This document shows, piece after piece, positions 1 through 64,000 of a stretch of 64,000 nt of DNA. Position numbers and translations under genes: made by a program. How positions within the stretch are numbered: the stretch's first letter is position 1; the number at the start of each line of letters is the position of its first letter. The notes below the pieces were generated by a model. The model did no database searches. It was given only the letters and a program-made list of their open reading frames with translations, and was not told the DNA's origin. The stretch spans positions 16,665,043 through 16,729,042 of the forward strand of contig CM068839.1 in the NCBI GenBank assembly GCA_028554795.2. Reading direction: 5' to 3'. This stretch comes from Sinohyriopsis cumingii (Eukaryota; Mollusca; Bivalvia; Unionida; Unionidae).

Positions 1-975
1 TTTGATATATGATTTGTCCTAAAGAAAATTGTGTCAATCTGTCCATCATGGCCAAAATGGAACCATCTTGAAAATTAGAACATAATCAACATTTGGTTTT
101 AACCAGACGACTTACAATATCTGGTAGATCATAAATGAAAATGGTGCTAAAAGACTTCTTATGATGAACTGGTTTTTAAACCAAAATACTGCAGCATGTG
201 CATCCAATATGACATCCATATCAGCTATCTTGACAGTCTTCTTGCTATTCCTAAATGGAACGTCATATCAACATGAGATTTTTACTAAAAGATTTTTTAT
301 GTCTACTTAGTCCCAAATGAAAACATTGACAATCTGACATCAAATATGGGCACCATGGTAGCCATCTTGAAAATCTTAATATCTCTACTTCTTCTGAATG
401 GAAAGTCAGTTCAGCATGGGTTTTCACAGGAAGATTTAATTTGATGTTTGGTTGGTGTAAAACAAATATTGCTAATTTAACCTCCATTTGGGCCACCAGA
501 TTGGCCATCTTGAAAACCTTGTTACAACTCTTCTTAAAGGGACGGTCATATCAACATGGAATTTGCACCAAGAGACTTTTTGCAATGTATGGTTGGTCCT
601 AAATAAAACTGGTGCCAATCTGATATCCAGTATTGCCATCATGCCTGACATCTTGAAAGTATTTTATAATTTCTATGTCTTCTAAATAAAAGTCATACCT
701 AAATGAGGTTTTCTTGAGAAAAGTTATTAGGATGTCTACTTGGTTCTGAATGAAGATGGTACCAGTCTGACATCCAGTATTGCCACAATGTCAGCCATCA
801 TGACAATCGTCTTATTGCTGCTTGTTTTAAATGGGAAGTCTTATCAGCATGGGGGTTTTCAAAGGAAGACTTCCAAGAGTGTCTGGTTAGGTCTAAACAA
901 AACTAATGATCTATCTGACATCCAACATGCCCACCATGGTGGCCAGATACTAGTGAATCAGTCAGTAAGTTTGCT
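1..975. repeat. Diverged ~145-bp tandem array
   Basis: Recurring blocks of the type TCAACATGAGATTTT - AAAAGACTT - GGTCCTAAATGAAAA - CAATCTGACATCCA - GCCATCTTGAAAATC return about every 139-149 bp (near 266, 411, 550, 694 and 843). The same family reappears at about 8395-8700. No coding signal. Confidence 0.6.
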
Positions 976-1221
976 TTTTTATATTGGCTTGCCAGTTTAG
1001 GCCAGATACCAGTGAATCAGTCTCATAGCTGACTAGTTTATAATATTGTCCAGCTAGTTTTGTCTATTGTCGTGTTAACAGAATACTCATTGAAGTTTGT
1101 AAAAACCTGGGGGTAAAATACCCAATTTGTTAAATTCTTGTGTCGTGTTCTGATGATGTTTATTAATGACTGCATACAGTGAATTTGATAGCATCAGTTA
1201 CACACAGTTGTTCTGTTTCAG

Positions 1222-1309
1222 ATTTCAACCTTGACAGAAGAAAGGGAGCAACTAATCAATAGGCAACATGCACTTGAAAGTTCTGTACAAAAATTGCAAC
1301 AGCAGATAG
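1222..1309 (+). CDS. GOLGA2: GM130 exon a (first in window)
   Basis: 88 nt, entered at phase 0 after a TTTCAG acceptor and left at phase 1 before GTATGT. It encodes 29 residues beginning ISTLTEEREQL and ending LQQQI, a heptad-type coiled coil. The preceding exon is not in the window, so phase 0 entry is inferred from the open frame and the fit to the next exon. Confidence 0.75.
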
Positions 1310-1372
1310 GTATGTCAGTCATTTCACCGTAATCATTACCATAACTTGTTTTTATTGGCGTGTAATAATGTA

Positions 1373-2045
1373 CATTGTTTGTTATAGGCTTATAATAATG
1401 TATGTAAAATTTGTGGTGGACTTGTAATAAAGTACATAAAGTTTGGGATAGGCTTGTAATGTACATAAAGTTTGTGATGGGCTTGTAATGTACATAAAGT
1501 TTGTGATAGGCTTGTAATAATGTACATAAAGTTTGTGATGGGCTTGTAATGTACATAAAGTTTGGGATAGGCTTGTTATAATGTACATAAAGTTTGGGAT
1601 AGGCTTGTAATGTACATAAAGTTTGGGATAGGCTTGTAATAATGTACGTAGAGTTTGTGACAGGCATGCAATATTGTACACAAATGTTTGTGATGGGCTT
1701 GTAATAATGCACACAAATGTTTGTGACAAGCATATACTCCTGTACATAAAGTTTGTGACAGGTTAGTAATAATGTACACAAAAGTTTGCAACAGGCTTGT
1801 AATAATTTACATAAAGTTTGTGATGCACTTGTAATAATGTACACAAGTGGTTGTGATGGGCTTGTAATAATTTACATAAAGTTTGTGACAGGCATGTAAT
1901 AATGTACACAAATGGTTGTGATGGGCTTGTAATAATGTACATAAAGTTTTGTGACAGGCTAGTAATAATGTACACAAAAGTTTGTGACAGGCTTGTAATA
2001 ATGTACATAAAGTTTGTGACAGGCTTGTAATAATATACATAAAAC
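1373..2045. repeat. ~33-bp minisatellite
   Basis: About 20 copies of a 31-37 bp unit (AATGTACATAAAGTTTGTGA - GGGCTTGTAAT) in the intron between exons a and b. Long reverse-strand frames across it, rich in YIITSLSQTLC, are produced by the repeat and are not genes. Confidence 0.85.
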
Positions 2046-2164
2046 TTCACTTAAAATTTGAGTGGTTATTGGTTTGTTTTTAATGGCACTTTTAATATTA
2101 TTGGCTGGATCAGTAACATGCTGGTGTAATTAGAGCAAAGTGCTTTTCCCAATGACATTCTAAA

Positions 2165-2255
2165 ACATCAAGCCCAGGCTGGCCTTGATGGGTATTGAAC
2201 CCATGACCATTGGACTTTGAATCCATCTCTTCAGCAACTGAGCTGACACAGTTTC
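2165..2255 (-). mobile_element. tRNA-derived SINE head (reverse)
   Basis: On the reverse strand an A-box-like GTCAGCTCAGTTGCTGAAG is followed at the usual spacing by a B-box GGGTTCAATACCC. This is the layout of a tRNA-derived SINE promoter. The body and borders are not clear. Confidence 0.5.
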
Positions 2256-2718
2256 CCAAGATATGACATACTTGTAATAAAAACTAGAGTCCAAGATTTA
2301 AATTCTGAAGGATTAGACAATTTTGTGGTTTCAGTTTTGAACATTTTGTTATTTTTGCCATGATAGTGTTTTTGTATGGACAAAATATGACAGGATTTGC
2401 TCATGCTTTTCTCAACCAGTATATGCAAGTATGTATTTGAATGTGTGAAAAACAATTCTTAACAAAAATGTGATGATTTTTAAATTATACATGTCTTTTA
2501 AAGAAAGACATTCTAGACAATTGGAAGTACCAACATTTACGGAAGGGCTCTTTCTGAAGAGTAGATATCTTCTCAGTTACAAGGCAACTAAAATTGAAGA
2601 AGATAATGTAAATCATGCTGCACTTTTGTACATTATGCGATCAGATTAACTTTTAAAAATCACTGCAAAGATTATTGTCAGTAATTTGATTTTTAATGGT
2701 ATCTCTTCACAAAACAGG

Positions 2719-2786
2719 TAAATAAGGTTTAAATATAACAAGGTTTTTATTGGAGACTATAGAACAAGGTTTTTATTGGAGACTAT
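2719..2786. repeat. 26-bp direct duplication
   Basis: AACAAGGTTTTTATTGGAGA followed by CTATAG occurs twice in direct succession. Confidence 0.6.
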
Positions 2787-3695
2787 AGATTGCTCCTCAT
2801 TAGTTTCTTATCAATAACTCTACAGTTAAGCTACATTTGTAACATGTTACTTGTGAAGTACATTTAAGTCTTGTAAATCTTGCTCTGTGTACCTTTTTAT
2901 GAAATACCTCAACTTACTTAGCACTGTATGGCCAGAATTGTGCTGATGTAACATAAAGCCCATAACATACGTAAACAGACATTCCAGTCTTACAATTTGA
3001 ATGCAAGTCATGCATAAAAGACCCTTAAATTACAAAAATACAGTGTAGTAGAAAAATATGAAAATACAACGATTGTATCAAGTCCAGATATTAGCTTGTT
3101 CTGGTTTGGTCCAGGTCTGGGTTTTTATATCAGGGAACCATACAGACTTCACAGAAGTACCTCAGATGCTTTAATCTTCCCTGTTTTGTGCAGAGTGCCT
3201 GCATGATCAAGCTTTTGCTTTTACTTTATATCATTATAAAGAAATATCATCCAAGAAATGAAAAATGAAAAGTCGTCAAATGCCAAAGGGACAGTCAGCC
3301 AGTTAGATAGTTCAAACAATCAGCAAATTATAAATCCTCAAATTAATAATGTCAAAACTTTTGAAGTATAAAATTAAAATTGGTGATTTTGTGCATAATT
3401 TCTAACTTGTTTGAAAAAAAGCATTAGAACTACTGTTTTCCTGCTATGATCAGACCAAAGGACCAGCCTATTGCATTTTTCAAAATGTTTTAGGTTTTTT
3501 TATTAAGACATATCAGACAAAAACATCCTCATTAAATATTTTGCCAAAAGTTTGTTCAGAATTCATAGTGGGCTTGTGATCAGCTTATCATTCGATTGAC
3601 TAAATTAGAAAATTGTGCATTAAATATCTCTTGGTTTGTTTTGTGTACGTAAGTAATATTTACTATTACTAACACCAAATAAAATTTTAAAGTTC

Positions 3696-4095
3696 TAAAT
3701 TCCTTAGCTGTTTCTATCCTCCAGTCCTAAATTTGCTAGATGTTTGTAACCCACAGTTCTAAATTCTCTTTATGTTTTTACCCCCTAGTCCTAGATTACC
3801 TTGATGTTTGTACCCTACAGATCTAAATTCCCTAAATCTTTGTGCCCCACAGTCCTCTATTCACTAGATGTGTCTATCCCACAATCCTAAATTCTCTGGA
3901 TGTTTGTACACCACAGTCCTAAATTCCATAGTTGTTTGTATCCCACATTCCTAAATTCCATGGATATCTGTACCACATTAGTAAATTCCATAGAAGTTTG
4001 TACCCCACAGTCCTAAATTCCATAGATGTTTGTAACCACCAGTCCTAAATTCCCTTTATATTTGTATCCTCCAGCCCTCAATATTTATGGCCCAC
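3696..4095. repeat. ~38-bp degenerate minisatellite
   Basis: About ten degenerate copies of CAGTCCTAAATTCC - ATAGATGTTTGTACCC. Intronic; no coding signal. Confidence 0.7.
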
Positions 4096-4895
4096 AATTC
4101 ATAGATTTTGCAGATGACCCATTGAACTTTGAGATTATTGGCCATCCATTGGACCAATGGTCAGAACTGTATCTCAGATGAAGCGTTAATTTATTTAATT
4201 TTTAGAATTTTGAATGTCAAAATGTAAACTAGCATTTGCAAAACAGCTCAACCGTAATATCACCATCAATTGAATTTAAAAGAAAATTGTGTGAACAATA
4301 TCTTTAGATAAGTGACAGATAATTCTGGGCAAGTAAATTTCACTTACCTCTTGCCTTAATGGACAAGTTATTTTAAGAAAATAACAGTGACAGTGGTGGT
4401 ATCATTATCATCATCATTTTGAATTTCCCATATTAAAATTGTTGAAAGTCAAATAGCTTTTTAAATAGTTGCTTTTATTCAACTTAAATTTCTGTACAAT
4501 AGCTAAATGTTTACATATGTACCTGATACTATGATTCCAGGTCTAGTATTTGAATGCGATTCTAGCTCAGCAATTTGAATACCTGGCCCCATATTCTCAA
4601 CATTTTTCTAGCAATAAATTCTAGTTCAAGGTCCAAGTCCCCTGACTTTTTACAATCTGTTGTTTTAATTAACCTACAATAACAGAACCTCTTGATTTTA
4701 TTAGTCTGTCTATAGACTGCCAAATTTCGATAACATCGATGCATCCAAAATACTGTATCTGATTTGGGGGTTTGAGCTCAATTTATTGCTGGGAACGTTT
4801 TGAGAATACTGGGCCCAGTACTTTGCCTGTGTCGTAATAATGCCGTTCACAAGTGAGGCATTATGTTGTGTGGTACACTTGTACAATATTTTCAG

Positions 4896-5037
4896 ACGAG
4901 TCAGATTCTCAGAAGACAGAATTTGAGGAGAGTGTGAAGTCTTCTACACTACAGGAGGCTCAGAGACTTCAGGAAGAGTATGATGAACTACATCAGAGAC
5001 ATGAAGCTCAGATCAGGGACAACACTCAGCTGAGCAG
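4896..5037 (+). CDS. GOLGA2: GM130 exon b
   Basis: 142 nt between a TTTTCAG acceptor and a GTCAGT donor; phase 1 in, phase 2 out. It encodes an acidic coiled coil containing EEYDELHQRHEAQIRDNTQL, similar in wording to the central coiled coil of GM130. A (CA)n tract lies about 50 nt into the following intron. Confidence 0.85.
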
Positions 5038-5734
5038 GTCAGTTGTAGTCAGAAAACTATTCTCATTTTGTCTTCTCCCCCACACACATACACACACACA
5101 CACACAAAGTGCCGTATTGGACAGAAGTTCTTGAGAATTTTCTGATAACAGCATTTCCGAACATTTCTTTCACATTACTCAGATTGTTTCAAAATTGTAT
5201 ATATTTTCAAATACAACAAATATTTAAATAATTTCAAGTAGGATGCCCATTTAAATAAAATCAAAATCATCCGTTTGTTTAGCTTGTATGGTACAGGAGA
5301 GCTTATGTTATGTATCTGATATCATTGTCATGTCATCAGCATTGTTGGTCATAATAGGTGTACACCTTTTATGTTGAGACGAGTTTTTCGGACACTGCTG
5401 CCAATAGTGACATGAAATTTGAAACATTTGTATCCTGAAGAGTGCTACACCACAATACCAAAAGTAGTTTACTATGACCTGTGACCTATGTTTCAAGTTC
5501 TAGTGATCATGTGCACCAATTATGTTTTTATGACACTGTTGTTTGTATAATCATGAAACTTGATAAGTGCATGTAGCCAGAGGAGTACAACACCATCATT
5601 CCAAATGTTGTTCACAATTAGACACTTTTCATTTTCCACTGGTCTTTTGTTTTTAGGTCAATATCGGCAACATTTTTACTTGTGTTTAAGCTTTTCAGTG
5701 CATGCAGTGTTGGGAGTACTGCATTGGCAGGAAC

Positions 5735-6360
5735 CATTATATAGTGCAGTGTAAGGAGTACTGCAATACCATTTGCAAAAACCATGTCTAGTGTAGTGTA
5801 GGGAGTACTGCAGTACCATTGTCAGAAACCATGTCTAGTGTAGTGTAGGGAGTACTGCAGTACCATCTGCAAAAACCATGTCCAGTGCAGTGTAAGGGGT
5901 ACTGCAATACCATTGGCAGGAACCATGTCTAGTGCAGTGTAGGAGTACTGCAGTAATGCTAGCAGGAACCCTGTCCAGTGCAGTGTAGGGAGTACTGCAA
6001 TACTGTTGGCAGGAACCATGTCCAGTGCAGTGTAGGGAGTAATGCAATACCATTGGCAGGAACCATGTCAAGTGCAGTGTAGGGAGTACTGTGGTACCAT
6101 ATCCATGAACCATGTCTAGTGTAGGAAGTGCTGTGGTACCATATGCATGAACCATGTCTTGCACAGTGTAAGGATCACTGCAGTACCATTAACAGGAACC
6201 ATGTCTAGTGTATTGTAAGGAGTAATGTGGTACCATTTGCAAGAACCATGTCCAGTGCTGTGTAAGGAATACTGAGGTACCATTGGCAGGAACCATATCT
6301 AGTGCAGTGTAGGGAGTTAAGCAGTACCATTGGCAGGAACCATGTCTAATGCAAACCACA
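5735..6360. repeat. 47-bp minisatellite
   Basis: About thirteen copies of a unit containing GCAGTACCATTGGCAGGAAC and CATGTCTAGTGCAGTGTAGG. Because 47 is not a multiple of three, open stretches on the reverse strand change frame; none is a gene. Confidence 0.85.
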
Positions 6361-6651
6361 TCCTTTAGTAATTTGTTGACAAATCCTACTGTCTGTTGAC
6401 TGCTATGTTTTTTTACTACTATTGCTACCAGTTTTGTCAGTCCTATTAACTTGTTTAATATAATATACCTAATTGCCTTAATTAGTGCTCACCCCACTTT
6501 TAGGGGAAAAACTTACAAAAAATGTCTCTGAGTACATTTTTTACATCAGTATGCTTTGCAAAAAAAAAGTAAGCTTCAGAAACCACATTTCTTGAAGCTT
6601 ACATGGCTGATGTCTCACTATCACTTAACTGGGTCACGTCAATATCAGAAA

Positions 6652-6726
6652 CAAATCTAAAATATTCTTTCAGCAAGACCATATTATCACCTGATATGGT
6701 CTTGCTGAAAGAATATTTTAGATTTG
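6652..6726. repeat. Perfect 33-bp inverted repeat, 9-nt loop
   Basis: Arms 6652-6684 and 6694-6726 are exact reverse complements (outer end CAAATCTAAAATATTC), separated by TATCACCTG. A second, shorter inverted repeat (GTAAGCTTCA / TGAAGCTTAC) lies just upstream at about 6569-6602. Possible foldback element or structured RNA. Confidence 0.85.
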
Positions 6727-7332
6727 TGCACTTTCAAAGTGGAGAGATTCTAACAAACAAAGAGGGATAACTCTTTTACCATATACATAGAGTGACAGTC
6801 GTTTGATACCTTTGGAGTTCATTTATTAGATGAATGTCAGTCTCATGAAATTTAATGAACCAATGATTGTGATGTACATATTAAATACTTCAACCCATTT
6901 TACTACATGCCCTGCAAGATGAAACTTTTATGCTATCCATAAATAAATGTCTTTTGTTTATACAGCAGATTGAACAATTTAAAGTCCATAGGGATCATTC
7001 TTGTCAGTGAGTTAGCTGTCATAACACTTTATTCTGTTTTTACTATTATTGCTTTCTACCAAGGGAACTTTATACCTAAAGTGTTGTCAGGTGGGTATAG
7101 TTACAGAGTCGAAGACAGTATTGTAGAAGAAAAAGAAAAAAGAAAATAATAGATTCAGTTGTTTCACATCACACAGTGTGATATGACATTAGCACATGGC
7201 AATATCACCTGTGATGGATGTAATAATTGGTGGTAGGTACAGTATGTTGGAGTCAAGGGGATACGCTTACTATCCTAAAACAAACGCTCTTGTTAACCAA
7301 TAGGAACTCTTGAATTTTTATTATTGTTGCAG

Positions 7333-7525
7333 ATTATTGGAAGAGAAAGAAGAAAGGATCTCAGATTTGGAAAGTCGGATAGAACAGATGGGCGAGGAGG
7401 CAGGCGATAAGACCCAGCTTCTAGAGAGTATTCAGAGTGACAAGACAGCTCTCAGCCGTGCACTCACACAGAATAGAGAACTCAAAGTACAATTAGCGGA
7501 ACTACAGAATGGTTTCGTCAAATTG
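7333..7525 (+). CDS. GOLGA2: GM130 exon c
   Basis: 193 nt after a TTGCAG acceptor, ending before GTAATA; phase 2 in, phase 0 out. It encodes the most conserved block seen here: LLEEKEERISDLESRIEQMG, then TALSRALTQNRELKVQLAEL, then QNGFVKL. This block is the main basis for naming the gene GM130. Confidence 0.9.
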
Positions 7526-8034
7526 GTAATATGCTTTGGTGATTCAAGATTTCTATAAGTAAGTTTGCTTGGAAGCACCATTGTCTTTGTATCCATATGC
7601 TTTTCAAAGAAAAGATGGGGAATATGTTGTCCTGTTCATTAGTGTGTATATTTCATATACATCTCCCATACTGTTGAGATAAAGACTACTGACTTTGGGA
7701 TATGACATGGAGGGTAGTTTGCACAGTGGTTTTATGATCTGAATCCATTGCCTAGTCACAATGCTTGGAGGGTAAAGATGTGTGTATGCATATATTTGTT
7801 AGTGTGGTTGGGCTAGTTATGACAGAATAATTGTGAAAATAATGGTGCTTTGCTGCAGAATTTTAGTGTTTTATGCCCAACAATAACATGGGTGTGTATA
7901 TACTATCACCATTATCACTATTTGTTTCATAAGTTGCGCATTTGTGTGCCAGGGCATTTGTGGTCCATGAACACATTTCTAGTGTTACAGGATAATCTGT
8001 ATTGGCTTATTATGTAAAATTTTGCACTTTTCAG

Positions 8035-8148
8035 AGCAATGATAACATGGAATTGTTAACAAAACTACAGACAGAAGAACATTCCTCAAAAGAGCTGATG
8101 GCCAATCTAGCACGTCAAGAAGATGAGATAAAGAAAGACAGAGAAGCG
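8035..8148 (+). CDS. GOLGA2: GM130 exon d
   Basis: 114 nt, phase 0 in and out, TTTCAG acceptor and GTAAGA donor. It encodes 38 residues (SNDNMELLTKL ... KKDREA), continuing the coiled coil directly after the conserved QNGFVKL block, as in GM130, where a NENMEL-like stretch follows. Confidence 0.87.
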
Positions 8149-8394
8149 GTAAGAATTAATTATTACATTTCATTAAAGCACATTATGAGCTTGACTGGTC
8201 AGAGACCAGAAAAGCTTGTTTCCATTGTCTCGGTGTCCTGTCCCACAAGTTTGTTATTGCTTGTACAGTGGCTTGTAAAGTGCTCAAAGGATTGCCATCA
8301 AACTATACTCACATTCATCCAAAGGTCTGCTTTATCCAGAAATGAAATAGATGCCCCTCATACATACAATTTACCACCATCTTTAAAATCAATC

Positions 8395-8700
8395 TGTTGC
8401 TATTCCTTCTGAATGGATGTTTCATATCAACATGTAGTTTATAGCAAAAGACTGCTGCTGATGTCAGGTTGGTCCCAAATGAAAATGGTGCTGATCTGAT
8501 GCCCAATGCAGCCACCATGAAGTTCATATCACTATTTCTCCTCAACAAATGGTCATAGCAGTATTGGGTTTTCACCAAAAGACATTGTATCATGTATAGT
8601 TGGTCCAAAATAAAAATGCTCACAATCTGACAGCCACAGCAATCTTCAACAATATTTTCGTGCTACTTCCCTGGTATTGGATTTTCACTTAAGGATATCC
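8395..8700. repeat. Second block of the ~145-bp family
   Basis: Contains TATCAACATGTAG, GGTCCCAAATGAAAATGGTG and CACAATCTGACAG, blocks shared with the array at 1-975. Confidence 0.5.
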
Positions 8701-8959
8701 AAAATGGAAATGTGCTGATTAAACCTTCTCTTTGGCTGCCTTCTTGAAAATCATCTTATTACTTTAATTGTTGTAGCATTATGGCTTTTTAACTAAAAGA
8801 CAACTTATGTATTTGGGCCAGAATAAGTGTGATGCCAATGTGATTTCCAAAATGTCTGTCATGGTGGCCATTTTTTCAAATTTGTTATCAATACTCCTCT
8901 TGACTGGATGGTTGTATCAACCATATTAATAAGGTTAACGTGCATCTGATTTGATGAGC

Positions 8960-9500
8960 TTGTTGGCACACTGGAGTCAGTATTTTTGATCCAGTATTGA
9001 TCAGACTTGGAATTTAAATTCTTATTCTTAATTGCTTTGACAAGTTTAATAATACAAACATAATAATGAGGTTATCTTGGATTTGATCAGCTGAATATTA
9101 TTCCATTATGGTGTCCATGTTTTTCTGATCTAATTTTGATCAAACTTGGAAGTTGAGCCTGTATCATCAAGCTCTTCGATTAATTAGATGATGAGTGAGA
9201 TCCATGCATAATTAACAACATAATTTTCACACTGAGCTTGTGAACATTTGAAAACATCTTTCTTATCTGATTTTGATCAAACTTGGAATATTGGCATATA
9301 TAATCAAGATCTTGTAAGAGTTTGATAAGGGGCAAGATCAACACATAATTAATGAGGTGATGTTTCATCTGGTTGGTTCAACTTGTTAACACTATAAAGT
9401 CTACATTTTTTATCTGATTTCAAGAAACTCGGTAATAGACCTAAATCGTTATGATGTAAAGTTAATTTCATTATGAGCAAGGTCTGTACAAAAGCTATAT
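8960..9500. repeat. Diverged ~140-bp tandem array (second family)
   Basis: The block TGATTTTGATCAAACTTGGA recurs at about 8985, 9120, 9265 and 9415. Related copies occur at about 21040-21270. Intronic, non-coding. Confidence 0.5.
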
Positions 9501-9654
9501 TTGACAGATTATTTGGTTTGAGTGGAGAGACAGATCTTGACAGAAAACATCTTTAATTTTTATCATGATCTTGAGTTTGTAAGATGTCACACATCACAAA
9601 GTGAGCCCACAAAATTCAGTGAATTAAAGAGTGATTGAAATGCCATGATGGAGA

Positions 9655-9862
9655 CTAGGTTTGGTTTGGCCAGTTTTGGTGCTTTATGGCACAGCAAAAC
9701 AAGTAGGTTACTTAGTTCAGAGATAGTTTGGAGTACAGTACCATGTCCAGGGACAAACAACAGTAGCTGACCTGAGCTGATGTATTAGTAGGATTCAACC
9801 TGAACCTTTTCAGTCATGATTCAGGCACACAAGCAGCTTAACTACTATGGCTGCTGTGCCCA
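9655..9862 (-). mobile_element. Possible SINE fragment (reverse)
   Basis: Shares GTCC(A)AGGGACAAAC-type blocks with 21727-21835, and on the reverse strand contains a B-box-like GGTTGAATCC. Degraded; weak evidence. Confidence 0.3.
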
Positions 9863-10179
9863 TTAATTGCCTCTTATAACTCTAAGGGTGCCTCAGCCAT
9901 ATTCTCTATCCTCCTGCTTAAGGGAAGCCCAAAATGAGCATTTGTTATCTTCGACCATTGCAAATACTTATTTTTGTCTCTTTTGCCTTGCTGCTTTTAT
10001 CACAAGAATTTATTTAAAGAGTGTCCAGAGAAAAGTCTGTAAACCTTTTTCAGTGAAAAACTGACAGTGGTTTAAATGTTATATTTAATCTTATTTTACA
10101 CTGAGGTGATTCTTGCCATCACTATTTAGTCAGGCACATTCCTAAAACACTTTCAGAACTTGTTACTCTTATATTACAG

Positions 10180-10338
10180 TTAGCTCTAAAAGAATTAGAA
10201 ATAAACAAGCTACAGCAAACAACTCATGAGGCCATGAAGGAGAAACTTCAGCGAGAACAGATCCAGGATCGATTACGTCATTTTGAAGCTCAGGCTCAGT
10301 TGGTGGACACATTACAGAAAGAACTGCAATCTGCACAA
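10180..10338 (+). CDS. GOLGA2: GM130 exon e
   Basis: 159 nt, phase 0 in and out, ATTACAG acceptor and GTAAGT donor. It encodes 53 residues rich in Gln, Glu and Leu (LALKELEINKLQQ ... TLQKELQSAQ). No proline; continuous heptads. Confidence 0.85.
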
Positions 10339-10455
10339 GTAAGTGAAAGATATGAATTACAGTCTTGTTTTGTGTAGAACCAGATCTACTTTCACATGTT
10401 GTGCCAGCACATCCAGTCCACACTGTGGTTTAACACATATGTTGCAGAACTTGAT

Positions 10456-10672
10456 GGGGCCCTGAGGGGTCCAAAGTGCTGCTATCTCACCTCTGTCTGC
10501 GTGGGTTTGAGTCTCAGGATCGACTGACATGGTAACGTGAGAAAGCTTGCCAGTAGCTTCTCATGGGTTGGTGATTCTTCCCGGGGTTTATCCTCCACTA
10601 TTTATACTGGCTGTATAGCCTACCTTGTGCTGAAAAATGGCATTAAACCCTACAACAACAACAACATCAGCA
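10456..10672 (+). mobile_element. tRNA-derived SINE, family A
   Basis: Starts at GGGGCCCTGAGGGG, has a B-box-like GGGTTTGAGTCTC and ends in a (CAA)n tail. It is flanked by an imperfect 12-bp target duplication, GCAGAACTT(G/C)AT, at 10444-10455 and 10673-10684. Three other copies lie at 19640, 28921 and 30195. Confidence 0.75.
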
Positions 10673-11504
10673 GCAGAACTTCATCAGCAGATGCATTAAG
10701 GATGATCATTTATGAAATGATGGAGAATGTAATATTTGGACAATATTGTACATGACTAAGGGTCCAAGCAATATAGAGCCACTAAAATATTTTATAGGGT
10801 TTAATTTTTAGTTAAGTTTCTGTCTTAATAGAAAAGTATGGAAAAAGTATTCTGTCACATATTGTCCATGAAATAATAGTTAAGTAAAGAATAAAAATGT
10901 TCATAATAAAGTTTGCACAGGTTGGAGAAATAAAAGGATTTGTTGGTGAGTGACTTTATTTTCTATATGACACAGTTTTACAGTTATTGAGATCACTACA
11001 ACTGAAATAGTGACTGTGGCTGATTTAAAGCAGTTGATAAATGACTGATTTCTCAAGGGCACATATACTTTTTTATTGATTTTATTTTATAATTTCCTTC
11101 ACAGTACTGCTGTTGTGCTAATTAAAATTGCCTTAGATATTTTTTCATTTCATCCTGTGCTGCAATTTCACTCATTGTCACAAGGTACCAATTTTCCCAG
11201 ACCAGATCGAAAGACCCAACAGATTATTAGCCAATATGATAAGGAAGCCCACCTGCCCTTCTTTTTTTGGTTTACTTTGTTTCATTCATAGAGGTGTTTG
11301 ATGAATCAACATCGCTTCTATAATCTGGTTATAAAATATTAGCTTTTACATGTTTGTGTTATCTTTACCCGTAAAGAAAAGAAAAAGAACTGTAAAGCAT
11401 TCTGTATTTTATCACTGCACACAAACCTATACAAATATCTGGTTGCTGTAATTTCCATAAGGTATTCATTGAAACACTAGTATTACTGAAAATGAAAGAC
11501 AGAA

Positions 11505-12215
11505 TTTTGAATGCTACTAGTATATGAATTCAACTAGAATTGTGAATGCTACTAGTATTTGAATGCTACTAGTATATGAATGCTAATAGTATATGAATGC
11601 TACTAGTATTTGAATGCTACTAGTATATGAATGCTAATAGTATATGAATGCTAATAGTATATGATGCTACTAGTATTTGAATGCTACTAGTATATGAATG
11701 CTAATAGTATATGAATGCTAATAGTATATGAATGCTAATAATATATGAATGCTACTAGTATATGAATGCTACTAGTATTTGAATGCTACTAGTATTTGAA
11801 TGCTAATAGTATATGAATGCTAATAATATATGAATGCTACTAGTATATGAATGCTACTAGTATATGAATTCAACTAGAATTGTGAATGCTACTAGTATTT
11901 GAATGCTACTAGTATATGAATGCTAATAGTATATGAATGCTAATAGTATATGAATGCTAATAGTATATGAATGCTAATAATATATGAATGCTACTAGTAT
12001 ATGAATGCTACTAGTATATGAATTCAACTAGAATTGTGAATGCTACTAGTATATGAATGCTAATAGTATATGAATGCTACTAGTATATGAATGCTACTAG
12101 TATATGAATGCTAATAGTATATGAATGCTAATAATATATGAATGCTACTAGTATATGAATGCTACTAGAATTATGAATGCTACTAGAATTATGAATGCTA
12201 CTAGTATATGAAAAC
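11505..12215. repeat. 17-bp minisatellite (GAATGCTACTAGTATAT)
   Basis: About 40 copies of GAATGCTACTAGTATAT and its variant GAATGCTAATAGTATAT. A higher-order block (GAATTCAACTAGAATTGT) recurs about three times, showing that multi-unit segments were duplicated. No spacers, so not CRISPR-like. Confidence 0.9.
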
Positions 12216-13307
12216 TCAATTTAATGCTCATTCAGATAAGTATTTTGTTCAAGTGAAACTGTTGTTAAAATATGAAAGCCCTTGTGATACACATCTCATT
12301 TATATATGTATGCCTAATCTCCATATACATCCTGATTGCAAAATACCAAAACTATTGCTCGAAGCACAATTGCAAATGGAACACTGTTTTGGACGCAACC
12401 ACTGAATCAACATCATGTCAATCAAGTCTGCTGGTACACATGAATGTTCTTCAGGTAAATAATCATAAAATTGTTGAATTAAACAATACTAGTTTTCTCA
12501 TAGTCACATAATGAGTTATGTTCTATCACTTATTTTTGCTAGAGCTGCAATTATCCATTCAAAAGGAATCAGTTTAAATTGATGAGGTTTTATGGTCCAA
12601 TAATAGAGCACACTGATCTTCACCCATGATGTCTTACTTTTTCCTGATGGTCTATTTTTCTAGGGGAAAATTTGGCAGATATTTGGAAAATTGTCGTTTG
12701 AAGCAATTAACATTGCATATGAACTCTCAGTGGACTGTTTGTCATTCAGAATGTTTGTTTTGGAGCAAACATGGCATTCAAAGTTATATTTAAGCATTAC
12801 ATGTTCTACATCATGGAATAGAAATGTAAGTTTTATTGAAAAAATAACATCGACATATTATGCAAACAAGGTAAAGGGATTATTCATGACCTATCTAGTA
12901 CAGTTCAGATTTACTTTAAGAAGTAGATCTAACATGTAATGGCGGACGGTTGTGTTCAGTTGACCTTTTGATTGATCAGTGAAGTTGAAGTTTTTGTGTT
13001 TCTGAAAGGGAATAATGCCATTTGAAACATTTAATTGCACATGATGTCTTTCCGTAATATAAAATTCAATGCTTTATCTCGTAGGCTACTAAAACTAAGT
13101 GGGCTGGAAATTTGAAAGGTCATCATCAGTTTTATTGGTGCATTTGATATATCTGCTTTATCTGAGACCTTGATTTTAATCATTGCTTTTGCAACATCTG
13201 TCTTACAAGTTACAATTAAGATGATGCAACTGGGACATTTGTCATATCCAAGACCTTGATTTTCATCAGATAGCTTTGACAGCATGTATGCAATTGTTTA
13301 TCATCAG

Positions 13308-13424
13308 GATATGGTGGATGCCCTGACAACACAAAACAGTGAGTTGAGAACAATGCTGATAAAAGCTACGGAGCCCAAAAAATCTGACCACCAGCAGGAG
13401 GAATATTCTCATAGAGAAGATGTG
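13308..13424 (+). CDS. GOLGA2: GM130 exon f
   Basis: 117 nt, phase 0 in and out, ATCAG acceptor and GTAAGT donor. It encodes 39 residues starting DMVDALTTQNSEL. The second half (EPKKSDHQQEEYSHREDV) is polar and probably a break between coiled-coil segments. Confidence 0.82.
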
Positions 13425-14348
13425 GTAAGTATTTTTTGTCTTGCCAGCATCAGTATTCTTTAATACATGGGTATTGTATTGCCACTGGCTATGGCATCAG
13501 AACAGTCAACATCAGTAAATTTGATATGTTAAAACTTTTGGGGATGAAAATATGACAGATAAGGTCACCATATAGTGATCTACATTATATGCAGTACTAC
13601 TTCTAAATTATGCTTGGTTCTGTTTGCCTTATTAATTATAATTGGTAAGGGGTCTAAATAATACTTCAAAACAGTATTCAATTTAACATCATTATTTCAA
13701 AATATGTTACCAAAATGATTTCTTACATCATTGTTAAAATGATGTGTTCCAATCTTTAATGGGATAAAGACAAATAAATTGTCCAAACTTCGCTTAAGAA
13801 ATTAACATTTGTCAAGAAAATGCATGATCATGTGTAATTTGAGACCCAGTAAAGGTTAACCCACAAACTGTGAACTCGATATTTTGTTCACGACAATGAA
13901 GCTAACACAAGTAGTGTTGACCCTTGTGTCTTCATCCACATATCTCTTCTTACAGATCACAAATACAAGTACATGTACCTAGATCGTAGTAACAGGCTCA
14001 TGGCAGCAAATGTGATTTTAAAAATTGAATGCTCAGGATAATTGACACGTTGGGATTTCAGTTACATATATTACACTAACATATACAACAATGACAAATG
14101 CTCAATCTGAAATTACATTTACATCAATAAATTGCATCTGTAAATGTACTCTGGTAATTTAAACTGCTGAAACAGTTAACAAAAATAGCAATAGAACCAG
14201 TAAACTCTTTTCTGTCAACATTTTACACCTTAATTGTTTTAAGGGATTCATCATTTCTAAATTCAAAGTAAGATCTTTTTAAAACTGGCAAATTTTTCAG
14301 GAAATCCCATTCATGCATCTTAATGCCTTGGGCTCACAGAGGTAGATA

Positions 14349-14525
14349 CAGTCGGCTCCACTTAAATGCATATTGCTTAATTGCATAGATCACTTAAGTG
14401 CATAGCGAAAGTATGGTCCCGTTTTTTCATTGTAAATATTAATGAATTCCACTTAAATGCATATTCCATTTATATGCATAGCTTGGGTCCAGTCCTGAGG
14501 CTGTGCATATAAGTGGAGTTGACTG
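14349..14525. mobile_element. pogo/Tigger-like MITE
   Basis: 177 bp with inverted ends CAGTCGGCTCCACTTAAATG and the complement of GCATATAAGTGGAGTTGACTG, flanked on both sides by TA. TA duplication and CAG-starting ends are typical of Tc1/mariner-pogo non-autonomous elements. No coding capacity. Confidence 0.75.
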
Positions 14526-16972
14526 TACCTGTAAAATTAGAAAAAAACTGATAAGCACTATTTAAAATGTGAACTATAAGAAATAACCCCTAAGACACGC
14601 TTACTTAAATACTGAAGATAATCAGTCAGTGCTCTGTAATTGTTACCACTGTTGTAACTATGCTTCTTGTTGTGATAAAATGTGACCCACCATTTCAGCA
14701 GAAGTGAATGAGATGCTAAACTATATGACAAAAGATGTACAATTCAGTGTAATTTATCTACATGTGACATGACATGTAAATGTACACTCTGCATGGCTTT
14801 TAAAACTACTTGCTGTTGAAGGAATCTTTTTTAGCACTTTTGTATTATAAAAGATGAATCACCTCACCAACTGGATTGGTAGTGCGATTAGAGTAATACA
14901 ATATATACTTTTGTTGAGATGCATACACATACCAATTTTTATTGTAACATTTTTGACAGGAAATCCTTCAAAAGAAAGTGTGTGTTTGTGTGTGTGTGTT
15001 AGAGATATAACAGCTTGGTGTGAGGACATGTCCATTGATTAAATAATTACTGCAAAGGATTACCCATTATCAAATATCTGTCATTAAAAATTGGGATCAA
15101 AATTCCTAGCCGGTTTCTGACAGTAACATTTTGTACTATTTAAAATAAAATAAATTATATTATAGTTTTGTTAAAATAATTGAAATTTCATGCAGCCTTT
15201 CCAACCTTTACATTTAAAAAAAACCTTCAAAAGACATACACTATTTTGGCTTATTATCATTGGAGACCTAATAAGAGTCATTATTCCCGGTGAGGATAAG
15301 GGGCTGTCCATTTAGTACATGCAGTCATTCCCTCATCCCACCCCACCCTCTTGTTGCATGGTGTTGTTAATTTGTTTGCATTTTGAACCAAACAGGAGTT
15401 TCTTTAATAGCATGATTCCCATATTTTCATGGGTGAGTCCCTGTTTTCAAGCAACAGATATGATCATTTAATGTGTTAGACAATGTCACTAATCCTGTAA
15501 ATTTTGGAGGTACATTTTTATTTGTTCATAACTTTTAGAAATATTAAAACTGTATGTTGCAAATATTGGATACAGATGACAGTTTCGACTGCCATGCTTA
15601 TCTAGTTGCTCACATTTTACATATCAGTTTTATATGTACCATAAAAAACTACAAGGGAGGACACTTCACTCCCTTTTCACATGACTTGTCTGGCCATGAC
15701 CACACCCGCTTAATATGCAAGTCCAGTATGCTGAATGGTTGACTGACCTCTCATTGGCTGATCAAAAATAATGTATTGTTCCTGTTTAAAACTTCTGTCC
15801 TTGATGCTTTTCATTTTAAAATTGGTAAGGAGCTACAAACAAATTGGAAGGTTTGAAAATACTATAGGTTGTTTGTTGTTGGCTATGGCAAATAGATTTT
15901 ATTGTCATTAGGTGTGTATGTACTTCTTGGTCTTATCCCCACACACACATATTCAAACTTCAACCCCAACCCCCCTTTCATGTGTTTTTACAAAATGGAC
16001 AGTCTCTTACAAAACAAAATTTAATCCAAAGCCAGCATAAGATTCACGCTAAAACTAATGCATTTATTCATAAAGTTCCAAGGTTGAGTTTTACTATTAT
16101 CCAGGTAAACATCACATGATCTAATTTCAGGACTTGAGTTCTTGAATAGACAGGCTGACCTAATTTCTGACTGTGAACATCTGATCTTATTTACTAGTTC
16201 AGATCATTCTAGAAATATGTCTTTCATTTGTTTCTGAAACTAAGTCTTAGCTTTGTATGTAAGAGATGTTTGCAAGAGAATCAGACATTCTTAGTAGAAA
16301 ACACTAGTCTTGGAAGATATTCATTTGTATTTAATTAACAGGATTCATTTATTTAATTCAGCCATTTGTTAATTCAGTTAGCTGTTAAAATTACGGAGTG
16401 TTTGAACTATTCAGAATTTGGAATAATAGCTAATTAAAGAGTAACTAGGAGTTCATTTTAAATACAGTATGGGATGACATCATTGTAATTATTTCAATAA
16501 TGTTGGCACACCATTACATTAAGTATGCATCATTCTAAATACCACTGGAACTCATTTGGATTACTGGATACTTTTTGACTTGATAGAACATTTAGGACTG
16601 TTGAGGATTTCATGCTCCATACTTTAAGTTATTTTTACTTTTTCACTTTGTATAATAGGGAAATAAGTTATATTGTTGGTTTTTGCTGTTTTTTGTTTGA
16701 AGACCATAGAGTTGTAACACCTGGCTGCCAGAAAATTGTCAAATTGGTTTTACTCACAGGAGAATGCCAGGGAAGATAATTTAAAAAACGTTTGCAAAGT
16801 TCAAATATGAGTTTAGAATTGTGTCCACATTTTCCATCGTTAATACTGAAGGTTTAACTTCTTGATGTTGACTGACAATGAAGAAACATAAGGAACTATA
16901 TATGATCAGCACTGTACTTATATAATGCCAAATTTGGAACATAACTCATTGCTCATATTGCTGCCATTTCAG

Positions 16973-17111
16973 ATTGATTCCCTTCAGGCCACTATCACCC
17001 AGTTGGAGACGGAGAGGAATCAAATGTTTCAGAATCTGAAGGATCAAAGGAACCTGTCCGACCAGCTGGGAATCAAGATTGCAGACCTAGAAGAGGAGTT
17101 GGTCCAAGCAA
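16973..17111 (+). CDS. GOLGA2: GM130 exon g
   Basis: 139 nt, phase 0 in, phase 1 out, TTTCAG acceptor and GTAAGT donor. It encodes 46 residues of coiled coil (IDSLQATITQLETERNQMF ... LEEELVQA). Confidence 0.85.
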
Positions 17112-17499
17112 GTAAGTCTCAGCAGGCATGAGCATTCTTCATTATTAATGTATAGAATTCTGGTTGATGCATCAAAGTAACCAAAGAGAATATTTGTAAG
17201 AGTTACCGCTCATTTCAGTTAGCCATTATGAGGTTGAATTTGGGAAATACATTCTGGCTCATTCATTTGTAAATTTCAGGGTTTTAAATCTGGTAAAAAT
17301 GAGAATAAATTACATATTTCAGCTGTAAAGCACTCACAATATTCTTTTGAAGGAGGTTATAATTAGTTTTGCATTTGAGGGGTAAGGGTTGCATGGAGAC
17401 AATTTTAATTTTTCACATTATTAGTCAAAAGAATGCACTTATTCACTGCTTCATGTCGGTCTCGCCATGAAAGGTTGCTGATTTTTATAACACTTTGCC

Positions 17500-18117
17500 T
17501 GAACCGCCTGCAAGCTAGGCAATACTGGATAATCACACTGCACTCTTGCTGGTTTTCATCTCACTATGCCTGTACCACAACAAACTAGGCAGTATAAGAT
17601 AATCACAGTGCACTCTTGCTGGTTTTTATCCCACTATGCCTGTACCCCTTGCAAGCTAGGCAGTATAGGATAATCACAGTGCACTCTTGCTGGTTTTTAT
17701 CCCACTATGCCTGTACCCCTTGCAAGCTAGGCAGTATAGGATAATCACAGTGCACTCTTGCTGGTTTTCGTCCCACTATGCCTGTACCCCTTGCAAGCTA
17801 GGCATTATAGGATAACCACAGTGCACTCTTGCTGGTTTTTATCCCACTATGCCTGTACCCCTTGCAAGCTAGGCAGTATAGGATAATCACAGTGCACTCT
17901 TGCTGGTTTTTATCCCACTATGCCTGTACCCCTTGCAAGCTGGGCAGTTTAGGATAATCACAGTTCACTCTTGCTGGTTTGTATCCCACTATGCCTGTAC
18001 CCCTTGCAAGCTGGGCAGTATAGGATAATCACAGTGCACTCTTGCTGGTTTTTATCCCACTATGCCTGTACCCCTTGCAAGCTTGGCATTATAGGATAAT
18101 CACAGTGCACTCTTGTG
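17500..18117. repeat. 71-bp minisatellite
   Basis: About 8-9 highly similar copies with a 71-bp period, each containing CACAGTGCACTCTTGCTGG, CCCACTATGCCTGTACCCC and TTGCAAGCTAGGCAGTATAG. It starts about 390 bp after exon g. High copy identity suggests recent expansion. Confidence 0.9.
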
Positions 18118-19639
18118 CATGTCATTAGATGCATCTACTAATGTAGACAGGAGCCATTCTTGGCAGGCTTATGGTCAGAAGGGTGTGGGTTTGAATCCTT
18201 CCATTGGGTTAGCCTTGGTTGGCTAATGTGGTACATCCTAGGTAAAACTGGGTACTGCAGTATTTCAGAACATACACACCACAGTAGGTACACCTGTATA
18301 CCACAATTATACAAAGGACCAACAATTTAATATTTTGGGGCAGTGGTCAGACACTTTTAAAACTTCCATCTGTCAACAGCTGGAAAGAATATAATGCTCA
18401 GATTTATAGCAAAATAACAACAAATTATATCCAATAGATTATTTGAAGAAAAAAAGAAATTGTCTTGAGATAAGAGAAAGTAAAATATAAAAATATCAGC
18501 TCAAAAGAAAATCGCAGCCTCCTCCCTTTAAAAAAATTAGATGGTCAGTATATTTTAGTTAATGAATTTACTTTGTGTATGTTAATTTTTATATAAGTTA
18601 TAATCTAAAACCTGTAACTAAAAAGTTGGATGATTAAGCTTACACTTTAGCTGACACCTTGTAAAAGACATTTTGCTGACATTAGAGAGTTTGTTGACGA
18701 AAATAGGAAGAGCAGTCACCAAAGCTTTCAGTTCACTGGTTGCACTATTTATATAATAGGCAAGGAAACTTTGCGTGGGATGCCAACACCCATGCAAGAT
18801 ATTTATCAGTGAACATATGATACACTTGATCAGAAAATGAGAAAGTTTTTACTGGATTTGAGAAGTTACATAAAATTCAAACAAAAATGACTTCTCTCCT
18901 GAAAAAATTGTGATGACTTGCAGTTTTATAAAGGAATATATGTACATTTAATTTTTTTTATCCAAACGTTTTCTAAAAGTTGGATTGGCTCCAAATATCT
19001 TTCACAACATCCCATTTGACCATCATATTGATATATGACACATATCAGATATGTTGAAAGGATCGTAAATATAATTTGTAATATTGAAAATTAATTTGTG
19101 ATTAATACACCTGTTTTGCTTAATAATAATTTGTAATTTTTTTTATTTTGTCCTGAAAAATGCAAGCATTCTGTTAATATCATTAAATTCATAAAGTTCT
19201 GCACTGACTGAAATTACCAAAGTACCACGGTGTGTACCATTGGAACAGAATACCACAGTAAACAGGTGTACCAGTAATACCAGGCACCTCTGATCATTGG
19301 GAAAGTCAGTAATCTTACTGCCTTGGCATTATATAACCTGTTTGCATTACATTGCTGTAAAGCACCAGACTAAACCAGATCTACTAACTGGAACATCAGA
19401 CCTGTCAAGCAGCTTCTCATTAATAATATCTACAGCTATGTCACATGCTGTGGTTAACAGTTACATCAGCAGTATTTTGTCTTATTATTAACCAGTGTGA
19501 AAAATGTATTGCTACATTGTACAAATAACACTGAATACATATTATTGCCTTGTACCCTTTTATTCTCATTCCAAAGGTTGAAAACCCATAGCTGCTAAAA
19601 TGTAGTGGAAAACTGATTTTATTCCAAGACCATGTTTGC

Positions 19640-19883
19640 TTGTTGTTGTAGGGTTTAATGCCATTTTCAGCACAAGATAGGCTATACATGGCAACCAGTA
19701 TAAATGGTGGAGTAAGAACTCGGCGGGGGAACCCTGGAAAGAACCACTGACCCATGGGAAGCTGCTGGCAAGCTTTCTCACATAACCACATTAGCCAAAT
19801 CCAAGACTCGAACCCACACAGAGGCGAGATGGCAATGATTCATAACAGTGAGTACTTTAGACCACTTGGCCACTCAGGGCCTC
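19640..19883 (-). mobile_element. tRNA-derived SINE, family A (reverse)
   Basis: Begins with the complementary (TTG)n tail at GTTGTTGTAGGG and ends at the complement of GGCCCTGAGTGGCC. B-box-like GACTCGAACCC on this strand. Related to the copies at 10456, 28921 and 30195. Flanks CCATGTT suggest a short target duplication. Confidence 0.7.
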
Positions 19884-20282
19884 CATGTTGTTTGTGGGAG
19901 ATGGCTTCCTTTATATTAGGTCAAAATTAGCAATTACACTCTAATATATAGCATTTCTTACTTGTCAAGCATTTAGAATGGAACAATAAAATTATAAATA
20001 TTTGTTTATTTACCCATGTAAATCAGCTTGCATTTGATTTGCCAGTCAGATATAAACTTATTTTACAAGTGTCTGCACTTGCTTTACACAAACTGCCATA
20101 CAATGTTTGCAGATGGGGAGATGGCAAATTTCGTGCCTTATATTGCTCTGAGTTCAGTCATAACTTCAGAAAGCAACAGGATTACTAGAATTTCATATCT
20201 TACATTGCTTTGATTTCAGGCACACTTATCAGTAAGTGACAGGATTAATAGAATTTTATGTCTTACGTTGCTTCGATTTCAG

Positions 20283-20356
20283 GCACACCATCAGGGAGTG
20301 ACAAGATTAGTAGGAGAGAGTACGAGCAGGTCAAGCAAGCCATGGAAATGATACAG
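20283..20356 (+). CDS. GOLGA2: GM130 exon h
   Basis: 74 nt, phase 1 in, phase 0 out, GATTTCAG acceptor and GTTGGA donor. It encodes STPSGSDKISRREYEQVKQA plus MEMIQ, which leads into the segment matching the GM130 region before the GETDTIGEY motif. The acceptor region is tandemly duplicated just upstream (see findings). Confidence 0.82.
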
Positions 20357-20402
20357 GTTGGAAAGAAGCAGTCACAGCTTAAGTTTATGCTTATAGGTAC
20401 AA

Positions 20403-20723
20403 AATGACCGCTCCTGTGGCCTAGTGGTTAGAGCATCCACCTCGGGTGCAGTAGGTCACGGGTTCAATCCCTGGCCAGGTCATATCAAGGACTTATAAAA
20501 ATTATACTAACAGCTGCCTCACTAGGCACTTAGCATGAAGAGGCTAGTGTTAGGACTGGTCGTTCTGGTGTCAGGATAATATGTCTGGGTGGAACATCAT
20601 GCTACATGTCTGCGGTATGATGCCCCAGTGCTAGACACCAATTTAAACTGCCACATTGCAGACATTGTAGCAATATGATGAAAAATTGTTTAAGCTGTGG
20701 TTTAAATCCAAATCTGACACACA
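20403..20723 (+). mobile_element. tRNA-derived SINE, family B
   Basis: tRNA-like head with A box TGGCCTAGTGGTTAGAGC and B box GGGTTCAATCCC, about 320 bp in all, bounded by an 11-bp target duplication TATAGGTACAA at 20392-20402 and 20724-20734. A second copy is at 23912-24229. Confidence 0.85.
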
Positions 20724-21029
20724 TATAGGTACAACGTAAACAGTTCATTTTGGATGACTGTTGCACCTAAAATGAACAAACTATTGGTTTGCCCCTAACT
20801 TTTATAACTGTGCTAAGAATCATATCTTATTTTAACACATTGTGGCACATGAAATATATTACCCAATTCACAGCTCTGCTATGTAGCAATCTTTGGAAAT
20901 ATAACAGCTACAAGGCAAGTTGTACATTGCATGTCTACATTAATCACCAGCCAGTCTCTTCAAGTACTGTATAAATTATAAATGTTCTTCTTGGTGTTAT
21001 CCCAACACAAGAGAAAAATGCATTTTGGA

Positions 21030-21275
21030 TTGTGGATTCCATATTTCTGATTTAATATCAGTAGAACTTGGAATATAGGTTTATCACATACTATCTCAAA
21101 TGAGCTAGATAATGAACAAGACCAATGAATAAGAGGTGATCTTGGATCTGATTGGTTAACCTTGTTCCCATTCTAGATGCTATATTTGTTCTAATTTTAA
21201 TGAACTTGGAATATATACTTTTATGATATGTAATAAAAGTAACTGTCATTGATTGATGCACACAATAGGATGTCA
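21030..21275. repeat. Copies of the ~140-bp TTGATCAAACTTGGA family
   Basis: Contains TAGAACTTGGAATATA and TTTTAATGAACTTGGAATA about 135 bp apart, matching the array at 8960-9500 in order of blocks. Confidence 0.4.
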
Positions 21276-22025
21276 TGGCACAAGATATAATGTCTCTTTG
21301 TTGTGATTATGTCTTGAAAATGATCATGCCTTATGCAATTGTTTCCCCCTCATGCAAGCATATTCCTTGTTTGATATGATTAACAATTTGTTGCCCTTGT
21401 TTGGGGGAAATTTGAAGATTTGTTCACCTGTACCCTGACTTGCCTTCATATCTTCCCGTAATAAGGGCAATAAATGTATCATTAAGGCCTTGTTCAAGTG
21501 AGAACCAGTTAAATAGGTGAAATCAACATGATATAAAGTTTGGGTGATAGTTTGCATACAACATGTTCTTATAATATTGCACGAGCTTGCTAATTGATAT
21601 AGTCAGCCGTCAATGTATGGAAGCTAGGTGAATGCTATCAGGCCTTGTTAGACATTTTGTTTAATTTGGTGTCATAGAATAATTTATCTTATTGGAGTTT
21701 TAAGCATTTTTCTTTGTGTTTCTGTTGGTTTGGCAGCAGTTATAACCTATTATTGGCTATACCATGGTGAGGAAATGGGAGCCAAGTCCAAGGACAAACC
21801 TTGGATTGAGTTGACCAATTGAGCCATCACAACCCCTTTACGATTTTATCCTTTCTTTTCATACAGCTGAAATTGATTGCAAAAGAACATTCTCTGTCAA
21901 AAGTCTAATTTTTTGCATTTAGACTAAATCCAATATGTCAAAACAAATATAGTGAACTGATATTGGAGACTTGCATATGAATTTCCAATATTGCTGAGCA
22001 TTTTCCTTTTTTCATTGTGCTTTAG

Positions 22026-22128
22026 GACAAGTATACACGTGTGATGAGGGACAAGGCAGAGTTGAGTGATAAAGCAGAACAGCTGGAGCATATTGTTCTT
22101 CAGCTCCAAGGAGAAACAGACACTATAG
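22026..22128 (+). CDS. GOLGA2: GM130 exon i
   Basis: 103 nt, CTTTAG acceptor and GTAAAA donor, phase 0 in, phase 1 out. It encodes DKYTRVMRDKAELSDKAEQL and then EHIVLQLQGETDTI. The ETDTI end continues as GEYISLY across a ~5.2-kb intron that holds the DIRS-like element. Confidence 0.9.
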
Positions 22129-22706
22129 GTAAAATGTAAATTGATCTTAAGTGTCATAATGTGTTGAAATATTCCTCCATTTTCATGGAGGCATGTCATT
22201 TCTTTCTTTAAATGCATTACCCAATCATTATACCTTAGGTAAACTACTACTACCTTGCAAATCCAGCCCTCCCAGATAACACTTTTCACTAAAGAAGCTA
22301 AAAGTATCTGCCCACCTATGTGGCGGTTGGGCAGAGTGATTTCCCCTTTTTATAGTGATTGATTGCAAAACCCTTGAAAATCTCAGTTACTACTTCCACT
22401 CATGCTAAGAAGCATGTTTTCACCACAAGAGACATCACAGAAGCCAGTTTCAACTTTAAAAGCATACCATTACAAGAGTTGGAGGGAGTCCTTTCATTTC
22501 TAGAGAAAGTATACTCCATCTATATTTCCAGATTTTCTCACCTCCTAATGCCAGCAAAGTTTTACCTTTACAGTTTTATAACACTTTCTCATCTTCTCAC
22601 ATTTAATAGCACAATCGCTTGAACAGGTAGCCTATGCAATTTCAATGTAATTTCGGCTATCAGGATTTTTTTTTATGTGTGCAACTCACTATGTCTTTAG
22701 GAAACT

Positions 22707-22709
<3 letters not shown>

Positions 22710-22747
<38 letters not shown>
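22710..22747. repeat. (TA)19 microsatellite
   Basis: Pure alternating TA for 38 bp. Confidence 0.95.
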
Positions 22748-22751
<4 letters not shown>

Positions 22752-23911
22752 CATTAATTCTGGGTACATATAGGTGAGTTTTCTTCATTTAGCATTCTTA
22801 GCATCCTGACACTGTATCGATGATAAAAGTACATGCCAGGAATTAAGATTGTCTGCTAATGCTAATTTCCAGGTGAAACATATCGCATAGCTTTGTGACC
22901 AGTCTCTTTTCAAAACAAGCAAGGTATCTTCCTCTAGGTGGTATTGTCAGTCAAATTATACCTGTATGCTTCATTGCTTTTAAAGACTGTTATCAATTTA
23001 CAGGTTAAACATTTTAAGGTATAGCTCTGCACCGACATTATAATAAAAATGACAGGTGCATGGCTACACAGGTTCATATGTTCTGCTCTATTTTGTCTTG
23101 CAAATTAGACCATGGGCAAAGCACAGAAACTTACAGCTAAAGATGAAGACGTCATAAGTATACATGCTGACCTGTCCTGAGATAATTTCTGGTGAACAAG
23201 GGAGACCTTCAGCCATGAAGTGCCAGAAATCTACATGGTCAGAGACAGCCCAAGCACCCAAGTTACCATGACAGAACTCTTCATTATTGGCAACTCCTAT
23301 TGGCCTTGCAACCACAGAGTTCAACTCTCTGTCTATTGTGGAACAGTGAAGGAAAGAGCTAAACAAACAGCCACAATTTTCCTCTCCAAAGGTGCAAAGA
23401 CCAGTTATGTGACTCAAACATCCTTTATCCAGACCCAGCCTAATGAATTAGATGACATCCTCCCCATGCAGATGGCCTATTTCTCTTTTGATTGACCTAA
23501 TCCATATACAAGGGATCATGAGGGGCCAAAACCATGACTAATACAAGCTCATTCACCAGAAGACATTCATTTTGTTGAACACAACATATGCCAGCAATTA
23601 TTGAGACCATTCAGACCCCATATACTGCCTTGGGACACTCATTTCTTATGATGCCAAGCTTAGTTCCTAACTTCCTAACAGATGCTGCTTCACAAATTTC
23701 TTGAGCCTTTACCTCAAGAAGAGATTCCTTAATTAGTGACCCATTTTCTTATTCAGGGTACTTTATGAGTTTATTGAGTGGGAGACCTTGACACTCTTTG
23801 TCAGTTAAGTCTCAATCACAGGAGGCATCAGCCTTAACCTCATGCAAAGAAAGACTATGATGCTTGTTCTAAAATGCCATCATTGTTTTAATTCTATACT
23901 ATGTCACAGGA

Positions 23912-24229
23912 CCGCTCTGGTGGCCCAGTGGTTAGAGCGTCCACCTTGAATGCGGTAGATCGTGGGTTCAATCCCCAGCCAAGTCATACCAAAGACTTAA
24001 CAAAAATGGTACTAACAGCTGCCTCGCTTGGTGCTCAGCATTAAGAGGTTAGTGTTAGGACTGGTCAGACTGGTGTCAGGATAAAGTGACTGGGTGGGAC
24101 ATCATGCTACATGTCTGCGGCATGATGCCACAGTGCTAGACATCACTATAAACTGTCACACTGTAGACATCATAGCAATATGACTGAAAAATTGTTAAAG
24201 CTATGTTAAAATCCAAATCACACACACCT
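23912..24229 (+). mobile_element. tRNA-derived SINE, family B (nested)
   Basis: A box TGGCCCAGTGGTTAGAGCG, B box GGGTTCAATCCCC, with the same body as the copy at 20403. A perfect 12-bp target duplication TATGTCACAGGA lies at 23900-23911 and 24230-24241. It sits inside the DIRS-like element, so it is younger than that insertion. Confidence 0.87.
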
Positions 24230-26744
24230 TATGTCACAGGAAGGTTCAGCATTCCAAGCCTCAATAGAAGAAGTCTTCTGCCTCTTACCTCCAGATTTCT
24301 GGCCCCCTCCTCCCACTCCGTCAACTCCATGGACCAGATCTTCAGCATCCATTGACAATATGATGAAAAAGGAAAAGTTGAACTTAAAATTAGTTCTGCA
24401 GTCTGGAAGAGTTAACACAGTTCTACTTGTGATGTACATCAGTATTTCATTTCATAAACCCAGCAGGCAAACGTGGTATCATTTTTGGGAATTACAAGGC
24501 CACACTCTATATGTATGGATCTGATGGCCGTTATTGATACTCAGCAGTTAGTACACAAAACCACTATATGGGTTCTAAACTGGACTTCGTCTCTATGACT
24601 GTCTTCCAACAGGCAGAACATAGCTTATACTCTCCCACTCTCCAGGACTAGTGAGACAAAGGTTGGAGTTTGGTATTTCACCTTATTGCAAAACATGTCC
24701 ACCAACTGTCCCATGAAATAATATAGTCTAAAATCAATTATGGCATTTGTGAACCAAAGATAAACAGCAGAGATGGCCCTATCATTCGCTTCAGAATTTC
24801 TCCTCATGACACACTCCACCTCTAAAATAATTACATTATTTCCACCCTGCCCTTCCCAAAGTTCCCAGTAGGAGAAACGCTACAGTTCATTGCTGCTGAA
24901 TAAGAAAAGATTTGCCACAATAATCAGTGTGCTTGACAAGTGGATTCTGAGTGACTTTGCATCACTTTAAACACTTCTCTTCTGTCCAGAGTTCAAACAG
25001 CTACAAATGTCCCAAGAGACCCATTCAGAGCCACCACCTTGCAACTATAAATATATTACCTTTTCCAGAATATGTGGTAGAACTCATTTAAATACAAATT
25101 CTCTGGGGGATTTTAATCAAGACTTTTCTTGGTCCCAGAGGCAAAAGGCATTGGAACATTTTGAACACCATCCAAGAAGGAGACTTGGCAATCAGTGTGA
25201 ACTTAAAAAATATATCTTCATTTCCATATTCACAAGATTTCCAGGAAGTTCCTGCAATTTGTTTGCAACGGCATCATATACCAATTCATAGCACTCTCAT
25301 TTGGACTCATCGTCAGTCCCTGGGTCTTTACTCATCAGATGAACTGAATAATGACACAGATCTGCACCATTTTGTTTGGTGGCAACATCAAGTCACCTAG
25401 AAGACATCCTGCAGAAATGTCAGGTGAGTTATATCTTGGAACGTGACATGATGGGTGGAATTGGTGAAATACATGCCCTCTCAGTAGACCCAAATTACAT
25501 GCAGTTCTGACAAGATAGGTCTGTTTCACTTACGACGGCAGCCTTTTTCATCACCAATAACTGTAGAACTTGGTGTCCATTCATGGGAATACTTGCCCAA
25601 ACATAATACACATACACCAGCCTCCCCAGTTATTAAATCCTTGTAGAGAGCATGCCTTATGCGCCAGTAGTATCTGAAATATTCACAGGTTTTACTGCCA
25701 ATAAATATACCGGGGGAGATCACTCTGCCCTACCATCATCTAGGTGGACAGATAACTTAGTTTCTTTTAGCTAAAAGTGTAATCTGGGAGGGCTGGATTT
25801 GTATGGTAGTAATAGTTCTCCTAAGGTATTATGACTGGTAGCATTCTCGAAGAAATATGTTTTACTAGAAAAAAATTGGGTTTTCAAATGTTTGCTGCTT
25901 AATGTGTTTATTTTACTTAATAATGTGAAATAGTCTTGCAGTGCTAAAATAGTAGAATGTTTGGTATCTTAAGCTATCTAATTGAAGGTGTCACTGGATG
26001 GGTCGGTTTGTTTTCCTGTTGTGTTAAAAGTTCTTGTCTGTGTGATGCTTACACTTTTTTTATATTATTTCTTTACAGAGGAATGATGATTTTCACTTAA
26101 AATATGTGCTCTGTTTTACTCCATGACAAGGTTAATGTTAATGAAAAAATATCATTTGTTGGTAAGTCTACTATGTAGATGGTAGTTTTAGTGATGAATA
26201 CATTTTATGGATTGATAGAGGTCTCCAAGTGAAATTGAAAAATAAATCTCATCATAATTGACTGTTTTGAATATTACGACCTCTCTAGATCTTCATAGCT
26301 TAGAACATTACTAGCCAAAATTAGATTGCCTTTTTTGGAATCCCCAAAAATCACAGAATGTTTAGTCAGTGAAAACTGATATATTGAGTTGCCATAGTGA
26401 TGACATATTTATAATTGACATGGTTTTTGAAGAAATTGTCAGTTAATCTTAAAATGGCTAACATAGAAATTCAGACACCATTACACATATTATTACAAAA
26501 TTATGCATTCATACATATGTATACACACACACAAAGATGATTATTTGATCCCTTCTTGACATTAATGCCTGCATTGTTGCACATTTCCTTTAACACCCTT
26601 TTATGGTGCAAGTGTCCTGGTGGCTACACATATGCATATAATTTTGGGGTGTAGATACCTGAAACACATGGGTTATGTCTAGGTAGATGTTTCATTAATA
26701 ATTATTGTACAATTTGCTAAATGAATATTAATGCCATGATAAAC

Positions 26745-27330
26745 ATATTGAATTTGGGTAATGCCATGATTAAAAAATGAAATATTGAATTTGGGTATTT
26801 CCATGATGAACACATTGAAATATTGAACTTGGGTAATGCCATGATGAACCCATTGAAATACTGAATTTGGGTAATGCCATGATGAACACACTGAAATACT
26901 GAATTTGGGTATTTTCATGAGAACATAATGAAATATTGAATTTGGGTAAAGCCATGATGAACACATTGAAATATTGAATTTGGGTAATGTCATGATGAAC
27001 ACATTGAAATACTGAATTTGGGTAATGCCATGATGAACACACTGAAATACTGAATTTTGATAATGCCATGATGAACACATTGAAATACTGAATTTGGGTA
27101 ATGCCATGATGAACCTATTGAAATATTGAATTTGGGTAATGCCATGATGAACACACTGAAATACTGAATTTTGATAATGCCATGATGAACATATTGAAAT
27201 ATTGAAATTGGGTAATGTCATGATGAACACATTGAAATATTGAATTTGGGTAATGCCATGATGAACACACTGAAATACTGAATTTTGATAATGCCATGAT
27301 GAACATATTGAAATATTGAATTTGGTTTAT
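26745..27330. repeat. 38-bp minisatellite abutting exon j
   Basis: About 15 copies of a unit containing GCCATGATGAACACATTGAA and TATTGAATTTGGGTAAT. The last copy runs to within ~10 nt of the exon j acceptor AG (27334-27335). Reverse-strand open frames rich in MFIMALPKFSIS are repeat artefacts. Confidence 0.9.
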
Positions 27331-27335
27331 TGCAG

Positions 27336-27442
27336 GAGAGTATATATCATTATATCATCACCAGAGGGCCTTGTTACAACAGCGAGAGATCCAGAAGAAT
27401 GAATATATAGCACAGTTGGCAAGAGATAGGGAACAAATGCAG
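27336..27442 (+). CDS. GOLGA2: GM130 exon j
   Basis: 107 nt after TTGCAG, ending before GTAACT; phase 1 in, phase 0 out. It encodes GEYISLYHHQRALLQQREIQ and then KNEYIAQLARDREQMQ, a highly conserved GM130 block. The 38-bp minisatellite ends about 10 nt before the acceptor AG. Confidence 0.9.
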
Positions 27443-28032
27443 GTAACTTCAAGAATAGGATGGATTCTCTTCTGTCCTTTCCATAAGATGTCCCAGAAAA
27501 ACTAGTTGTATAGTTTCAACATTAAAGTACATAATGGATTGGATAAATAAAATCCCACAAAAAATCTACATGTCATCGTAACAAAATGCTTTATAATAGG
27601 AGAATTATCAAAGTATTTTTGGGATCTATTATTTTGTTGCCATATTTCTCCTTGAAAAAAGACCATGTTCTTTCACATTTTACAAAGCTATCAGATGGGC
27701 TTTTGAAGAAGGAAAAAACCTTTTTCCATGCACATAGTTTTGTGTTTTGGCAATCCAGTGAAACATTTATTCAAAGTGACATAGGATTTGATAACTAATG
27801 ATTAGGTATGTGTCTATTCTTTTTAAACAAAACAGCTATATACAGCTTAATTGATGTTTCTGCATGAACCTTTTCTCACCATCTTATCTGTGTGAGTGTC
27901 AGAATTTTCAGGATTTAATTCTATAACAAGCGACCTACTTTAAAACAATTCACGAAGGTGGTCTCCCATGTTTATCAAGTTTATGATTTTCTTTTGGCTA
28001 TATGGGCATAATTTCCAGAATTCTTGTTTCAG

Positions 28033-28225
28033 GACAAACTGGGTGAATTGCAAGTTTTAGTGATGCAGTTAATGGGAGAAAAGAAAATCCTTCACAGCTA
28101 TCAGAAGGAGTCACAACGACCTGCTTCCCCTGACTCTTTAATGATACAGCCCCATCTTCACAAGCACTCCCATGCTCACGCACACTCCCACATGGCCAAT
28201 GGGCACAAGCACTACAGAGATGAAG
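28033..28225 (+). CDS. GOLGA2: GM130 exon k, with His-rich linker
   Basis: 193 nt, GTTTCAG acceptor and GTATAG donor, phase 0 in, phase 1 out. The first part (DKLGELQVLVMQLMGEKKIL) matches the last GM130 coiled coil. The second part is a histidine-rich linker (HLHKHSHAHAHSHMANGHKH) that I do not recall from vertebrate GM130. Confidence 0.87.
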
Positions 28226-28774
28226 GTATAGTTAAGTCATTTTAATGTGAAAGAGTGGAAGGAAGTTCATATCTACAAAATATTGGCTCAAATACTCGGG
28301 ATCATTCAGACCTGATAGAATGTTTGTTGGTATAGCATAACATTGAAATGATAATGTCTGTTCTCATATGGAATTGGTGATATTATGAAGATCGATAAGA
28401 GGGATTCTGACCTAACTGATCAGTAACAGCAATGACAGAGTTATCAAGAGGTAGATAAATGGACATTAAAGAATAATACATTTTGTAGAAAAATTTGGTT
28501 TCATAAACAAAATGTAAACTGAACCATTATAATTGAGACAATGTACAACTTATTGTCATGTGATAGATTTAAATTAGGTGACATCAATTGAAGTCTGTCA
28601 CAGAAGCCACTTTCACTTCACTGTACATTAAAAATGTCTTACATTTTCTGGTTTTAGATTTTATTTTTATTTTGATGTAGAATAAAAAGATTAGAAATGT
28701 GAATAATTTGTAATATTAAAATTAAGTTTAAAATATTATTTGCCCTCTCTGCTATTATGGTACCTCAAGTTTTG

Positions 28775-29322
28775 TGGCAGATAAGCATTGATATCAAGAT
28801 TGTCACAATCAGATGTCAACAGATATGCATTGATATTAGGATTATTGCTATCGGATATCAGTTGTTATGCATTGATATCAAGACTATCACAATCAGATAT
28901 CAACATATGTGCATTGATGTTGTTGTAGGGTTTAATACCATTTTTCAGCACATGATAGGCTATGCATGGCAGCCAGTATTAATGGTGGAGGAAGAACCCA
29001 GGAAATCCCCAGAAGGAACCACCCATCGAGAAGCTACTGGCAAGCTTTCTCACATACCCACTTTGGCCGAATCCGAGACTCGAACCCATGCAGACAGAGG
29101 TGAAATGGCAGTGATCCATAACAGAGAGCGCTTTAGACCACTCAGCCACTTGGGGCCCCTATGTGCATTGATGTCAGGATTATCACAATCAGATATCAGT
29201 GGATATGCATTGATATCAAGATTATCACAATCATATCAATGGATATGCATTGATATCAAGATTATCACAATCAGATATCAGTGGATATGCATTGCTATCA
29301 AGCTTTTCACAATCAGATATCA
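28775..29322. repeat. 42-bp minisatellite split by a SINE
   Basis: Copies of GGATATGCATTGATATCAAG - ATTATCACAATCAGATATCA on both sides of the SINE at 28921-29159. Isolated diverged copies continue at about 29505-29560 and 29770-29835. Confidence 0.85.
28921..29159 (-). mobile_element. tRNA-derived SINE, family A (reverse)
   Basis: 239 bp from TGTTGTAGGG to TTGGGGCCCC, bounded by a perfect 15-bp target duplication TATGTGCATTGATGT at 28906-28920 and 29160-29174. It inserted into the 42-bp minisatellite. Confidence 0.87.
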
Positions 29323-29502
29323 GGGGTGTTCCATTTGAACATACCCAGGGAAGGCAGTTTAAAAAAAATATATACTAGGGTACATTGATGTCACAGAGTT
29401 CATTTTAAAATGATAAGAAAATTCTGAATTGCATGTATGGGTGAGTACCCCACTTTAAAAGTGCTTTTCCTGGGTCCCATGTATGTTTTAATGGAACAGC
29501 CT
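29323..29502. mobile_element. PIF/Harbinger-like MITE, copy 1
   Basis: 180 bp with inverted ends GGGGTGTTCCATTTGAACAT and the complement of ATGTTTTAATGGAACAGCC, flanked by TCA at 29320-29322 and 29503-29505. A 3-bp TNA duplication and GG-starting ends fit PIF/Harbinger. Copy 2 (34001-34180) is the same length in opposite orientation. Confidence 0.75.
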
Positions 29503-30194
29503 TCAGTGGATATACATTGATATCAAGATTTTCAGAATCAGATTTCAGCGGATGTGCATTGAGATAATAATGTGGACTTAGTACAACACCTAATCTTTGG
29601 AAGCTCTAAGTGCTTTACATTGTTAGGTAAAACACAAAAACATGTACAACAAATTTATAAAAACAACATGAAATTACAAATAAAAATATGCTGGCAATAA
29701 TTAAGGAATTAAACATTAAGATTAAATATCTTTAAAATTTAGGGAAGTAAACATTAGGTTTTTAATATTAAGATTTTCACAATCAGATGTCAAAAGATAT
29801 ACATTGATATCAAGATTTTCACAGATGTCAACAGCTAATGTAATATTGATGTACCCTACAGTTTATATTACTTTGATCTTTGAAATTGTTCTGGTATTTT
29901 ATTTTGCATAATGGAGAGGTACGTAAATTGGTAAAGACCAGTTTAATTTCTTTATATCTCTTTATCACCTTGATTAATTAAGGATATCAGACTGGATTTC
30001 TGAAAATTTGATCACTATCAGTTCTTCTTAGCTCATTCAGCCTGCTTGTAGGTGTGGTGAGGCTGTGCCCTACTTCCGAGTTCTGTAGTGTCATGGTCAT
30101 TTTAGATATGCCAAGGTGGTATTAACAGAAAAGCAGACAGATATAGCTGTAATGATACCAAATAATCTATACTTTCTACTCTCATTACAAAATG

Positions 30195-30430
30195 TTGGCC
30201 CCGAGTGGTCTAAAGTGCTCTCCATTATGGATCACTGCCATCTCACCTGTGTCTGCGTGGGTTCGAGTCTAGGATTCGGCCAATGTGGGTATGTGAGAAA
30301 GCTTGCCAGTAGCTTCTCTTGGGTCGGTGGTTCTTCACAGGTTTTCCAGGTTCTTCCTCCACCATCAACACTGGCCGCCATGCATAGCCTATTGTGTGCT
30401 GAAAAATGGCGGTAAACCCCACAACAACAA
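30195..30430 (+). mobile_element. tRNA-derived SINE, family A
   Basis: 236 bp beginning TTGGCCCCGAGTGG, with B box GGGTTCGAGTCT and a (CAA)n tail, bounded by a perfect 14-bp target duplication CTCATTACAAAATG at 30181-30194 and 30431-30444. The best preserved of the four family A copies. Confidence 0.88.
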
Positions 30431-30939
30431 CTCATTACAAAATGCAAAGGGAGCTGAAAATCATGATATTTTTTCTCCTTTATAGCTTCCAAATTATTTT
30501 GGTTGCATTTCTTTGCATTTGTAGAACTTAACTTTAATTGGCACTAACTGTATATAGCCATTAATGTGCTTATGTGCCACTAAACATAATGCATACATAC
30601 AGAAAGACATGCACATACTTGCATATATAAACGTCATGACAATACACCCTGAAGCAACATTTTATTTGTATAGATAGTCATTAATTTACTTGAATATTCT
30701 GCTGCAAACATGCAAAATGTACCAATGAAATTTCATTGATATAATACCAAACTTTTCTCTTAGCCCTGTGCACTCGCCTCATTTTTAAGACATGCTAGCA
30801 TTTATTTACACAGGATTTTTATGTTATTAAATTCACTTTATACTTTTTGAGAAATTTATTAAGCTGGTCTTCAGGTCTCATCAAGGTATAAATACAGTAA
30901 AATATCATGTACATTACATAGATTTTTCTTATTTTGTAG

Positions 30940-31241
30940 AGTGGCCTGACTATACAAGTTCGGAGTCAGATGCGGAGAGTGAGGTTGAGGCAATAGTAGG
31001 TGGGAAGGAGCATGATACCTACTTTGAATCACCTGATTTTACTGATAATACAGTACATGAAAATAAAATACAGTCCACAAAACAAGCACCTGCAATGCAT
31101 GAGGTTAAGGACAGCACCGCTAGTAAAATTTTAAACCTCTTATCAGAGATTGGACATTCCAACTTGGTGGATCGTGCCAGTTTTGCTGAAAGCAGCTTCC
31201 ATCCATGCAAGTTCTGTAGAGGAAGTTTACAAGTATTATAA
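30940..31241 (+). CDS. GOLGA2: GM130 terminal exon and stop
   Basis: 302 nt after a TTTGTAG acceptor, ending in TAA at 31239-31241. It encodes an acidic, largely disordered segment (YTSSESDAESEVEA), then a short helix (SKILNLLSEIGHSNL), then the tail FHPCKFCRGSLQVL. GM130 tails carry a PDZ-type ligand bound by GRASP65; here the end is hydrophobic (QVL) and preceded by a CxxC pair. A candidate AATAAA polyadenylation signal is at 31402-31407. Confidence 0.85.
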
Positions 31242-31401
31242 TAATGACTTTGTTTATGGAAATAATTTTGTTAATATGGATGAGCATGCAGAAGTGCACA
31301 GAATGGATGGATTCAAGCATTGAAAAATTACTTTATTATTTGATTGATGTGTTTCATTTTCACTTGAATATCACAAATACATAAAGTTTTCAGTGGCGTG
31401 A

Positions 31402-31407
31402 AATAAA
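31402..31407 (+). terminator. Candidate GM130 poly(A) signal
   Basis: First AATAAA after the GM130 stop codon, 160 nt downstream. AATAAA is frequent by chance in AT-rich DNA, so only cDNA would confirm use. Confidence 0.35.
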
Positions 31408-33207
31408 ATATGCACAACAGTGACTATTACCAGCTGTGATTTGTAAATTTACATTTTATATAGGACCAGATTCAGAACAAGAAAATTAGTCATGGAATGT
31501 ATTATATTTGTTCAGGAAATTAGATATGACACTACCCCATGCATTATCAGTTCTTTCTTAATGTTACAAAATGTATGATGTAATGTTATTTTTTCTCTTT
31601 CTGTTAATTTTCTTGCTATGGTTAAAAGTTAAGGTCTCGTTAAGCTCTTTAGTAGCTCAGAGGGTCAAACTTTACCTGGTATTCCTGGAAGGAAGCATTT
31701 GAGTCTCAATGGGATGGCTGACCATCACAGATTTACTTACCAATGGATGTTTGTACCCATCTACAGCCAGTTCATTTGCAACAAATGGTCATATGAGGAT
31801 GGGTTGCTGTATGCAGATGTTGGCTGTATCATGAGGGTTGAAAGAGTTTTGATCCAAATGGATCAAAGTCTTTCTCGAGTATTTCAGAAGATGTTTGCAC
31901 TGATCATTGTATTATTATTATTTTTAAATGATCAGTTACTGCATGAATGTGTATTGTATATCTATTTGGTTCAATAGCAAGTAAGTTCATACATGTACCA
32001 AAATACCTACTAAAGCTGTCAACATGTACCTGGGTACTTGGGTATCTATCAGTTCACAATTTCCCAGGTAATAAAATTAGCAGTAGGGTACCCATTTATT
32101 TCATTTAAAAAACAACATGTTTCCTAGTTCTGATGAAAGATTATATCTGACAATGTCAGGATCAAGTGAGCCTAAAAATAATGATTACAGTTTGAGGCTG
32201 TGCATTTATCCATCATTGACCTCCATCTACTGAGCTTTTATTTTCGACATGTGTAACCATTTGGTTATGTACATCAAACAGTTTCCTCATGTTCTTTTTA
32301 TGGTAACTATACATGACAAGCTTTCAAGAAAAAGACAGGTTTCTTGAATTTGCAACTCTGTCACAGATTCATTAAAATATGATACACACTTAAGTAGCAG
32401 ACCTGTCTACATTGAAAGAAAAAACATGGCGCCAAATATTATGTGAAATAGGCTTGATTGATGTGACTTATTAATGGTGTATGACTGAAAAATGTTAGAG
32501 AGAAATTTTGTTAAACTGATTAAAATGTTGCATCAGTAAAATGACATTTTAATAGCGCTTTACAAATTTCAAAAGAATTCAGCAGTGATGTAATAACAGC
32601 ATTTCAAATTTTTGGACTTGACTTTATGACCTTTGAGCAAAAGTTCAGCATTTAGACTAGCTCAAGTGAGTGTTGTGGTTAAATAATTTATCATTTTGTT
32701 TTGTGTCTGTATTCTTATACTAATCCACACAGACTTAACCAATTTGTAACAATAATTTTAACTAATTGCAAATCCAGGTAAGTAGCAAAAATAAATGTAC
32801 ATTTTTCATATGGTTTTCTGTAATTATGGCATGTAATATATAGATTTCTCTTTTTATGGCATGTAATATATAGATTTCTCTTTTTATGCTCATAGTATGC
32901 TTTCTTTTGCCATTTACATTAGTAATAATTATGCTTATACCGTTCAGGGGGTTGGCATGTATGAACTTAAACAAAAGAGTTTAAGTTCACATTTAATTAA
33001 TATCAGTTCTTTTGATTGGATACCCAGGTAACTGATCATTAGAAGCAACAGATACCTGATTGACATTTCCGAAAATTTTGACACCTTTAATACCCACATT
33101 ATAAAAAAGGGAGTTTTAAAACTGGGAAAAGTCCTGTACTCTTGGAGCACATAGTTTGGTTAACATCATAAACTGGCTAAAATGCCCGATTAAGGGTAAA
33201 TGTGCCT

Positions 33208-33382
33208 TATGATGTACTTGAGGTGTATTACTGTGTCAGACAATGTACTTGAGGTGTCTAAGAGTGTCAGACAATGTATATATGTACTTTGAGGTGTGTT
33301 ACTGTGTCAGACAATGTACAGATGTACTTGAGGCATTTGCCAGACAATGTATACATGTACTTGAGGTGTATTACTGTGCCAG
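33208..33382. repeat. ~36-bp minisatellite
   Basis: Four to five copies of TGTACTTGAGGTGT - TACTGTGTCAGACAA. Confidence 0.75.
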
Positions 33383-34000
33383 ACACAAAGTCTTTTCAGG
33401 ATGTAATGTATTGCTTGTGACAGAAGAATTAAGCCAGATTAGCACAAACCTTACACAATAATATATGTGACACTTGTCAACTCAGTCTTGTGATCCCATT
33501 GTTAATCTATGTGACACTTGTCAACTCAGTCTTGTGATCCCATTGTTTTGCTGTTTAATGGCAGTAAGATATTGAGGCATGCTTCAAATACAATAGTTGA
33601 AATCCGAAGTCCTGATTTTGTTCCCACCTTAGGTACCTCTTAGAATAGAGTCCACTGAATTTTACGATTGTGTCCTCACCTTTAGCTTTTTTGGTAAGGT
33701 TTAAATTCAAATTTTTCACCTGAGTTGGGGTTTGATACACAGACCCTGGCCTTTCTTTAACTTGGTTTGGTTACTTAGTAATTATTTTCTGTATCTTATA
33801 TGTTTGTCGCTTGCTTAGAATTGTACAAAGCAGAAATGGATATTTTACCAACTCTCTATTTTATTAGCTTTCCTTTCATGTTTATTTTGTAGCTACTATC
33901 AAATTTTTGTTTTCCCAACTTTTTTTCTTTCAACATTGCATTCTGATATAATTTACATCTATGTTATCAATTTATAAATTCTTTTCATTTAACTCTTTTA

Positions 34001-34180
34001 GGGCTGTTACATTTAAACACATGGGACCCAGTGATGGTGAGGTACTCACCCATAAATGCAATTTAGAATTTTCTTATCAGTTTAATATGAACTTTTTAAT
34101 GTGAAATTAAAGTACCCTAGCATATATTTGTAAACAACCTGCCTTCCCTGGGTACAATGTATGTTTAAATGAAACAGCCC
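34001..34180. mobile_element. PIF/Harbinger-like MITE, copy 2
   Basis: 180 bp with inverted ends GGGCTGTTACATTTAAACA and the complement of ATGTTTAAATGAAACAGCCC, flanked by TTA at 33998-34000 and 34181-34183. Same internal blocks as copy 1, in reverse order and orientation. Confidence 0.8.
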
Positions 34181-34639
34181 TTAGAACAAAATGGAAAAGC
34201 ATTTATCAAAGTTGGGTTTTTATTGTCAAGAGTGTTAAAGCGAGACCACTTGCTTTTGTATCTTCTCTTATTGAAAGTGTTCTTTCATAAAATAGCAAAT
34301 GCGTAAAATGCAAAAGACTGCATATAATTTAGGACAATAAAAAGATAACCACAACTGCAATAAATGTGAAAATATTGCTGCAGAGTATTTGTCAGCAAAT
34401 TTCATTTCTTTTTGTTCACTGAAAGTTGTACAGATACAACCACAGGTGATGTCATCACATCTGTGGCAGACATGTCTGCCTCAACAAAAACTGTTGCTTT
34501 TACTTCTGCTTTGTATATCAGGTTGTCATAATTGGACATGTACATCATCAGAGAAAATGGTAGAGTAAGAGGATAAAACCCCATCTCTAATCCAAAATGA
34601 TAAAAAAAAGTTGATCCTTGCCCTTAGTGTTTTTTAATT

Positions 34640-34920
34640 AGACCAGTCTGGCTGTTGTTGTGGTGTGTGAGATTAGACCAGTCTGGCTGTTGTTGTGATA
34701 TGTAAGATTAGACTAGTCTGGATGTTGTTGTGATATGTAAGATTAGACCAGTCTGGCTGTTCTGTTATTGTGGTGTGTGAGATTAGACCAGTCTGGCTGT
34801 TTTTTGTGATATGTAAGATTAGACCAGTCTGTCTGTTGTTGTGATATGTAAGATTAAACCAGTCTGGCTGTTTTTTGTGGTGTGTGAGATTAGACCAGTC
34901 TGGTGGTTGTTGTGGTGCTT
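34640..34920. repeat. ~35-bp minisatellite
   Basis: Seven to eight copies of GATTAGACCAGTCTGGCTGT - TGTTGTGATATGTAA. Confidence 0.85.
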
Positions 34921-36091
34921 GAGGAAAGTGGGGATAGATAAGAGGTGATTAATGTGCAGAGATGCTTTGGAGAGTTCCTGTTTGAATTGTACCAAACTAT
35001 GAATATCACCAACATTTTCTGGAAGACTGCCGGTATATTCTATATAAATGCAGTTTGGGGAAAGTAACTGTACTTAATAGAAATTACTAATGCATGTAAA
35101 TTGAGAGAGCATTTCTGTAGCTGATGCTTTGGACAGGAATTGATCAGCAGGAATGCCTACTAGGCCATAGACGAAAGAACATCTACTGATTAAATGCTCT
35201 TTAGGCCTTTTTTTATTCGAATTAGTCATGACTGAGCATGTCTACTACACTTTACTGGATATGCATATGATATTTGGATAGTGTAAGACAATAGTCTGGC
35301 ACTGCAACTTTGGGCCATCTATGTTTTCTAAACCTGTTGAGTATTTGCGGGATTATATACTCTGGAGCAATATTGTACTTTGCAAAAAGCAGTTTATTTG
35401 GTCTGCTTACTGCTAACCTTGATGTTTCATTCCAAGAAATTTCTAGCATTGCTCAAATTCCTTCACAGCTTGTAAGGAGTAAATATTATCTATAAGAGTA
35501 AAGATTCTAATGCTTTATCAACGTGTGAAACAGCTTTCGAGCAGTGGCATTCTGAAAATAATTATCAAACCATTCACGAAAAGCATTTGCATTTTGTTCT
35601 GTTCTTGTTTATCGTTCATTGATGTTTTTGTTTTGCATTTGGGCTTATGGAAATGTATTTATGATTTCATTTGTTTTTGTTCAGTATTTCATGAGTTCAT
35701 TCTGGATTTCATTTTGTGTTCATTATGCATTTTGGTTTTGTTTGTCTGGAAATATTACTCCACTTTGTGTTCTGGCCAGTAAGTGATGCGAGGGGGGGGG
35801 GGCTAGCTTTAAAAGTCCTGATAGTTTCACTTAACAACCATGACATATCCATCATGAATGTCCAACATTGTGACAATACCTAGTAGAATTAATTTAAGTT
35901 TTAAAATTAACTAAAACCACATTAATTACTAAAGAATGTCAGAAAGAATATTTGAAGAGAATTGAAGTATGGATTAAGAATAAAAAACATTCCAAATCAA
36001 AACAAGATCAAGTGTTTGCTAGCAATCACAATACAGAAATTGGCTCACATGGACCAGAAGCATCTTGATTTAAATCTTCAAAATACATCCA

Positions 36092-36470
36092 TTGAAAATG
36101 TTTCATCATGAACTTGGTATTCATTTTTCATACTTTACTTCACTGGATGTACAGGTTGACAGTGTGTCTAAATTGCTGTCTTCTAAGATAACACTGCTTG
36201 CCAAAATTAGGAAATACCTCTCTCCTGGTGTCAGCATCCTATATTTTGATTTATGTATTCAACCACTGATAGATATGGCTTCATTGATTAGGGAAATGAC
36301 TCCAGACAAGACCCCAACAGAAGTTTAAAGTTACGAAAAGAGCGGCATATATGCTTGTAGATAACCATATTGATTCAACTTCTGAGCTCCTGTTTGAAAA
36401 ACTGAAGTTGGATGGAACTTTACAAGAACTGAGTACATTAAAGCTGTTTGATATATGAAGTTTTGAATGA
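36092..36470 (+). mobile_element. Non-LTR reverse transcriptase remnant
   Basis: The plus strand reads VDSVSKLLSSKITLLAKIRK then YLSPGVSILYFDLCIQPLID. After a frame change it reads TKRAAYMLV and SELLFEKLKLDG. This is the C-terminal end of a LINE-type reverse transcriptase ORF (KI..RI.LL.+I+.YL ... YN..I.P...Y ... Q+RAAR.I). Stops and shifts break the frame; no element borders seen. Confidence 0.5.
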
Positions 36471-36609
36471 AACTGGATAACAATATCTACAGACAATTAA
36501 GCCAGATGCAGCCAAAGTATGTGCTGTGCTTTGTGGAAATCTCTTCCTACCAAAAAAACCTGATTACAGCAATTTGAGACGAGTTATTACTTTCAGGGAT
36601 TCTTATTGT

Positions 36610-36725
36610 GAACAGCATGCCTTTCAGTGTAAAACAATAAAATTCCCTCATTGCTTTCAGTGTAAAACAATAAAATTGCCTCATTGCTTTCAGTGTAAAA
36701 GTCAAATTCCCTCAGTGCTTTCAAC
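36610..36725. repeat. Short ~36-bp tandem repeat
   Basis: Three copies of CTTTCAGTGTAAAACAATAA - AATTCCCTCATTG. Confidence 0.7.
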
Positions 36726-36944
36726 ACAATTTATTGACTTCATGGTAAATAAGATATAAGTACTCTTGTCAACTGTGTTAAATTATATATATATATATAT
36801 ACACACACCCACACACATTGTATCTAACAAGATTGCAGAGAAGGCATCAAGGGAGAAAAGTTTTTTAGTAATTGAGTTACCTCTATATATAAAGCATGGT
36901 TATTATTATTATTGGATAGAATAGGACCTTGACATCAGTTTTGA

Positions 36945-37100
36945 CACTGTACCTTACTAGACAAAACTTTGTCTTACTGCTTGCTTGCTATACCTTACTA
37001 GGCAAAACCTAGATTTGCAACCTGATTTCTATACCTTACTTGGCAAAACCTAGATTTGTAACCTGATTTCTATACCTTACTAGGCAAAACTTTGTATTAC
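36945..37100. repeat. Tandem repeat, ACCTTACTAGGCAAAAC unit
   Basis: Four copies of TATACCTTACTAGGCAAAAC, three of them followed by TTTGTA(A/T)... or AGATTTG - CCTGATTTC. Confidence 0.65.
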
Positions 37101-40100
37101 CGCCTGATTTAAAAACTTTCATTTAAAAATTTGATATTTATTTAGTTCATCTTGTTTAGTTATATGCTAATGAACTATCATTACCCAGTCATAGATAGTC
37201 GTATGCCTTTTAATTTTCAACAATGAAAATGGACAGCAAAGTGTAGTGTGTTCATAATGTGGCAGTTCATGGATCAACTCCATCATTGTTAATAGGGGTA
37301 GAAGGTCTGTTGATCTCACATCACTGATTCCACATTTGATTTACCATCCAAAGCTATTAACCTTTGAGCATCTTAGCTATTATATATAACAGCTGAAGTA
37401 GCATTCATATGCAATTTGTTTTGAATACAAAAAACTAAGCAACCCCATTTCTGTATTTCTGTACAGAGACTGTTCCATTCCAGGTATAACATCCCCAAGG
37501 CATGTGGCTTTTGTTTAGAAAAAACATGTTTGTTTTAATGATGAGATAGTGTTATTTCAGCTTTAAAAATATGTGGCCAGTATCGCATGGAATACAGTCA
37601 GGGCCTTGACAATCCCCTAATTATCATAATGCATTGAGATTCCTGTGAACTACTAAATGTAACAACTTGGAAGTTCTTAATTTTTCTTTGGGACAAATAT
37701 GCAATAATATGGAAACATATTGCGGCAGAAAGTGTTAAATTCATATCATATATAATTGTATGGGAGATGACCATTATGTTTTAAGAGTTGTTGGGTCTTG
37801 GTTTGCAATAGATGTGAAATACATCAAGGTTAGACCAAATTAGTCATTGTTTATTAAAACTATCTGAATGAAGGTAGGTGGTAAAGTTGATAAATCGTAG
37901 TCATAATCCTGCATGGAAACAATTTAATGCTTATTTCTTTGGTTTATTTGTATTAAAATTTTTCATGCTGTCTTTTGGTGTTATAACCATCAGCATTAAA
38001 TAAAGACAGAAGCCATCATAATTGGTACCATTTCAAATGAAGTGCAATCATTGGAAAAAAATTTCAGGAAAAGTATTTAGTCGTGAAACGTTCTATTTTT
38101 AACACAAGAAAAAGAAGCAAATGTAACAGAAGTGATTTTAAAAAAAAAAGAGGAATATGACGTGAATTTCAATGCTGTATGGCATGAGCCATTTCAGGGA
38201 GTGGTATATTGCATTTCTAAATGTTTCATAAATTGAATGTGAAATGAACACAAGTAATATATTAATTTTATCACACATTGTAATATTAAGGTCTTGGCAT
38301 TGTATAGAATGACTTTTCTTTGTGGCATTGCAAAGTATTTATCATATTGATTGATAGGACTCTGTCATGTATGCAGTGTAAACAAGGGCTTTGATGCATC
38401 ACGTTTACTGTGTTTTTCATTTCCTGTCATGTGAATGGCTATGGATGGCATTTCAAAGAGCAATAGGTTGGCTAAAATTAGAAATATTTGCAGTTAAAAA
38501 TTGTTTTATGTGATACTGCACAGCCAGTACATATTTAATGCAATGTCAGATTTTTGTCCCGAATGAGACCAAACAGATTCCAAATTGAAAATGTTGATGA
38601 TTTGTAACATGACTTAACCAGCCTATCTTTAGAAATTCAAATTGCAGACTAATAGAATAAAGTGCAAAGTTATAAAGCAACAGACTTAACACTTATATAA
38701 TTTATGGTTGCAAATACTGTAGTATTATTATTTTGCTGCTTTAATTACACTTTTATCAAATGAACCAGTCTAAAAGGATGCCATTTTAAAAAGATTTTCA
38801 CTCGTAAAAGATTCAAAAATTCTAGTTTAAAATCTTAGAGGATAAAACATCTCTAAGGATTTACATCAAGGCACATCAGATTATCGTGTAGATATAGCAC
38901 AGTTATTTTTGCCACAAAGGTCGGTTATCTTTGCATGTGCATATGCATTAATACATTTTCACAAATTGAGCGTAAACCTTTCGATTACAGATCTTTTTGT
39001 GCACCTATTCACATTTTACCTCAGCTGAGTTTGAGAAATGTTCAGCTCAGTTTGGGGATTGTTCAGATGAGTTGGGGGAGGTATTCAACTCAGTTTGGGA
39101 AATGTTTAGCTGAGTTAAACAAAAACATCACTAAATCTTGGTAGAAATTCATCAGTTTAGGGATGACCAAACTAAAGGGATACAAATGATCTCAGACTTG
39201 TCAATGTAATTAACACATGCCCCAAAAGGGAAGTATAGTTCTGTCCATCAACTATTTTCATAAACAGGATTTATTATTATGATTGTATTGTGCTCCTTAA
39301 TGTCACTTTTTGTTGCAGGAGCTTGACATGGTCATCACTAGCATCAATGTGTGTGTGTGCGCATCGATGTCTGTCTTTCCATATGCTTGATTAAGGTTGA
39401 TGTTGATATCTGTTAGATTAAGCTCCATGTACTTGACAAAAAGTGGTGTCAGTCTGTACTCTTGTCATGTATTTTTTCTTGCTTTTATTCTCAAACTGTC
39501 AAAATAAATAGTTGTGGACATTATCAATATCAGCATATATTAGTGTCCAGGTTAAATAAAGATCTACCAGTGTACTTCTGAGATGCAGATTTTGTGGATT
39601 GTACATTTGTATTATAAATTATGCATTCTAAATTCTATTGATGAAATTGTGGAAAATCAAAATTTCATGGGATAAAATTGTTAACAAGTGTTTCAGTGTG
39701 AATACAAGTGGGGGGGGGGTACTTCAACACTAGTATCATAAACTGGTACATATAATATAGTTTCTCAGTGTGAAAAACATTGTACATAACAAAAACAAGT
39801 CCACTGGATGGCAATTAAAAGGAAATTAACAGCAGCATTGAGATGACAAAGAACATGCAGTCAATTCATTAGAAAGCTTATGTCTTTTTTTTCCTAAAAA
39901 TCCTGAATAGTTCAGGCTTCTAGAATTTGAGTATCGGATAACCAGTCATCTTCATTAGACATAAATTTGCACTGACTGTAGAAGCATGTAAGGGCTGATG
40001 TGAAGATGCAATATGCTTGGCTGCCTTGACTCAGAAAATTGATGCTGGGATTCCTGATAAGGGATGCTGCTTATAACACAGTAACCTATCATATTTCATT

Positions 40101-41255
40101 AAGCTTTTCAGACAGTTCAAAGATTATGTCATGGTTGAAGGGTAATATATTTCATTATATTTAAAAGATAAGAAATATGTGTACAGAGTGGTACTTCAAA
40201 CTGTTTGACAAGAATCTCTATTGCATTGAACTTATAGACATCCTAGTTATCTTTATTTCTTTTGACTTTGCTAAACTAAAAGATATTTAGCATAAACCAA
40301 TCAGTTCTTATTACACATGAAATTGTAGGGTCATCAATGGTTATTGCATCATATCAGTAACTTTAGCATTATTGCTGTTTTATATAGTCTTTGTAGAGAA
40401 AGCCTGTCTAAGATTGGCTGATCATTATTTATTTGCATGCAAGTGTCAGAGATATGTTTCATTAAATATATATGGTGCAATTATGATTGTACATAGGTTG
40501 TAAAATTTTCATTATATTTTGTATATTTTGGTTTCAGTCACTTGAAATTGTAGATTATAAACCAGATTAGCTAACAGGGGTTAATTACTGGTCTTTCATA
40601 TCACAGAAATTATGGGACATACATTTAATAAACAAGTAACCTGTGAATTATGCAAGACTTGTTTTTGAAATAATCCAGTCACATATGTCTCTGATATCTC
40701 TATTGAGTTTTTTTTATTTCTCTCCAAATGCATGTACATGTGCATGCATACATATGTGTGTATGTATGTATGTAATGTATATATGTATGTACAGTATGTA
40801 TGTATGTAAAGTATGTATGTATGCATGTATGGATGGATGTAGTTGTGCCTCTGCGCGAGATGTGGTAGAATTAGTAATGACATCTATACATTCTCCCTTG
40901 TCCATTTTTTCTCCCACCCTGTAACTTTGACTCTGTCACTTAACTCACATGGTCAAAAGTCATATTAGCTTATGGTATGGTCCGGCATCCATCATGCATT
41001 TGTCATTTGTCCAAACACATTTTCTACCTTTAACTCTTTGTCCCAAGTAGCAGAGTGTATTTTAAACAAATTTAATTGATTTGTTCCTGAATTAAAGTTT
41101 GTATCATGAGTTAGCTCCTTTGCAACTTTGTGGTTTTTCCATAAAAATGAGTTAAAAAGAAACAAAAATCAAAACCTTTTGTCATTTTCTCCAAAACAGC
41201 TGAGCCAATTTTGATCAAATGTGTGATTGTTGCTTTGGACATCCTCTATAAATGT
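37101..41255. other. Gene-free AT-rich stretch
   Basis: No coding region supported. Contains a short run of TCAGCTGAGTTTGGGAAATG-like repeats (about 39020-39120), a G-run (39709-39717) and a TATG-rich microsatellite (about 40750-40835). Confidence 0.55.
40750..40835. repeat. (TATG)n-rich microsatellite
   Basis: Interrupted runs of ATGTATGTATGT. It yields spurious His/Tyr/Thr-rich open frames on both strands. Confidence 0.85.
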
Positions 41256-41935
41256 TTTGATCCTTGATGACTTTCATAGCAACAATGTAGCCAGTAGCAA
41301 ATTGTGATTCTAGGTAAATAAAATTTTCTATCAACAACGCAGCAAATCGTGATCCTGGATGACTTTGCTAGCAATAGTGTAGGTAATAGTTAATTGTGAT
41401 CATTAGTACATATCCTAGCAACAATGTAGCCAATAGTAAATTGTGATCCTGGGTGACTTTCCTAGCAGTAGTGCAGCCAATAGCACATTGTTATCTTGGG
41501 TAAATCTTCTAGCAAAAATGTAAATAATAGCTAATCGTGATCCTGGGTAAATTTCCTAGCAACAATGTAGCCAGTGGTAAATTGTGATTCTGGGTGACTT
41601 TCCTTGCAATAATGTAGTAAATAGTAAACTGATCCTGTGTGACTTTCCTAGTAGTAGAGTAGCCAATAGCAAACTGATCCTGGGTGACTTATAGCAGTAC
41701 TGTAGCCAGTAGCAAACTGATCCTGGGTGACCTTCCTAGCAGAACTGTAGCCAGTAGCAAACTGATCATGGGTGACTTTCCTAGTAGTAGAGTAGCCAGT
41801 AGCAAACTGATCATGGGTGACTTTCCTAGTAGTAGAGTAGCCAATAGCAAACTGATCCTGGGTGACTTCCTGCAGTACTGTAGCCATTAGCAAACTGATC
41901 ATGGGTGACTTCTAGCAGTACTGTAGACCATTCAA
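41256..41935. repeat. ~50-bp degenerate minisatellite
   Basis: About 13 copies of CCTAGCAACAATGTAGCC - AATAGCAAATTG - TGATCCTGGGTGACTTT. The downstream half (41640-41920) is more homogeneous. Confidence 0.8.
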
Positions 41936-42839
41936 TTGGGATATTGCTAGTTTAATACAGGATAAAATAGACCATGATGATAATTAAAATTTGTTTTTAA
42001 ATGAACATGGAACCGAATTAGCTGATCCATACGTATTACGTATCCATTATTGATTGCTTCAATTGAAGTATTATTGTGATATGTGTTATTATATCACTCA
42101 AACCATTTCCTGTTGTAAAACTCTTCCTTCATCAAACTGTTTATCAGGTATTCTCCCTTCTGCGAAACTCAAACTTGATTGTGTTAATGATTTTATTTCC
42201 TTTGAAGAGAATATGAATTGTGCATCAACGAACGATAGTTTGAAGACAATATTTAGACATAAATAGAAAAGTTCATAAAGAGAACATACGTCTGAATAAA
42301 GGTGCAAGATAATGAATTTGTTTAATTCACTCATAGGTTTGAAATTTGCATGGTCACGTAGAGTGAAAATAAGGGAATTATCTTTTAGCCTACTGTTAGA
42401 GAAATCGACCTTGGTCAAGTTTATAAGGACTTGGCTTCTTTCAACGAATTACGTTGAAACACTGTTTCCATCACACACCAAAAATGGATGATGAAATTAA
42501 CTCTTTCAGCTGACAAAAAGCACATGGTTACCACATAATCAATGAATATACTGAAACGTGTTATATATTGCTAAAAACTTGAAACAATAAAGAAGATGTC
42601 TGAATGTCTCAACAAAATGAAAACCATGCCCTCCTAGAACTATGCAATAAAAATATTGTTATTTAAAAATCAGACAAAGGCTCCTCTGTCATAATCATGA
42701 ACACTGATGATTACATCAACGAAGCCCCCAAACAGTTAAATGCTTAGTTATTATAGCAAAATAAGGAAAGACCTTACTGAAACAAAAAACACAGTATGGT
42801 AAAATAATCCAACTGTAATACAATTTCATTTAAAAAAAA

Positions 42840-43860
42840 GGTGAATTAGATGATAAAGTTTTTCTGAACCTTACCAATGAAATTCGTACTCGACGCTGTT
42901 ACCGTTTTTCAAAAACACATATGAAGCATATTCCTGAAAAACTTCCTGGATGACCAATATTAGTGGAAACATCTCCCCAACTTTCAAATCAGAAATGTAA
43001 TAGACGAACACATTAAACTGTTTGTCAAAAATACAACTTCATACATTAAGGACACCACGGATATTGCAAATAAAAATCAAGCTAGCCACTATTTACGAGA
43101 TGATTTCATTTTAGTCACAATGTACGTGACTTATCTGTACACAAACATACCTACCAAGAAGATTTAACTTCAATAACCAGAACTCTTAGCTTTAAAAAGA
43201 ATCCAAAGTATTGTCTCTTCAGTCATATTATCTTAGCTTCATTAAGACGTAATACACTGTAATAAGTTTACTCCCATGATCTGCTAAATGGTGGAGCCAC
43301 CATGGGAACCAAAGTAGCCCTAAAATATGCTAATATTTCTATGGGTGATCTAGAAAAGATAATATTGAATTCAGCACCATATAAATATTGCATTTATCAA
43401 AATTTGATGGATAATATTTTTTATGATATGGACCGGTTCTGAGTCGGAATTAAATACATTCCACAATTACTGTAACAGCTACCATAAAACTATTATGTTT
43501 ACAATGGAATATTCTAAGGAAAACCTCGCATTCTTTGATACTACAGTAATTCGCAAAAATAATATTATATTATTCGATTTATACTGTAAACCTACAGAGA
43601 AGCAATGTTATCTACATTATGATTCCTAACATCCATATCATTGTAGAAGAATCGAGTCCGTACGATTAATTATTACGAATTAGACGAACCTGCTTTAAAT
43701 AGTCAGATTTTGAGAAACATGTATCCAAACTCATCCAATTCTATGAAAGAAGAAGCTATCCGACTTCAATGTTGATAGAAGCTTGTTCCAAAAGCAAGCT
43801 GTTGATTACTATTTAAACCGTCTCAGAAGGATACTAAAATTAGCAGTGTGATAACAGCTG
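42840..43860 (+). mobile_element. Penelope-like reverse transcriptase remnant
   Basis: Plus-strand fragments in changing frames: IWTGSESELNTFHNYCNSYH (about 43426), FTMEYSKENLAFFDTTVIRK, then DLYCKPTEKQCYLHYDS (to 43629), then HVSKLIQFYERRSYP (about 43715). This order (FIWTG..EL..F, FLD..V, DLY.KPTD.H.YL...S, F..RGYP) is that of the palm and thumb of Penelope-like RTs. Stops and frameshifts make it non-functional, and no GIY-YIG endonuclease is visible. It lies just left of the Maverick-type element. Confidence 0.6.
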
Positions 43861-43999
43861 TCTTTGCATATGACAAAGATAAATTTTTCTCCAACATGCA
43901 ATTAGATCTCTCTGGTCAATTGTCAAATTTACACTTCCAGAGGTATTCCATTTTCGCTAGCCAAGGTACTGATATGATAACCCTATTTACACCTTGGCG

Positions 44000-44290
44000 G
44001 ATCGAAGAGAAGGTGTGGAGAAACAAACAAACCCAAAATCTACCATCCACACAAATAGGGAGAAAGAAAGCACAAACCCCAAATATACTATCCAAACAGA
44101 ATGGAAGGAGAAAAAACAAACCCCCAAGATATACTATCCCCACATCGTACGTGCACGCACACAAAACACATGCACACATACACACAAAGGTACGCGAACG
44201 CATACAAACACACACACACTAACATCAAAAAATGAGTAAGTGTTTATTGTTTCACTACTCCACATACACACCAATTGCCGGACATGTGCG
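44000..44290. repeat. Partial copy of the ~800-bp cassette spacer
   Basis: Contains GTAAGTGTTTAT - TCACTACTCC - CACATACACACCAATTGCC, closely similar to the segment downstream of the stem-loops at 46.93 and 47.73 kb (GTTAGTGTTTAT - CACTACTCTAC - CTACACACATTGGCAAAT), preceded by the same AC-rich, ACTATCC-containing spacer. No stem-loop or gene here, so it looks like a truncated fourth unit. It is the left-most sequence I can tie to the Maverick-type element. Confidence 0.5.
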
Positions 44291-45265
44291 ACTGTTTTAT
44301 GCACGCACCGCGTGCTATTTAATTAATCCTGGGGGAAGGAAGGAGAGCCCAGACTTTAATGTGTTCACATAACACTTATTAATTGAGCCTTCATGTTTGT
44401 ATGACTATTTAGAGTCCTTATCAACCTGACTGAATGGCTATTACATGAGAGGGAATAGAACCACACACACTCATGTTATCAAGAGATTTAGTTGCGAATG
44501 AACGCACCAGGTGTCAAACCAAGCAGTATGTAACGTCCGCTACGATTGGTCGGCAGCGATTATGTCACATTAGAACACCTCGTTTTGTGACGGGTGGAAA
44601 TAGTCGCACATTCCGTCACTGGTAGGATGTCCGAGCTAGGTAAAGGAGGAAAAAGTGCTCGGCAAGCCAGCCATGGACGTTGTGTACTTCCCAAAACGGC
44701 AGCCCGTACTTATTTCAAACCGAGTCCAGTTATATAATGGACAAAGCAATACAAATAATATGTTAGCCACCTGTGCAATTAAATCAGATCCATCAAGTCT
44801 GAAATTTTCCTACTTCCTATCAAATCTATCTAATTCTAGTACATAGCGTACATACAATAGCCCTAAATTTTCGTATCTAGCTAATATGTCTAAGCGACAT
44901 TTAAAAGTTTGATCACTGTTAGGACGTAAAACTTTTTTAAGTTTGTTGTGGTAGTCCAATGGATCAAGTTGGTTGTGATATAGTTCTATCAAGGAGGGAT
45001 ACCAAGCCAATTTGGTTCCCTAAGAAGAGGCAATTTGGAGCCCTAAAAAGGGCTTTTATGTCGGCAGTCGGAAGGTATTACAGCGGTTTTCGTATTCCCA
45101 AGTTTGCTCGCCGTATGGCGCTCCTCGTATGACTCTTCAGGGAATTCCTCGTACCCATACGTTCCTGCTAGTAGGCCTGCCGTATTCACAAGGACAGTGA
45201 GCGGAAAATTCTTGGTAAACCTTAGGATAGTGACAAGAGAGTTTGAGTTGAGCAAACAACTATTG
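44291..45265. other. Left part of the Maverick-type element, genes unclear
   Basis: Less AT-rich than the host flank. No gene is supported. It contains a 36-codon plus-strand frame at 44627-44737, minus-strand open stretches (45010-44810 and 45255-45043) without recognised family, and at 45039-45054 a variant hairpin (minus strand AGCCCTTTTTAGGGCT). I could not find the terminal inverted repeat or a target duplication, so the exact border with the host is unknown. Confidence 0.4.
45039..45054 (-). terminator. Variant histone-type stem-loop
   Basis: Minus strand AGCCCT-TTTT-AGGGCT: the same stem as the three loops at 46.2-47.8 kb but with the fourth loop base changed from C to T. No clear purine-rich downstream element follows. 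Its relation to the ORF ending at 45266 is uncertain. Confidence 0.4.
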
Positions 45266-45487
45266 CTATTGAGACGGTGTCTTCTTCGTCCTCAGTGACC
45301 TCCACTCCATGTACCTTACAGAGCTAATGTAATTCTTACCCTTTTTAGGGTCACTGAGGGTTTCCTGTGCTCCTAGCATTTCGAAATAGTTCTCAAGCTC
45401 CTCCCTCCCAGACAAAATCTCTTCATTATTTCCTTCCGCCGCTTCTGTTTCTTCTTCCAGTGGCTGAGTTGATAATTTCTCAGTCAT
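45266..45487 (-). CDS. Unknown acidic 73-residue ORF
   Basis: ATG start at 45487 overlaps the stop of the upstream ORF by 8 nt (ATGACTGA), which suggests translational coupling or a frameshifted single gene. The product is acidic in its first half (EEETEAAEGNNEEILSGREE) and basic at the end. No family recognised. The variant stem-loop at 45039-45054 lies about 210 nt downstream, much farther than in the three cassettes to the right. Confidence 0.3.
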   Translation of the reverse strand: MTEKLSTQPLEEETEAAEGNNEEILSGREELENYFEMLGAQETLSDPKKGKNYISSVRYMEWRSLRTKKTPSQ

Positions 45488-45947
45488 AGTGGTAGCTTCC
45501 CTTGTGGATATGACCGCCTGTGTTACTGCGTCCTTCCTTTTTTGACTGCCGATCCTTAGTATGGGTTGCGATAGATGTAGTTCTAATCATTTGGGGCGCC
45601 TTTACTGGCTGTTTGTGGCCTTGTATACCGCCTAAGTTAGAAGCAGGAGTAACGGAGTGGCTAGCCGCCTCGTTGTGGGCAGGTTTCCTTCTCTGGTTAC
45701 TATTCTTGCTTTTCTTTCTTTTGGCTATACTGAAGCCTCTGTCTCCGATATTAAGGCCCGCTCCCTCAGAGTCCCATACTAATAATAAAGCTGTTCTTCT
45801 TGCTCCAGCTCTTAGGCTCCAATTTGAAGCTAGAGATAATCCAATAGCTTTAATGGCCCCTAGTGCTGGTGCGGGTATTACTGCGTTTGCCGGTAGCCAT
45901 CTTGGAGCCACGCTTGGCATGCTTTGCACTGCAGTGTTGATTTCCAT
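45480..45947 (-). CDS. Unknown basic 155-residue ORF
   Basis: First ATG at 45947; longer frames begin at a non-ATG codon. Two-part product: an Ala/Pro/Leu-rich N-terminal half (about 1-70), then a basic half with KRKKSKNSNQRRK and many Ser/Thr/His. It could be a small structural or nucleic-acid-binding protein. The four-copy CTTTACGGACAATGG repeat lies directly upstream and may be its promoter. No family recognised. Confidence 0.35.
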   Translation of the reverse strand: MEINTAVQSMPSVAPRWLPANAVIPAPALGAIKAIGLSLASNWSLRAGARRTALLLVWDSEGAGLNIGDRGFSIAKRKKSKNSNQRRKPAHNEAASHSVTPASNLGGIQGHKQPVKAPQMIRTTSIATHTKDRQSKKEGRSNTGGHIHKGSYHYD

Positions 45948-45959
45948 CACTGTTAGTAG

Positions 45960-46137
45960 TGAATAGGGATACTTTACGGACAATGGGAATTAGCATTAAA
46001 AACACCCCTGGGACACTTTACGGACAATGGAAATTTAACATGGCGAAAAATCGTGGGATACTTTACGGACAAGGGGAATTAACATGGCTAAAAAATCGTG
46101 GGACACTCTACGGACAAGGAGAATTTAACATGGGATT
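45960..46137. repeat. Four-copy ~42-bp repeat, CTTTACGGACAATGG
   Basis: GGGACACTTTACGGACAATG - GGAATTTAACATGGC - AAAAATCGT recurs four times with few changes. It lies between the stem-loop at 46199 and the ORF starting at 45947. It could be a promoter, an enhancer or a binding array of the element. Confidence 0.8.
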
Positions 46138-46198
46138 TTTTTTTTAAAAAAAAAGGGGTAGGCAATAGAAAGGCTATCTCTTTTCGAGAAATATGGCT

Positions 46199-46214
46199 GG
46201 CCCTGAAAAGGGCC
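46199..46214 (-). terminator. Histone-type 3' stem-loop (cassette 1)
   Basis: Minus strand GGCCCT-TTTC-AGGGCC: a perfect 6-bp stem with the canonical TTTC loop, 19 nt after the stop of the gene at 46234-46614. A purine-rich CGAAAAGAGAT (minus strand, 46176-46186) follows 12 nt later, where a histone downstream element that pairs with U7 snRNA would lie. Confidence 0.8.
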
Positions 46215-46233
46215 TTTGGGTTTTCTTCTTCTT

Positions 46234-46614
46234 CTAATTTCTTCTTTTCCTCCACCAACTTCTTATTTTATCTCCAACACTCTTTCTCTTCTTTTTTTTC
46301 TCCTTCTCTTCTTTCTTCTCTTCCTCCTCTTCTTCTTTCTTCCTCTTCTCATTTTCCTCTTCTTTTTCAATTTTTTCGTTCCATGTTCTTATTCTTATCT
46401 TTTCCTCTTCATCCTCCTTCTCCTCCTTGATCTCTTTCATGACACCACTAATCTTGTCCTTTGCTTTCCTTAAATTGTTAATTTCCATCTTTACACGATG
46501 GGGACTATAGGAATAATGGTCTTCAACGAGTCTTATTAGCATCTGTTCCATTATTCCTAAGTTGTCTAAAACGTCTTGCAAGGTTTGTAATTTGTCCATT
46601 TGGTTTGACGCCAT
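46234..46614 (-). CDS. Cassette coiled-coil protein 1 (Lys/Glu-rich)
   Basis: 126 residues from ATG at 46614. The N-terminal ~55 residues form a heptad-type coiled coil (MDKLQTLQDVLDNL, LIRLVEDH); the C-terminal half is an extreme Glu/Lys alternation (EEEEEEKKEEKEKKKKRK) ending in a basic RSWWRKRRN. The N-terminus resembles those of the other two cassette proteins (KL..L....VNL pattern). Function unknown. It does not look like a histone fold. Upstream: TATA-like CGTATAAGAA about 50 nt before ATG and the shared TTTTCCTTCACGT(A/C)CGCGC element. Downstream: histone-type stem-loop. Confidence 0.65.
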   Translation of the reverse strand: MASNQMDKLQTLQDVLDNLGIMEQMLIRLVEDHYSYSPHRVKMEINNLRKAKDKISGVMKEIKEEKEDEEEKIRIRTWNEKIEKEEENEKRKKEEEEEEKKEEKEKKKKRKSVGDKIRSWWRKRRN

Positions 46615-46672
46615 CTTCTTTTTATTCTTTGCAGAATGGTTTGAACGACGAATACTGTGGGTTCTTATACGA

Positions 46673-46770
46673 AAAGCGCGTACGTGAAGGAAAACATCCC
46701 CTAAAACATAAAATTGATCTTACCTAGATGATGACCAAACATCGCGCGGACGTGAAGGAAAACATCCCCC
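46673..46770 (-). promoter_or_regulatory. Cassette 1 promoter, doubled element
   Basis: Two copies of the shared element (minus strand TTTTCCTTCACGTACGCGC at 46676-46696 and TTTTCCTTCACGTCCGCGC at 46744-46764), separated by a conserved block with CTAGGTAAGATCAATTTTAT. A TATA-like box (TATAAGAA) lies just downstream at 46662-46669. Confidence 0.6.
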
Positions 46771-46999
46771 TACTTTTTCATTTCATATAATATAACCCCA
46801 ACTATACTCTCCACATACGCTAAGAAACAATTAATAAACCCATAATCTACTATTCACACAAACATACCTTAGCTCTTATAAACACTAACACACCAACACA
46901 TACCCTCACACATTAAAAAAGAGTTAGTGTTTATATTCACACTACTCTACCTACACACATTGGCAAATCGATCGTTATTTCTTTTCTAGAGTATTGGGT

Positions 47000-47015
47000 A
47001 GCCCTGAAAAGGGCT
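47000..47015 (-). terminator. Histone-type 3' stem-loop (cassette 2)
   Basis: Minus strand AGCCCT-TTTC-AGGGCT followed directly by ACCCA, the usual sequence at histone cleavage sites. It lies 29 nt after the stop at 47045. A purine-rich AGAAAAGAAA (46978-46987) follows 12 nt downstream. Confidence 0.85.
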
Positions 47016-47044
47016 GTTTTGTTTGGAACTTCATGGACACCTGG

Positions 47045-47368
47045 TTAATGGTGGCACCTTCCAGGCCTGGCGCCACATACACATCTTATCCCCCAGTTAC
47101 TTTTTACCTTTTGGGGGAAGAGAGCAGAGGCAGGATATGTCGCTTCAGAATCCCAATTTTCGCTCTCTGGGATTCCGAAATTTTTTCTTCTCTCCTTTTC
47201 CTCCTCCTCTTCTTTATATCTTCTCTCCTCCTCTTCTTTTTTTCTTCTTTCCTCCTCTCTTATCCTTCCCTCCTCGACAATGGCTTCAGCGGCCAGTTCA
47301 TTTAATATGCGCCTGGCATATTCCAGATGCACATGAAGTTCCAACAGTTTCTCCAGTCTCGTGTTCAT
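47045..47368 (-). CDS. Cassette coiled-coil protein 2
   Basis: 107 residues from ATG at 47368; the longer frame has no ATG. This start sits 63 nt from the shared promoter element, the same spacing as in cassette 3. N-terminal coiled coil (MNTRLEKLLELHVHLEYARR, NELAAEA), then an Arg/Glu/Lys-rich helix (EEERRKKEEEERRYKEEEE), then a ~40-residue non-helical tail with Cys residues. Unknown function; paralogous to cassettes 1 and 3 by position, flanking DNA and N-terminal pattern. Confidence 0.65.
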   Translation of the reverse strand: MNTRLEKLLELHVHLEYARRILNELAAEAIVEEGRIREEERRKKEEEERRYKEEEEEKERRKNFGIPESENWDSEATYPASALFPQKVKSNWGIRCVCGARPGRCHH

Positions 47369-47421
47369 TTTTTGGTGTTGATCAATCAACAAGGGTAGCT
47401 GGACTGCCGAACGAGTTTCAA

Positions 47422-47460
47422 TTTATACTGAAAGCGCGGACGTGAAGGAAAACATCCCCC
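47422..47460 (-). promoter_or_regulatory. Cassette 2 promoter
   Basis: Minus strand TTTTCCTTCACGTCCGCGC followed by TTTCAGTATAAATT, a good TATA box about 55 nt before the ATG at 47368. A weaker second copy (CGCGCGGACCTAAAAG on plus) lies at about 47504. Confidence 0.65.
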
Positions 47461-47803
47461 TAAAAACATAAAATTCATCTTACCTAGATCATGACCCAGA
47501 ACAACGCGCGGACCTAAAAGAAACACTCACTCACTTTTTTATGCTACCCATCACTATTTTAAATTTTTTTATAAATCACTTCAATAGACTATCCACATAA
47601 GCAAAGCAATCCAATCTAACCCCAAATATACACCTCAAACACCAAAAAAAACATGATTTTAATCTACTATCCGTACCAACTTACGTGAGCACTTACTAAC
47701 ACATACACTCTCACTATCAATAAAGAGTTAGTGTTTATTTTCACACTACTCTACCTACACACATTGGCAAATTAATAGTTATTTCTTTTCTAGAGTATTG
47801 GTT

Positions 47804-47819
47804 AGCCCTGAAAAGGGCT
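47804..47819 (-). terminator. Histone-type 3' stem-loop (cassette 3)
   Basis: Minus strand AGCCCT-TTTC-AGGGCT followed by AACCA, 29 nt after the stop at 47849. AGAAAAGAAA (47782-47791) follows 12 nt downstream, identical to cassette 2. Confidence 0.85.
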
Positions 47820-47848
47820 GTTTTTTTGTTTTGCTATGGCATTCTTTT

Positions 47849-48208
47849 TTAGTTTCTAAGAATGCGATGTCCTCTGAGGATAGACTTTCTGGCGATAGGT
47901 CTGCTTCTTCGGAAAGAGAAGAAGAATTCTTTGGTGTCGATACGACAATCGACAAAGCCTCTGTCAGCTTCAGGTTGCTGCTGCTGCTGCTGTTGTTGCT
48001 GCTGTTGCTGCTGTCTCTGAAGTCTGTACTTCTCTGTCCATTCTTCTTTCTCCCTGTTCATTTCTTCTCTGAAGAGCTCTTCTATCAGGTCTTCAGTGAT
48101 TTTTAACATTCTCACATTCTCTATTTCTTCTGGTTTCGGTATCAGACTGTGTCTGACCCTATGCAGATTCACGTAGGCTTCGTTGAGCTTAGCTAGTTTG
48201 GAGCACAT
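47849..48208 (-). CDS. Cassette coiled-coil protein 3 (poly-Gln)
   Basis: 119 residues from ATG at 48208; the upstream extension has no ATG. N-terminus MCSKLAKLNEAYVNLHRVRH parallels the other cassette proteins. It is followed by a helix (MLKITEDLIEELFREEMNRE), a run of 13 glutamines encoded by mixed CAG/CAA, and a basic tail (FRRSRPIARK). Unknown function. Spacing to the promoter element (63 nt) and to the stem-loop (29 nt) equals that of cassette 2. Confidence 0.65.
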   Translation of the reverse strand: MCSKLAKLNEAYVNLHRVRHSLIPKPEEIENVRMLKITEDLIEELFREEMNREKEEWTEKYRLQRQQQQQQQQQQQQQPEADRGFVDCRIDTKEFFFSFRRSRPIARKSILRGHRILRN

Positions 48209-48261
48209 CTTCTTAGGAGGATGAGTCGACAATGGATGGCTAGACTGGGAACAACCCGGTT

Positions 48262-48299
48262 CTTAAAGTTAAAGCGCGGACGTGAAGGAAAACATCCCC
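48262..48299 (-). promoter_or_regulatory. Cassette 3 promoter
   Basis: Minus strand GGGGATGTTTTCCTTCACG - TCCGCGCTTT, then a TATA-like TTTAAGAA about 54 nt before the ATG at 48208. Same order and spacing as cassettes 1 and 2. Confidence 0.6.
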
Positions 48300-48415
48300 A
48301 CATGGTTTTCGAGCCGCAACGTTCATGAGAGGGATAGTAAGAAATGAAAGAGCATCAATCCAACATTCTTCTAGCTAAACAAAAGACAAAGGCATTTTTT
48401 CTAAACACAACATTT

Positions 48416-48421
48416 TTTATT
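48416..48421 (-). terminator. Candidate poly(A) signal after the protease gene
   Basis: AATAAA on the minus strand 107 nt after the protease stop codon. If used, the late genes end by ordinary polyadenylation, unlike the three cassettes. Confidence 0.45.
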
Positions 48422-48527
48422 CAAAAATCACTTAACACTAAACAACAACATTTTTAACAATAATCCAACACTATAACATCAAACAATTTTTTTTCAAATC
48501 ACAAACATTTTTTTCTTCAAATACAAT

Positions 48528-49088
48528 CTACTTCAAACAAGGCTGACAACGTTGTGAATGAAATTGTGATTTCCACTGTTGGAAATCATTAGGCCATTGA
48601 TGGACACTACGTTTCCTAGCTTGAGACAAAAGATAAGCATAATGGTCACAAAACCATCGATCTACTTTCACATCGTTTCTAGCAGAAGAACGAGGATCGA
48701 AATGAGTCACTAAATGTTCTAAGGAATAGCCCAGGCTGCGATGATGCAGAAAATACACACAGTACTGTCCACACACCAAGGAATCTGTGCCTTGTAATTT
48801 CACGTTATTGAATCGGGTGGTTTGAGCATTTCTTCTCATAAAGTCAATGATATCGTCTTCCAAAGGGGGCAATCCGTACGAATCGAAATATTCCACACAT
48901 CCTTCTTGAGGAAAGTAGACGGCTACCCAGTGGGTTCCTGGGAGATGACTCTCGTCCGTGTTGATCACGTAAGCTTGATGGTCTTTAGGTTTGCGATGAG
49001 GGAGTTCATCTTTAGCACAGACGACAGGATTCCAAGAAGCTGTATACGAACTGTGGTTCAAAAGGTAATAAAGTTCCCAGGTATCCAT
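48528..49088 (-). CDS. Adenain-like cysteine protease (maturation protease)
   Basis: 186 residues, typical of adenovirus-type C5 proteases. Visible active-site pattern: His53 in GTHWVAVYF, Asp69 in EYFDSYG, Gln99 (oxyanion hole) and Cys106 in SLVCGQYC; the Gln-x6-Cys spacing equals that of adenain. It should process capsid precursor proteins inside assembling particles. It lies directly after the Cys/His-motif protein gene. The frame is intact with all catalytic residues. ATG at 49088. Confidence 0.9.
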   Translation of the reverse strand: MDTWELYYLLNHSSYTASWNPVVCAKDELPHRKPKDHQAYVINTDESHLPGTHWVAVYFPQEGCVEYFDSYGLPPLEDDIIDFMRRNAQTTRFNNVKLQGTDSLVCGQYCVYFLHHRSLGYSLEHLVTHFDPRSSARNDVKVDRWFCDHYAYLLSQARKRSVHQWPNDFQQWKSQFHSQRCQPCLK

Positions 49089-49118
49089 TGTTTTCTGTGT
49101 TGTTTTTTTTCTTCTTCT

Positions 49119-49622
49119 TCACAGGTAATAATAAGTCGTCAATTCGATCCTGACTTTTTGCTTGAAAATGTCTGACGAATAAACGGTTATTCGTTCTGTT
49201 TCCTCACTCTGATTCAGGAGAGCTTCGATACGATGGATCTCTTGAGTGGTTAATGGTGGACAAGAATGTTCACGCAAGTCTTTATACCACTGGTGCAACA
49301 CGTCTTTGTTTGAGATGAGACTCCAAGCTTCGTCCAGATACTCGTCCAATTTTTCTTCTTGACTCAACATCAGGCATTTATCGTGTTGAATTTGACTGGG
49401 ATGATCGTTTTGACATCCATAGCAATTTTTCTTGATCAATTCCGTCATTTTGTCGACCAAGTGTTTGGCAAAACAGGAGACTAAATGGGCTTCTTGTTCT
49501 GGCCATCTCGACTTCATCATGACAATTTCTTCGTCTTTGTCTTGGGATTCTCCTTCCATGGTCTCCTCACATTCCATGTCCAAAGTTTCTTCACTAGGTA
49601 AAGAGGGATAACAGTCTTCCAT
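49119..49622 (-). CDS. Conserved Cys/His-motif protein of Maverick/adintovirus elements
   Basis: 167 residues. An acidic N-terminal part (about 1-35) is followed by helices and a compact motif NCYGCQNDHPSQIQHDKC around residues 66-83. This is a plausible zinc site of a kind I associate with a small protein found between the capsid and protease genes of these elements. Function unknown. It starts 5 nt after the major capsid protein stop. Confidence 0.6.
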   Translation of the reverse strand: MEDCYPSLPSEETLDMECEETMEGESQDKDEEIVMMKSRWPEQEAHLVSCFAKHLVDKMTELIKKNCYGCQNDHPSQIQHDKCLMLSQEEKLDEYLDEAWSLISNKDVLHQWYKDLREHSCPPLTTQEIHRIEALLNQSEETERITVYSSDIFKQKVRIELTTYYYL

Positions 49623-49627
49623 GGCTT

Positions 49628-50953
49628 CTAGTAATCTAGAATGACTTCTCTCAAACTGTTGATTTCTATGGTATTATCGAATTCTGCATACAGGATGACG
49701 TTCAACGTTGGATTATCATCAGCACCGAGGTCTTTGATTGCAAACTGAAGTTCCACACGAATCTGGCCGGATTTTATAGGGTGGAAATGTCCCTCGTCGC
49801 TGCCTTGGTCTGGAGTGAAATCGAAAGCCCACAAAGCGTAGCCTCCTGCATAATCTTCGTACGTAATGCCGTGACTGGTGTTGGTTCCTAACTGTCCGGT
49901 GGCTTCGTACAGGGACAAGTACGACCTCAAGTAATTCTTCTTTTTAAAGTCAGGTTCGAAAGGTCTGGTACACAAGGTTTTGCCATCTCGACTGACTTCG
50001 ATCTTGGACACGTCAAAGTGTTTAAAGTAGAAAGGATTTTTTTTGATAGCTCCGTTGAAGGCTTCATTCTCGACGATACCAATGATTAAACGTTTGGGTA
50101 GCTGTCCTTGGAACAAATGATCTTCGATCATGGATCGCTGTCCCTTGGGAATGGTGAACGTTTTCACTTCCACGCGTCGTATGGGATACTTGGCGGTTGT
50201 TCTGCTCAACGTCTGACTGATGTCGTTTCCCACTTTAGGTAGCACTTCCACACGTCGCACGTAGAGTCTGGCTTCTTGGATTTTGGTTTTGTACTCGTCA
50301 TCATTAGCCAATAAATGGAAAGCGGTACTGCTCCGATTCAGTCTCAGGCGAACATTCACCCCGTTCAGCAAATATTTCTCTTGCAACCACATGTCCAAAT
50401 GTAAACGATCCATCAGTTCTAAACTCTTTCCATCTTTGATTCTGTCTCTTCGTTCTACAAATCCGTCATTGTTTGGTGTTTTGGTTGCATCAGTTTCGAA
50501 TGTTTCAAACTGGCCTGCTTCGTCAGCTTCCCATACCACACAGGCATTGAGATGAGTGTTCTTGGCGTCTATTCCGTACGTCAAGAGATTTTCCAGGTAG
50601 GCCCGATAAGGGTAAGTATCCATGCTGCTACTGACCAGTTTGTTGTTCAAGTACAAGTCCACTCCACTGAACAAGGAATGCATGAAATTGTTGACGGGAG
50701 CTACTGCTTCAGTGTCTATATCACCTCCTGTCTTATCTACAACTTTGACTTTCAGGTACAAGTAACTGCTATTCAGATCGATGTAATCTTCGGGCTGTCC
50801 TTTGATTTCAAACTCGATGGGAGCGGAATCGGTCAATGAGGAGACGGGGTGAAATTCCACCCACTGAGATTCTTGCATGGTCATCATGGTGGGGGGCATG
50901 GCAAACAGATCCAGTTCCGTCTTGGAACAAGCGCAAGACTCTCGGTGCATCAT
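49628..50953 (-). CDS. Major capsid protein (double jelly-roll, hexon-like)
   Basis: First ATG at 50953; an upstream extension would need a TTG codon. About 441 residues. The N-terminus (SCACSKTELDLFAMPPT) and the following QWVEFHPVSSLTDSAPIEFE match the Maverick/adintovirus capsid protein, which in databases is often found as an uncharacterised F54H12.2-like protein. Further conserved pieces: IDLNSSYLYLKVKV, MHSLFSGVDLYLNN, YPYRAYLENLLTYG. The family forms icosahedral shells by double jelly-roll trimers. Frame intact. It follows the pVI-like gene by 17 nt. Confidence 0.9.
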   Translation of the reverse strand: MMHRESCACSKTELDLFAMPPTMMTMQESQWVEFHPVSSLTDSAPIEFEIKGQPEDYIDLNSSYLYLKVKVVDKTGGDIDTEAVAPVNNFMHSLFSGVDLYLNNKLVSSSMDTYPYRAYLENLLTYGIDAKNTHLNACVVWEADEAGQFETFETDATKTPNNDGFVERRDRIKDGKSLELMDRLHLDMWLQEKYLLNGVNVRLRLNRSSTAFHLLANDDEYKTKIQEARLYVRRVEVLPKVGNDISQTLSRTTAKYPIRRVEVKTFTIPKGQRSMIEDHLFQGQLPKRLIIGIVENEAFNGAIKKNPFYFKHFDVSKIEVSRDGKTLCTRPFEPDFKKKNYLRSYLSLYEATGQLGTNTSHGITYEDYAGGYALWAFDFTPDQGSDEGHFHPIKSGQIRVELQFAIKDLGADDNPTLNVILYAEFDNTIEINSLREVILDY

Positions 50954-50970
50954 TTTTTTTGTTCTGTGTC

Positions 50971-51390
50971 TCAATAATCGAAAACGTCTAAGTCTCGAAC
51001 GGTTCTTCTTTTCTTGGCCTTTCTCGCTTGAAGTCTGGTGAAAGGGTGTTTTCTTCTTCGTCGTCTCTTTTTGCCTTGTCCTTGCTGAATGCTTGACTCG
51101 GTAGCGTGCAGGGCATTTATAGGTGTGTCTCGTCGGCCTAAAATGTCTTTGCCCGTTTGCAGCAAGACATTTTTGCCTGCCCTCATGAAGGCTTCTTTAG
51201 GGTTTTGTTTGTCGATGATGACATTTTGGAGAAATTCTTTGCCTTGCGTCAGTGCCGCATCTTTCAAGGCGTGCAATCCGCGTGTCACCATCGGTTTCAA
51301 CACTGGGGCCACCGAACGAAAGGCCGATTTTAACATGTCTCCTAAACCGTGTCCTCGCTGTCGTGCAACCCCTTGGTACACTGGATACAT
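50971..51390 (-). CDS. pVI-like minor capsid protein
   Basis: 139 residues. The N-terminus (VYQGVARQRGHGLGDML) is a short leader followed by an amphipathic segment (MLKSAFRSVAPVLKPM). GHGLG resembles the adenain cleavage site type (small residues, Gly at P1/P1'). The C-terminus is strongly basic (KKRRRRRKHPFTRLQARKAK, KKRR). Adenovirus pVI has this design: an amphipathic membrane-lytic helix released by the protease plus a basic part. It lies between the penton-like and major capsid genes, as expected. Frame intact. Confidence 0.7.
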   Translation of the reverse strand: MYPVYQGVARQRGHGLGDMLKSAFRSVAPVLKPMVTRGLHALKDAALTQGKEFLQNVIIDKQNPKEAFMRAGKNVLLQTGKDILGRRDTPINALHATESSIQQGQGKKRRRRRKHPFTRLQARKAKKRRTVRDLDVFDY

Positions 51391-51397
51391 GACTTAC

Positions 51398-52315
51398 TTA
51401 CGAATCGTGAGAGAACCGTTTTCGAAAATGGAGTTTCACCGTGACTTTTCCTTTGGTGAATGGAATATTTTGTCCCAAATCTCCTTTTATAGCAATGTTG
51501 ACCGTGTCCAAATACGACTTGCTGACAGGCAAATAATGAGGATGCACAAATTCCCTGTGGACGTGATAGGTGTTTCCACCTTCCTGGTCACTGGTTGCGG
51601 TACTATCCACTTTGAAAGGAATGACACGCAGTAACGGTACGGAGGTGTGTCCCACCACGTTGTACTCCACCACATCGGAATACACGAACATCAAATTCAG
51701 TCCTTGGTTCAGTTCTACCGGTTTTCCAAAAGCTCTGTAAAAATCCATATTATTGTTGATCTTGGGGCTCATATTTTGTGCGAGCATTGTTGGATGTCCA
51801 CCCAAAATTTCAAACAAACTACCATTGAACCTGAAGGACAACAGTTGAGTATCCTGAAATTTCATCAGTAAGCGACGAGCCACTTTATGGTACTCCAGGG
51901 TGACACTTTTTTTGATTCTGTTCAGGGCTTTGCCAAAGGCGAACTCGAACCTGTCCGCAATGGTGTCCACCAAATGTTGGCCACTAAAATAAAACCCTGC
52001 TGGAATTTTCACGGTGTAGATTTTGAAGGGTGGATTGCTGGCTTGTTTTGTGTCCCCTGAAAACCCGATGTCATTCATGACTTCTTGTAATTGTTGGTTC
52101 AGGATTTCGACCTCAAAAGTGTTTTGCTTTTCGGTGATGTTTTGGATTTGTGTAGGGTGAATCATTTCTACTAAAGCCACTTCCCAATGGGCTTCGTGAT
52201 CTAAGGGGATGGCTTGAGGTAATTTGGCCGTGTAACAGCACAACGTGTTGTTGGGAAACACCTCCATGGAACTGTCACTGGGTAAGGTTAAGTAAAATTG
52301 GTTTTGGTGACTCAT
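51398..52315 (-). CDS. Penton-like minor capsid protein
   Basis: 305 residues. Opens FYLTLPSDSSMEVFPNNT, then YTAKLPQAIPLDHEAHWEVA, LVEMIHP. This is the conserved start of the second structural protein of Maverick/adintovirus elements, predicted to be a single jelly-roll vertex protein. Its ATG (52313-52315) overlaps the stop of the membrane-protein gene by 4 nt. Frame intact. Confidence 0.8.
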   Translation of the reverse strand: MSHQNQFYLTLPSDSSMEVFPNNTLCCYTAKLPQAIPLDHEAHWEVALVEMIHPTQIQNITEKQNTFEVEILNQQLQEVMNDIGFSGDTKQASNPPFKIYTVKIPAGFYFSGQHLVDTIADRFEFAFGKALNRIKKSVTLEYHKVARRLLMKFQDTQLLSFRFNGSLFEILGGHPTMLAQNMSPKINNNMDFYRAFGKPVELNQGLNLMFVYSDVVEYNVVGHTSVPLLRVIPFKVDSTATSDQEGGNTYHVHREFVHPHYLPVSKSYLDTVNIAIKGDLGQNIPFTKGKVTVKLHFRKRFSHDS

Positions 52316-52722
52316 AATTCCAGAGTTCTGTGGCTGTCCGAGGGGTTAGTGGATGTCAGAGGCGTGTCTCCGCCCAAAATGGGGTTCTGGTTGTGGTTGT
52401 TGGAGTGGTGACTGGCACTGGCACTAGACACAACGTTCCCGTTCGAGGAGAATTTCAGGGAGGGATTAGGAAGCAGGTAACCGATGCAACTGCTCAATAA
52501 AATGGTCCACAATTGTTTGTCTCCTTGTTGCAAACTCAAATTGGCAATGGCTGCCCCGATGACACAATACACCACGAAGATTTGGCAGAAAAAGACGATT
52601 TGCGTTTTAGGCACACGTTCTCCACACCACACCCACAAGGGTTGTTTTTGTAAATCTTGCACAGAAGAACTAGGGGAAGAAGGAGTGGTCGACGTAGCTG
52701 CGTCTGATGTGTGAAAGGGCAT
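52312..52722 (-). CDS. Two-helix membrane protein
   Basis: 136 residues from ATG at 52722; starting further upstream would need GTG. Two hydrophobic segments, about residues 42-63 (IVFFCQIFVVYCVIGAAI) and 72-88 (WTILLSSCIGYLLPNP), then a Ser/Asn-rich tail. The LSS.IGYLLPNPSL piece recurs in small proteins of these elements near the penton gene. Possibly a virion membrane or host-interaction protein. It begins 5 nt after the integrase stop and overlaps the penton start by 4 nt. Confidence 0.65.
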   Translation of the reverse strand: MPFHTSDAATSTTPSSPSSSVQDLQKQPLWVWCGERVPKTQIVFFCQIFVVYCVIGAAIANLSLQQGDKQLWTILLSSCIGYLLPNPSLKFSSNGNVVSSASASHHSNNHNQNPILGGDTPLTSTNPSDSHRTLEL

Positions 52723-52727
52723 GATGG

Positions 52728-53840
52728 TCACTTCTTCTTTTTATAGTCGATGACTTGCGAAGCGTCGATCCAAGAATCGAAACTGGGTGGATATCCTTTC
52801 CAACGTACTTTGACTTCTTTGACACGTCGTTTGCCCACTTTACGGGTTCTGCATTCGAGAATGCTTTCGATGTCGTACACGTCGTCTTCTTTTTTGGTGA
52901 CACGTTGTAACTCGGGCAAATAAAACGTTCCTTTGAGTACTTCTCCGTTCATGTCTTCCAATTTATAGACGGCAGGATGACGGCCATGCACTCGTCCAGT
53001 GACGCGAAACAATTCGGTCGTCCAGTTAGGTAAGTAACCTTTGTCGAAAGTGCGTTTGGTTTTGCCAATGCGCACCCAATCTCCTACGGTCAACTCTCCA
53101 CTTTTCTTGAGGACAGCCCTCGTCGGGGACGTACCGAACAGGCGCTCGAACACCAGCACTTCGTTGTCGGGAGTCACGTCTTGCGGGGCACGTCCGATGC
53201 TTCGATGGTAAGATTGGTTGTACGCTTGCACCAGGTGTGGTAAGATGTCGATGTACTTCAGAGTGTGGTGATGCGTAAAATATTTCCACATGCGTTCTTT
53301 CAAAGTGCGTTGAAAACGTTCCACGATGCTGGCTTTGGTTTCGGGATTCTCGGTGGGAAAAAAATGAATGTCACGTTTCTTTAATTCTTTTTGGAAAGCT
53401 TGGTTCAGAAATTCGGTGCCTTTGTCCGTTTGCCATCGAAGAGGGCGACGACCGCTTTGTTTCAACACCCGTTGCAGGGCTCGCACTAACTCGCTGCTCG
53501 ATTTGGAAGTCAAGGGCACGACCCAGGCAAATTTGGAAAAGACGTCGATGACACAAAACAAATATTTGTAACCACGATTGTAGCTGGCCAAATGAGAGAC
53601 ATCGGCTAAATCGGCTTGCCATTGATGATCGATGCCTTCCACTCGGGTGCGACTTCTGGCAAACTTGCGTCGAATGGGTTTGTGCAAAGTGTAGGTAGCT
53701 TGTTCTTGTAACCATCGTTGCACTTGAGGTAAACGGAGACTTTTCAGTCGCGTTTTGGCAGCACGATACAATTTTTGAACTCCTGCGTAACCTGCAGGAT
53801 GCGAGGGATCGTAGTAAATGCTGGCTAAGACTTTTTCCAT
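52728..53840 (-). CDS. Retroviral-type integrase with chromodomain
   Basis: 370 residues. The N-terminal region (IYYDPSHPAGYAGVQKLYRA) is typical of Maverick integrases. The catalytic core has D77 (QADLAD), D139 (QTDKGTEF) and E174 (SIVERF), with 34 residues between the last two, close to the retroviral D,D-35-E. The C-terminal 45 residues (about 321-366: DIESILE, VRWKGYPPSFDSW) form a chromodomain with the aromatic positions present. Family role: insertion of the linear element into host DNA, making short target duplications. Frame intact. Confidence 0.92.
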   Translation of the reverse strand: MEKVLASIYYDPSHPAGYAGVQKLYRAAKTRLKSLRLPQVQRWLQEQATYTLHKPIRRKFARSRTRVEGIDHQWQADLADVSHLASYNRGYKYLFCVIDVFSKFAWVVPLTSKSSSELVRALQRVLKQSGRRPLRWQTDKGTEFLNQAFQKELKKRDIHFFPTENPETKASIVERFQRTLKERMWKYFTHHHTLKYIDILPHLVQAYNQSYHRSIGRAPQDVTPDNEVLVFERLFGTSPTRAVLKKSGELTVGDWVRIGKTKRTFDKGYLPNWTTELFRVTGRVHGRHPAVYKLEDMNGEVLKGTFYLPELQRVTKKEDDVYDIESILECRTRKVGKRRVKEVKVRWKGYPPSFDSWIDASQVIDYKKKK

Positions 53841-53856
53841 TTTTTGTGTTGGTGTG

Positions 53857-54570
53857 TTAATAAGTCACCCACTCTTCGGTGATGCTACTTTGGGTGGGTC
53901 GAAAGGGTGGTTTGGAAACGGATTTACGTGTCCGATGGGCTACGGGAGTAGAAGTCGAAGGTAGTGGTGGTGGTGGTGGTGGAGGTGGCAATGGAATGGC
54001 TTTGGTTTTCTTTTCTTTTTTCACTTCTGGTTTCCCTTCTTTCTTTTTCACTTCTGTCGAAGGAGGCGTGGACATCATCTTTTTAACCCAAGCTTTCATT
54101 TCTTCTCGTTGGGGTGTGGGGGACGGGGTCAACAAGGATCCTGCAATCTTACTCGAAATGGGAGCTGCTGACGGTGTTTGAAACACTTCGCGCATCTCTT
54201 CTTCCTCAGGTCTTTGTGGGGTAGCATCTCTGGTAACCCTTGGGGATGGTAGTGGTGGTGGTGGTGGTGGTGGTAATGATGGTGCTGGACTTTTCATCAA
54301 GGTCTTAAAATCTTTTAGAGTGGGTAAAGCTGTTTCGTCTAAAGCTTTCTGGTGAAAGAGTTGCAGTCTTTGCAAGAGTTGACCGTACTTTTGCGATTTT
54401 TCTGTTTCGGACAAATCTTGGCGATCCATCAAGGATTGCAATTCGTGTTGTAACTGGGACATCTCGCTCAAATTGGGATTGGGAGGTAAATGCGGGGTGC
54501 GTTGTTCTTGCCACCGATGGTATTCCATCCATCGTTTGTAAGGCACTAAAGCTAGTTTTCGTCCTTCCAT
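53857..54570 (-). CDS. Proline-rich late protein, Maverick/adintovirus family
   Basis: 237 residues from ATG at 54570, 46 nt downstream of a TATA-type box. It starts LALVPYKRWMEYHRW, a conserved beginning (LVPY.R..) in a family of late proteins of these elements, followed by a coiled coil (about 30-75), two poly-proline tracts of 7 and 8 and a Lys-rich stretch. Likely low-complexity structural or scaffold protein. It precedes the integrase by 16 nt. Function not known. Confidence 0.6.
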   Translation of the reverse strand: MEGRKLALVPYKRWMEYHRWQEQRTPHLPPNPNLSEMSQLQHELQSLMDRQDLSETEKSQKYGQLLQRLQLFHQKALDETALPTLKDFKTLMKSPAPSLPPPPPPPLPSPRVTRDATPQRPEEEEMREVFQTPSAAPISSKIAGSLLTPSPTPQREEMKAWVKKMMSTPPSTEVKKKEGKPEVKKEKKTKAIPLPPPPPPPPLPSTSTPVAHRTRKSVSKPPFRPTQSSITEEWVTY

Positions 54571-54615
54571 GGGGTTGTCAGGGGTGAATTCTGAGATCTT
54601 GGGACTTCCGAAGGC

Positions 54616-54624
54616 CTTTTTATC
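54616..54624 (-). promoter_or_regulatory. TATA box of the proline-rich protein gene
   Basis: Minus strand GATAAAAAG, overlapping the end of the preceding gene, with ATG (54570) about 46 nt downstream. Confidence 0.5.
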
Positions 54625-55006
54625 TTGCTCCCATCAGTCCTCCCAACATGGTTCCCAAGACTCCTTTTAGTATGGGGCCTAACAAGAGAGGTAAAATGCC
54701 TCCACGTTGGACCAACATCTTCTTTTTTTGACGAATGGGAATTTTCTTTTGAACCATTTTCCGAAGAACGTGACGATGTTTGCCTAAGCATTGTTTCTGG
54801 TGTTTGGACAAAGGGATCGTGCCTTTCAAGACGTTCAAACAACATTCGCACACGGTATCGATGACCTCTTTGGAGGCCGTTTGAATGAGTTTTTTTCGTA
54901 GGGGTGGAGAAGCTTTGGACAGGACAGATAACATGTCCCCATGTTTGGCTAAACGTGGTGGCAGTCCTTTCCTTTTCTTTCCTTGGGGTTTTCTGGAGGG
55001 TGACAT
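54620..55006 (-). CDS. Basic core/minor capsid protein with QRGG motif
   Basis: 128 residues from ATG at 55006; upstream extension begins with GTG and lies at the probable transcription start. Basic throughout. The second half reads HRHVLRKMVQKKIPIRQKKK, then LVQRGGILPLLLGPILKG and a Gly-rich hydrophobic end (GTMLGGLMGAR). The HxxxLRxL..+.I..+.K+.LVQ+GG..P.LL pattern is common in Maverick/adintovirus proteins and reminiscent of adenovirus mu/pX or a membrane-active peptide. It shares its pattern with the upstream SPKK protein (see findings). Confidence 0.65.
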   Translation of the reverse strand: MSPSRKPQGKKRKGLPPRLAKHGDMLSVLSKASPPLRKKLIQTASKEVIDTVCECCLNVLKGTIPLSKHQKQCLGKHRHVLRKMVQKKIPIRQKKKMLVQRGGILPLLLGPILKGVLGTMLGGLMGAR

Positions 55007-55060
55007 CTTTGAGTCTTCAGGAGCACCAAAAAACACTGATATCCTACTCGGTCACAGGCC

Positions 55061-55069
55061 TTTTTTATA
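55061..55069 (-). promoter_or_regulatory. TATA box of the QRGG protein gene
   Basis: Minus strand GTATAAAAAAG, 55-60 nt before the ATG at 55006. It decides the start: the nearer in-frame non-ATG codon at 55036 would lie at the transcription start itself. Confidence 0.55.
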
Positions 55070-56012
55070 CTGGAACGCGTCGCCATTGATTGTCTTTACG
55101 TCGTATCAGTTTGAGGACAGGCATGACACGTCGTGCAGGGGTACGTAACGGACTAAATCGAGCCAGTTCTTGCTTGGACAAATCCAGTAAACTTTGTAAC
55201 ATGCCCGATCTTTCATGGACTTTGATTTTGGGAGAAGGTACTTTGTGAGCAGCAGCCACTGCCGCTAAATGGGAAGGTCCTGCCACTGGGGAAGTTCTTT
55301 TGGGGGTCATCAACGGAGAAGTTCTTGGTGTAATCAACGTCTCCAAGTACTCTTCAGTTCCTGGTGACATCAACGGAGAAGTGGACAAACGTGAGGCTGC
55401 CGGAGACGCTGTGGCAGGTCGTGGTTTGCGAGTGTAAGGCTGCGTCCTGGCCGAAGTGCCTCTCTTGCGACTAGTTTTCTTCTGTGGACTTTTCTTTTTC
55501 TGAGGACTTTTTCTCTGTTTCTTTTTCTGGGGGCTTCTTTTCTTTTTCCGGGGTGATGGTGGTGGTGTCTGGTAAGAGGAGGGTCCCGCCACTGGAGAAG
55601 TTCTTCTCTTTGGGGACCTGGTCTTTTTCTTCTTGAGGCTTCGTTGAACTTTTGTCTTAGGGATAACTTTGGGGGCATTAGGATCCCATCTTAAGAGTGA
55701 GCGAATGATGACCCCTCCTAGAGTACCGCTCCCTCCAGGTTTCAAAATAATTTGTTTTTTGGTTTGAGTGTCGATGCGGGGATCGGCCAGTTGGACCAAA
55801 GCGACTTTGTTTCGATCGAAAAAGCGTTGGGTTTGATGAGGAATCTGAATGATTCCTTGGAGTATTTGACGTGCCGTCACCGTGAACCATCGTAAGACTT
55901 CTTTGAGACTAGCTTCTAAGACACGAGCTCGTGTTTGTGGATCTTTTTCTCGACTGATGCCATACAAGGCACGAATCAATTTGACGGGAAGATGCGACTG
56001 AAGGGACGTCAT
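55065..56012 (-). CDS. Lysine-rich SPKK-type core protein
   Basis: 315 residues from ATG at 56012, chosen because a TATA box lies 40-46 nt upstream; the frame is open further 5' but without promoter support. The first ~110 residues (LPVKLIRALYGIS, EVLRWFTVTARQILQ, IILKPGGSGTLGG) resemble the QRGG protein. The rest is highly basic with many SPxKK/SPQKKK repeats like linker histone or protamine tails, and several repeats of TSPLM(T/S)P and TSPVAGPS. Most likely condenses the viral genome in the particle. Confidence 0.65.
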   Translation of the reverse strand: MTSLQSHLPVKLIRALYGISREKDPQTRARVLEASLKEVLRWFTVTARQILQGIIQIPHQTQRFFDRNKVALVQLADPRIDTQTKKQIILKPGGSGTLGGVIIRSLLRWDPNAPKVIPKTKVQRSLKKKKTRSPKRRTSPVAGPSSYQTPPPSPRKKKRSPQKKKQRKSPQKKKSPQKKTSRKRGTSARTQPYTRKPRPATASPAASRLSTSPLMSPGTEEYLETLITPRTSPLMTPKRTSPVAGPSHLAAVAAAHKVPSPKIKVHERSGMLQSLLDLSKQELARFSPLRTPARRVMPVLKLIRRKDNQWRRVPV

Positions 56013-56050
56013 GTTCGCACTGTGTGAGACAGACGAAAAAGGGTCTGAGG

Positions 56051-56059
56051 TTTTTATAG
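56051..56059 (-). promoter_or_regulatory. TATA box of the SPKK core protein gene
   Basis: Minus strand CTATAAAAA, about 40 nt before the ATG at 56012 and overlapping the 3' flank of the ATPase gene. Confidence 0.55.
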
Positions 56060-56065
56060 ATTTTT

Positions 56066-56809
56066 TCATGGGGAGTGAAATGAAGTCGAGGACGGAGACG
56101 TGTACAGGACAGGCCCTCCGTCTTGGCACCAGTGGTGAAACAAGTGGGTACGAAATCGCAAATCCTCGGGAGTGGTAGGTTTCAAATCGACGAGTAAATA
56201 GGCGTGTGGCGTTTGAGTGGCATCGTCGTACGCCTGAGTCAGCCAAGGCGTTCCTAACTGTTTGGCTAAGACTTGCACTTGCGATTTATCTCGAGGGCTT
56301 TTAAACAAGACCACGTAATGCGCATTGAGACTGATGGTACGATGGGCTTTACTTTGTTGAAACAAATTTTGGGTGATGTAAACGACACTGGCATTACGGT
56401 GATGCCCTTTGCGCGTAAACCACAATTTAATTTCTTCTTCGTCTTCTCCTAACATGTCGTCGAAAATGACCAAATGGGTTTGACGGGAGTCAGAGACGAT
56501 ACCGTCGTCTTCTTTAGGAATGCCTTCCACAAACACGATGGAATCGCCTTGACTTTCTCGCAAGAGGCTGTACGCCGATTGCCACTCTTTGTAACACCAC
56601 ACGATCCGTTGAGGTGGTCGATCGATCAAATGATGTTTATGTTCGATCAAACGTTTGACGAATTCGGTTTTGCCTGAACCGCTAGGTCCAGCAATGAGCA
56701 TGTTAAAGGGATGGCGAAGATACAAAGCCTCCCAACTGGCACGATCTAAGTGTTCGTCGATGACTTTGACAGTAGAGGAAGAGGGAGCAGAGACAGCAGA
56801 GGTAGCCAT
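56066..56809 (-). CDS. DNA-packaging ATPase (FtsK/A32-like)
   Basis: 247 residues from ATG at 56809. Walker A GPSGSGKT at 41-48, Walker B THLVIFDD ending at residue 118, and the downstream sensor VVYITQNLF at 142-150; then HYVVLFKSPRDK, typical of Maverick packaging ATPases. Role: pumping the genome into preformed capsids. An in-frame extension to 56854 is rejected because a TATA box at 56858-56865 would then lie 4 nt before the start. Frame intact. Confidence 0.9.
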   Translation of the reverse strand: MATSAVSAPSSSTVKVIDEHLDRASWEALYLRHPFNMLIAGPSGSGKTEFVKRLIEHKHHLIDRPPQRIVWCYKEWQSAYSLLRESQGDSIVFVEGIPKEDDGIVSDSRQTHLVIFDDMLGEDEEEIKLWFTRKGHHRNASVVYITQNLFQQSKAHRTISLNAHYVVLFKSPRDKSQVQVLAKQLGTPWLTQAYDDATQTPHAYLLVDLKPTTPEDLRFRTHLFHHWCQDGGPVLYTSPSSTSFHSP

Positions 56810-56857
56810 GGTATGAGAAATGTCACTTGTGACACGAAAAAACAAACAAGACAAGAG

Positions 56858-56865
56858 TTTATATA
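56858..56865 (-). promoter_or_regulatory. TATA box of the ATPase gene
   Basis: Minus strand TATATAAA, 49 nt before ATG at 56809. It defines the ATPase start. Confidence 0.6.
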
Positions 56866-56880
56866 CTTTTTCAGAACACG

Positions 56881-56886
56881 TTTATT
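56881..56886 (-). terminator. Candidate poly(A) signal after the small-ORF group
   Basis: Minus strand AATAAA, 8 nt after the stop of the membrane-anchor ORF (56894) and just upstream of the ATPase TATA box, so it would separate two transcription units. Confidence 0.5.
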
Positions 56887-56893
56887 GAATGTT

Positions 56894-57115
56894 TCAAATA
56901 TGAACACGAAAGACAAAAATGCATACAACCCAAATAGTGATGTACAGGAATATAAAACACATCAAAACAATCAAAGTGGAATATAAACAAGTGTCTGTAC
57001 AACATGTTTTGGGTAACGAAGATGTCCTAGGGACAGTGTGTAATGTTCTTACAGTCTCTACATGAGGTATTGTCACACAAGTGTCCTCCCGGAATGACCT
57101 TTCAGGAATGTCCAT
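56894..57115 (-). CDS. Small tail-anchored membrane protein ORF
   Basis: 73 residues from ATG at 57115 (alternative ATG at 57223 in the same frame). The last ~25 residues are one strong hydrophobic helix (STLIVLMCFIFLYITIWV and following) ending in RVHI, a C-terminal membrane anchor. The ATG overlaps the stop of the ORF at 57102 by 14 nt in another frame. No family recognised. Confidence 0.45.
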   Translation of the reverse strand: MDIPERSFREDTCVTIPHVETVRTLHTVPRTSSLPKTCCTDTCLYSTLIVLMCFIFLYITIWVVCIFVFRVHI

Positions 57116-57443
57116 GACAGTCCTGTCCTGAAGCGAGTGGTTGTTCTCGGTGACGGGTTCTTCTGGCACCGTCACTAACACAGGTTGAAAAGTAACTTTT
57201 TTCCTTGAACAACTCTTGTGCATACTGGGCCACTTCTTGGGTCCAAGCCTCAAAACCCCCCTTTTTCCAGTCACGAACATCTGTCCAATGAGGGTGTAAG
57301 TCACAAGCTACACACACATCGTCATACACGTCTTGGGTAGCTAAAAGTTGACGAATCTTTTTTTCCTGTTGAGGTCGAGAAGTATCCAGATGAAACCGCA
57401 AGGCTTTGAGCAAAAGGAGTTTTTCGTGACCATTTAAGGCCAT
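57102..57443 (-). CDS. Unknown small ORF with DWKKGGFEAW motif
   Basis: 113 residues from ATG at 57443, which overlaps the previous ORF's stop by 10 nt. Helical (MALNGHEKLLLLKALRFHL), with HWTDVRDWKKGGFEAWTQ around residues 52-69, faintly like the BH2 signature of Bcl-2 proteins. It sits between a small ORF containing NLGRQVV and a membrane-anchor ORF. Identity not established. Confidence 0.4.
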   Translation of the reverse strand: MALNGHEKLLLLKALRFHLDTSRPQQEKKIRQLLATQDVYDDVCVACDLHPHWTDVRDWKKGGFEAWTQEVAQYAQELFKEKSYFSTCVSDGARRTRHREQPLASGQDCHGHS

Positions 57444-57658
57444 GGAGGTGGTAAGTACTGATCGTAAAGAGTCCACAAAGAATCGGCTGGTAAACGAAAT
57501 CCCAGAAAACAAGTCACTAAGACACACACCACTTGTCGTCCCAAATTAAATGGATACAATTCTTGTAATAATTGATGGTAATGATCCACGGTTTGAATAT
57601 GGTCATTGAGTTCCTTCCATGGAATCTGTTGGATGACATGTGACATAAACCGTGGCAT
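57434..57658 (-). CDS. Unknown 74-residue ORF
   Basis: ATG at 57658 inside the 3' end of the preceding LPxEL gene (56-nt overlap). Helical, with FNLGRQVVCVLVTCFLGF around residues 37-54, faintly like a Bcl-2 BH1 region. Ends PPPWP. No firm family. Confidence 0.35.
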   Translation of the reverse strand: MPRFMSHVIQQIPWKELNDHIQTVDHYHQLLQELYPFNLGRQVVCVLVTCFLGFRLPADSLWTLYDQYLPPPWP

Positions 57659-58121
57659 GGCAGCCTGTTTTTATATTCTCTTTTTTTTGGATGCAATACA
57701 CGTACTTTCTAGCCAGAGATCTTCGTTCTCCAGTAGGGAATCTAAATCTTGCATACTGTAACCGAAACGTCAGAGTTCGTTTAGGTGTTTCCTCTTCCGC
57801 TAAGCAGATTCCACGTAAAATATGTTTGTAATCCTTTAACTTGTCTTCCTCAATGCGTTGCACTAGGTGAATCTCGAAGTAACCATAATCATGAACATGT
57901 CGATCATTAGCGACCTCAAAGTTTTGAACAATGTCTAACCATTGAAAGAATTTCTGACGAATCAGTTCTCTTATACCCTTCAGGTACCAGTGGTTAAAGA
58001 TCTGGTGACGTATCGGATGCAATTGTTCTTTACGTTTCACTTGTATTTTGACCAGCTCTCGGTAAATGCGTTCTCTCAACTCCACAGGCAAAGCACGAAT
58101 GTTCTCTTGTAAAGTATCCAT
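57603..58121 (-). CDS. LPxEL (F-box-like) protein, copy 2
   Basis: 172 residues. The first ~40 residues (MDTLQENIRALPVELRERIY) are nearly identical to copy 1; LPxELRERIYREL resembles the start of an F-box helix pair. The rest shares HWYLK.I..LI and scattered positions. It may recruit host ubiquitin ligase machinery, but this is a weak inference. ATG at 58121, 12 nt after copy 1. Confidence 0.6.
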   Translation of the reverse strand: MDTLQENIRALPVELRERIYRELVKIQVKRKEQLHPIRHQIFNHWYLKGIRELIRQKFFQWLDIVQNFEVANDRHVHDYGYFEIHLVQRIEEDKLKDYKHILRGICLAEEETPKRTLTFRLQYARFRFPTGERRSLARKYVYCIQKKENIKTGCHATVYVTCHPTDSMEGTQ

Positions 58122-58133
58122 GAATAGGTCATA

Positions 58134-58589
58134 CTAAATCCTCTTTGGTCTGACACAAGAAATGTACTCTTTGCACAAACATGGTTTTAATTCATTGTCG
58201 AATCTAAATCGTTTCACCACTAATCTACACATTACAATTCGTTCAGAAGTTTCCTCTTTCACCAAGTTGACATTGCGTGAAAGATGTTGGTAATTCGTTA
58301 ACTCTTCCTCTGGAATTCGATGTAGTACGTTTACAATGTAGTAGATAGAATCGTCCATACCAAACCATTCCTTTTTATAACCAGGAGGTCGTTGATCAAT
58401 GTCTGTCCAATGGAACACTTTCAACTCAATCAATCCTTGTATAGCCTTCAGGTACCAGTGGTTCAAACACCGGTGACGTAACGGATGCAATTGTTCTTTA
58501 CGTTTCACTTGTATTTTGACCAGTTCTCGATAAATGCGTTCTCTCAACTCCACAGGCAAAGCACGAATGTTCTCTTGTAAAGTATCCAT
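58134..58589 (-). CDS. LPxEL (F-box-like) protein, copy 1
   Basis: 151 residues from ATG at 58589. Tandem paralogue of the next gene: identical first ~37 residues apart from one or two positions, conserved NHWYLKAI, then diverged. DNA identity in the 5' part (about 58470-58589 versus 58002-58121) is much higher than in the 3' part, suggesting gene conversion or a duplicated N-terminal module. Confidence 0.6.
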   Translation of the reverse strand: MDTLQENIRALPVELRERIYRELVKIQVKRKEQLHPLRHRCLNHWYLKAIQGLIELKVFHWTDIDQRPPGYKKEWFGMDDSIYYIVNVLHRIPEEELTNYQHLSRNVNLVKEETSERIVMCRLVVKRFRFDNELKPCLCKEYISCVRPKRI

Positions 58590-58617
58590 GAACAAATTAT
58601 TATGGTAAGAAGTTACT

Positions 58618-59355
58618 TCAATGTCTCGGTCCCACTAAGGGTAAGTAATGACAATTCGGTGACCATCGAGCATGTTCTACGTAGGCCGAATCTTGCGGTT
58701 CCCAGTGGTGAAGTGTCACATCGCAACTGAAGCACCTGACTTTATCTCCTTCGCCCAAGTAGAAAAATCCGGCTCTGGCTAATTCTTCGGGGGTCGGTCC
58801 TCCCAGATACTTAGGCCATTTTCCTTTGAACGATTGAAGACGATTTTCAAAGTCGCAGTATTCCGACAAACGCACAGGAAACGAATATTCGTCTTTCACA
58901 GGTTCGTTTCGATGAGGGTTGAGTGACATGGGTAGGAGTTTGCTCAGGGCTGGATGACATCCGTAGGGAGGTAAACGTGAAGGTCGACATTCCCCTTTAA
59001 ACCCGGTAAAATGTCCAAGAGGACGAGCGGCATCGCTTTCGCATCCCTCAGGTTTGACACGCACAGCATCACTTTCCATGACAGGGGCAGTGAGAACAAA
59101 GTTCCCATGATGCTTTACGGCATCGCTCAGGTCACAAGGTACAGCATCGTATCCATCGCAAGGCTCACAATCGCACTCGTCTGCAAACTCCGTTACGCAA
59201 TTACAATGGTAACCACATGGACAATCGCAGTTTCCTTCCGGACATTTTCCGTCGCAATGCATGGGTCTTATCCATCCAATATTAGTCACACTAGAGGAAG
59301 CTACAACTTTTTTACAATCCCCAAACTGGAACGATGTCTTTTTCAAAGTATTCAT
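58618..59355 (-). CDS. BIR-domain protein with Cys-rich N-terminal region (IAP-like)
   Basis: 245 residues from ATG at 59355. Residues ~34-75 are very Cys/Asp-rich (CPEGNCDCPCGYHCNCV, ECDCEPCDGYDAVPC). One BIR at ~162-240 with zinc ligands C208, C211, H228, C235 (C-x2-C-x16-H-x6-C, the classic spacing). No RING domain. BIR proteins of viruses usually block caspases or other death signals; here that is inference. A TATA box (59411-59420) lies ~60 nt upstream. Confidence 0.85.
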   Translation of the reverse strand: MNTLKKTSFQFGDCKKVVASSSVTNIGWIRPMHCDGKCPEGNCDCPCGYHCNCVTEFADECDCEPCDGYDAVPCDLSDAVKHHGNFVLTAPVMESDAVRVKPEGCESDAARPLGHFTGFKGECRPSRLPPYGCHPALSKLLPMSLNPHRNEPVKDEYSFPVRLSEYCDFENRLQSFKGKWPKYLGGPTPEELARAGFFYLGEGDKVRCFSCDVTLHHWEPQDSAYVEHARWSPNCHYLPLVGPRH

Positions 59356-59410
59356 CTTGTTCGCTCGGTCTTGGTAGTCACAATGAACTATCGATCTTGA
59401 CCATAGCCCC

Positions 59411-59420
59411 CTTTTTATAC
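59411..59420 (-). promoter_or_regulatory. TATA box of the Cys-rich BIR gene
   Basis: Minus strand GTATAAAAAG; it overlaps the last codons of the upstream BIR gene. Confidence 0.55.
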
Positions 59421-59873
59421 TAGTCGCAATGCAGTCTCCAGCTTGTACATCTTTCCTTTTTTACGTTTTTTATGTCTTGTTTCGGAAGGTACCGTCTCTA
59501 AGGTACCGTCAACATTGTACCGTAGTGTAATGGGTGGAAAGGCCATATAAAGGTAAGGGCAGTGCGGAGACCATCGAGTATGTTCCAGAATAGCTGAATC
59601 TTTATAGATACATAGATCCATTCGTAACTTCAGTCCACAAGCGAAACACTGTACCTCGTATCCCAATCCTGACTCAGGTCCCAAGTAGACAAATCCTGTT
59701 CTAGCTAAAACATGCGAAGAAGGTAATCCTTCCCTATCCGCAGGCCATTTCTGAAACGTGTCCAATCGACGGGCACAATCACAATAGTCAGGTAAGAAGA
59801 CTGAAAAATGGTAGGGTTTGAACTTGGAGTTCTCATCGGGTTTCTCACTCGATTCTTGCTGTGGCGAAGTCAT
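59415..59873 (-). CDS. Single-BIR protein (IAP-like)
   Basis: 152 residues from ATG at 59873. BIR at ~22-110: FSVFLPDYCDCARRLDTF, WP then LARTGFVYLG, zinc ligands C76, C79, H98, C105 (C-x2-C-x18-H-x6-C). Basic tail (RHKKRKKGK), no RING. Related to the following gene but shorter and without its Cys-rich extension. A TATA box (GTATAAAA, 59909-59916) lies ~40 nt upstream inside the 3' end of the polymerase frame. Confidence 0.85.
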   Translation of the reverse strand: MTSPQQESSEKPDENSKFKPYHFSVFLPDYCDCARRLDTFQKWPADREGLPSSHVLARTGFVYLGPESGLGYEVQCFACGLKLRMDLCIYKDSAILEHTRWSPHCPYLYMAFPPITLRYNVDGTLETVPSETRHKKRKKGKMYKLETALRLV

Positions 59874-59896
59874 CTTTCTGGTGAGTGGCTATCCTC

Positions 59897-61891
59897 TTAC
59901 AACCAATGTTTTATACCAACGTGTCCATACGGTAAGGTGAAATGATTGGGAAGTCGAACTCGCTTCTGGTACACGATTTGATAAACTTTTTCCAAAGGTC
60001 GACTGACGATGTGGTGAGTGGGTAAACGTACAATCTTGTTCGGTTGGTAAGTGGTCACTTTAAAGTTTCCATCCTCTCCCGATTGCAAGGCTTCTTTCAA
60101 TACCCCAAAGTTGACCACTCGACTGGTACGATAATTCAGAGTCAGTCCTTTCACTTTGCACGTCGTGTGCACTTCTCCTTGTTTGTCCCGGTATTCGTAG
60201 CCGTAATTTTTGGGACCACCACTGACGAAACTTAGAATCTTGTCGTCGGGATGCTCGTCTGTCCAGGCTCCTAAACGGTCTCCTTCGATGTTAGGGTGAT
60301 GTTGAATCGGGTGATGGATGTAAATGCAACTGTCCGTGTCAAAGTACAGGACGCGTTCTTCTAACAGTTCTAAAGCTTCGTACAATTTTAAGCGAGCATG
60401 GGCTGTCACGTAAGCCGCAATGATGACATTTCCAAAAGGGTCGTCTTGTACAAAGTCCAGATCTTCTTCGTAATTGACCAAGATCAAATTCTCTCGAACG
60501 ACGTCCACGTGTTTCATGTATTTGGTTTTGTCGTGAATCATCTTGAAGTAGCGGGAAGGTTCTGTCAAATATTCCGTCTTGGGTAAACACGGTCGTTGTG
60601 CCATTTTACCCCACAAGCAATTTAACATCACTTTGGCAAACGATCGCCTGCCTTCGTTTTTCTCGATGTGGTCTAAAGTGATGCCTTCTTGTTCGTAGTA
60701 TTTCTCTTTGAATTGTATTTGGTCTTCGGGAGTGTGACACCAGGAAGGATAGCCGCTGGCTTCTTGCTTCAGTTTCAAAAAGGCATCCACGTAGTCTGCG
60801 AAAATGCCTTTCTGCGTGGGGTCACCCTTGTGGTATTGTTGTGTCTTGGGAAAGTGGCAAATTTCGTACACTTCTAACAGTTGGTATCCCATGTCCAGAG
60901 CTTTGAACAATTCTACGCTGACCCAGGTTCCCGTCAAGGCCCGTTCTTCCTGGCTGTGATGGCAAGGTTGGTCTTGGTTGCACGTTTCGGCACAAGTACG
61001 GCACAAGGGAAACATCAGTTTGCCTTGACAATGGTGAGGTAAGACGGGATGGTATAGGTTCGTGGGAGGCAAAACTTTACACTTGATCAAGCCTTCGTAT
61101 TGTCGAATGTTTTTCAGGTCGATGTGTTCCGTCAGCAATTGCGGGTGCCCTACAGGAAAGCGACAATATTTGCACACGTAGGGATACAGCGAACACACGT
61201 CCAAGTATTTGATTTCTTCTCCTTTCTCTTCGTCGGCTTGGTACAGCAAACAGGTGGCATTGGTCCTTCCTCCGTACAAACTATCCCTCGGGTTCAACGG
61301 GTCCATGAACTGGTAACTTTCCACGAGGCGTTTAAACTCGGGATCGGTTTTCATACGGTGATCGTACTCGTGTTCCCACATTTCCACCACTTGGTATCCT
61401 TGCTGTTCTAACTTTAGGCGTCGCTGAGAAGTGTCCTGGTACAAGTCTTCCATGGTTCGTTGTAAAAACTGATTTTTAGTGCCACGGTCAGGGTAACAAA
61501 CAGGACATCCGTGAAATAAGCAACCGTTAAACTCGTACACGATCTTGGGGTTTTCTAAGTCCCAGCCATCGACCGAATGCGTTCCGATGGTCTTTTCGCC
61601 CCCTCCGTTGCGGGCATGTTGAATCCACTTGTCTTCCTTGTCGCACAAGTAATGTAACCAACGTAGGGCTTTGACCGAGTATTGACGTTTGACAAAGTGG
61701 GTCGTTTGAGGACTGATGACAGCCACGGTGTTTTCAGGCATGAATCGTTGGCGGTACACTAAGGAACACGCTTTGGCAATGGTGCAAGCTTCTTTCAAAG
61801 GATCGACCCCTCCGTGTTCCATGAACAGTTCTCGAAATTTTCCACAGCAACGCCGTAAAATGTCCACGTCGGAACGACAATACTTTAGCAT
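59897..61891 (-). CDS. Protein-primed family B DNA polymerase, C-terminal part
   Basis: 664 residues from the first ATG after the internal stop (61891). Carries Exo III (YCRSDVDIL, 4-12), a conserved EFNGCLFHGC (120-129), polymerase motif A DVCSLYP (231-237), motif B KVMLNCLWG (420-428) and motif C YFDTDS (516-521). These are the marks of a Maverick/adintovirus replicative polymerase. It is in the same frame as the N-terminal part (61934-63931), from which it is separated by one TGA and 14 sense codons. Translated alone from 61891 it lacks Exo I and Exo II. Confidence 0.85.
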   Translation of the reverse strand: MLKYCRSDVDILRRCCGKFRELFMEHGGVDPLKEACTIAKACSLVYRQRFMPENTVAVISPQTTHFVKRQYSVKALRWLHYLCDKEDKWIQHARNGGGEKTIGTHSVDGWDLENPKIVYEFNGCLFHGCPVCYPDRGTKNQFLQRTMEDLYQDTSQRRLKLEQQGYQVVEMWEHEYDHRMKTDPEFKRLVESYQFMDPLNPRDSLYGGRTNATCLLYQADEEKGEEIKYLDVCSLYPYVCKYCRFPVGHPQLLTEHIDLKNIRQYEGLIKCKVLPPTNLYHPVLPHHCQGKLMFPLCRTCAETCNQDQPCHHSQEERALTGTWVSVELFKALDMGYQLLEVYEICHFPKTQQYHKGDPTQKGIFADYVDAFLKLKQEASGYPSWCHTPEDQIQFKEKYYEQEGITLDHIEKNEGRRSFAKVMLNCLWGKMAQRPCLPKTEYLTEPSRYFKMIHDKTKYMKHVDVVRENLILVNYEEDLDFVQDDPFGNVIIAAYVTAHARLKLYEALELLEERVLYFDTDSCIYIHHPIQHHPNIEGDRLGAWTDEHPDDKILSFVSGGPKNYGYEYRDKQGEVHTTCKVKGLTLNYRTSRVVNFGVLKEALQSGEDGNFKVTTYQPNKIVRLPTHHIVSRPLEKVYQIVYQKRVRLPNHFTLPYGHVGIKHWL

Positions 61892-61933
61892 TTCTTCCTG
61901 AAAGTCGAAAGGGTCCGAGGCGTGAGCCTGGTA

Positions 61934-63931
61934 TCAAGCGTAGAAAGCTTCTCGTTGTTCGGTACGCATGTTGTCGGGGTCGTAATAGTGAGCCTCAGGC
62001 AAATGGGGTAGAACGGCATGTTGATTGGCTTCCGTATTGAAAAAGTGTGGAAAGTACCCTTTAGCCATTTCTGTCATTCCAAACGTTTTAGGCATTCGAC
62101 TCAAAGGCATGGCCAAGTAACTCATCGAATCTTTAAACTGCACTTGTCCCACTTGCATGAAAATGATTTTGGCCCCGTTCAAAGTCACTTTAGGACGCTC
62201 GGTGCCTTGTTCCGTATAGTATCTGAGAAGAAACTGTCCATCGTATCCGGAGAAATTGTGAGCCATCACCGTGGCATGGCGATGACAATCTCCGTAACGT
62301 TCGATGTCCTCTTGGCTCCACGTCTTGTCGACGGGGTCTAAGACCCATTGGGCAAAATCGGCTAACGTGTTCGGTCCCCGAAAGATTTTTTCACGCCCTC
62401 CGGGAATCTTGCTGCAGTGAGGGCAATGACTGAAGATAGGTTCTTGAATGCACTTCTCGCACGCTCGATGAGCCACGCAAAAATTAGGAATGTGAATGCC
62501 GGTTTCTTGCATGCATTCGAAATCGAAAAAGATGAAATTGCCTTTCTTCTTGTGACCATCCTCTTTCTCTGGTGGGGGTTGGTATTTTTGCACGTAACAT
62601 TGGTGTTCCAAGTCCACGATGTGGTGACAAATGTGACATTTTTTCTTTCCTCGACATACGTGTGCCTTGGCAGCATTGGTACATATGACTTGTTCACACG
62701 TAGGGCACAATCTCAGGAGTTGACAAGCACATTTCTTCTGTGAACCTTGCGTTTTCAGATGTTGTTGGTAACAGGTAGGGCTGACAAACGTGCGCAGACA
62801 AGTGGAACAAGGCACTGGTTCTTCGCTCAGACAGGGTGAAGAGGCCAAACATCCTGAGCATTTCAATCCACAATGCTTGTGTTGCTCTCGATTATTATAA
62901 CCATGGTCACATTTCTCACAGTAATAACCGTATACTAGGAATCCGGTGATACTGGTAATGGTATCGAAATGGTCATCGTGATGATAAACATGAATGTATT
63001 TTCCGTCCTTAAAATCTTGGCCTCGAAACAATAGAGGTCCGCGCATTTCTTGAGGGTGCACTTTCAAGGTGTATCGTGGAGCTAGGACATCTTGCAATTT
63101 TTGCATCTCAGGAATGCCACAGGGTGTGTCTTTGGAATGTCCGGCTTGTTGTAACAGGAGTTCTGCTTCGTTTCGTTGTTTGGCTCGGTCGGAACGTTGA
63201 ATAGTGTCCCAGGTTCTTTTCCATTCTACCGTGTCGTTCTTGTTGGCATAGGTTCGTCCCACCACGATGGCACGGGCTAAGCACATCTGGTCATGAGGGT
63301 TGTCAATTCGGACGAGACTCTTTTTGGTGTTGCGAAGGTCGTCCACCAATAACATCTTTTTGCGTCCTGTCCCTTGAGGAGGAGAGACGTGGGTCATGTC
63401 CAGTGTGGCTTTACCATCGGTGATGTCAAACTGATCATTAGATTGTTGTACGTGTTGAATCTTGTCCATGACTTTGGAAGCAGTCAATTCTGCAGGGGTG
63501 CTAAACTCGATCCAAACAGGGGATTTCAAACCGTCGTGTTGTATGGAAAGTCTCAAGCGATCGTCTTCTTTGGGTTGACATTGTCGCTTGAGTGCGGTGA
63601 GCAAAGAATCCCACACTCCGGTGATGAACCCTTCTGCTTTCTCTAACGGTACTTCGGACTTGAAATCTTTAAACTTCACCGTGTATTTGTAAGCCGTGGT
63701 TCTAAATTTTCTAGAGGAGCGCTTTTCCGTCTCTCGAATGGAATAGTATTTTTCAGGGTTGACTAAGGGTGGTGAACTTGGTTTAGAGGTTTCAAATTCT
63801 GGTTCACTCATGTCCTCTTCAAAATCACTGGCATGAATTTGTGCCAAGATTTCAGCCCTGGTTCGAGGCGATAGATCACGTTTCTGCCTCTTACTTTCTT
63901 CTTTCTTCTCGAATGAATGGGATCGTTTCAT
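61934..63931 (-). CDS. Protein-primed family B DNA polymerase, N-terminal part (ends at internal TGA)
   Basis: 665 residues from ATG at 63931 to TGA at 61934-61936. Basic N-terminus; CLARAIVVGR around 217-226; Cys/His-rich zinc-binding region at ~338-447; then Exo I FFDFEC (468-473) and Exo II HNFSGYDG (558-565). Exo III and all polymerase motifs lie after the stop. Because the frame continues past the TGA with conserved sequence, I read it as a nonsense change in one gene. TATA box at 63980-63985, about 50 nt upstream of ATG. Confidence 0.85.
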   Translation of the reverse strand: MKRSHSFEKKEESKRQKRDLSPRTRAEILAQIHASDFEEDMSEPEFETSKPSSPPLVNPEKYYSIRETEKRSSRKFRTTAYKYTVKFKDFKSEVPLEKAEGFITGVWDSLLTALKRQCQPKEDDRLRLSIQHDGLKSPVWIEFSTPAELTASKVMDKIQHVQQSNDQFDITDGKATLDMTHVSPPQGTGRKKMLLVDDLRNTKKSLVRIDNPHDQMCLARAIVVGRTYANKNDTVEWKRTWDTIQRSDRAKQRNEAELLLQQAGHSKDTPCGIPEMQKLQDVLAPRYTLKVHPQEMRGPLLFRGQDFKDGKYIHVYHHDDHFDTITSITGFLVYGYYCEKCDHGYNNREQHKHCGLKCSGCLASSPCLSEEPVPCSTCLRTFVSPTCYQQHLKTQGSQKKCACQLLRLCPTCEQVICTNAAKAHVCRGKKKCHICHHIVDLEHQCYVQKYQPPPEKEDGHKKKGNFIFFDFECMQETGIHIPNFCVAHRACEKCIQEPIFSHCPHCSKIPGGREKIFRGPNTLADFAQWVLDPVDKTWSQEDIERYGDCHRHATVMAHNFSGYDGQFLLRYYTEQGTERPKVTLNGAKIIFMQVGQVQFKDSMSYLAMPLSRMPKTFGMTEMAKGYFPHFFNTEANQHAVLPHLPEAHYYDPDNMRTEQREAFYA

Positions 63932-63978
63932 CTTGAAAGCAAAAAGTCAAATGACTCAAGTTCAAACACCATGAGCTA

Positions 63979-63986
63979 CTTTATAG
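63979..63986 (-). promoter_or_regulatory. TATA box of the DNA polymerase gene
   Basis: Minus strand CTATAAAG 48-55 nt before ATG at 63931, at the spacing seen for the other genes of the element. The right terminal repeat is not in the window. Confidence 0.5.
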
Positions 63987-64000
63987 TCATAGCAGACCAG

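Follow-up and report, generated by a model that had tools for sequence, protein, structure and literature searches.

What does a histone-type stem-loop mean when it occurs behind three genes of a mobile element, as it does in the 64,000-nt stretch of DNA analyzed here (the window)? Replication-dependent histone mRNAs are described in a passage of PMC6303110 as the sole metazoan mRNAs that have a stem-loop end instead of poly(A). The first-pass annotation of the window proposed that a Maverick-type element uses the histone pathway for genes whose products are not histones. This reading is supported by matches to the Rfam model RF00032, by agreement with the histone genes of the host, by 11 of 12 sampled copies of the element, and by a promoter motif. 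On these sequence data, it is very probable that the element expresses five gene slots (A or the alternative A2, B, B', C, and D) in the way of histone-class genes, via the replication-dependent histone program of the host.

All three stem-loops of the window lie on the minus strand. That of gene A (GGCCCTTTTCAGGGCC, 46199..46214) scores 35.6 bits with RF00032 over 46174-46219, whereas those of gene B (47000..47015; 31.0 bits, E 2e-5) and gene B' (47804..47819; 26.6 bits, E 9e-4), which share the sequence AGCCCTTTTCAGGGCT with A-U and not G-C as the first pair, fall below the gathering score of 34. The hairpins begin at the 20th (A), 30th (B), and 30th (B') base past the stop codons; their sequences, coordinates, and distances from the stops are as first annotated, and each folds as predicted (z -2.75 to -3.00). 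The stems are followed by AGCCA, ACCCA, and AACCA, respectively, and in all three cases AAAAG starts 14 nt past the stem. The corresponding downstream elements on the minus strand are GAAAAGAGAT for gene A (46176..46185), GAAAAGAAAT for gene B (46977..46986), where the context ahead of it, CTCTAGAAAAGA, is the same as in host H2B, and again GAAAAGAAAT for gene B' (47781..47790).

The loose hairpin consensus by itself is weak evidence: RGYYYTHHTHARRRCY with at most one mismatch occurs 14 times in the window (5 exact) against 7.15 expected, and 2 of 100 shuffles reach 14. The pattern NGYYYTHHTHARRRCN with all 6 pairs formed is found 4 times in the window versus once for its mirror, and 103 times versus once in 303,669 bases of the window plus fetched loci, a set in which overlaps were kept and most loci had been fetched for their RF00032 matches. 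What carries weight is that the hairpins come after three stop codons and have the flanks and the downstream element. A 112-nt repeat, 93% identical, contains the hairpins of B and B', which are therefore copies and not independent occurrences; the change in pair 1 is in effect a single event inherited by both. The palindrome at 45039-45054, which scores 16.9 bits, lies outside the element, misses the flanks, and was rejected as a member of the class.

Comparison with one repeat unit of the host histone genes revealed the same kind of stem-loop, the same downstream element, and the same spacing: (i) all five genes of the unit, H1, H2A, H2B, H3, and H4, carry RF00032 hairpins at 35.0-39.4 bits, (ii) the 16-nt stem-loop of host H2B is identical to that of the element, and (iii) the distance from the stem to AAAAG is 14 nt in H3, H4, and H2B and 15 nt in H2A and H1. 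The genes of the element resemble metazoan replication-dependent histone genes with SLBP/U7-type 3' ends in the 6-bp stem, the 4-nt loop, the adenines ahead of the stem, the ACC-type flank behind it, the purine-rich downstream element 14-15 nt past the stem, and the short 3' UTR that places an RF00032-type stem-loop shortly after the stop codon. They differ from them in lacking a histone match and in residing in a mobile element; C and D, in addition, use another promoter.

Gene A (46234..46614, minus strand) encodes 126 aa, charged and coiled-coil-like by eye, with the basic tail KIRSWWRKRRN; in other copies its slot can carry the alternative A2 (182-204 aa where complete). Gene B (47045..47368, minus strand) encodes 107 aa, likewise charged and coiled-coil-like by eye, with a tail containing Cys and Arg, and gene B' (47849..48208, minus strand) encodes 119 charged aa with a Gln run. 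The first-pass annotation had called these proteins not histones, and the A, B, and B' products indeed match no Pfam family at E 0.001; one example each of the A2, C, and D products showed no histone match up to E 1. None of the hairpin genes was thus found to encode a histone. In PHROG, A (E 0.0013) and B' (E 9e-5) gave matches that were attributed to chance similarity of coiled coils. The structure prediction for a C homologue, taken alone, gave no usable fold (pLDDT 38.7).

The element that carries these genes is 20,183 bp long and extends from 45955 to 66137 in window coordinates, its right end lying beyond the window. Direct reading identified a 6-bp target-site duplication, ACTGTT at 45949..45954 on the left and its right copy at L037:2238-2243 (66138-66143). 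Alignment of the arms places the left terminal inverted repeat (TIR), of about 265 nt with internal repeats of about 45 nt, at 45955..46219; the right arm ends at L037:2237 (66137), and the outer 266 columns of the arm alignment contain 4 mismatches. Minus-strand genes within the window include the integrase of the retrovirus type with a chromodomain (52728-53840; PF00665 and PF00385), the A32-type packaging ATPase (56066-56809; PF04665), two BIR proteins (58618-59355 and 59415-59873), and PolB in two ORFs (59897-61891 and 61934-63931), both with PF03175, a family that assigns it to the protein-primed kind, priming itself being predicted. The product of 49628-50953 is the major capsid protein by its fold: it has no PDB match by sequence, and its model (pLDDT 83.4) retrieved iridovirus, PBCV-1, Sputnik, and mavirus capsid proteins among the best 50 Foldseek matches, in line with the double-jelly-roll fold of Maverick/Polinton capsids. 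The minor capsid gene (51398-52315) is assigned by position. A motif makes 48528-49088 a candidate for the protease gene (adenain-type cysteine protease); this ORF has zero Pfam or PHROG matches. Outside the window are a zinc-knuckle gene (L037:166-630) and the remaining two hairpin genes, D (L037:929-1504, minus strand) and C (L037:1724-1954, plus strand). In its PolB, integrase with chromodomain, ATPase, capsid fold, TIRs, and 6-bp target duplication, the element is a Maverick/Polinton, similar to adintoviruses. A literature search, in part among the best matches only, found no published case in which genes of such elements have 3' ends or promoters of the histone type.

The hairpin genes occupy the two ends of the element, and the scan of 48301-64000, the part with the virion and replication genes, found no hairpin of this class. 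The hairpin of gene A lies at the inner end of the left TIR and that of gene C inside the right TIR arm, and the two arms differ in only 4 columns, so that the stem-loop could be a DNA or RNA feature linked to the TIRs, serving as a replication origin or in protein priming or end resolution, and merely resemble a histone stem-loop. We consider this very improbable, since the hairpins of B, B', and D lie inside the element behind other genes, the first base pair differs in B and B', and the distance to the downstream element stays near 14 nt, an arrangement shared with the host histone genes. The orientation of the hairpins in sampled copies of the element also argues against it.

Copies are numerous: the 2.9-Gb host genome contains at least 95 copies of the capsid gene of the Maverick-type element. 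We sampled 12 of the 95 by capsid gene, without reference to the hairpin, and searched them for hairpins using two 16-mers whose core is TTTT, with up to 3 mismatches allowed. Eleven copies have hairpins and one does not. Each of the 31 hairpins found is in sense orientation, none antisense; 30 are fully paired, and 29 come after an ORF that has 40 codons or more and ends within 120 nt. AAAAG follows every stem, at 14 nt (27 hairpins), 15 nt (3), or 13 nt (1). In these 11 copies, homologous genes are followed by the motif at the same position, which, within this genome, rules out its absence from all related elements. In the copy studied here, the second pair of the gene D hairpin is broken.

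An RF00032 scan of the host genome gave at least 75 scored matches, all 75 over the gathering score. This list omits the 35.6-bit match of the window and the 35.0-39.4-bit matches of the host histone array and therefore gives no proportion of element to histone hairpins. The 46 of the 75 matches that were read with their flanks belong to element genes, with no histone ORF listed beside them. At 3 of 16 re-read loci (L045, L046, and L047), the original match was missed by the stricter pattern, and other hairpins of the element are listed there. Among 119 contexts, 10 (AGTACTTTTCAGGGTT) are not hairpins of this class; subtracting these from 37 counts with both sides of pair 1 changed leaves 27 of 109. 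Assignment to gene families left 4 of 58 hairpins without a family, one of them the 45039 palindrome.

The promoter regions provide a second set of signals. A, B, and B' carry the promoter motif of host H2B and H1, and B additionally carries that of H4. Upstream of gene A, the motif occurs on the minus strand in a proximal copy (GATGTTTTCCTTCACGTACGCGC, 46676..46698), which differs from host H2B at 2 positions and lies 84 nt before the ATG, with TATAAG at -55, and in a distal copy (46744..46766), which lies 152 nt before the ATG and matches host H2B at 22 of 23 bases. The motifs of B (47434..47456) and B' (48274..48296), both on the minus strand, also share 22 of 23 bases with host H2B and lie 88 nt before the ATG, with TATAAA and TTTAAG at -59, respectively. 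The second motif of gene B (TTTCTTTTAGGTCCGCGCG, 47505..47523, minus strand) lies within a 21-nt block that is found unchanged in host H4. The distances to the ATG and the TATA sequence resemble those of the host histone genes. When scored against host histone promoters, A, B, and B' reach best scores of 20.5-21.5, compared with a maximum of 15.5 in 500 dinucleotide shuffle sets and at most 12 in seven other upstream regions of the element, those of PolB and the zinc-knuckle gene being short (69 and 165 nt). In the sample chosen by capsid gene, 11 of 12 copies carry promoter motifs, every one in sense orientation, and in other copies the motif is identical to the H2B 23-mer. The motif is absent upstream of C and D, and also from about 600 nt upstream of host H3, where the start codon was not located (the shuffle test used 250). 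Support from the promoters of A, B, and B' comes in addition to that given by the first-pass annotation.

Homology to the host promoters is confined to blocks of 20-26 nt. This would be expected if the genes had been captured long ago together with pieces of host histone genes and the signals had since gone out of use; an old capture followed by exchange of the coding part would yield such an anatomy. That the signals are a relic of this kind has, in our judgment, a very small chance of being correct. Among the internal gene B and D copies, the stem-loop (identity 0.96 and 0.96) and the downstream element (0.95 and 0.90) are better kept than the spacer (0.70 and 0.74) and the upstream flank (0.47 and 0.48). 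The A, A2, and C copies show a small contrast (downstream element 0.88-0.90 versus spacer 0.83-0.88). The full pairing of 30 of the 31 sampled hairpins, in a search that admitted up to 3 mismatches, also speaks against a relic, a test limited by the young age of the copies.

Maverick-related viruses, such as giant viruses and virophages, use hairpins at 3' ends, and the hairpins of the element likewise lie close behind stop codons, but a generic hairpin-directed 3' end that does without the host histone machinery is extremely unlikely, as the loop, the downstream element, and the spacing match the histone genes of this very host, the hairpins are restricted to accessory genes, and the upstream regions of A, B, and B' contain the histone promoter motif. 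Viruses carrying histone genes also exist, and mimivirus-type mRNAs have hairpin 3' ends. The element is similar to these in linking viral genes with histones or mRNA-end hairpins, but it differs in that its hairpin genes encode no recognized histone and its signals agree with those of the host.

Expression through the host histone program would proceed as follows. A host factor acting on the H2B, H1, and H4 promoters would read the GATGTTTTCC-TCACGTCCGCGC motif (and TTTCTTTTAGGTCCGCGCG) upstream of A, B, and B'. SLBP would bind the pre-mRNA at the stem-loop, and U7 snRNP would pair with the AAAAGA element 14 nt downstream, AAAAGAGAT being the candidate sequence for base-pairing with U7. Cleavage between the stem-loop and the downstream element would give a short mRNA that lacks poly(A) and is produced and maintained mostly during S phase, and the other genes of the element would use other 3' ends. 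The reason may be an early or regulatory gene set available while host DNA synthesis is on.

The signals on the element genes suggest that cell machinery active at the time of DNA replication switches these genes on and finishes their RNAs. It is probable that at least five slots at both ends form an accessory regulon run as counterfeit histone genes, with the promoter motif on part of the slots and the stem-loop plus U7-type downstream element on all, and that it yields poly(A)-less non-histone mRNAs in step with host replication; it would then be the first set of non-histone protein-coding genes known to use the replication-dependent histone pathway. If so, an element with histone promoter and 3' processing signals on non-histone genes breaks the histone-only rule, the S-phase histone program is portable to other coding sequences, and part of the expression of a Maverick-type virus is tied to host DNA replication by a concrete mechanism. 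The slots also offer a natural test of which signals are sufficient, with promoter and 3' end (A, B, and B') set against the 3' end alone (C and D) in one genome and many copies.

Searches of the host genome for the machinery gave no convincing gene. RF00066 had no U7 match, and the control genomes were silent too; a U7 pattern had 101 matches versus 133 for the reversed pattern, and the 20 loci read contained no convincing U7-like 3' hairpin. The SLBP RNA-binding domain (PF15247), which introns could split, had no match at E 0.001, and its control was silent. AATAAA occurs 110 nt (B') and 99 nt (D) past the stop, downstream of the hairpin, and a polyadenylated form of these two genes is therefore possible. 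A, B, and C have no AATAAA within 200 nt past the stop, but 17 of 20 listed hairpin-free genes also lack it there, and this absence thus does not discriminate.

For distant relatives, a viral contig collection yielded nothing from the capsid protein, the capsid alignment, the hairpin pattern, or the D-family alignment. Capsid relatives named from the bivalves Mercenaria, Crassostrea, Saccostrea, and Ostrea are on record. A prokaryote genome collection contained six contaminant contigs with such elements from other hosts, partial and with 25-44% capsid identity. RF00032 had no match up to E 5 in five of them (L031-L034 and L036), and the pattern, the only search applied to L035, found no hairpin with the right flanks in any of the six. 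Among metagenomic proteins, D has 20 homologues, one at 97% and the rest at 59-71% identity, and C has one. The source contigs of the D homologue P0131 and the C homologue P0141 are equal in length and sources, so the C/D pair was probably kept together there. Another of these proteins, P0133, runs beyond the usual stop, and the back-translation of the extra peptide fits GGGCCACCCACTTCTCTCGAAAAGAGA; the extension may thus represent the hairpin arm and downstream element in another source.

The three minus-strand hairpins that the first-pass annotation had placed behind non-histone genes of the Maverick-type element were confirmed exactly, in sequence and position, and all three match the Rfam histone 3' stem-loop model (RF00032): the hairpin of gene A scores 35.6 bits, above the gathering score of 34, and those of genes B and B' fall below it, at 31.0 bits (E 2e-5) and 26.6 bits (E 9e-4), respectively. 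Since the B and B' hairpins both lie inside a 112-nt repeat, 93% identical, they are counted as a single origin; the A hairpin has different flanks and a G-C for A-U exchange in its first pair. A loose consensus with at most one mismatch is by itself unimpressive (14 matches in the window vs. 7.15 expected); the weight comes from position, flanks, and the downstream element. No hairpin of this class was found at the other element genes in window 48301-64000, nor within 150 nt 3' of any of the 20 other genes listed.

The element extends beyond the window, spanning 20,183 bp from position 45955, preceded by ACTGTT, to window coordinate 66137 (position 2237 of L037, the locus covering the right end), followed by ACTGTT. 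Its terminal inverted repeats of ~265 nt have arms differing in 4 columns. Pfam identifies PolB (PF03175), an integrase with a chromodomain (PF00665, PF00385), an A32-type ATPase (PF04665), and two BIR proteins, and the predicted fold of a 441-aa protein at 49628-50953 (pLDDT 83.4) resembles the double-jelly-roll capsid proteins, like those of iridovirus, PBCV-1, Sputnik, and mavirus; its relatives include some named from bivalves, which together with the host's histone array suggests that the host is an animal, probably a mollusc. At the right end, besides a zinc-knuckle gene, D and C are arranged divergently with 219 bp between them, and both have a hairpin 3' of the gene (the second pair of the D hairpin is broken in this copy), so that hairpin genes occupy both ends of the element. 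Genes A and C point outwards, each with its hairpin as the inner boundary of an inverted repeat. The divergent C/D layout, with a common interval of ~220 bp (L037:1504-1724), recalls H2A-H2B pairs; at two other host loci, L038 and L039, the pair is present twice, at least in part.

The host's own histone genes, a comparison proposed in the first-pass annotation, carry matching signals. They form tandem repeats of ~8.3 kb, located with PF00125, and in the one unit read H3, H4, H2B, H2A, and H1 all have RF00032 hairpins (35.9, 37.7, 38.2, 39.4, and 35.0 bits, respectively), with stems GGCCC..GGGCC or, in H1, GGTCC..GGACC. The purine element, AAAAGA in all but H2A (AAAAGG), follows the stem by 14 nt in H3, H4, and H2B and by 15 nt in H2A and H1. 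Element genes A, C, and D have the same 16-mer as H2B (GGCCCTTTTCAGGGCC), and B and B' share its CTCTAGAAAAGA; thus, the element signals fit the processing signals of this host beyond the textbook consensus.

Searching the host assembly (2.90 Gb, 1138 contigs) yielded at least 75 scored RF00032 matches on many contigs, an incomplete list that lacks the matches of the window and of the histone array. The 46 of these 75 examined in context (30 with 1.5-kb flanks, 16 in larger loci) adjoin element genes A, A2, B, B', C, and D. The copies encode MASNQ...KIRSWWRNRRN (A), a product ending in EKIRGWMKKWRK (A2), mostly 76-78 aa with an Arg-rich tail (C), and about 183-196 aa where complete (D). The A slot holds either A (window 46234-46614) or A2 (L041:2563-3111, in another host locus), with a common hairpin and a similar basic C-terminal stretch, and is a case of cassette exchange in which the 3' end stays fixed. 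The first set of RF00032-chosen loci has 58 distinct hairpins: ACCCA follows 47 of them, and AAAAGA lies exactly 14 nt past the stem in 53.

Because these loci had been selected by hairpin, a sample chosen by the capsid gene was added. At least 95 scored capsid copies occur in the host genome, 92-100% identical and, in 88 of 95, free of internal stops, which points to a recent, large expansion of the family. Twelve of the 95, spread down the ranking, were read for 2.9 kb behind the gene, and 11 carry hairpins, as expected if the motif recurs in related elements. The 31 hairpins are all sense (none antisense), 30 are fully paired, and 29 lie at most 120 nt past an ORF of at least 40 codons; AAAAG follows the stem by 14 nt in 27, 15 nt in 3, and 13 nt in 1. 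Promoter motifs, all sense, were found in 11 of the 12 copies; L090, which starts with gene B', has neither hairpin nor promoter motif.

Among copies of the internal genes B and D, conservation is concentrated in the signals. In ungapped register, the mean pairwise identity of the downstream element is 0.95 for B (17 sequences) and 0.90 for D (28), that of the spacer up to the stem-loop 0.70 and 0.74, and that of the ten bases before the near flank 0.47 and 0.48; the stem-loop reaches 0.96 in both, a figure favoured, unlike that of the downstream element, by admission of hairpins at up to three mismatches. The contrast is 0.76 vs. 0.63 (downstream element vs. spacer) in B' (5 sequences) and small in A, A2, and C, which have their hairpins inside the terminal inverted repeats (0.88-0.90 vs. 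0.83-0.88). Both bases of pair 1 differ in 27 of 109 contexts (10 false contexts dropped), which amounts to a single change that B and B' inherited.

Upstream sequences also resemble those of the host histones. GATGTTTTCCTTCACGTCCGCGC lies 88 nt upstream of the ATG in B and B' and at -152 in A, where a second copy with one further change lies at -84; TATAAG, TATAAA, or TTTAAG follows at -55 to -59 in all three genes. The host counterparts are GATGTTTTCCATCACGTCCGCGC at -107 with TATAAA at -55 (H2B), GATGTTTTCAATCACGTCCGCGC at -105 with TATATG at -77 (H1), and TTTCTTTTAGGTCCGCGCGTT at -80 with TATAAT at -54 (H4); H2A has a related block, reversed. The H4 block is unchanged over 21 bases upstream of B, and the H2B 23-mer recurs letter-identical in other element copies. 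Genes A, B, and B' reach best ungapped scores of 20.5-21.5; the maximum over 500 dinucleotide-preserving shuffle sets is 15.5, and none of seven other upstream regions in the element exceeds 12. The motif is absent upstream of host H3 and of C and D, whose common interval contains two ATTGG boxes and, on either side, TATA-like boxes. At the host locus L058, the core GTCCGCGC, a candidate host histone promoter element, is common to H1, H2B, and H4; H2A is preceded by a related block in reverse orientation, and no such block was seen ahead of H3.

From these sequence features, we read the hairpin genes as probably expressed through the replication-dependent histone programme. Judging from the matching sites, a histone-class promoter factor would act on A, B, and B', SLBP would bind the stem-loop, and U7 snRNP would engage AAAAGA. 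Going by what is established for this pathway (PMC6303110, PMC5636114, PMC10578488), the RNA would then be cleaved between stem-loop and AAAAGA, giving a short, S-phase-limited mRNA without poly(A). Host searches for U7 and SLBP were uninformative and identified neither. AATAAA follows the hairpin 110 nt past the stop in B' and 99 nt in D, and A, B, and C lack AATAAA within 200 nt past the stop; since just 3 of 20 listed hairpin-less genes have AATAAA or ATTAAA there, these signals are uninformative on the hairpin genes. The parts and the pathway are already known; their use by a set of non-histone genes in a mobile element is new as far as checked. Among the literature matches listed, none was seen to describe histone-type promoters or 3' ends for genes of Mavericks, Polintons, adintoviruses, or transposons, most subscription papers lying outside the search.

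The hairpin genes encode small, charged proteins whose tails are basic or Arg-rich. In protein D, the N-terminus holds a conserved acidic block, and a basic stretch lies around PKRKRPSRAK; at a guess from sequence, these would suit a nuclear regulator. The metagenomic D homologue P0133 continues beyond the usual stop, and the back-translated extra peptide fits the hairpin 3' arm and downstream element.

Elsewhere in the element, the BIR (inhibitor-of-apoptosis) proteins (window 58618-59355 and 59415-59873) adjoin PolB, itself split over two ORFs in this copy (59897-61891 and 61934-63931). Two tandem related ORFs of 172 and 151 aa (57603-58589) share a 201-nt repeat with 88% identity; the 151-aa ORF has no Pfam match. 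A second, decayed Maverick copy (L037:3611-8410) starts less than 1.5 kb from the right end of this element.
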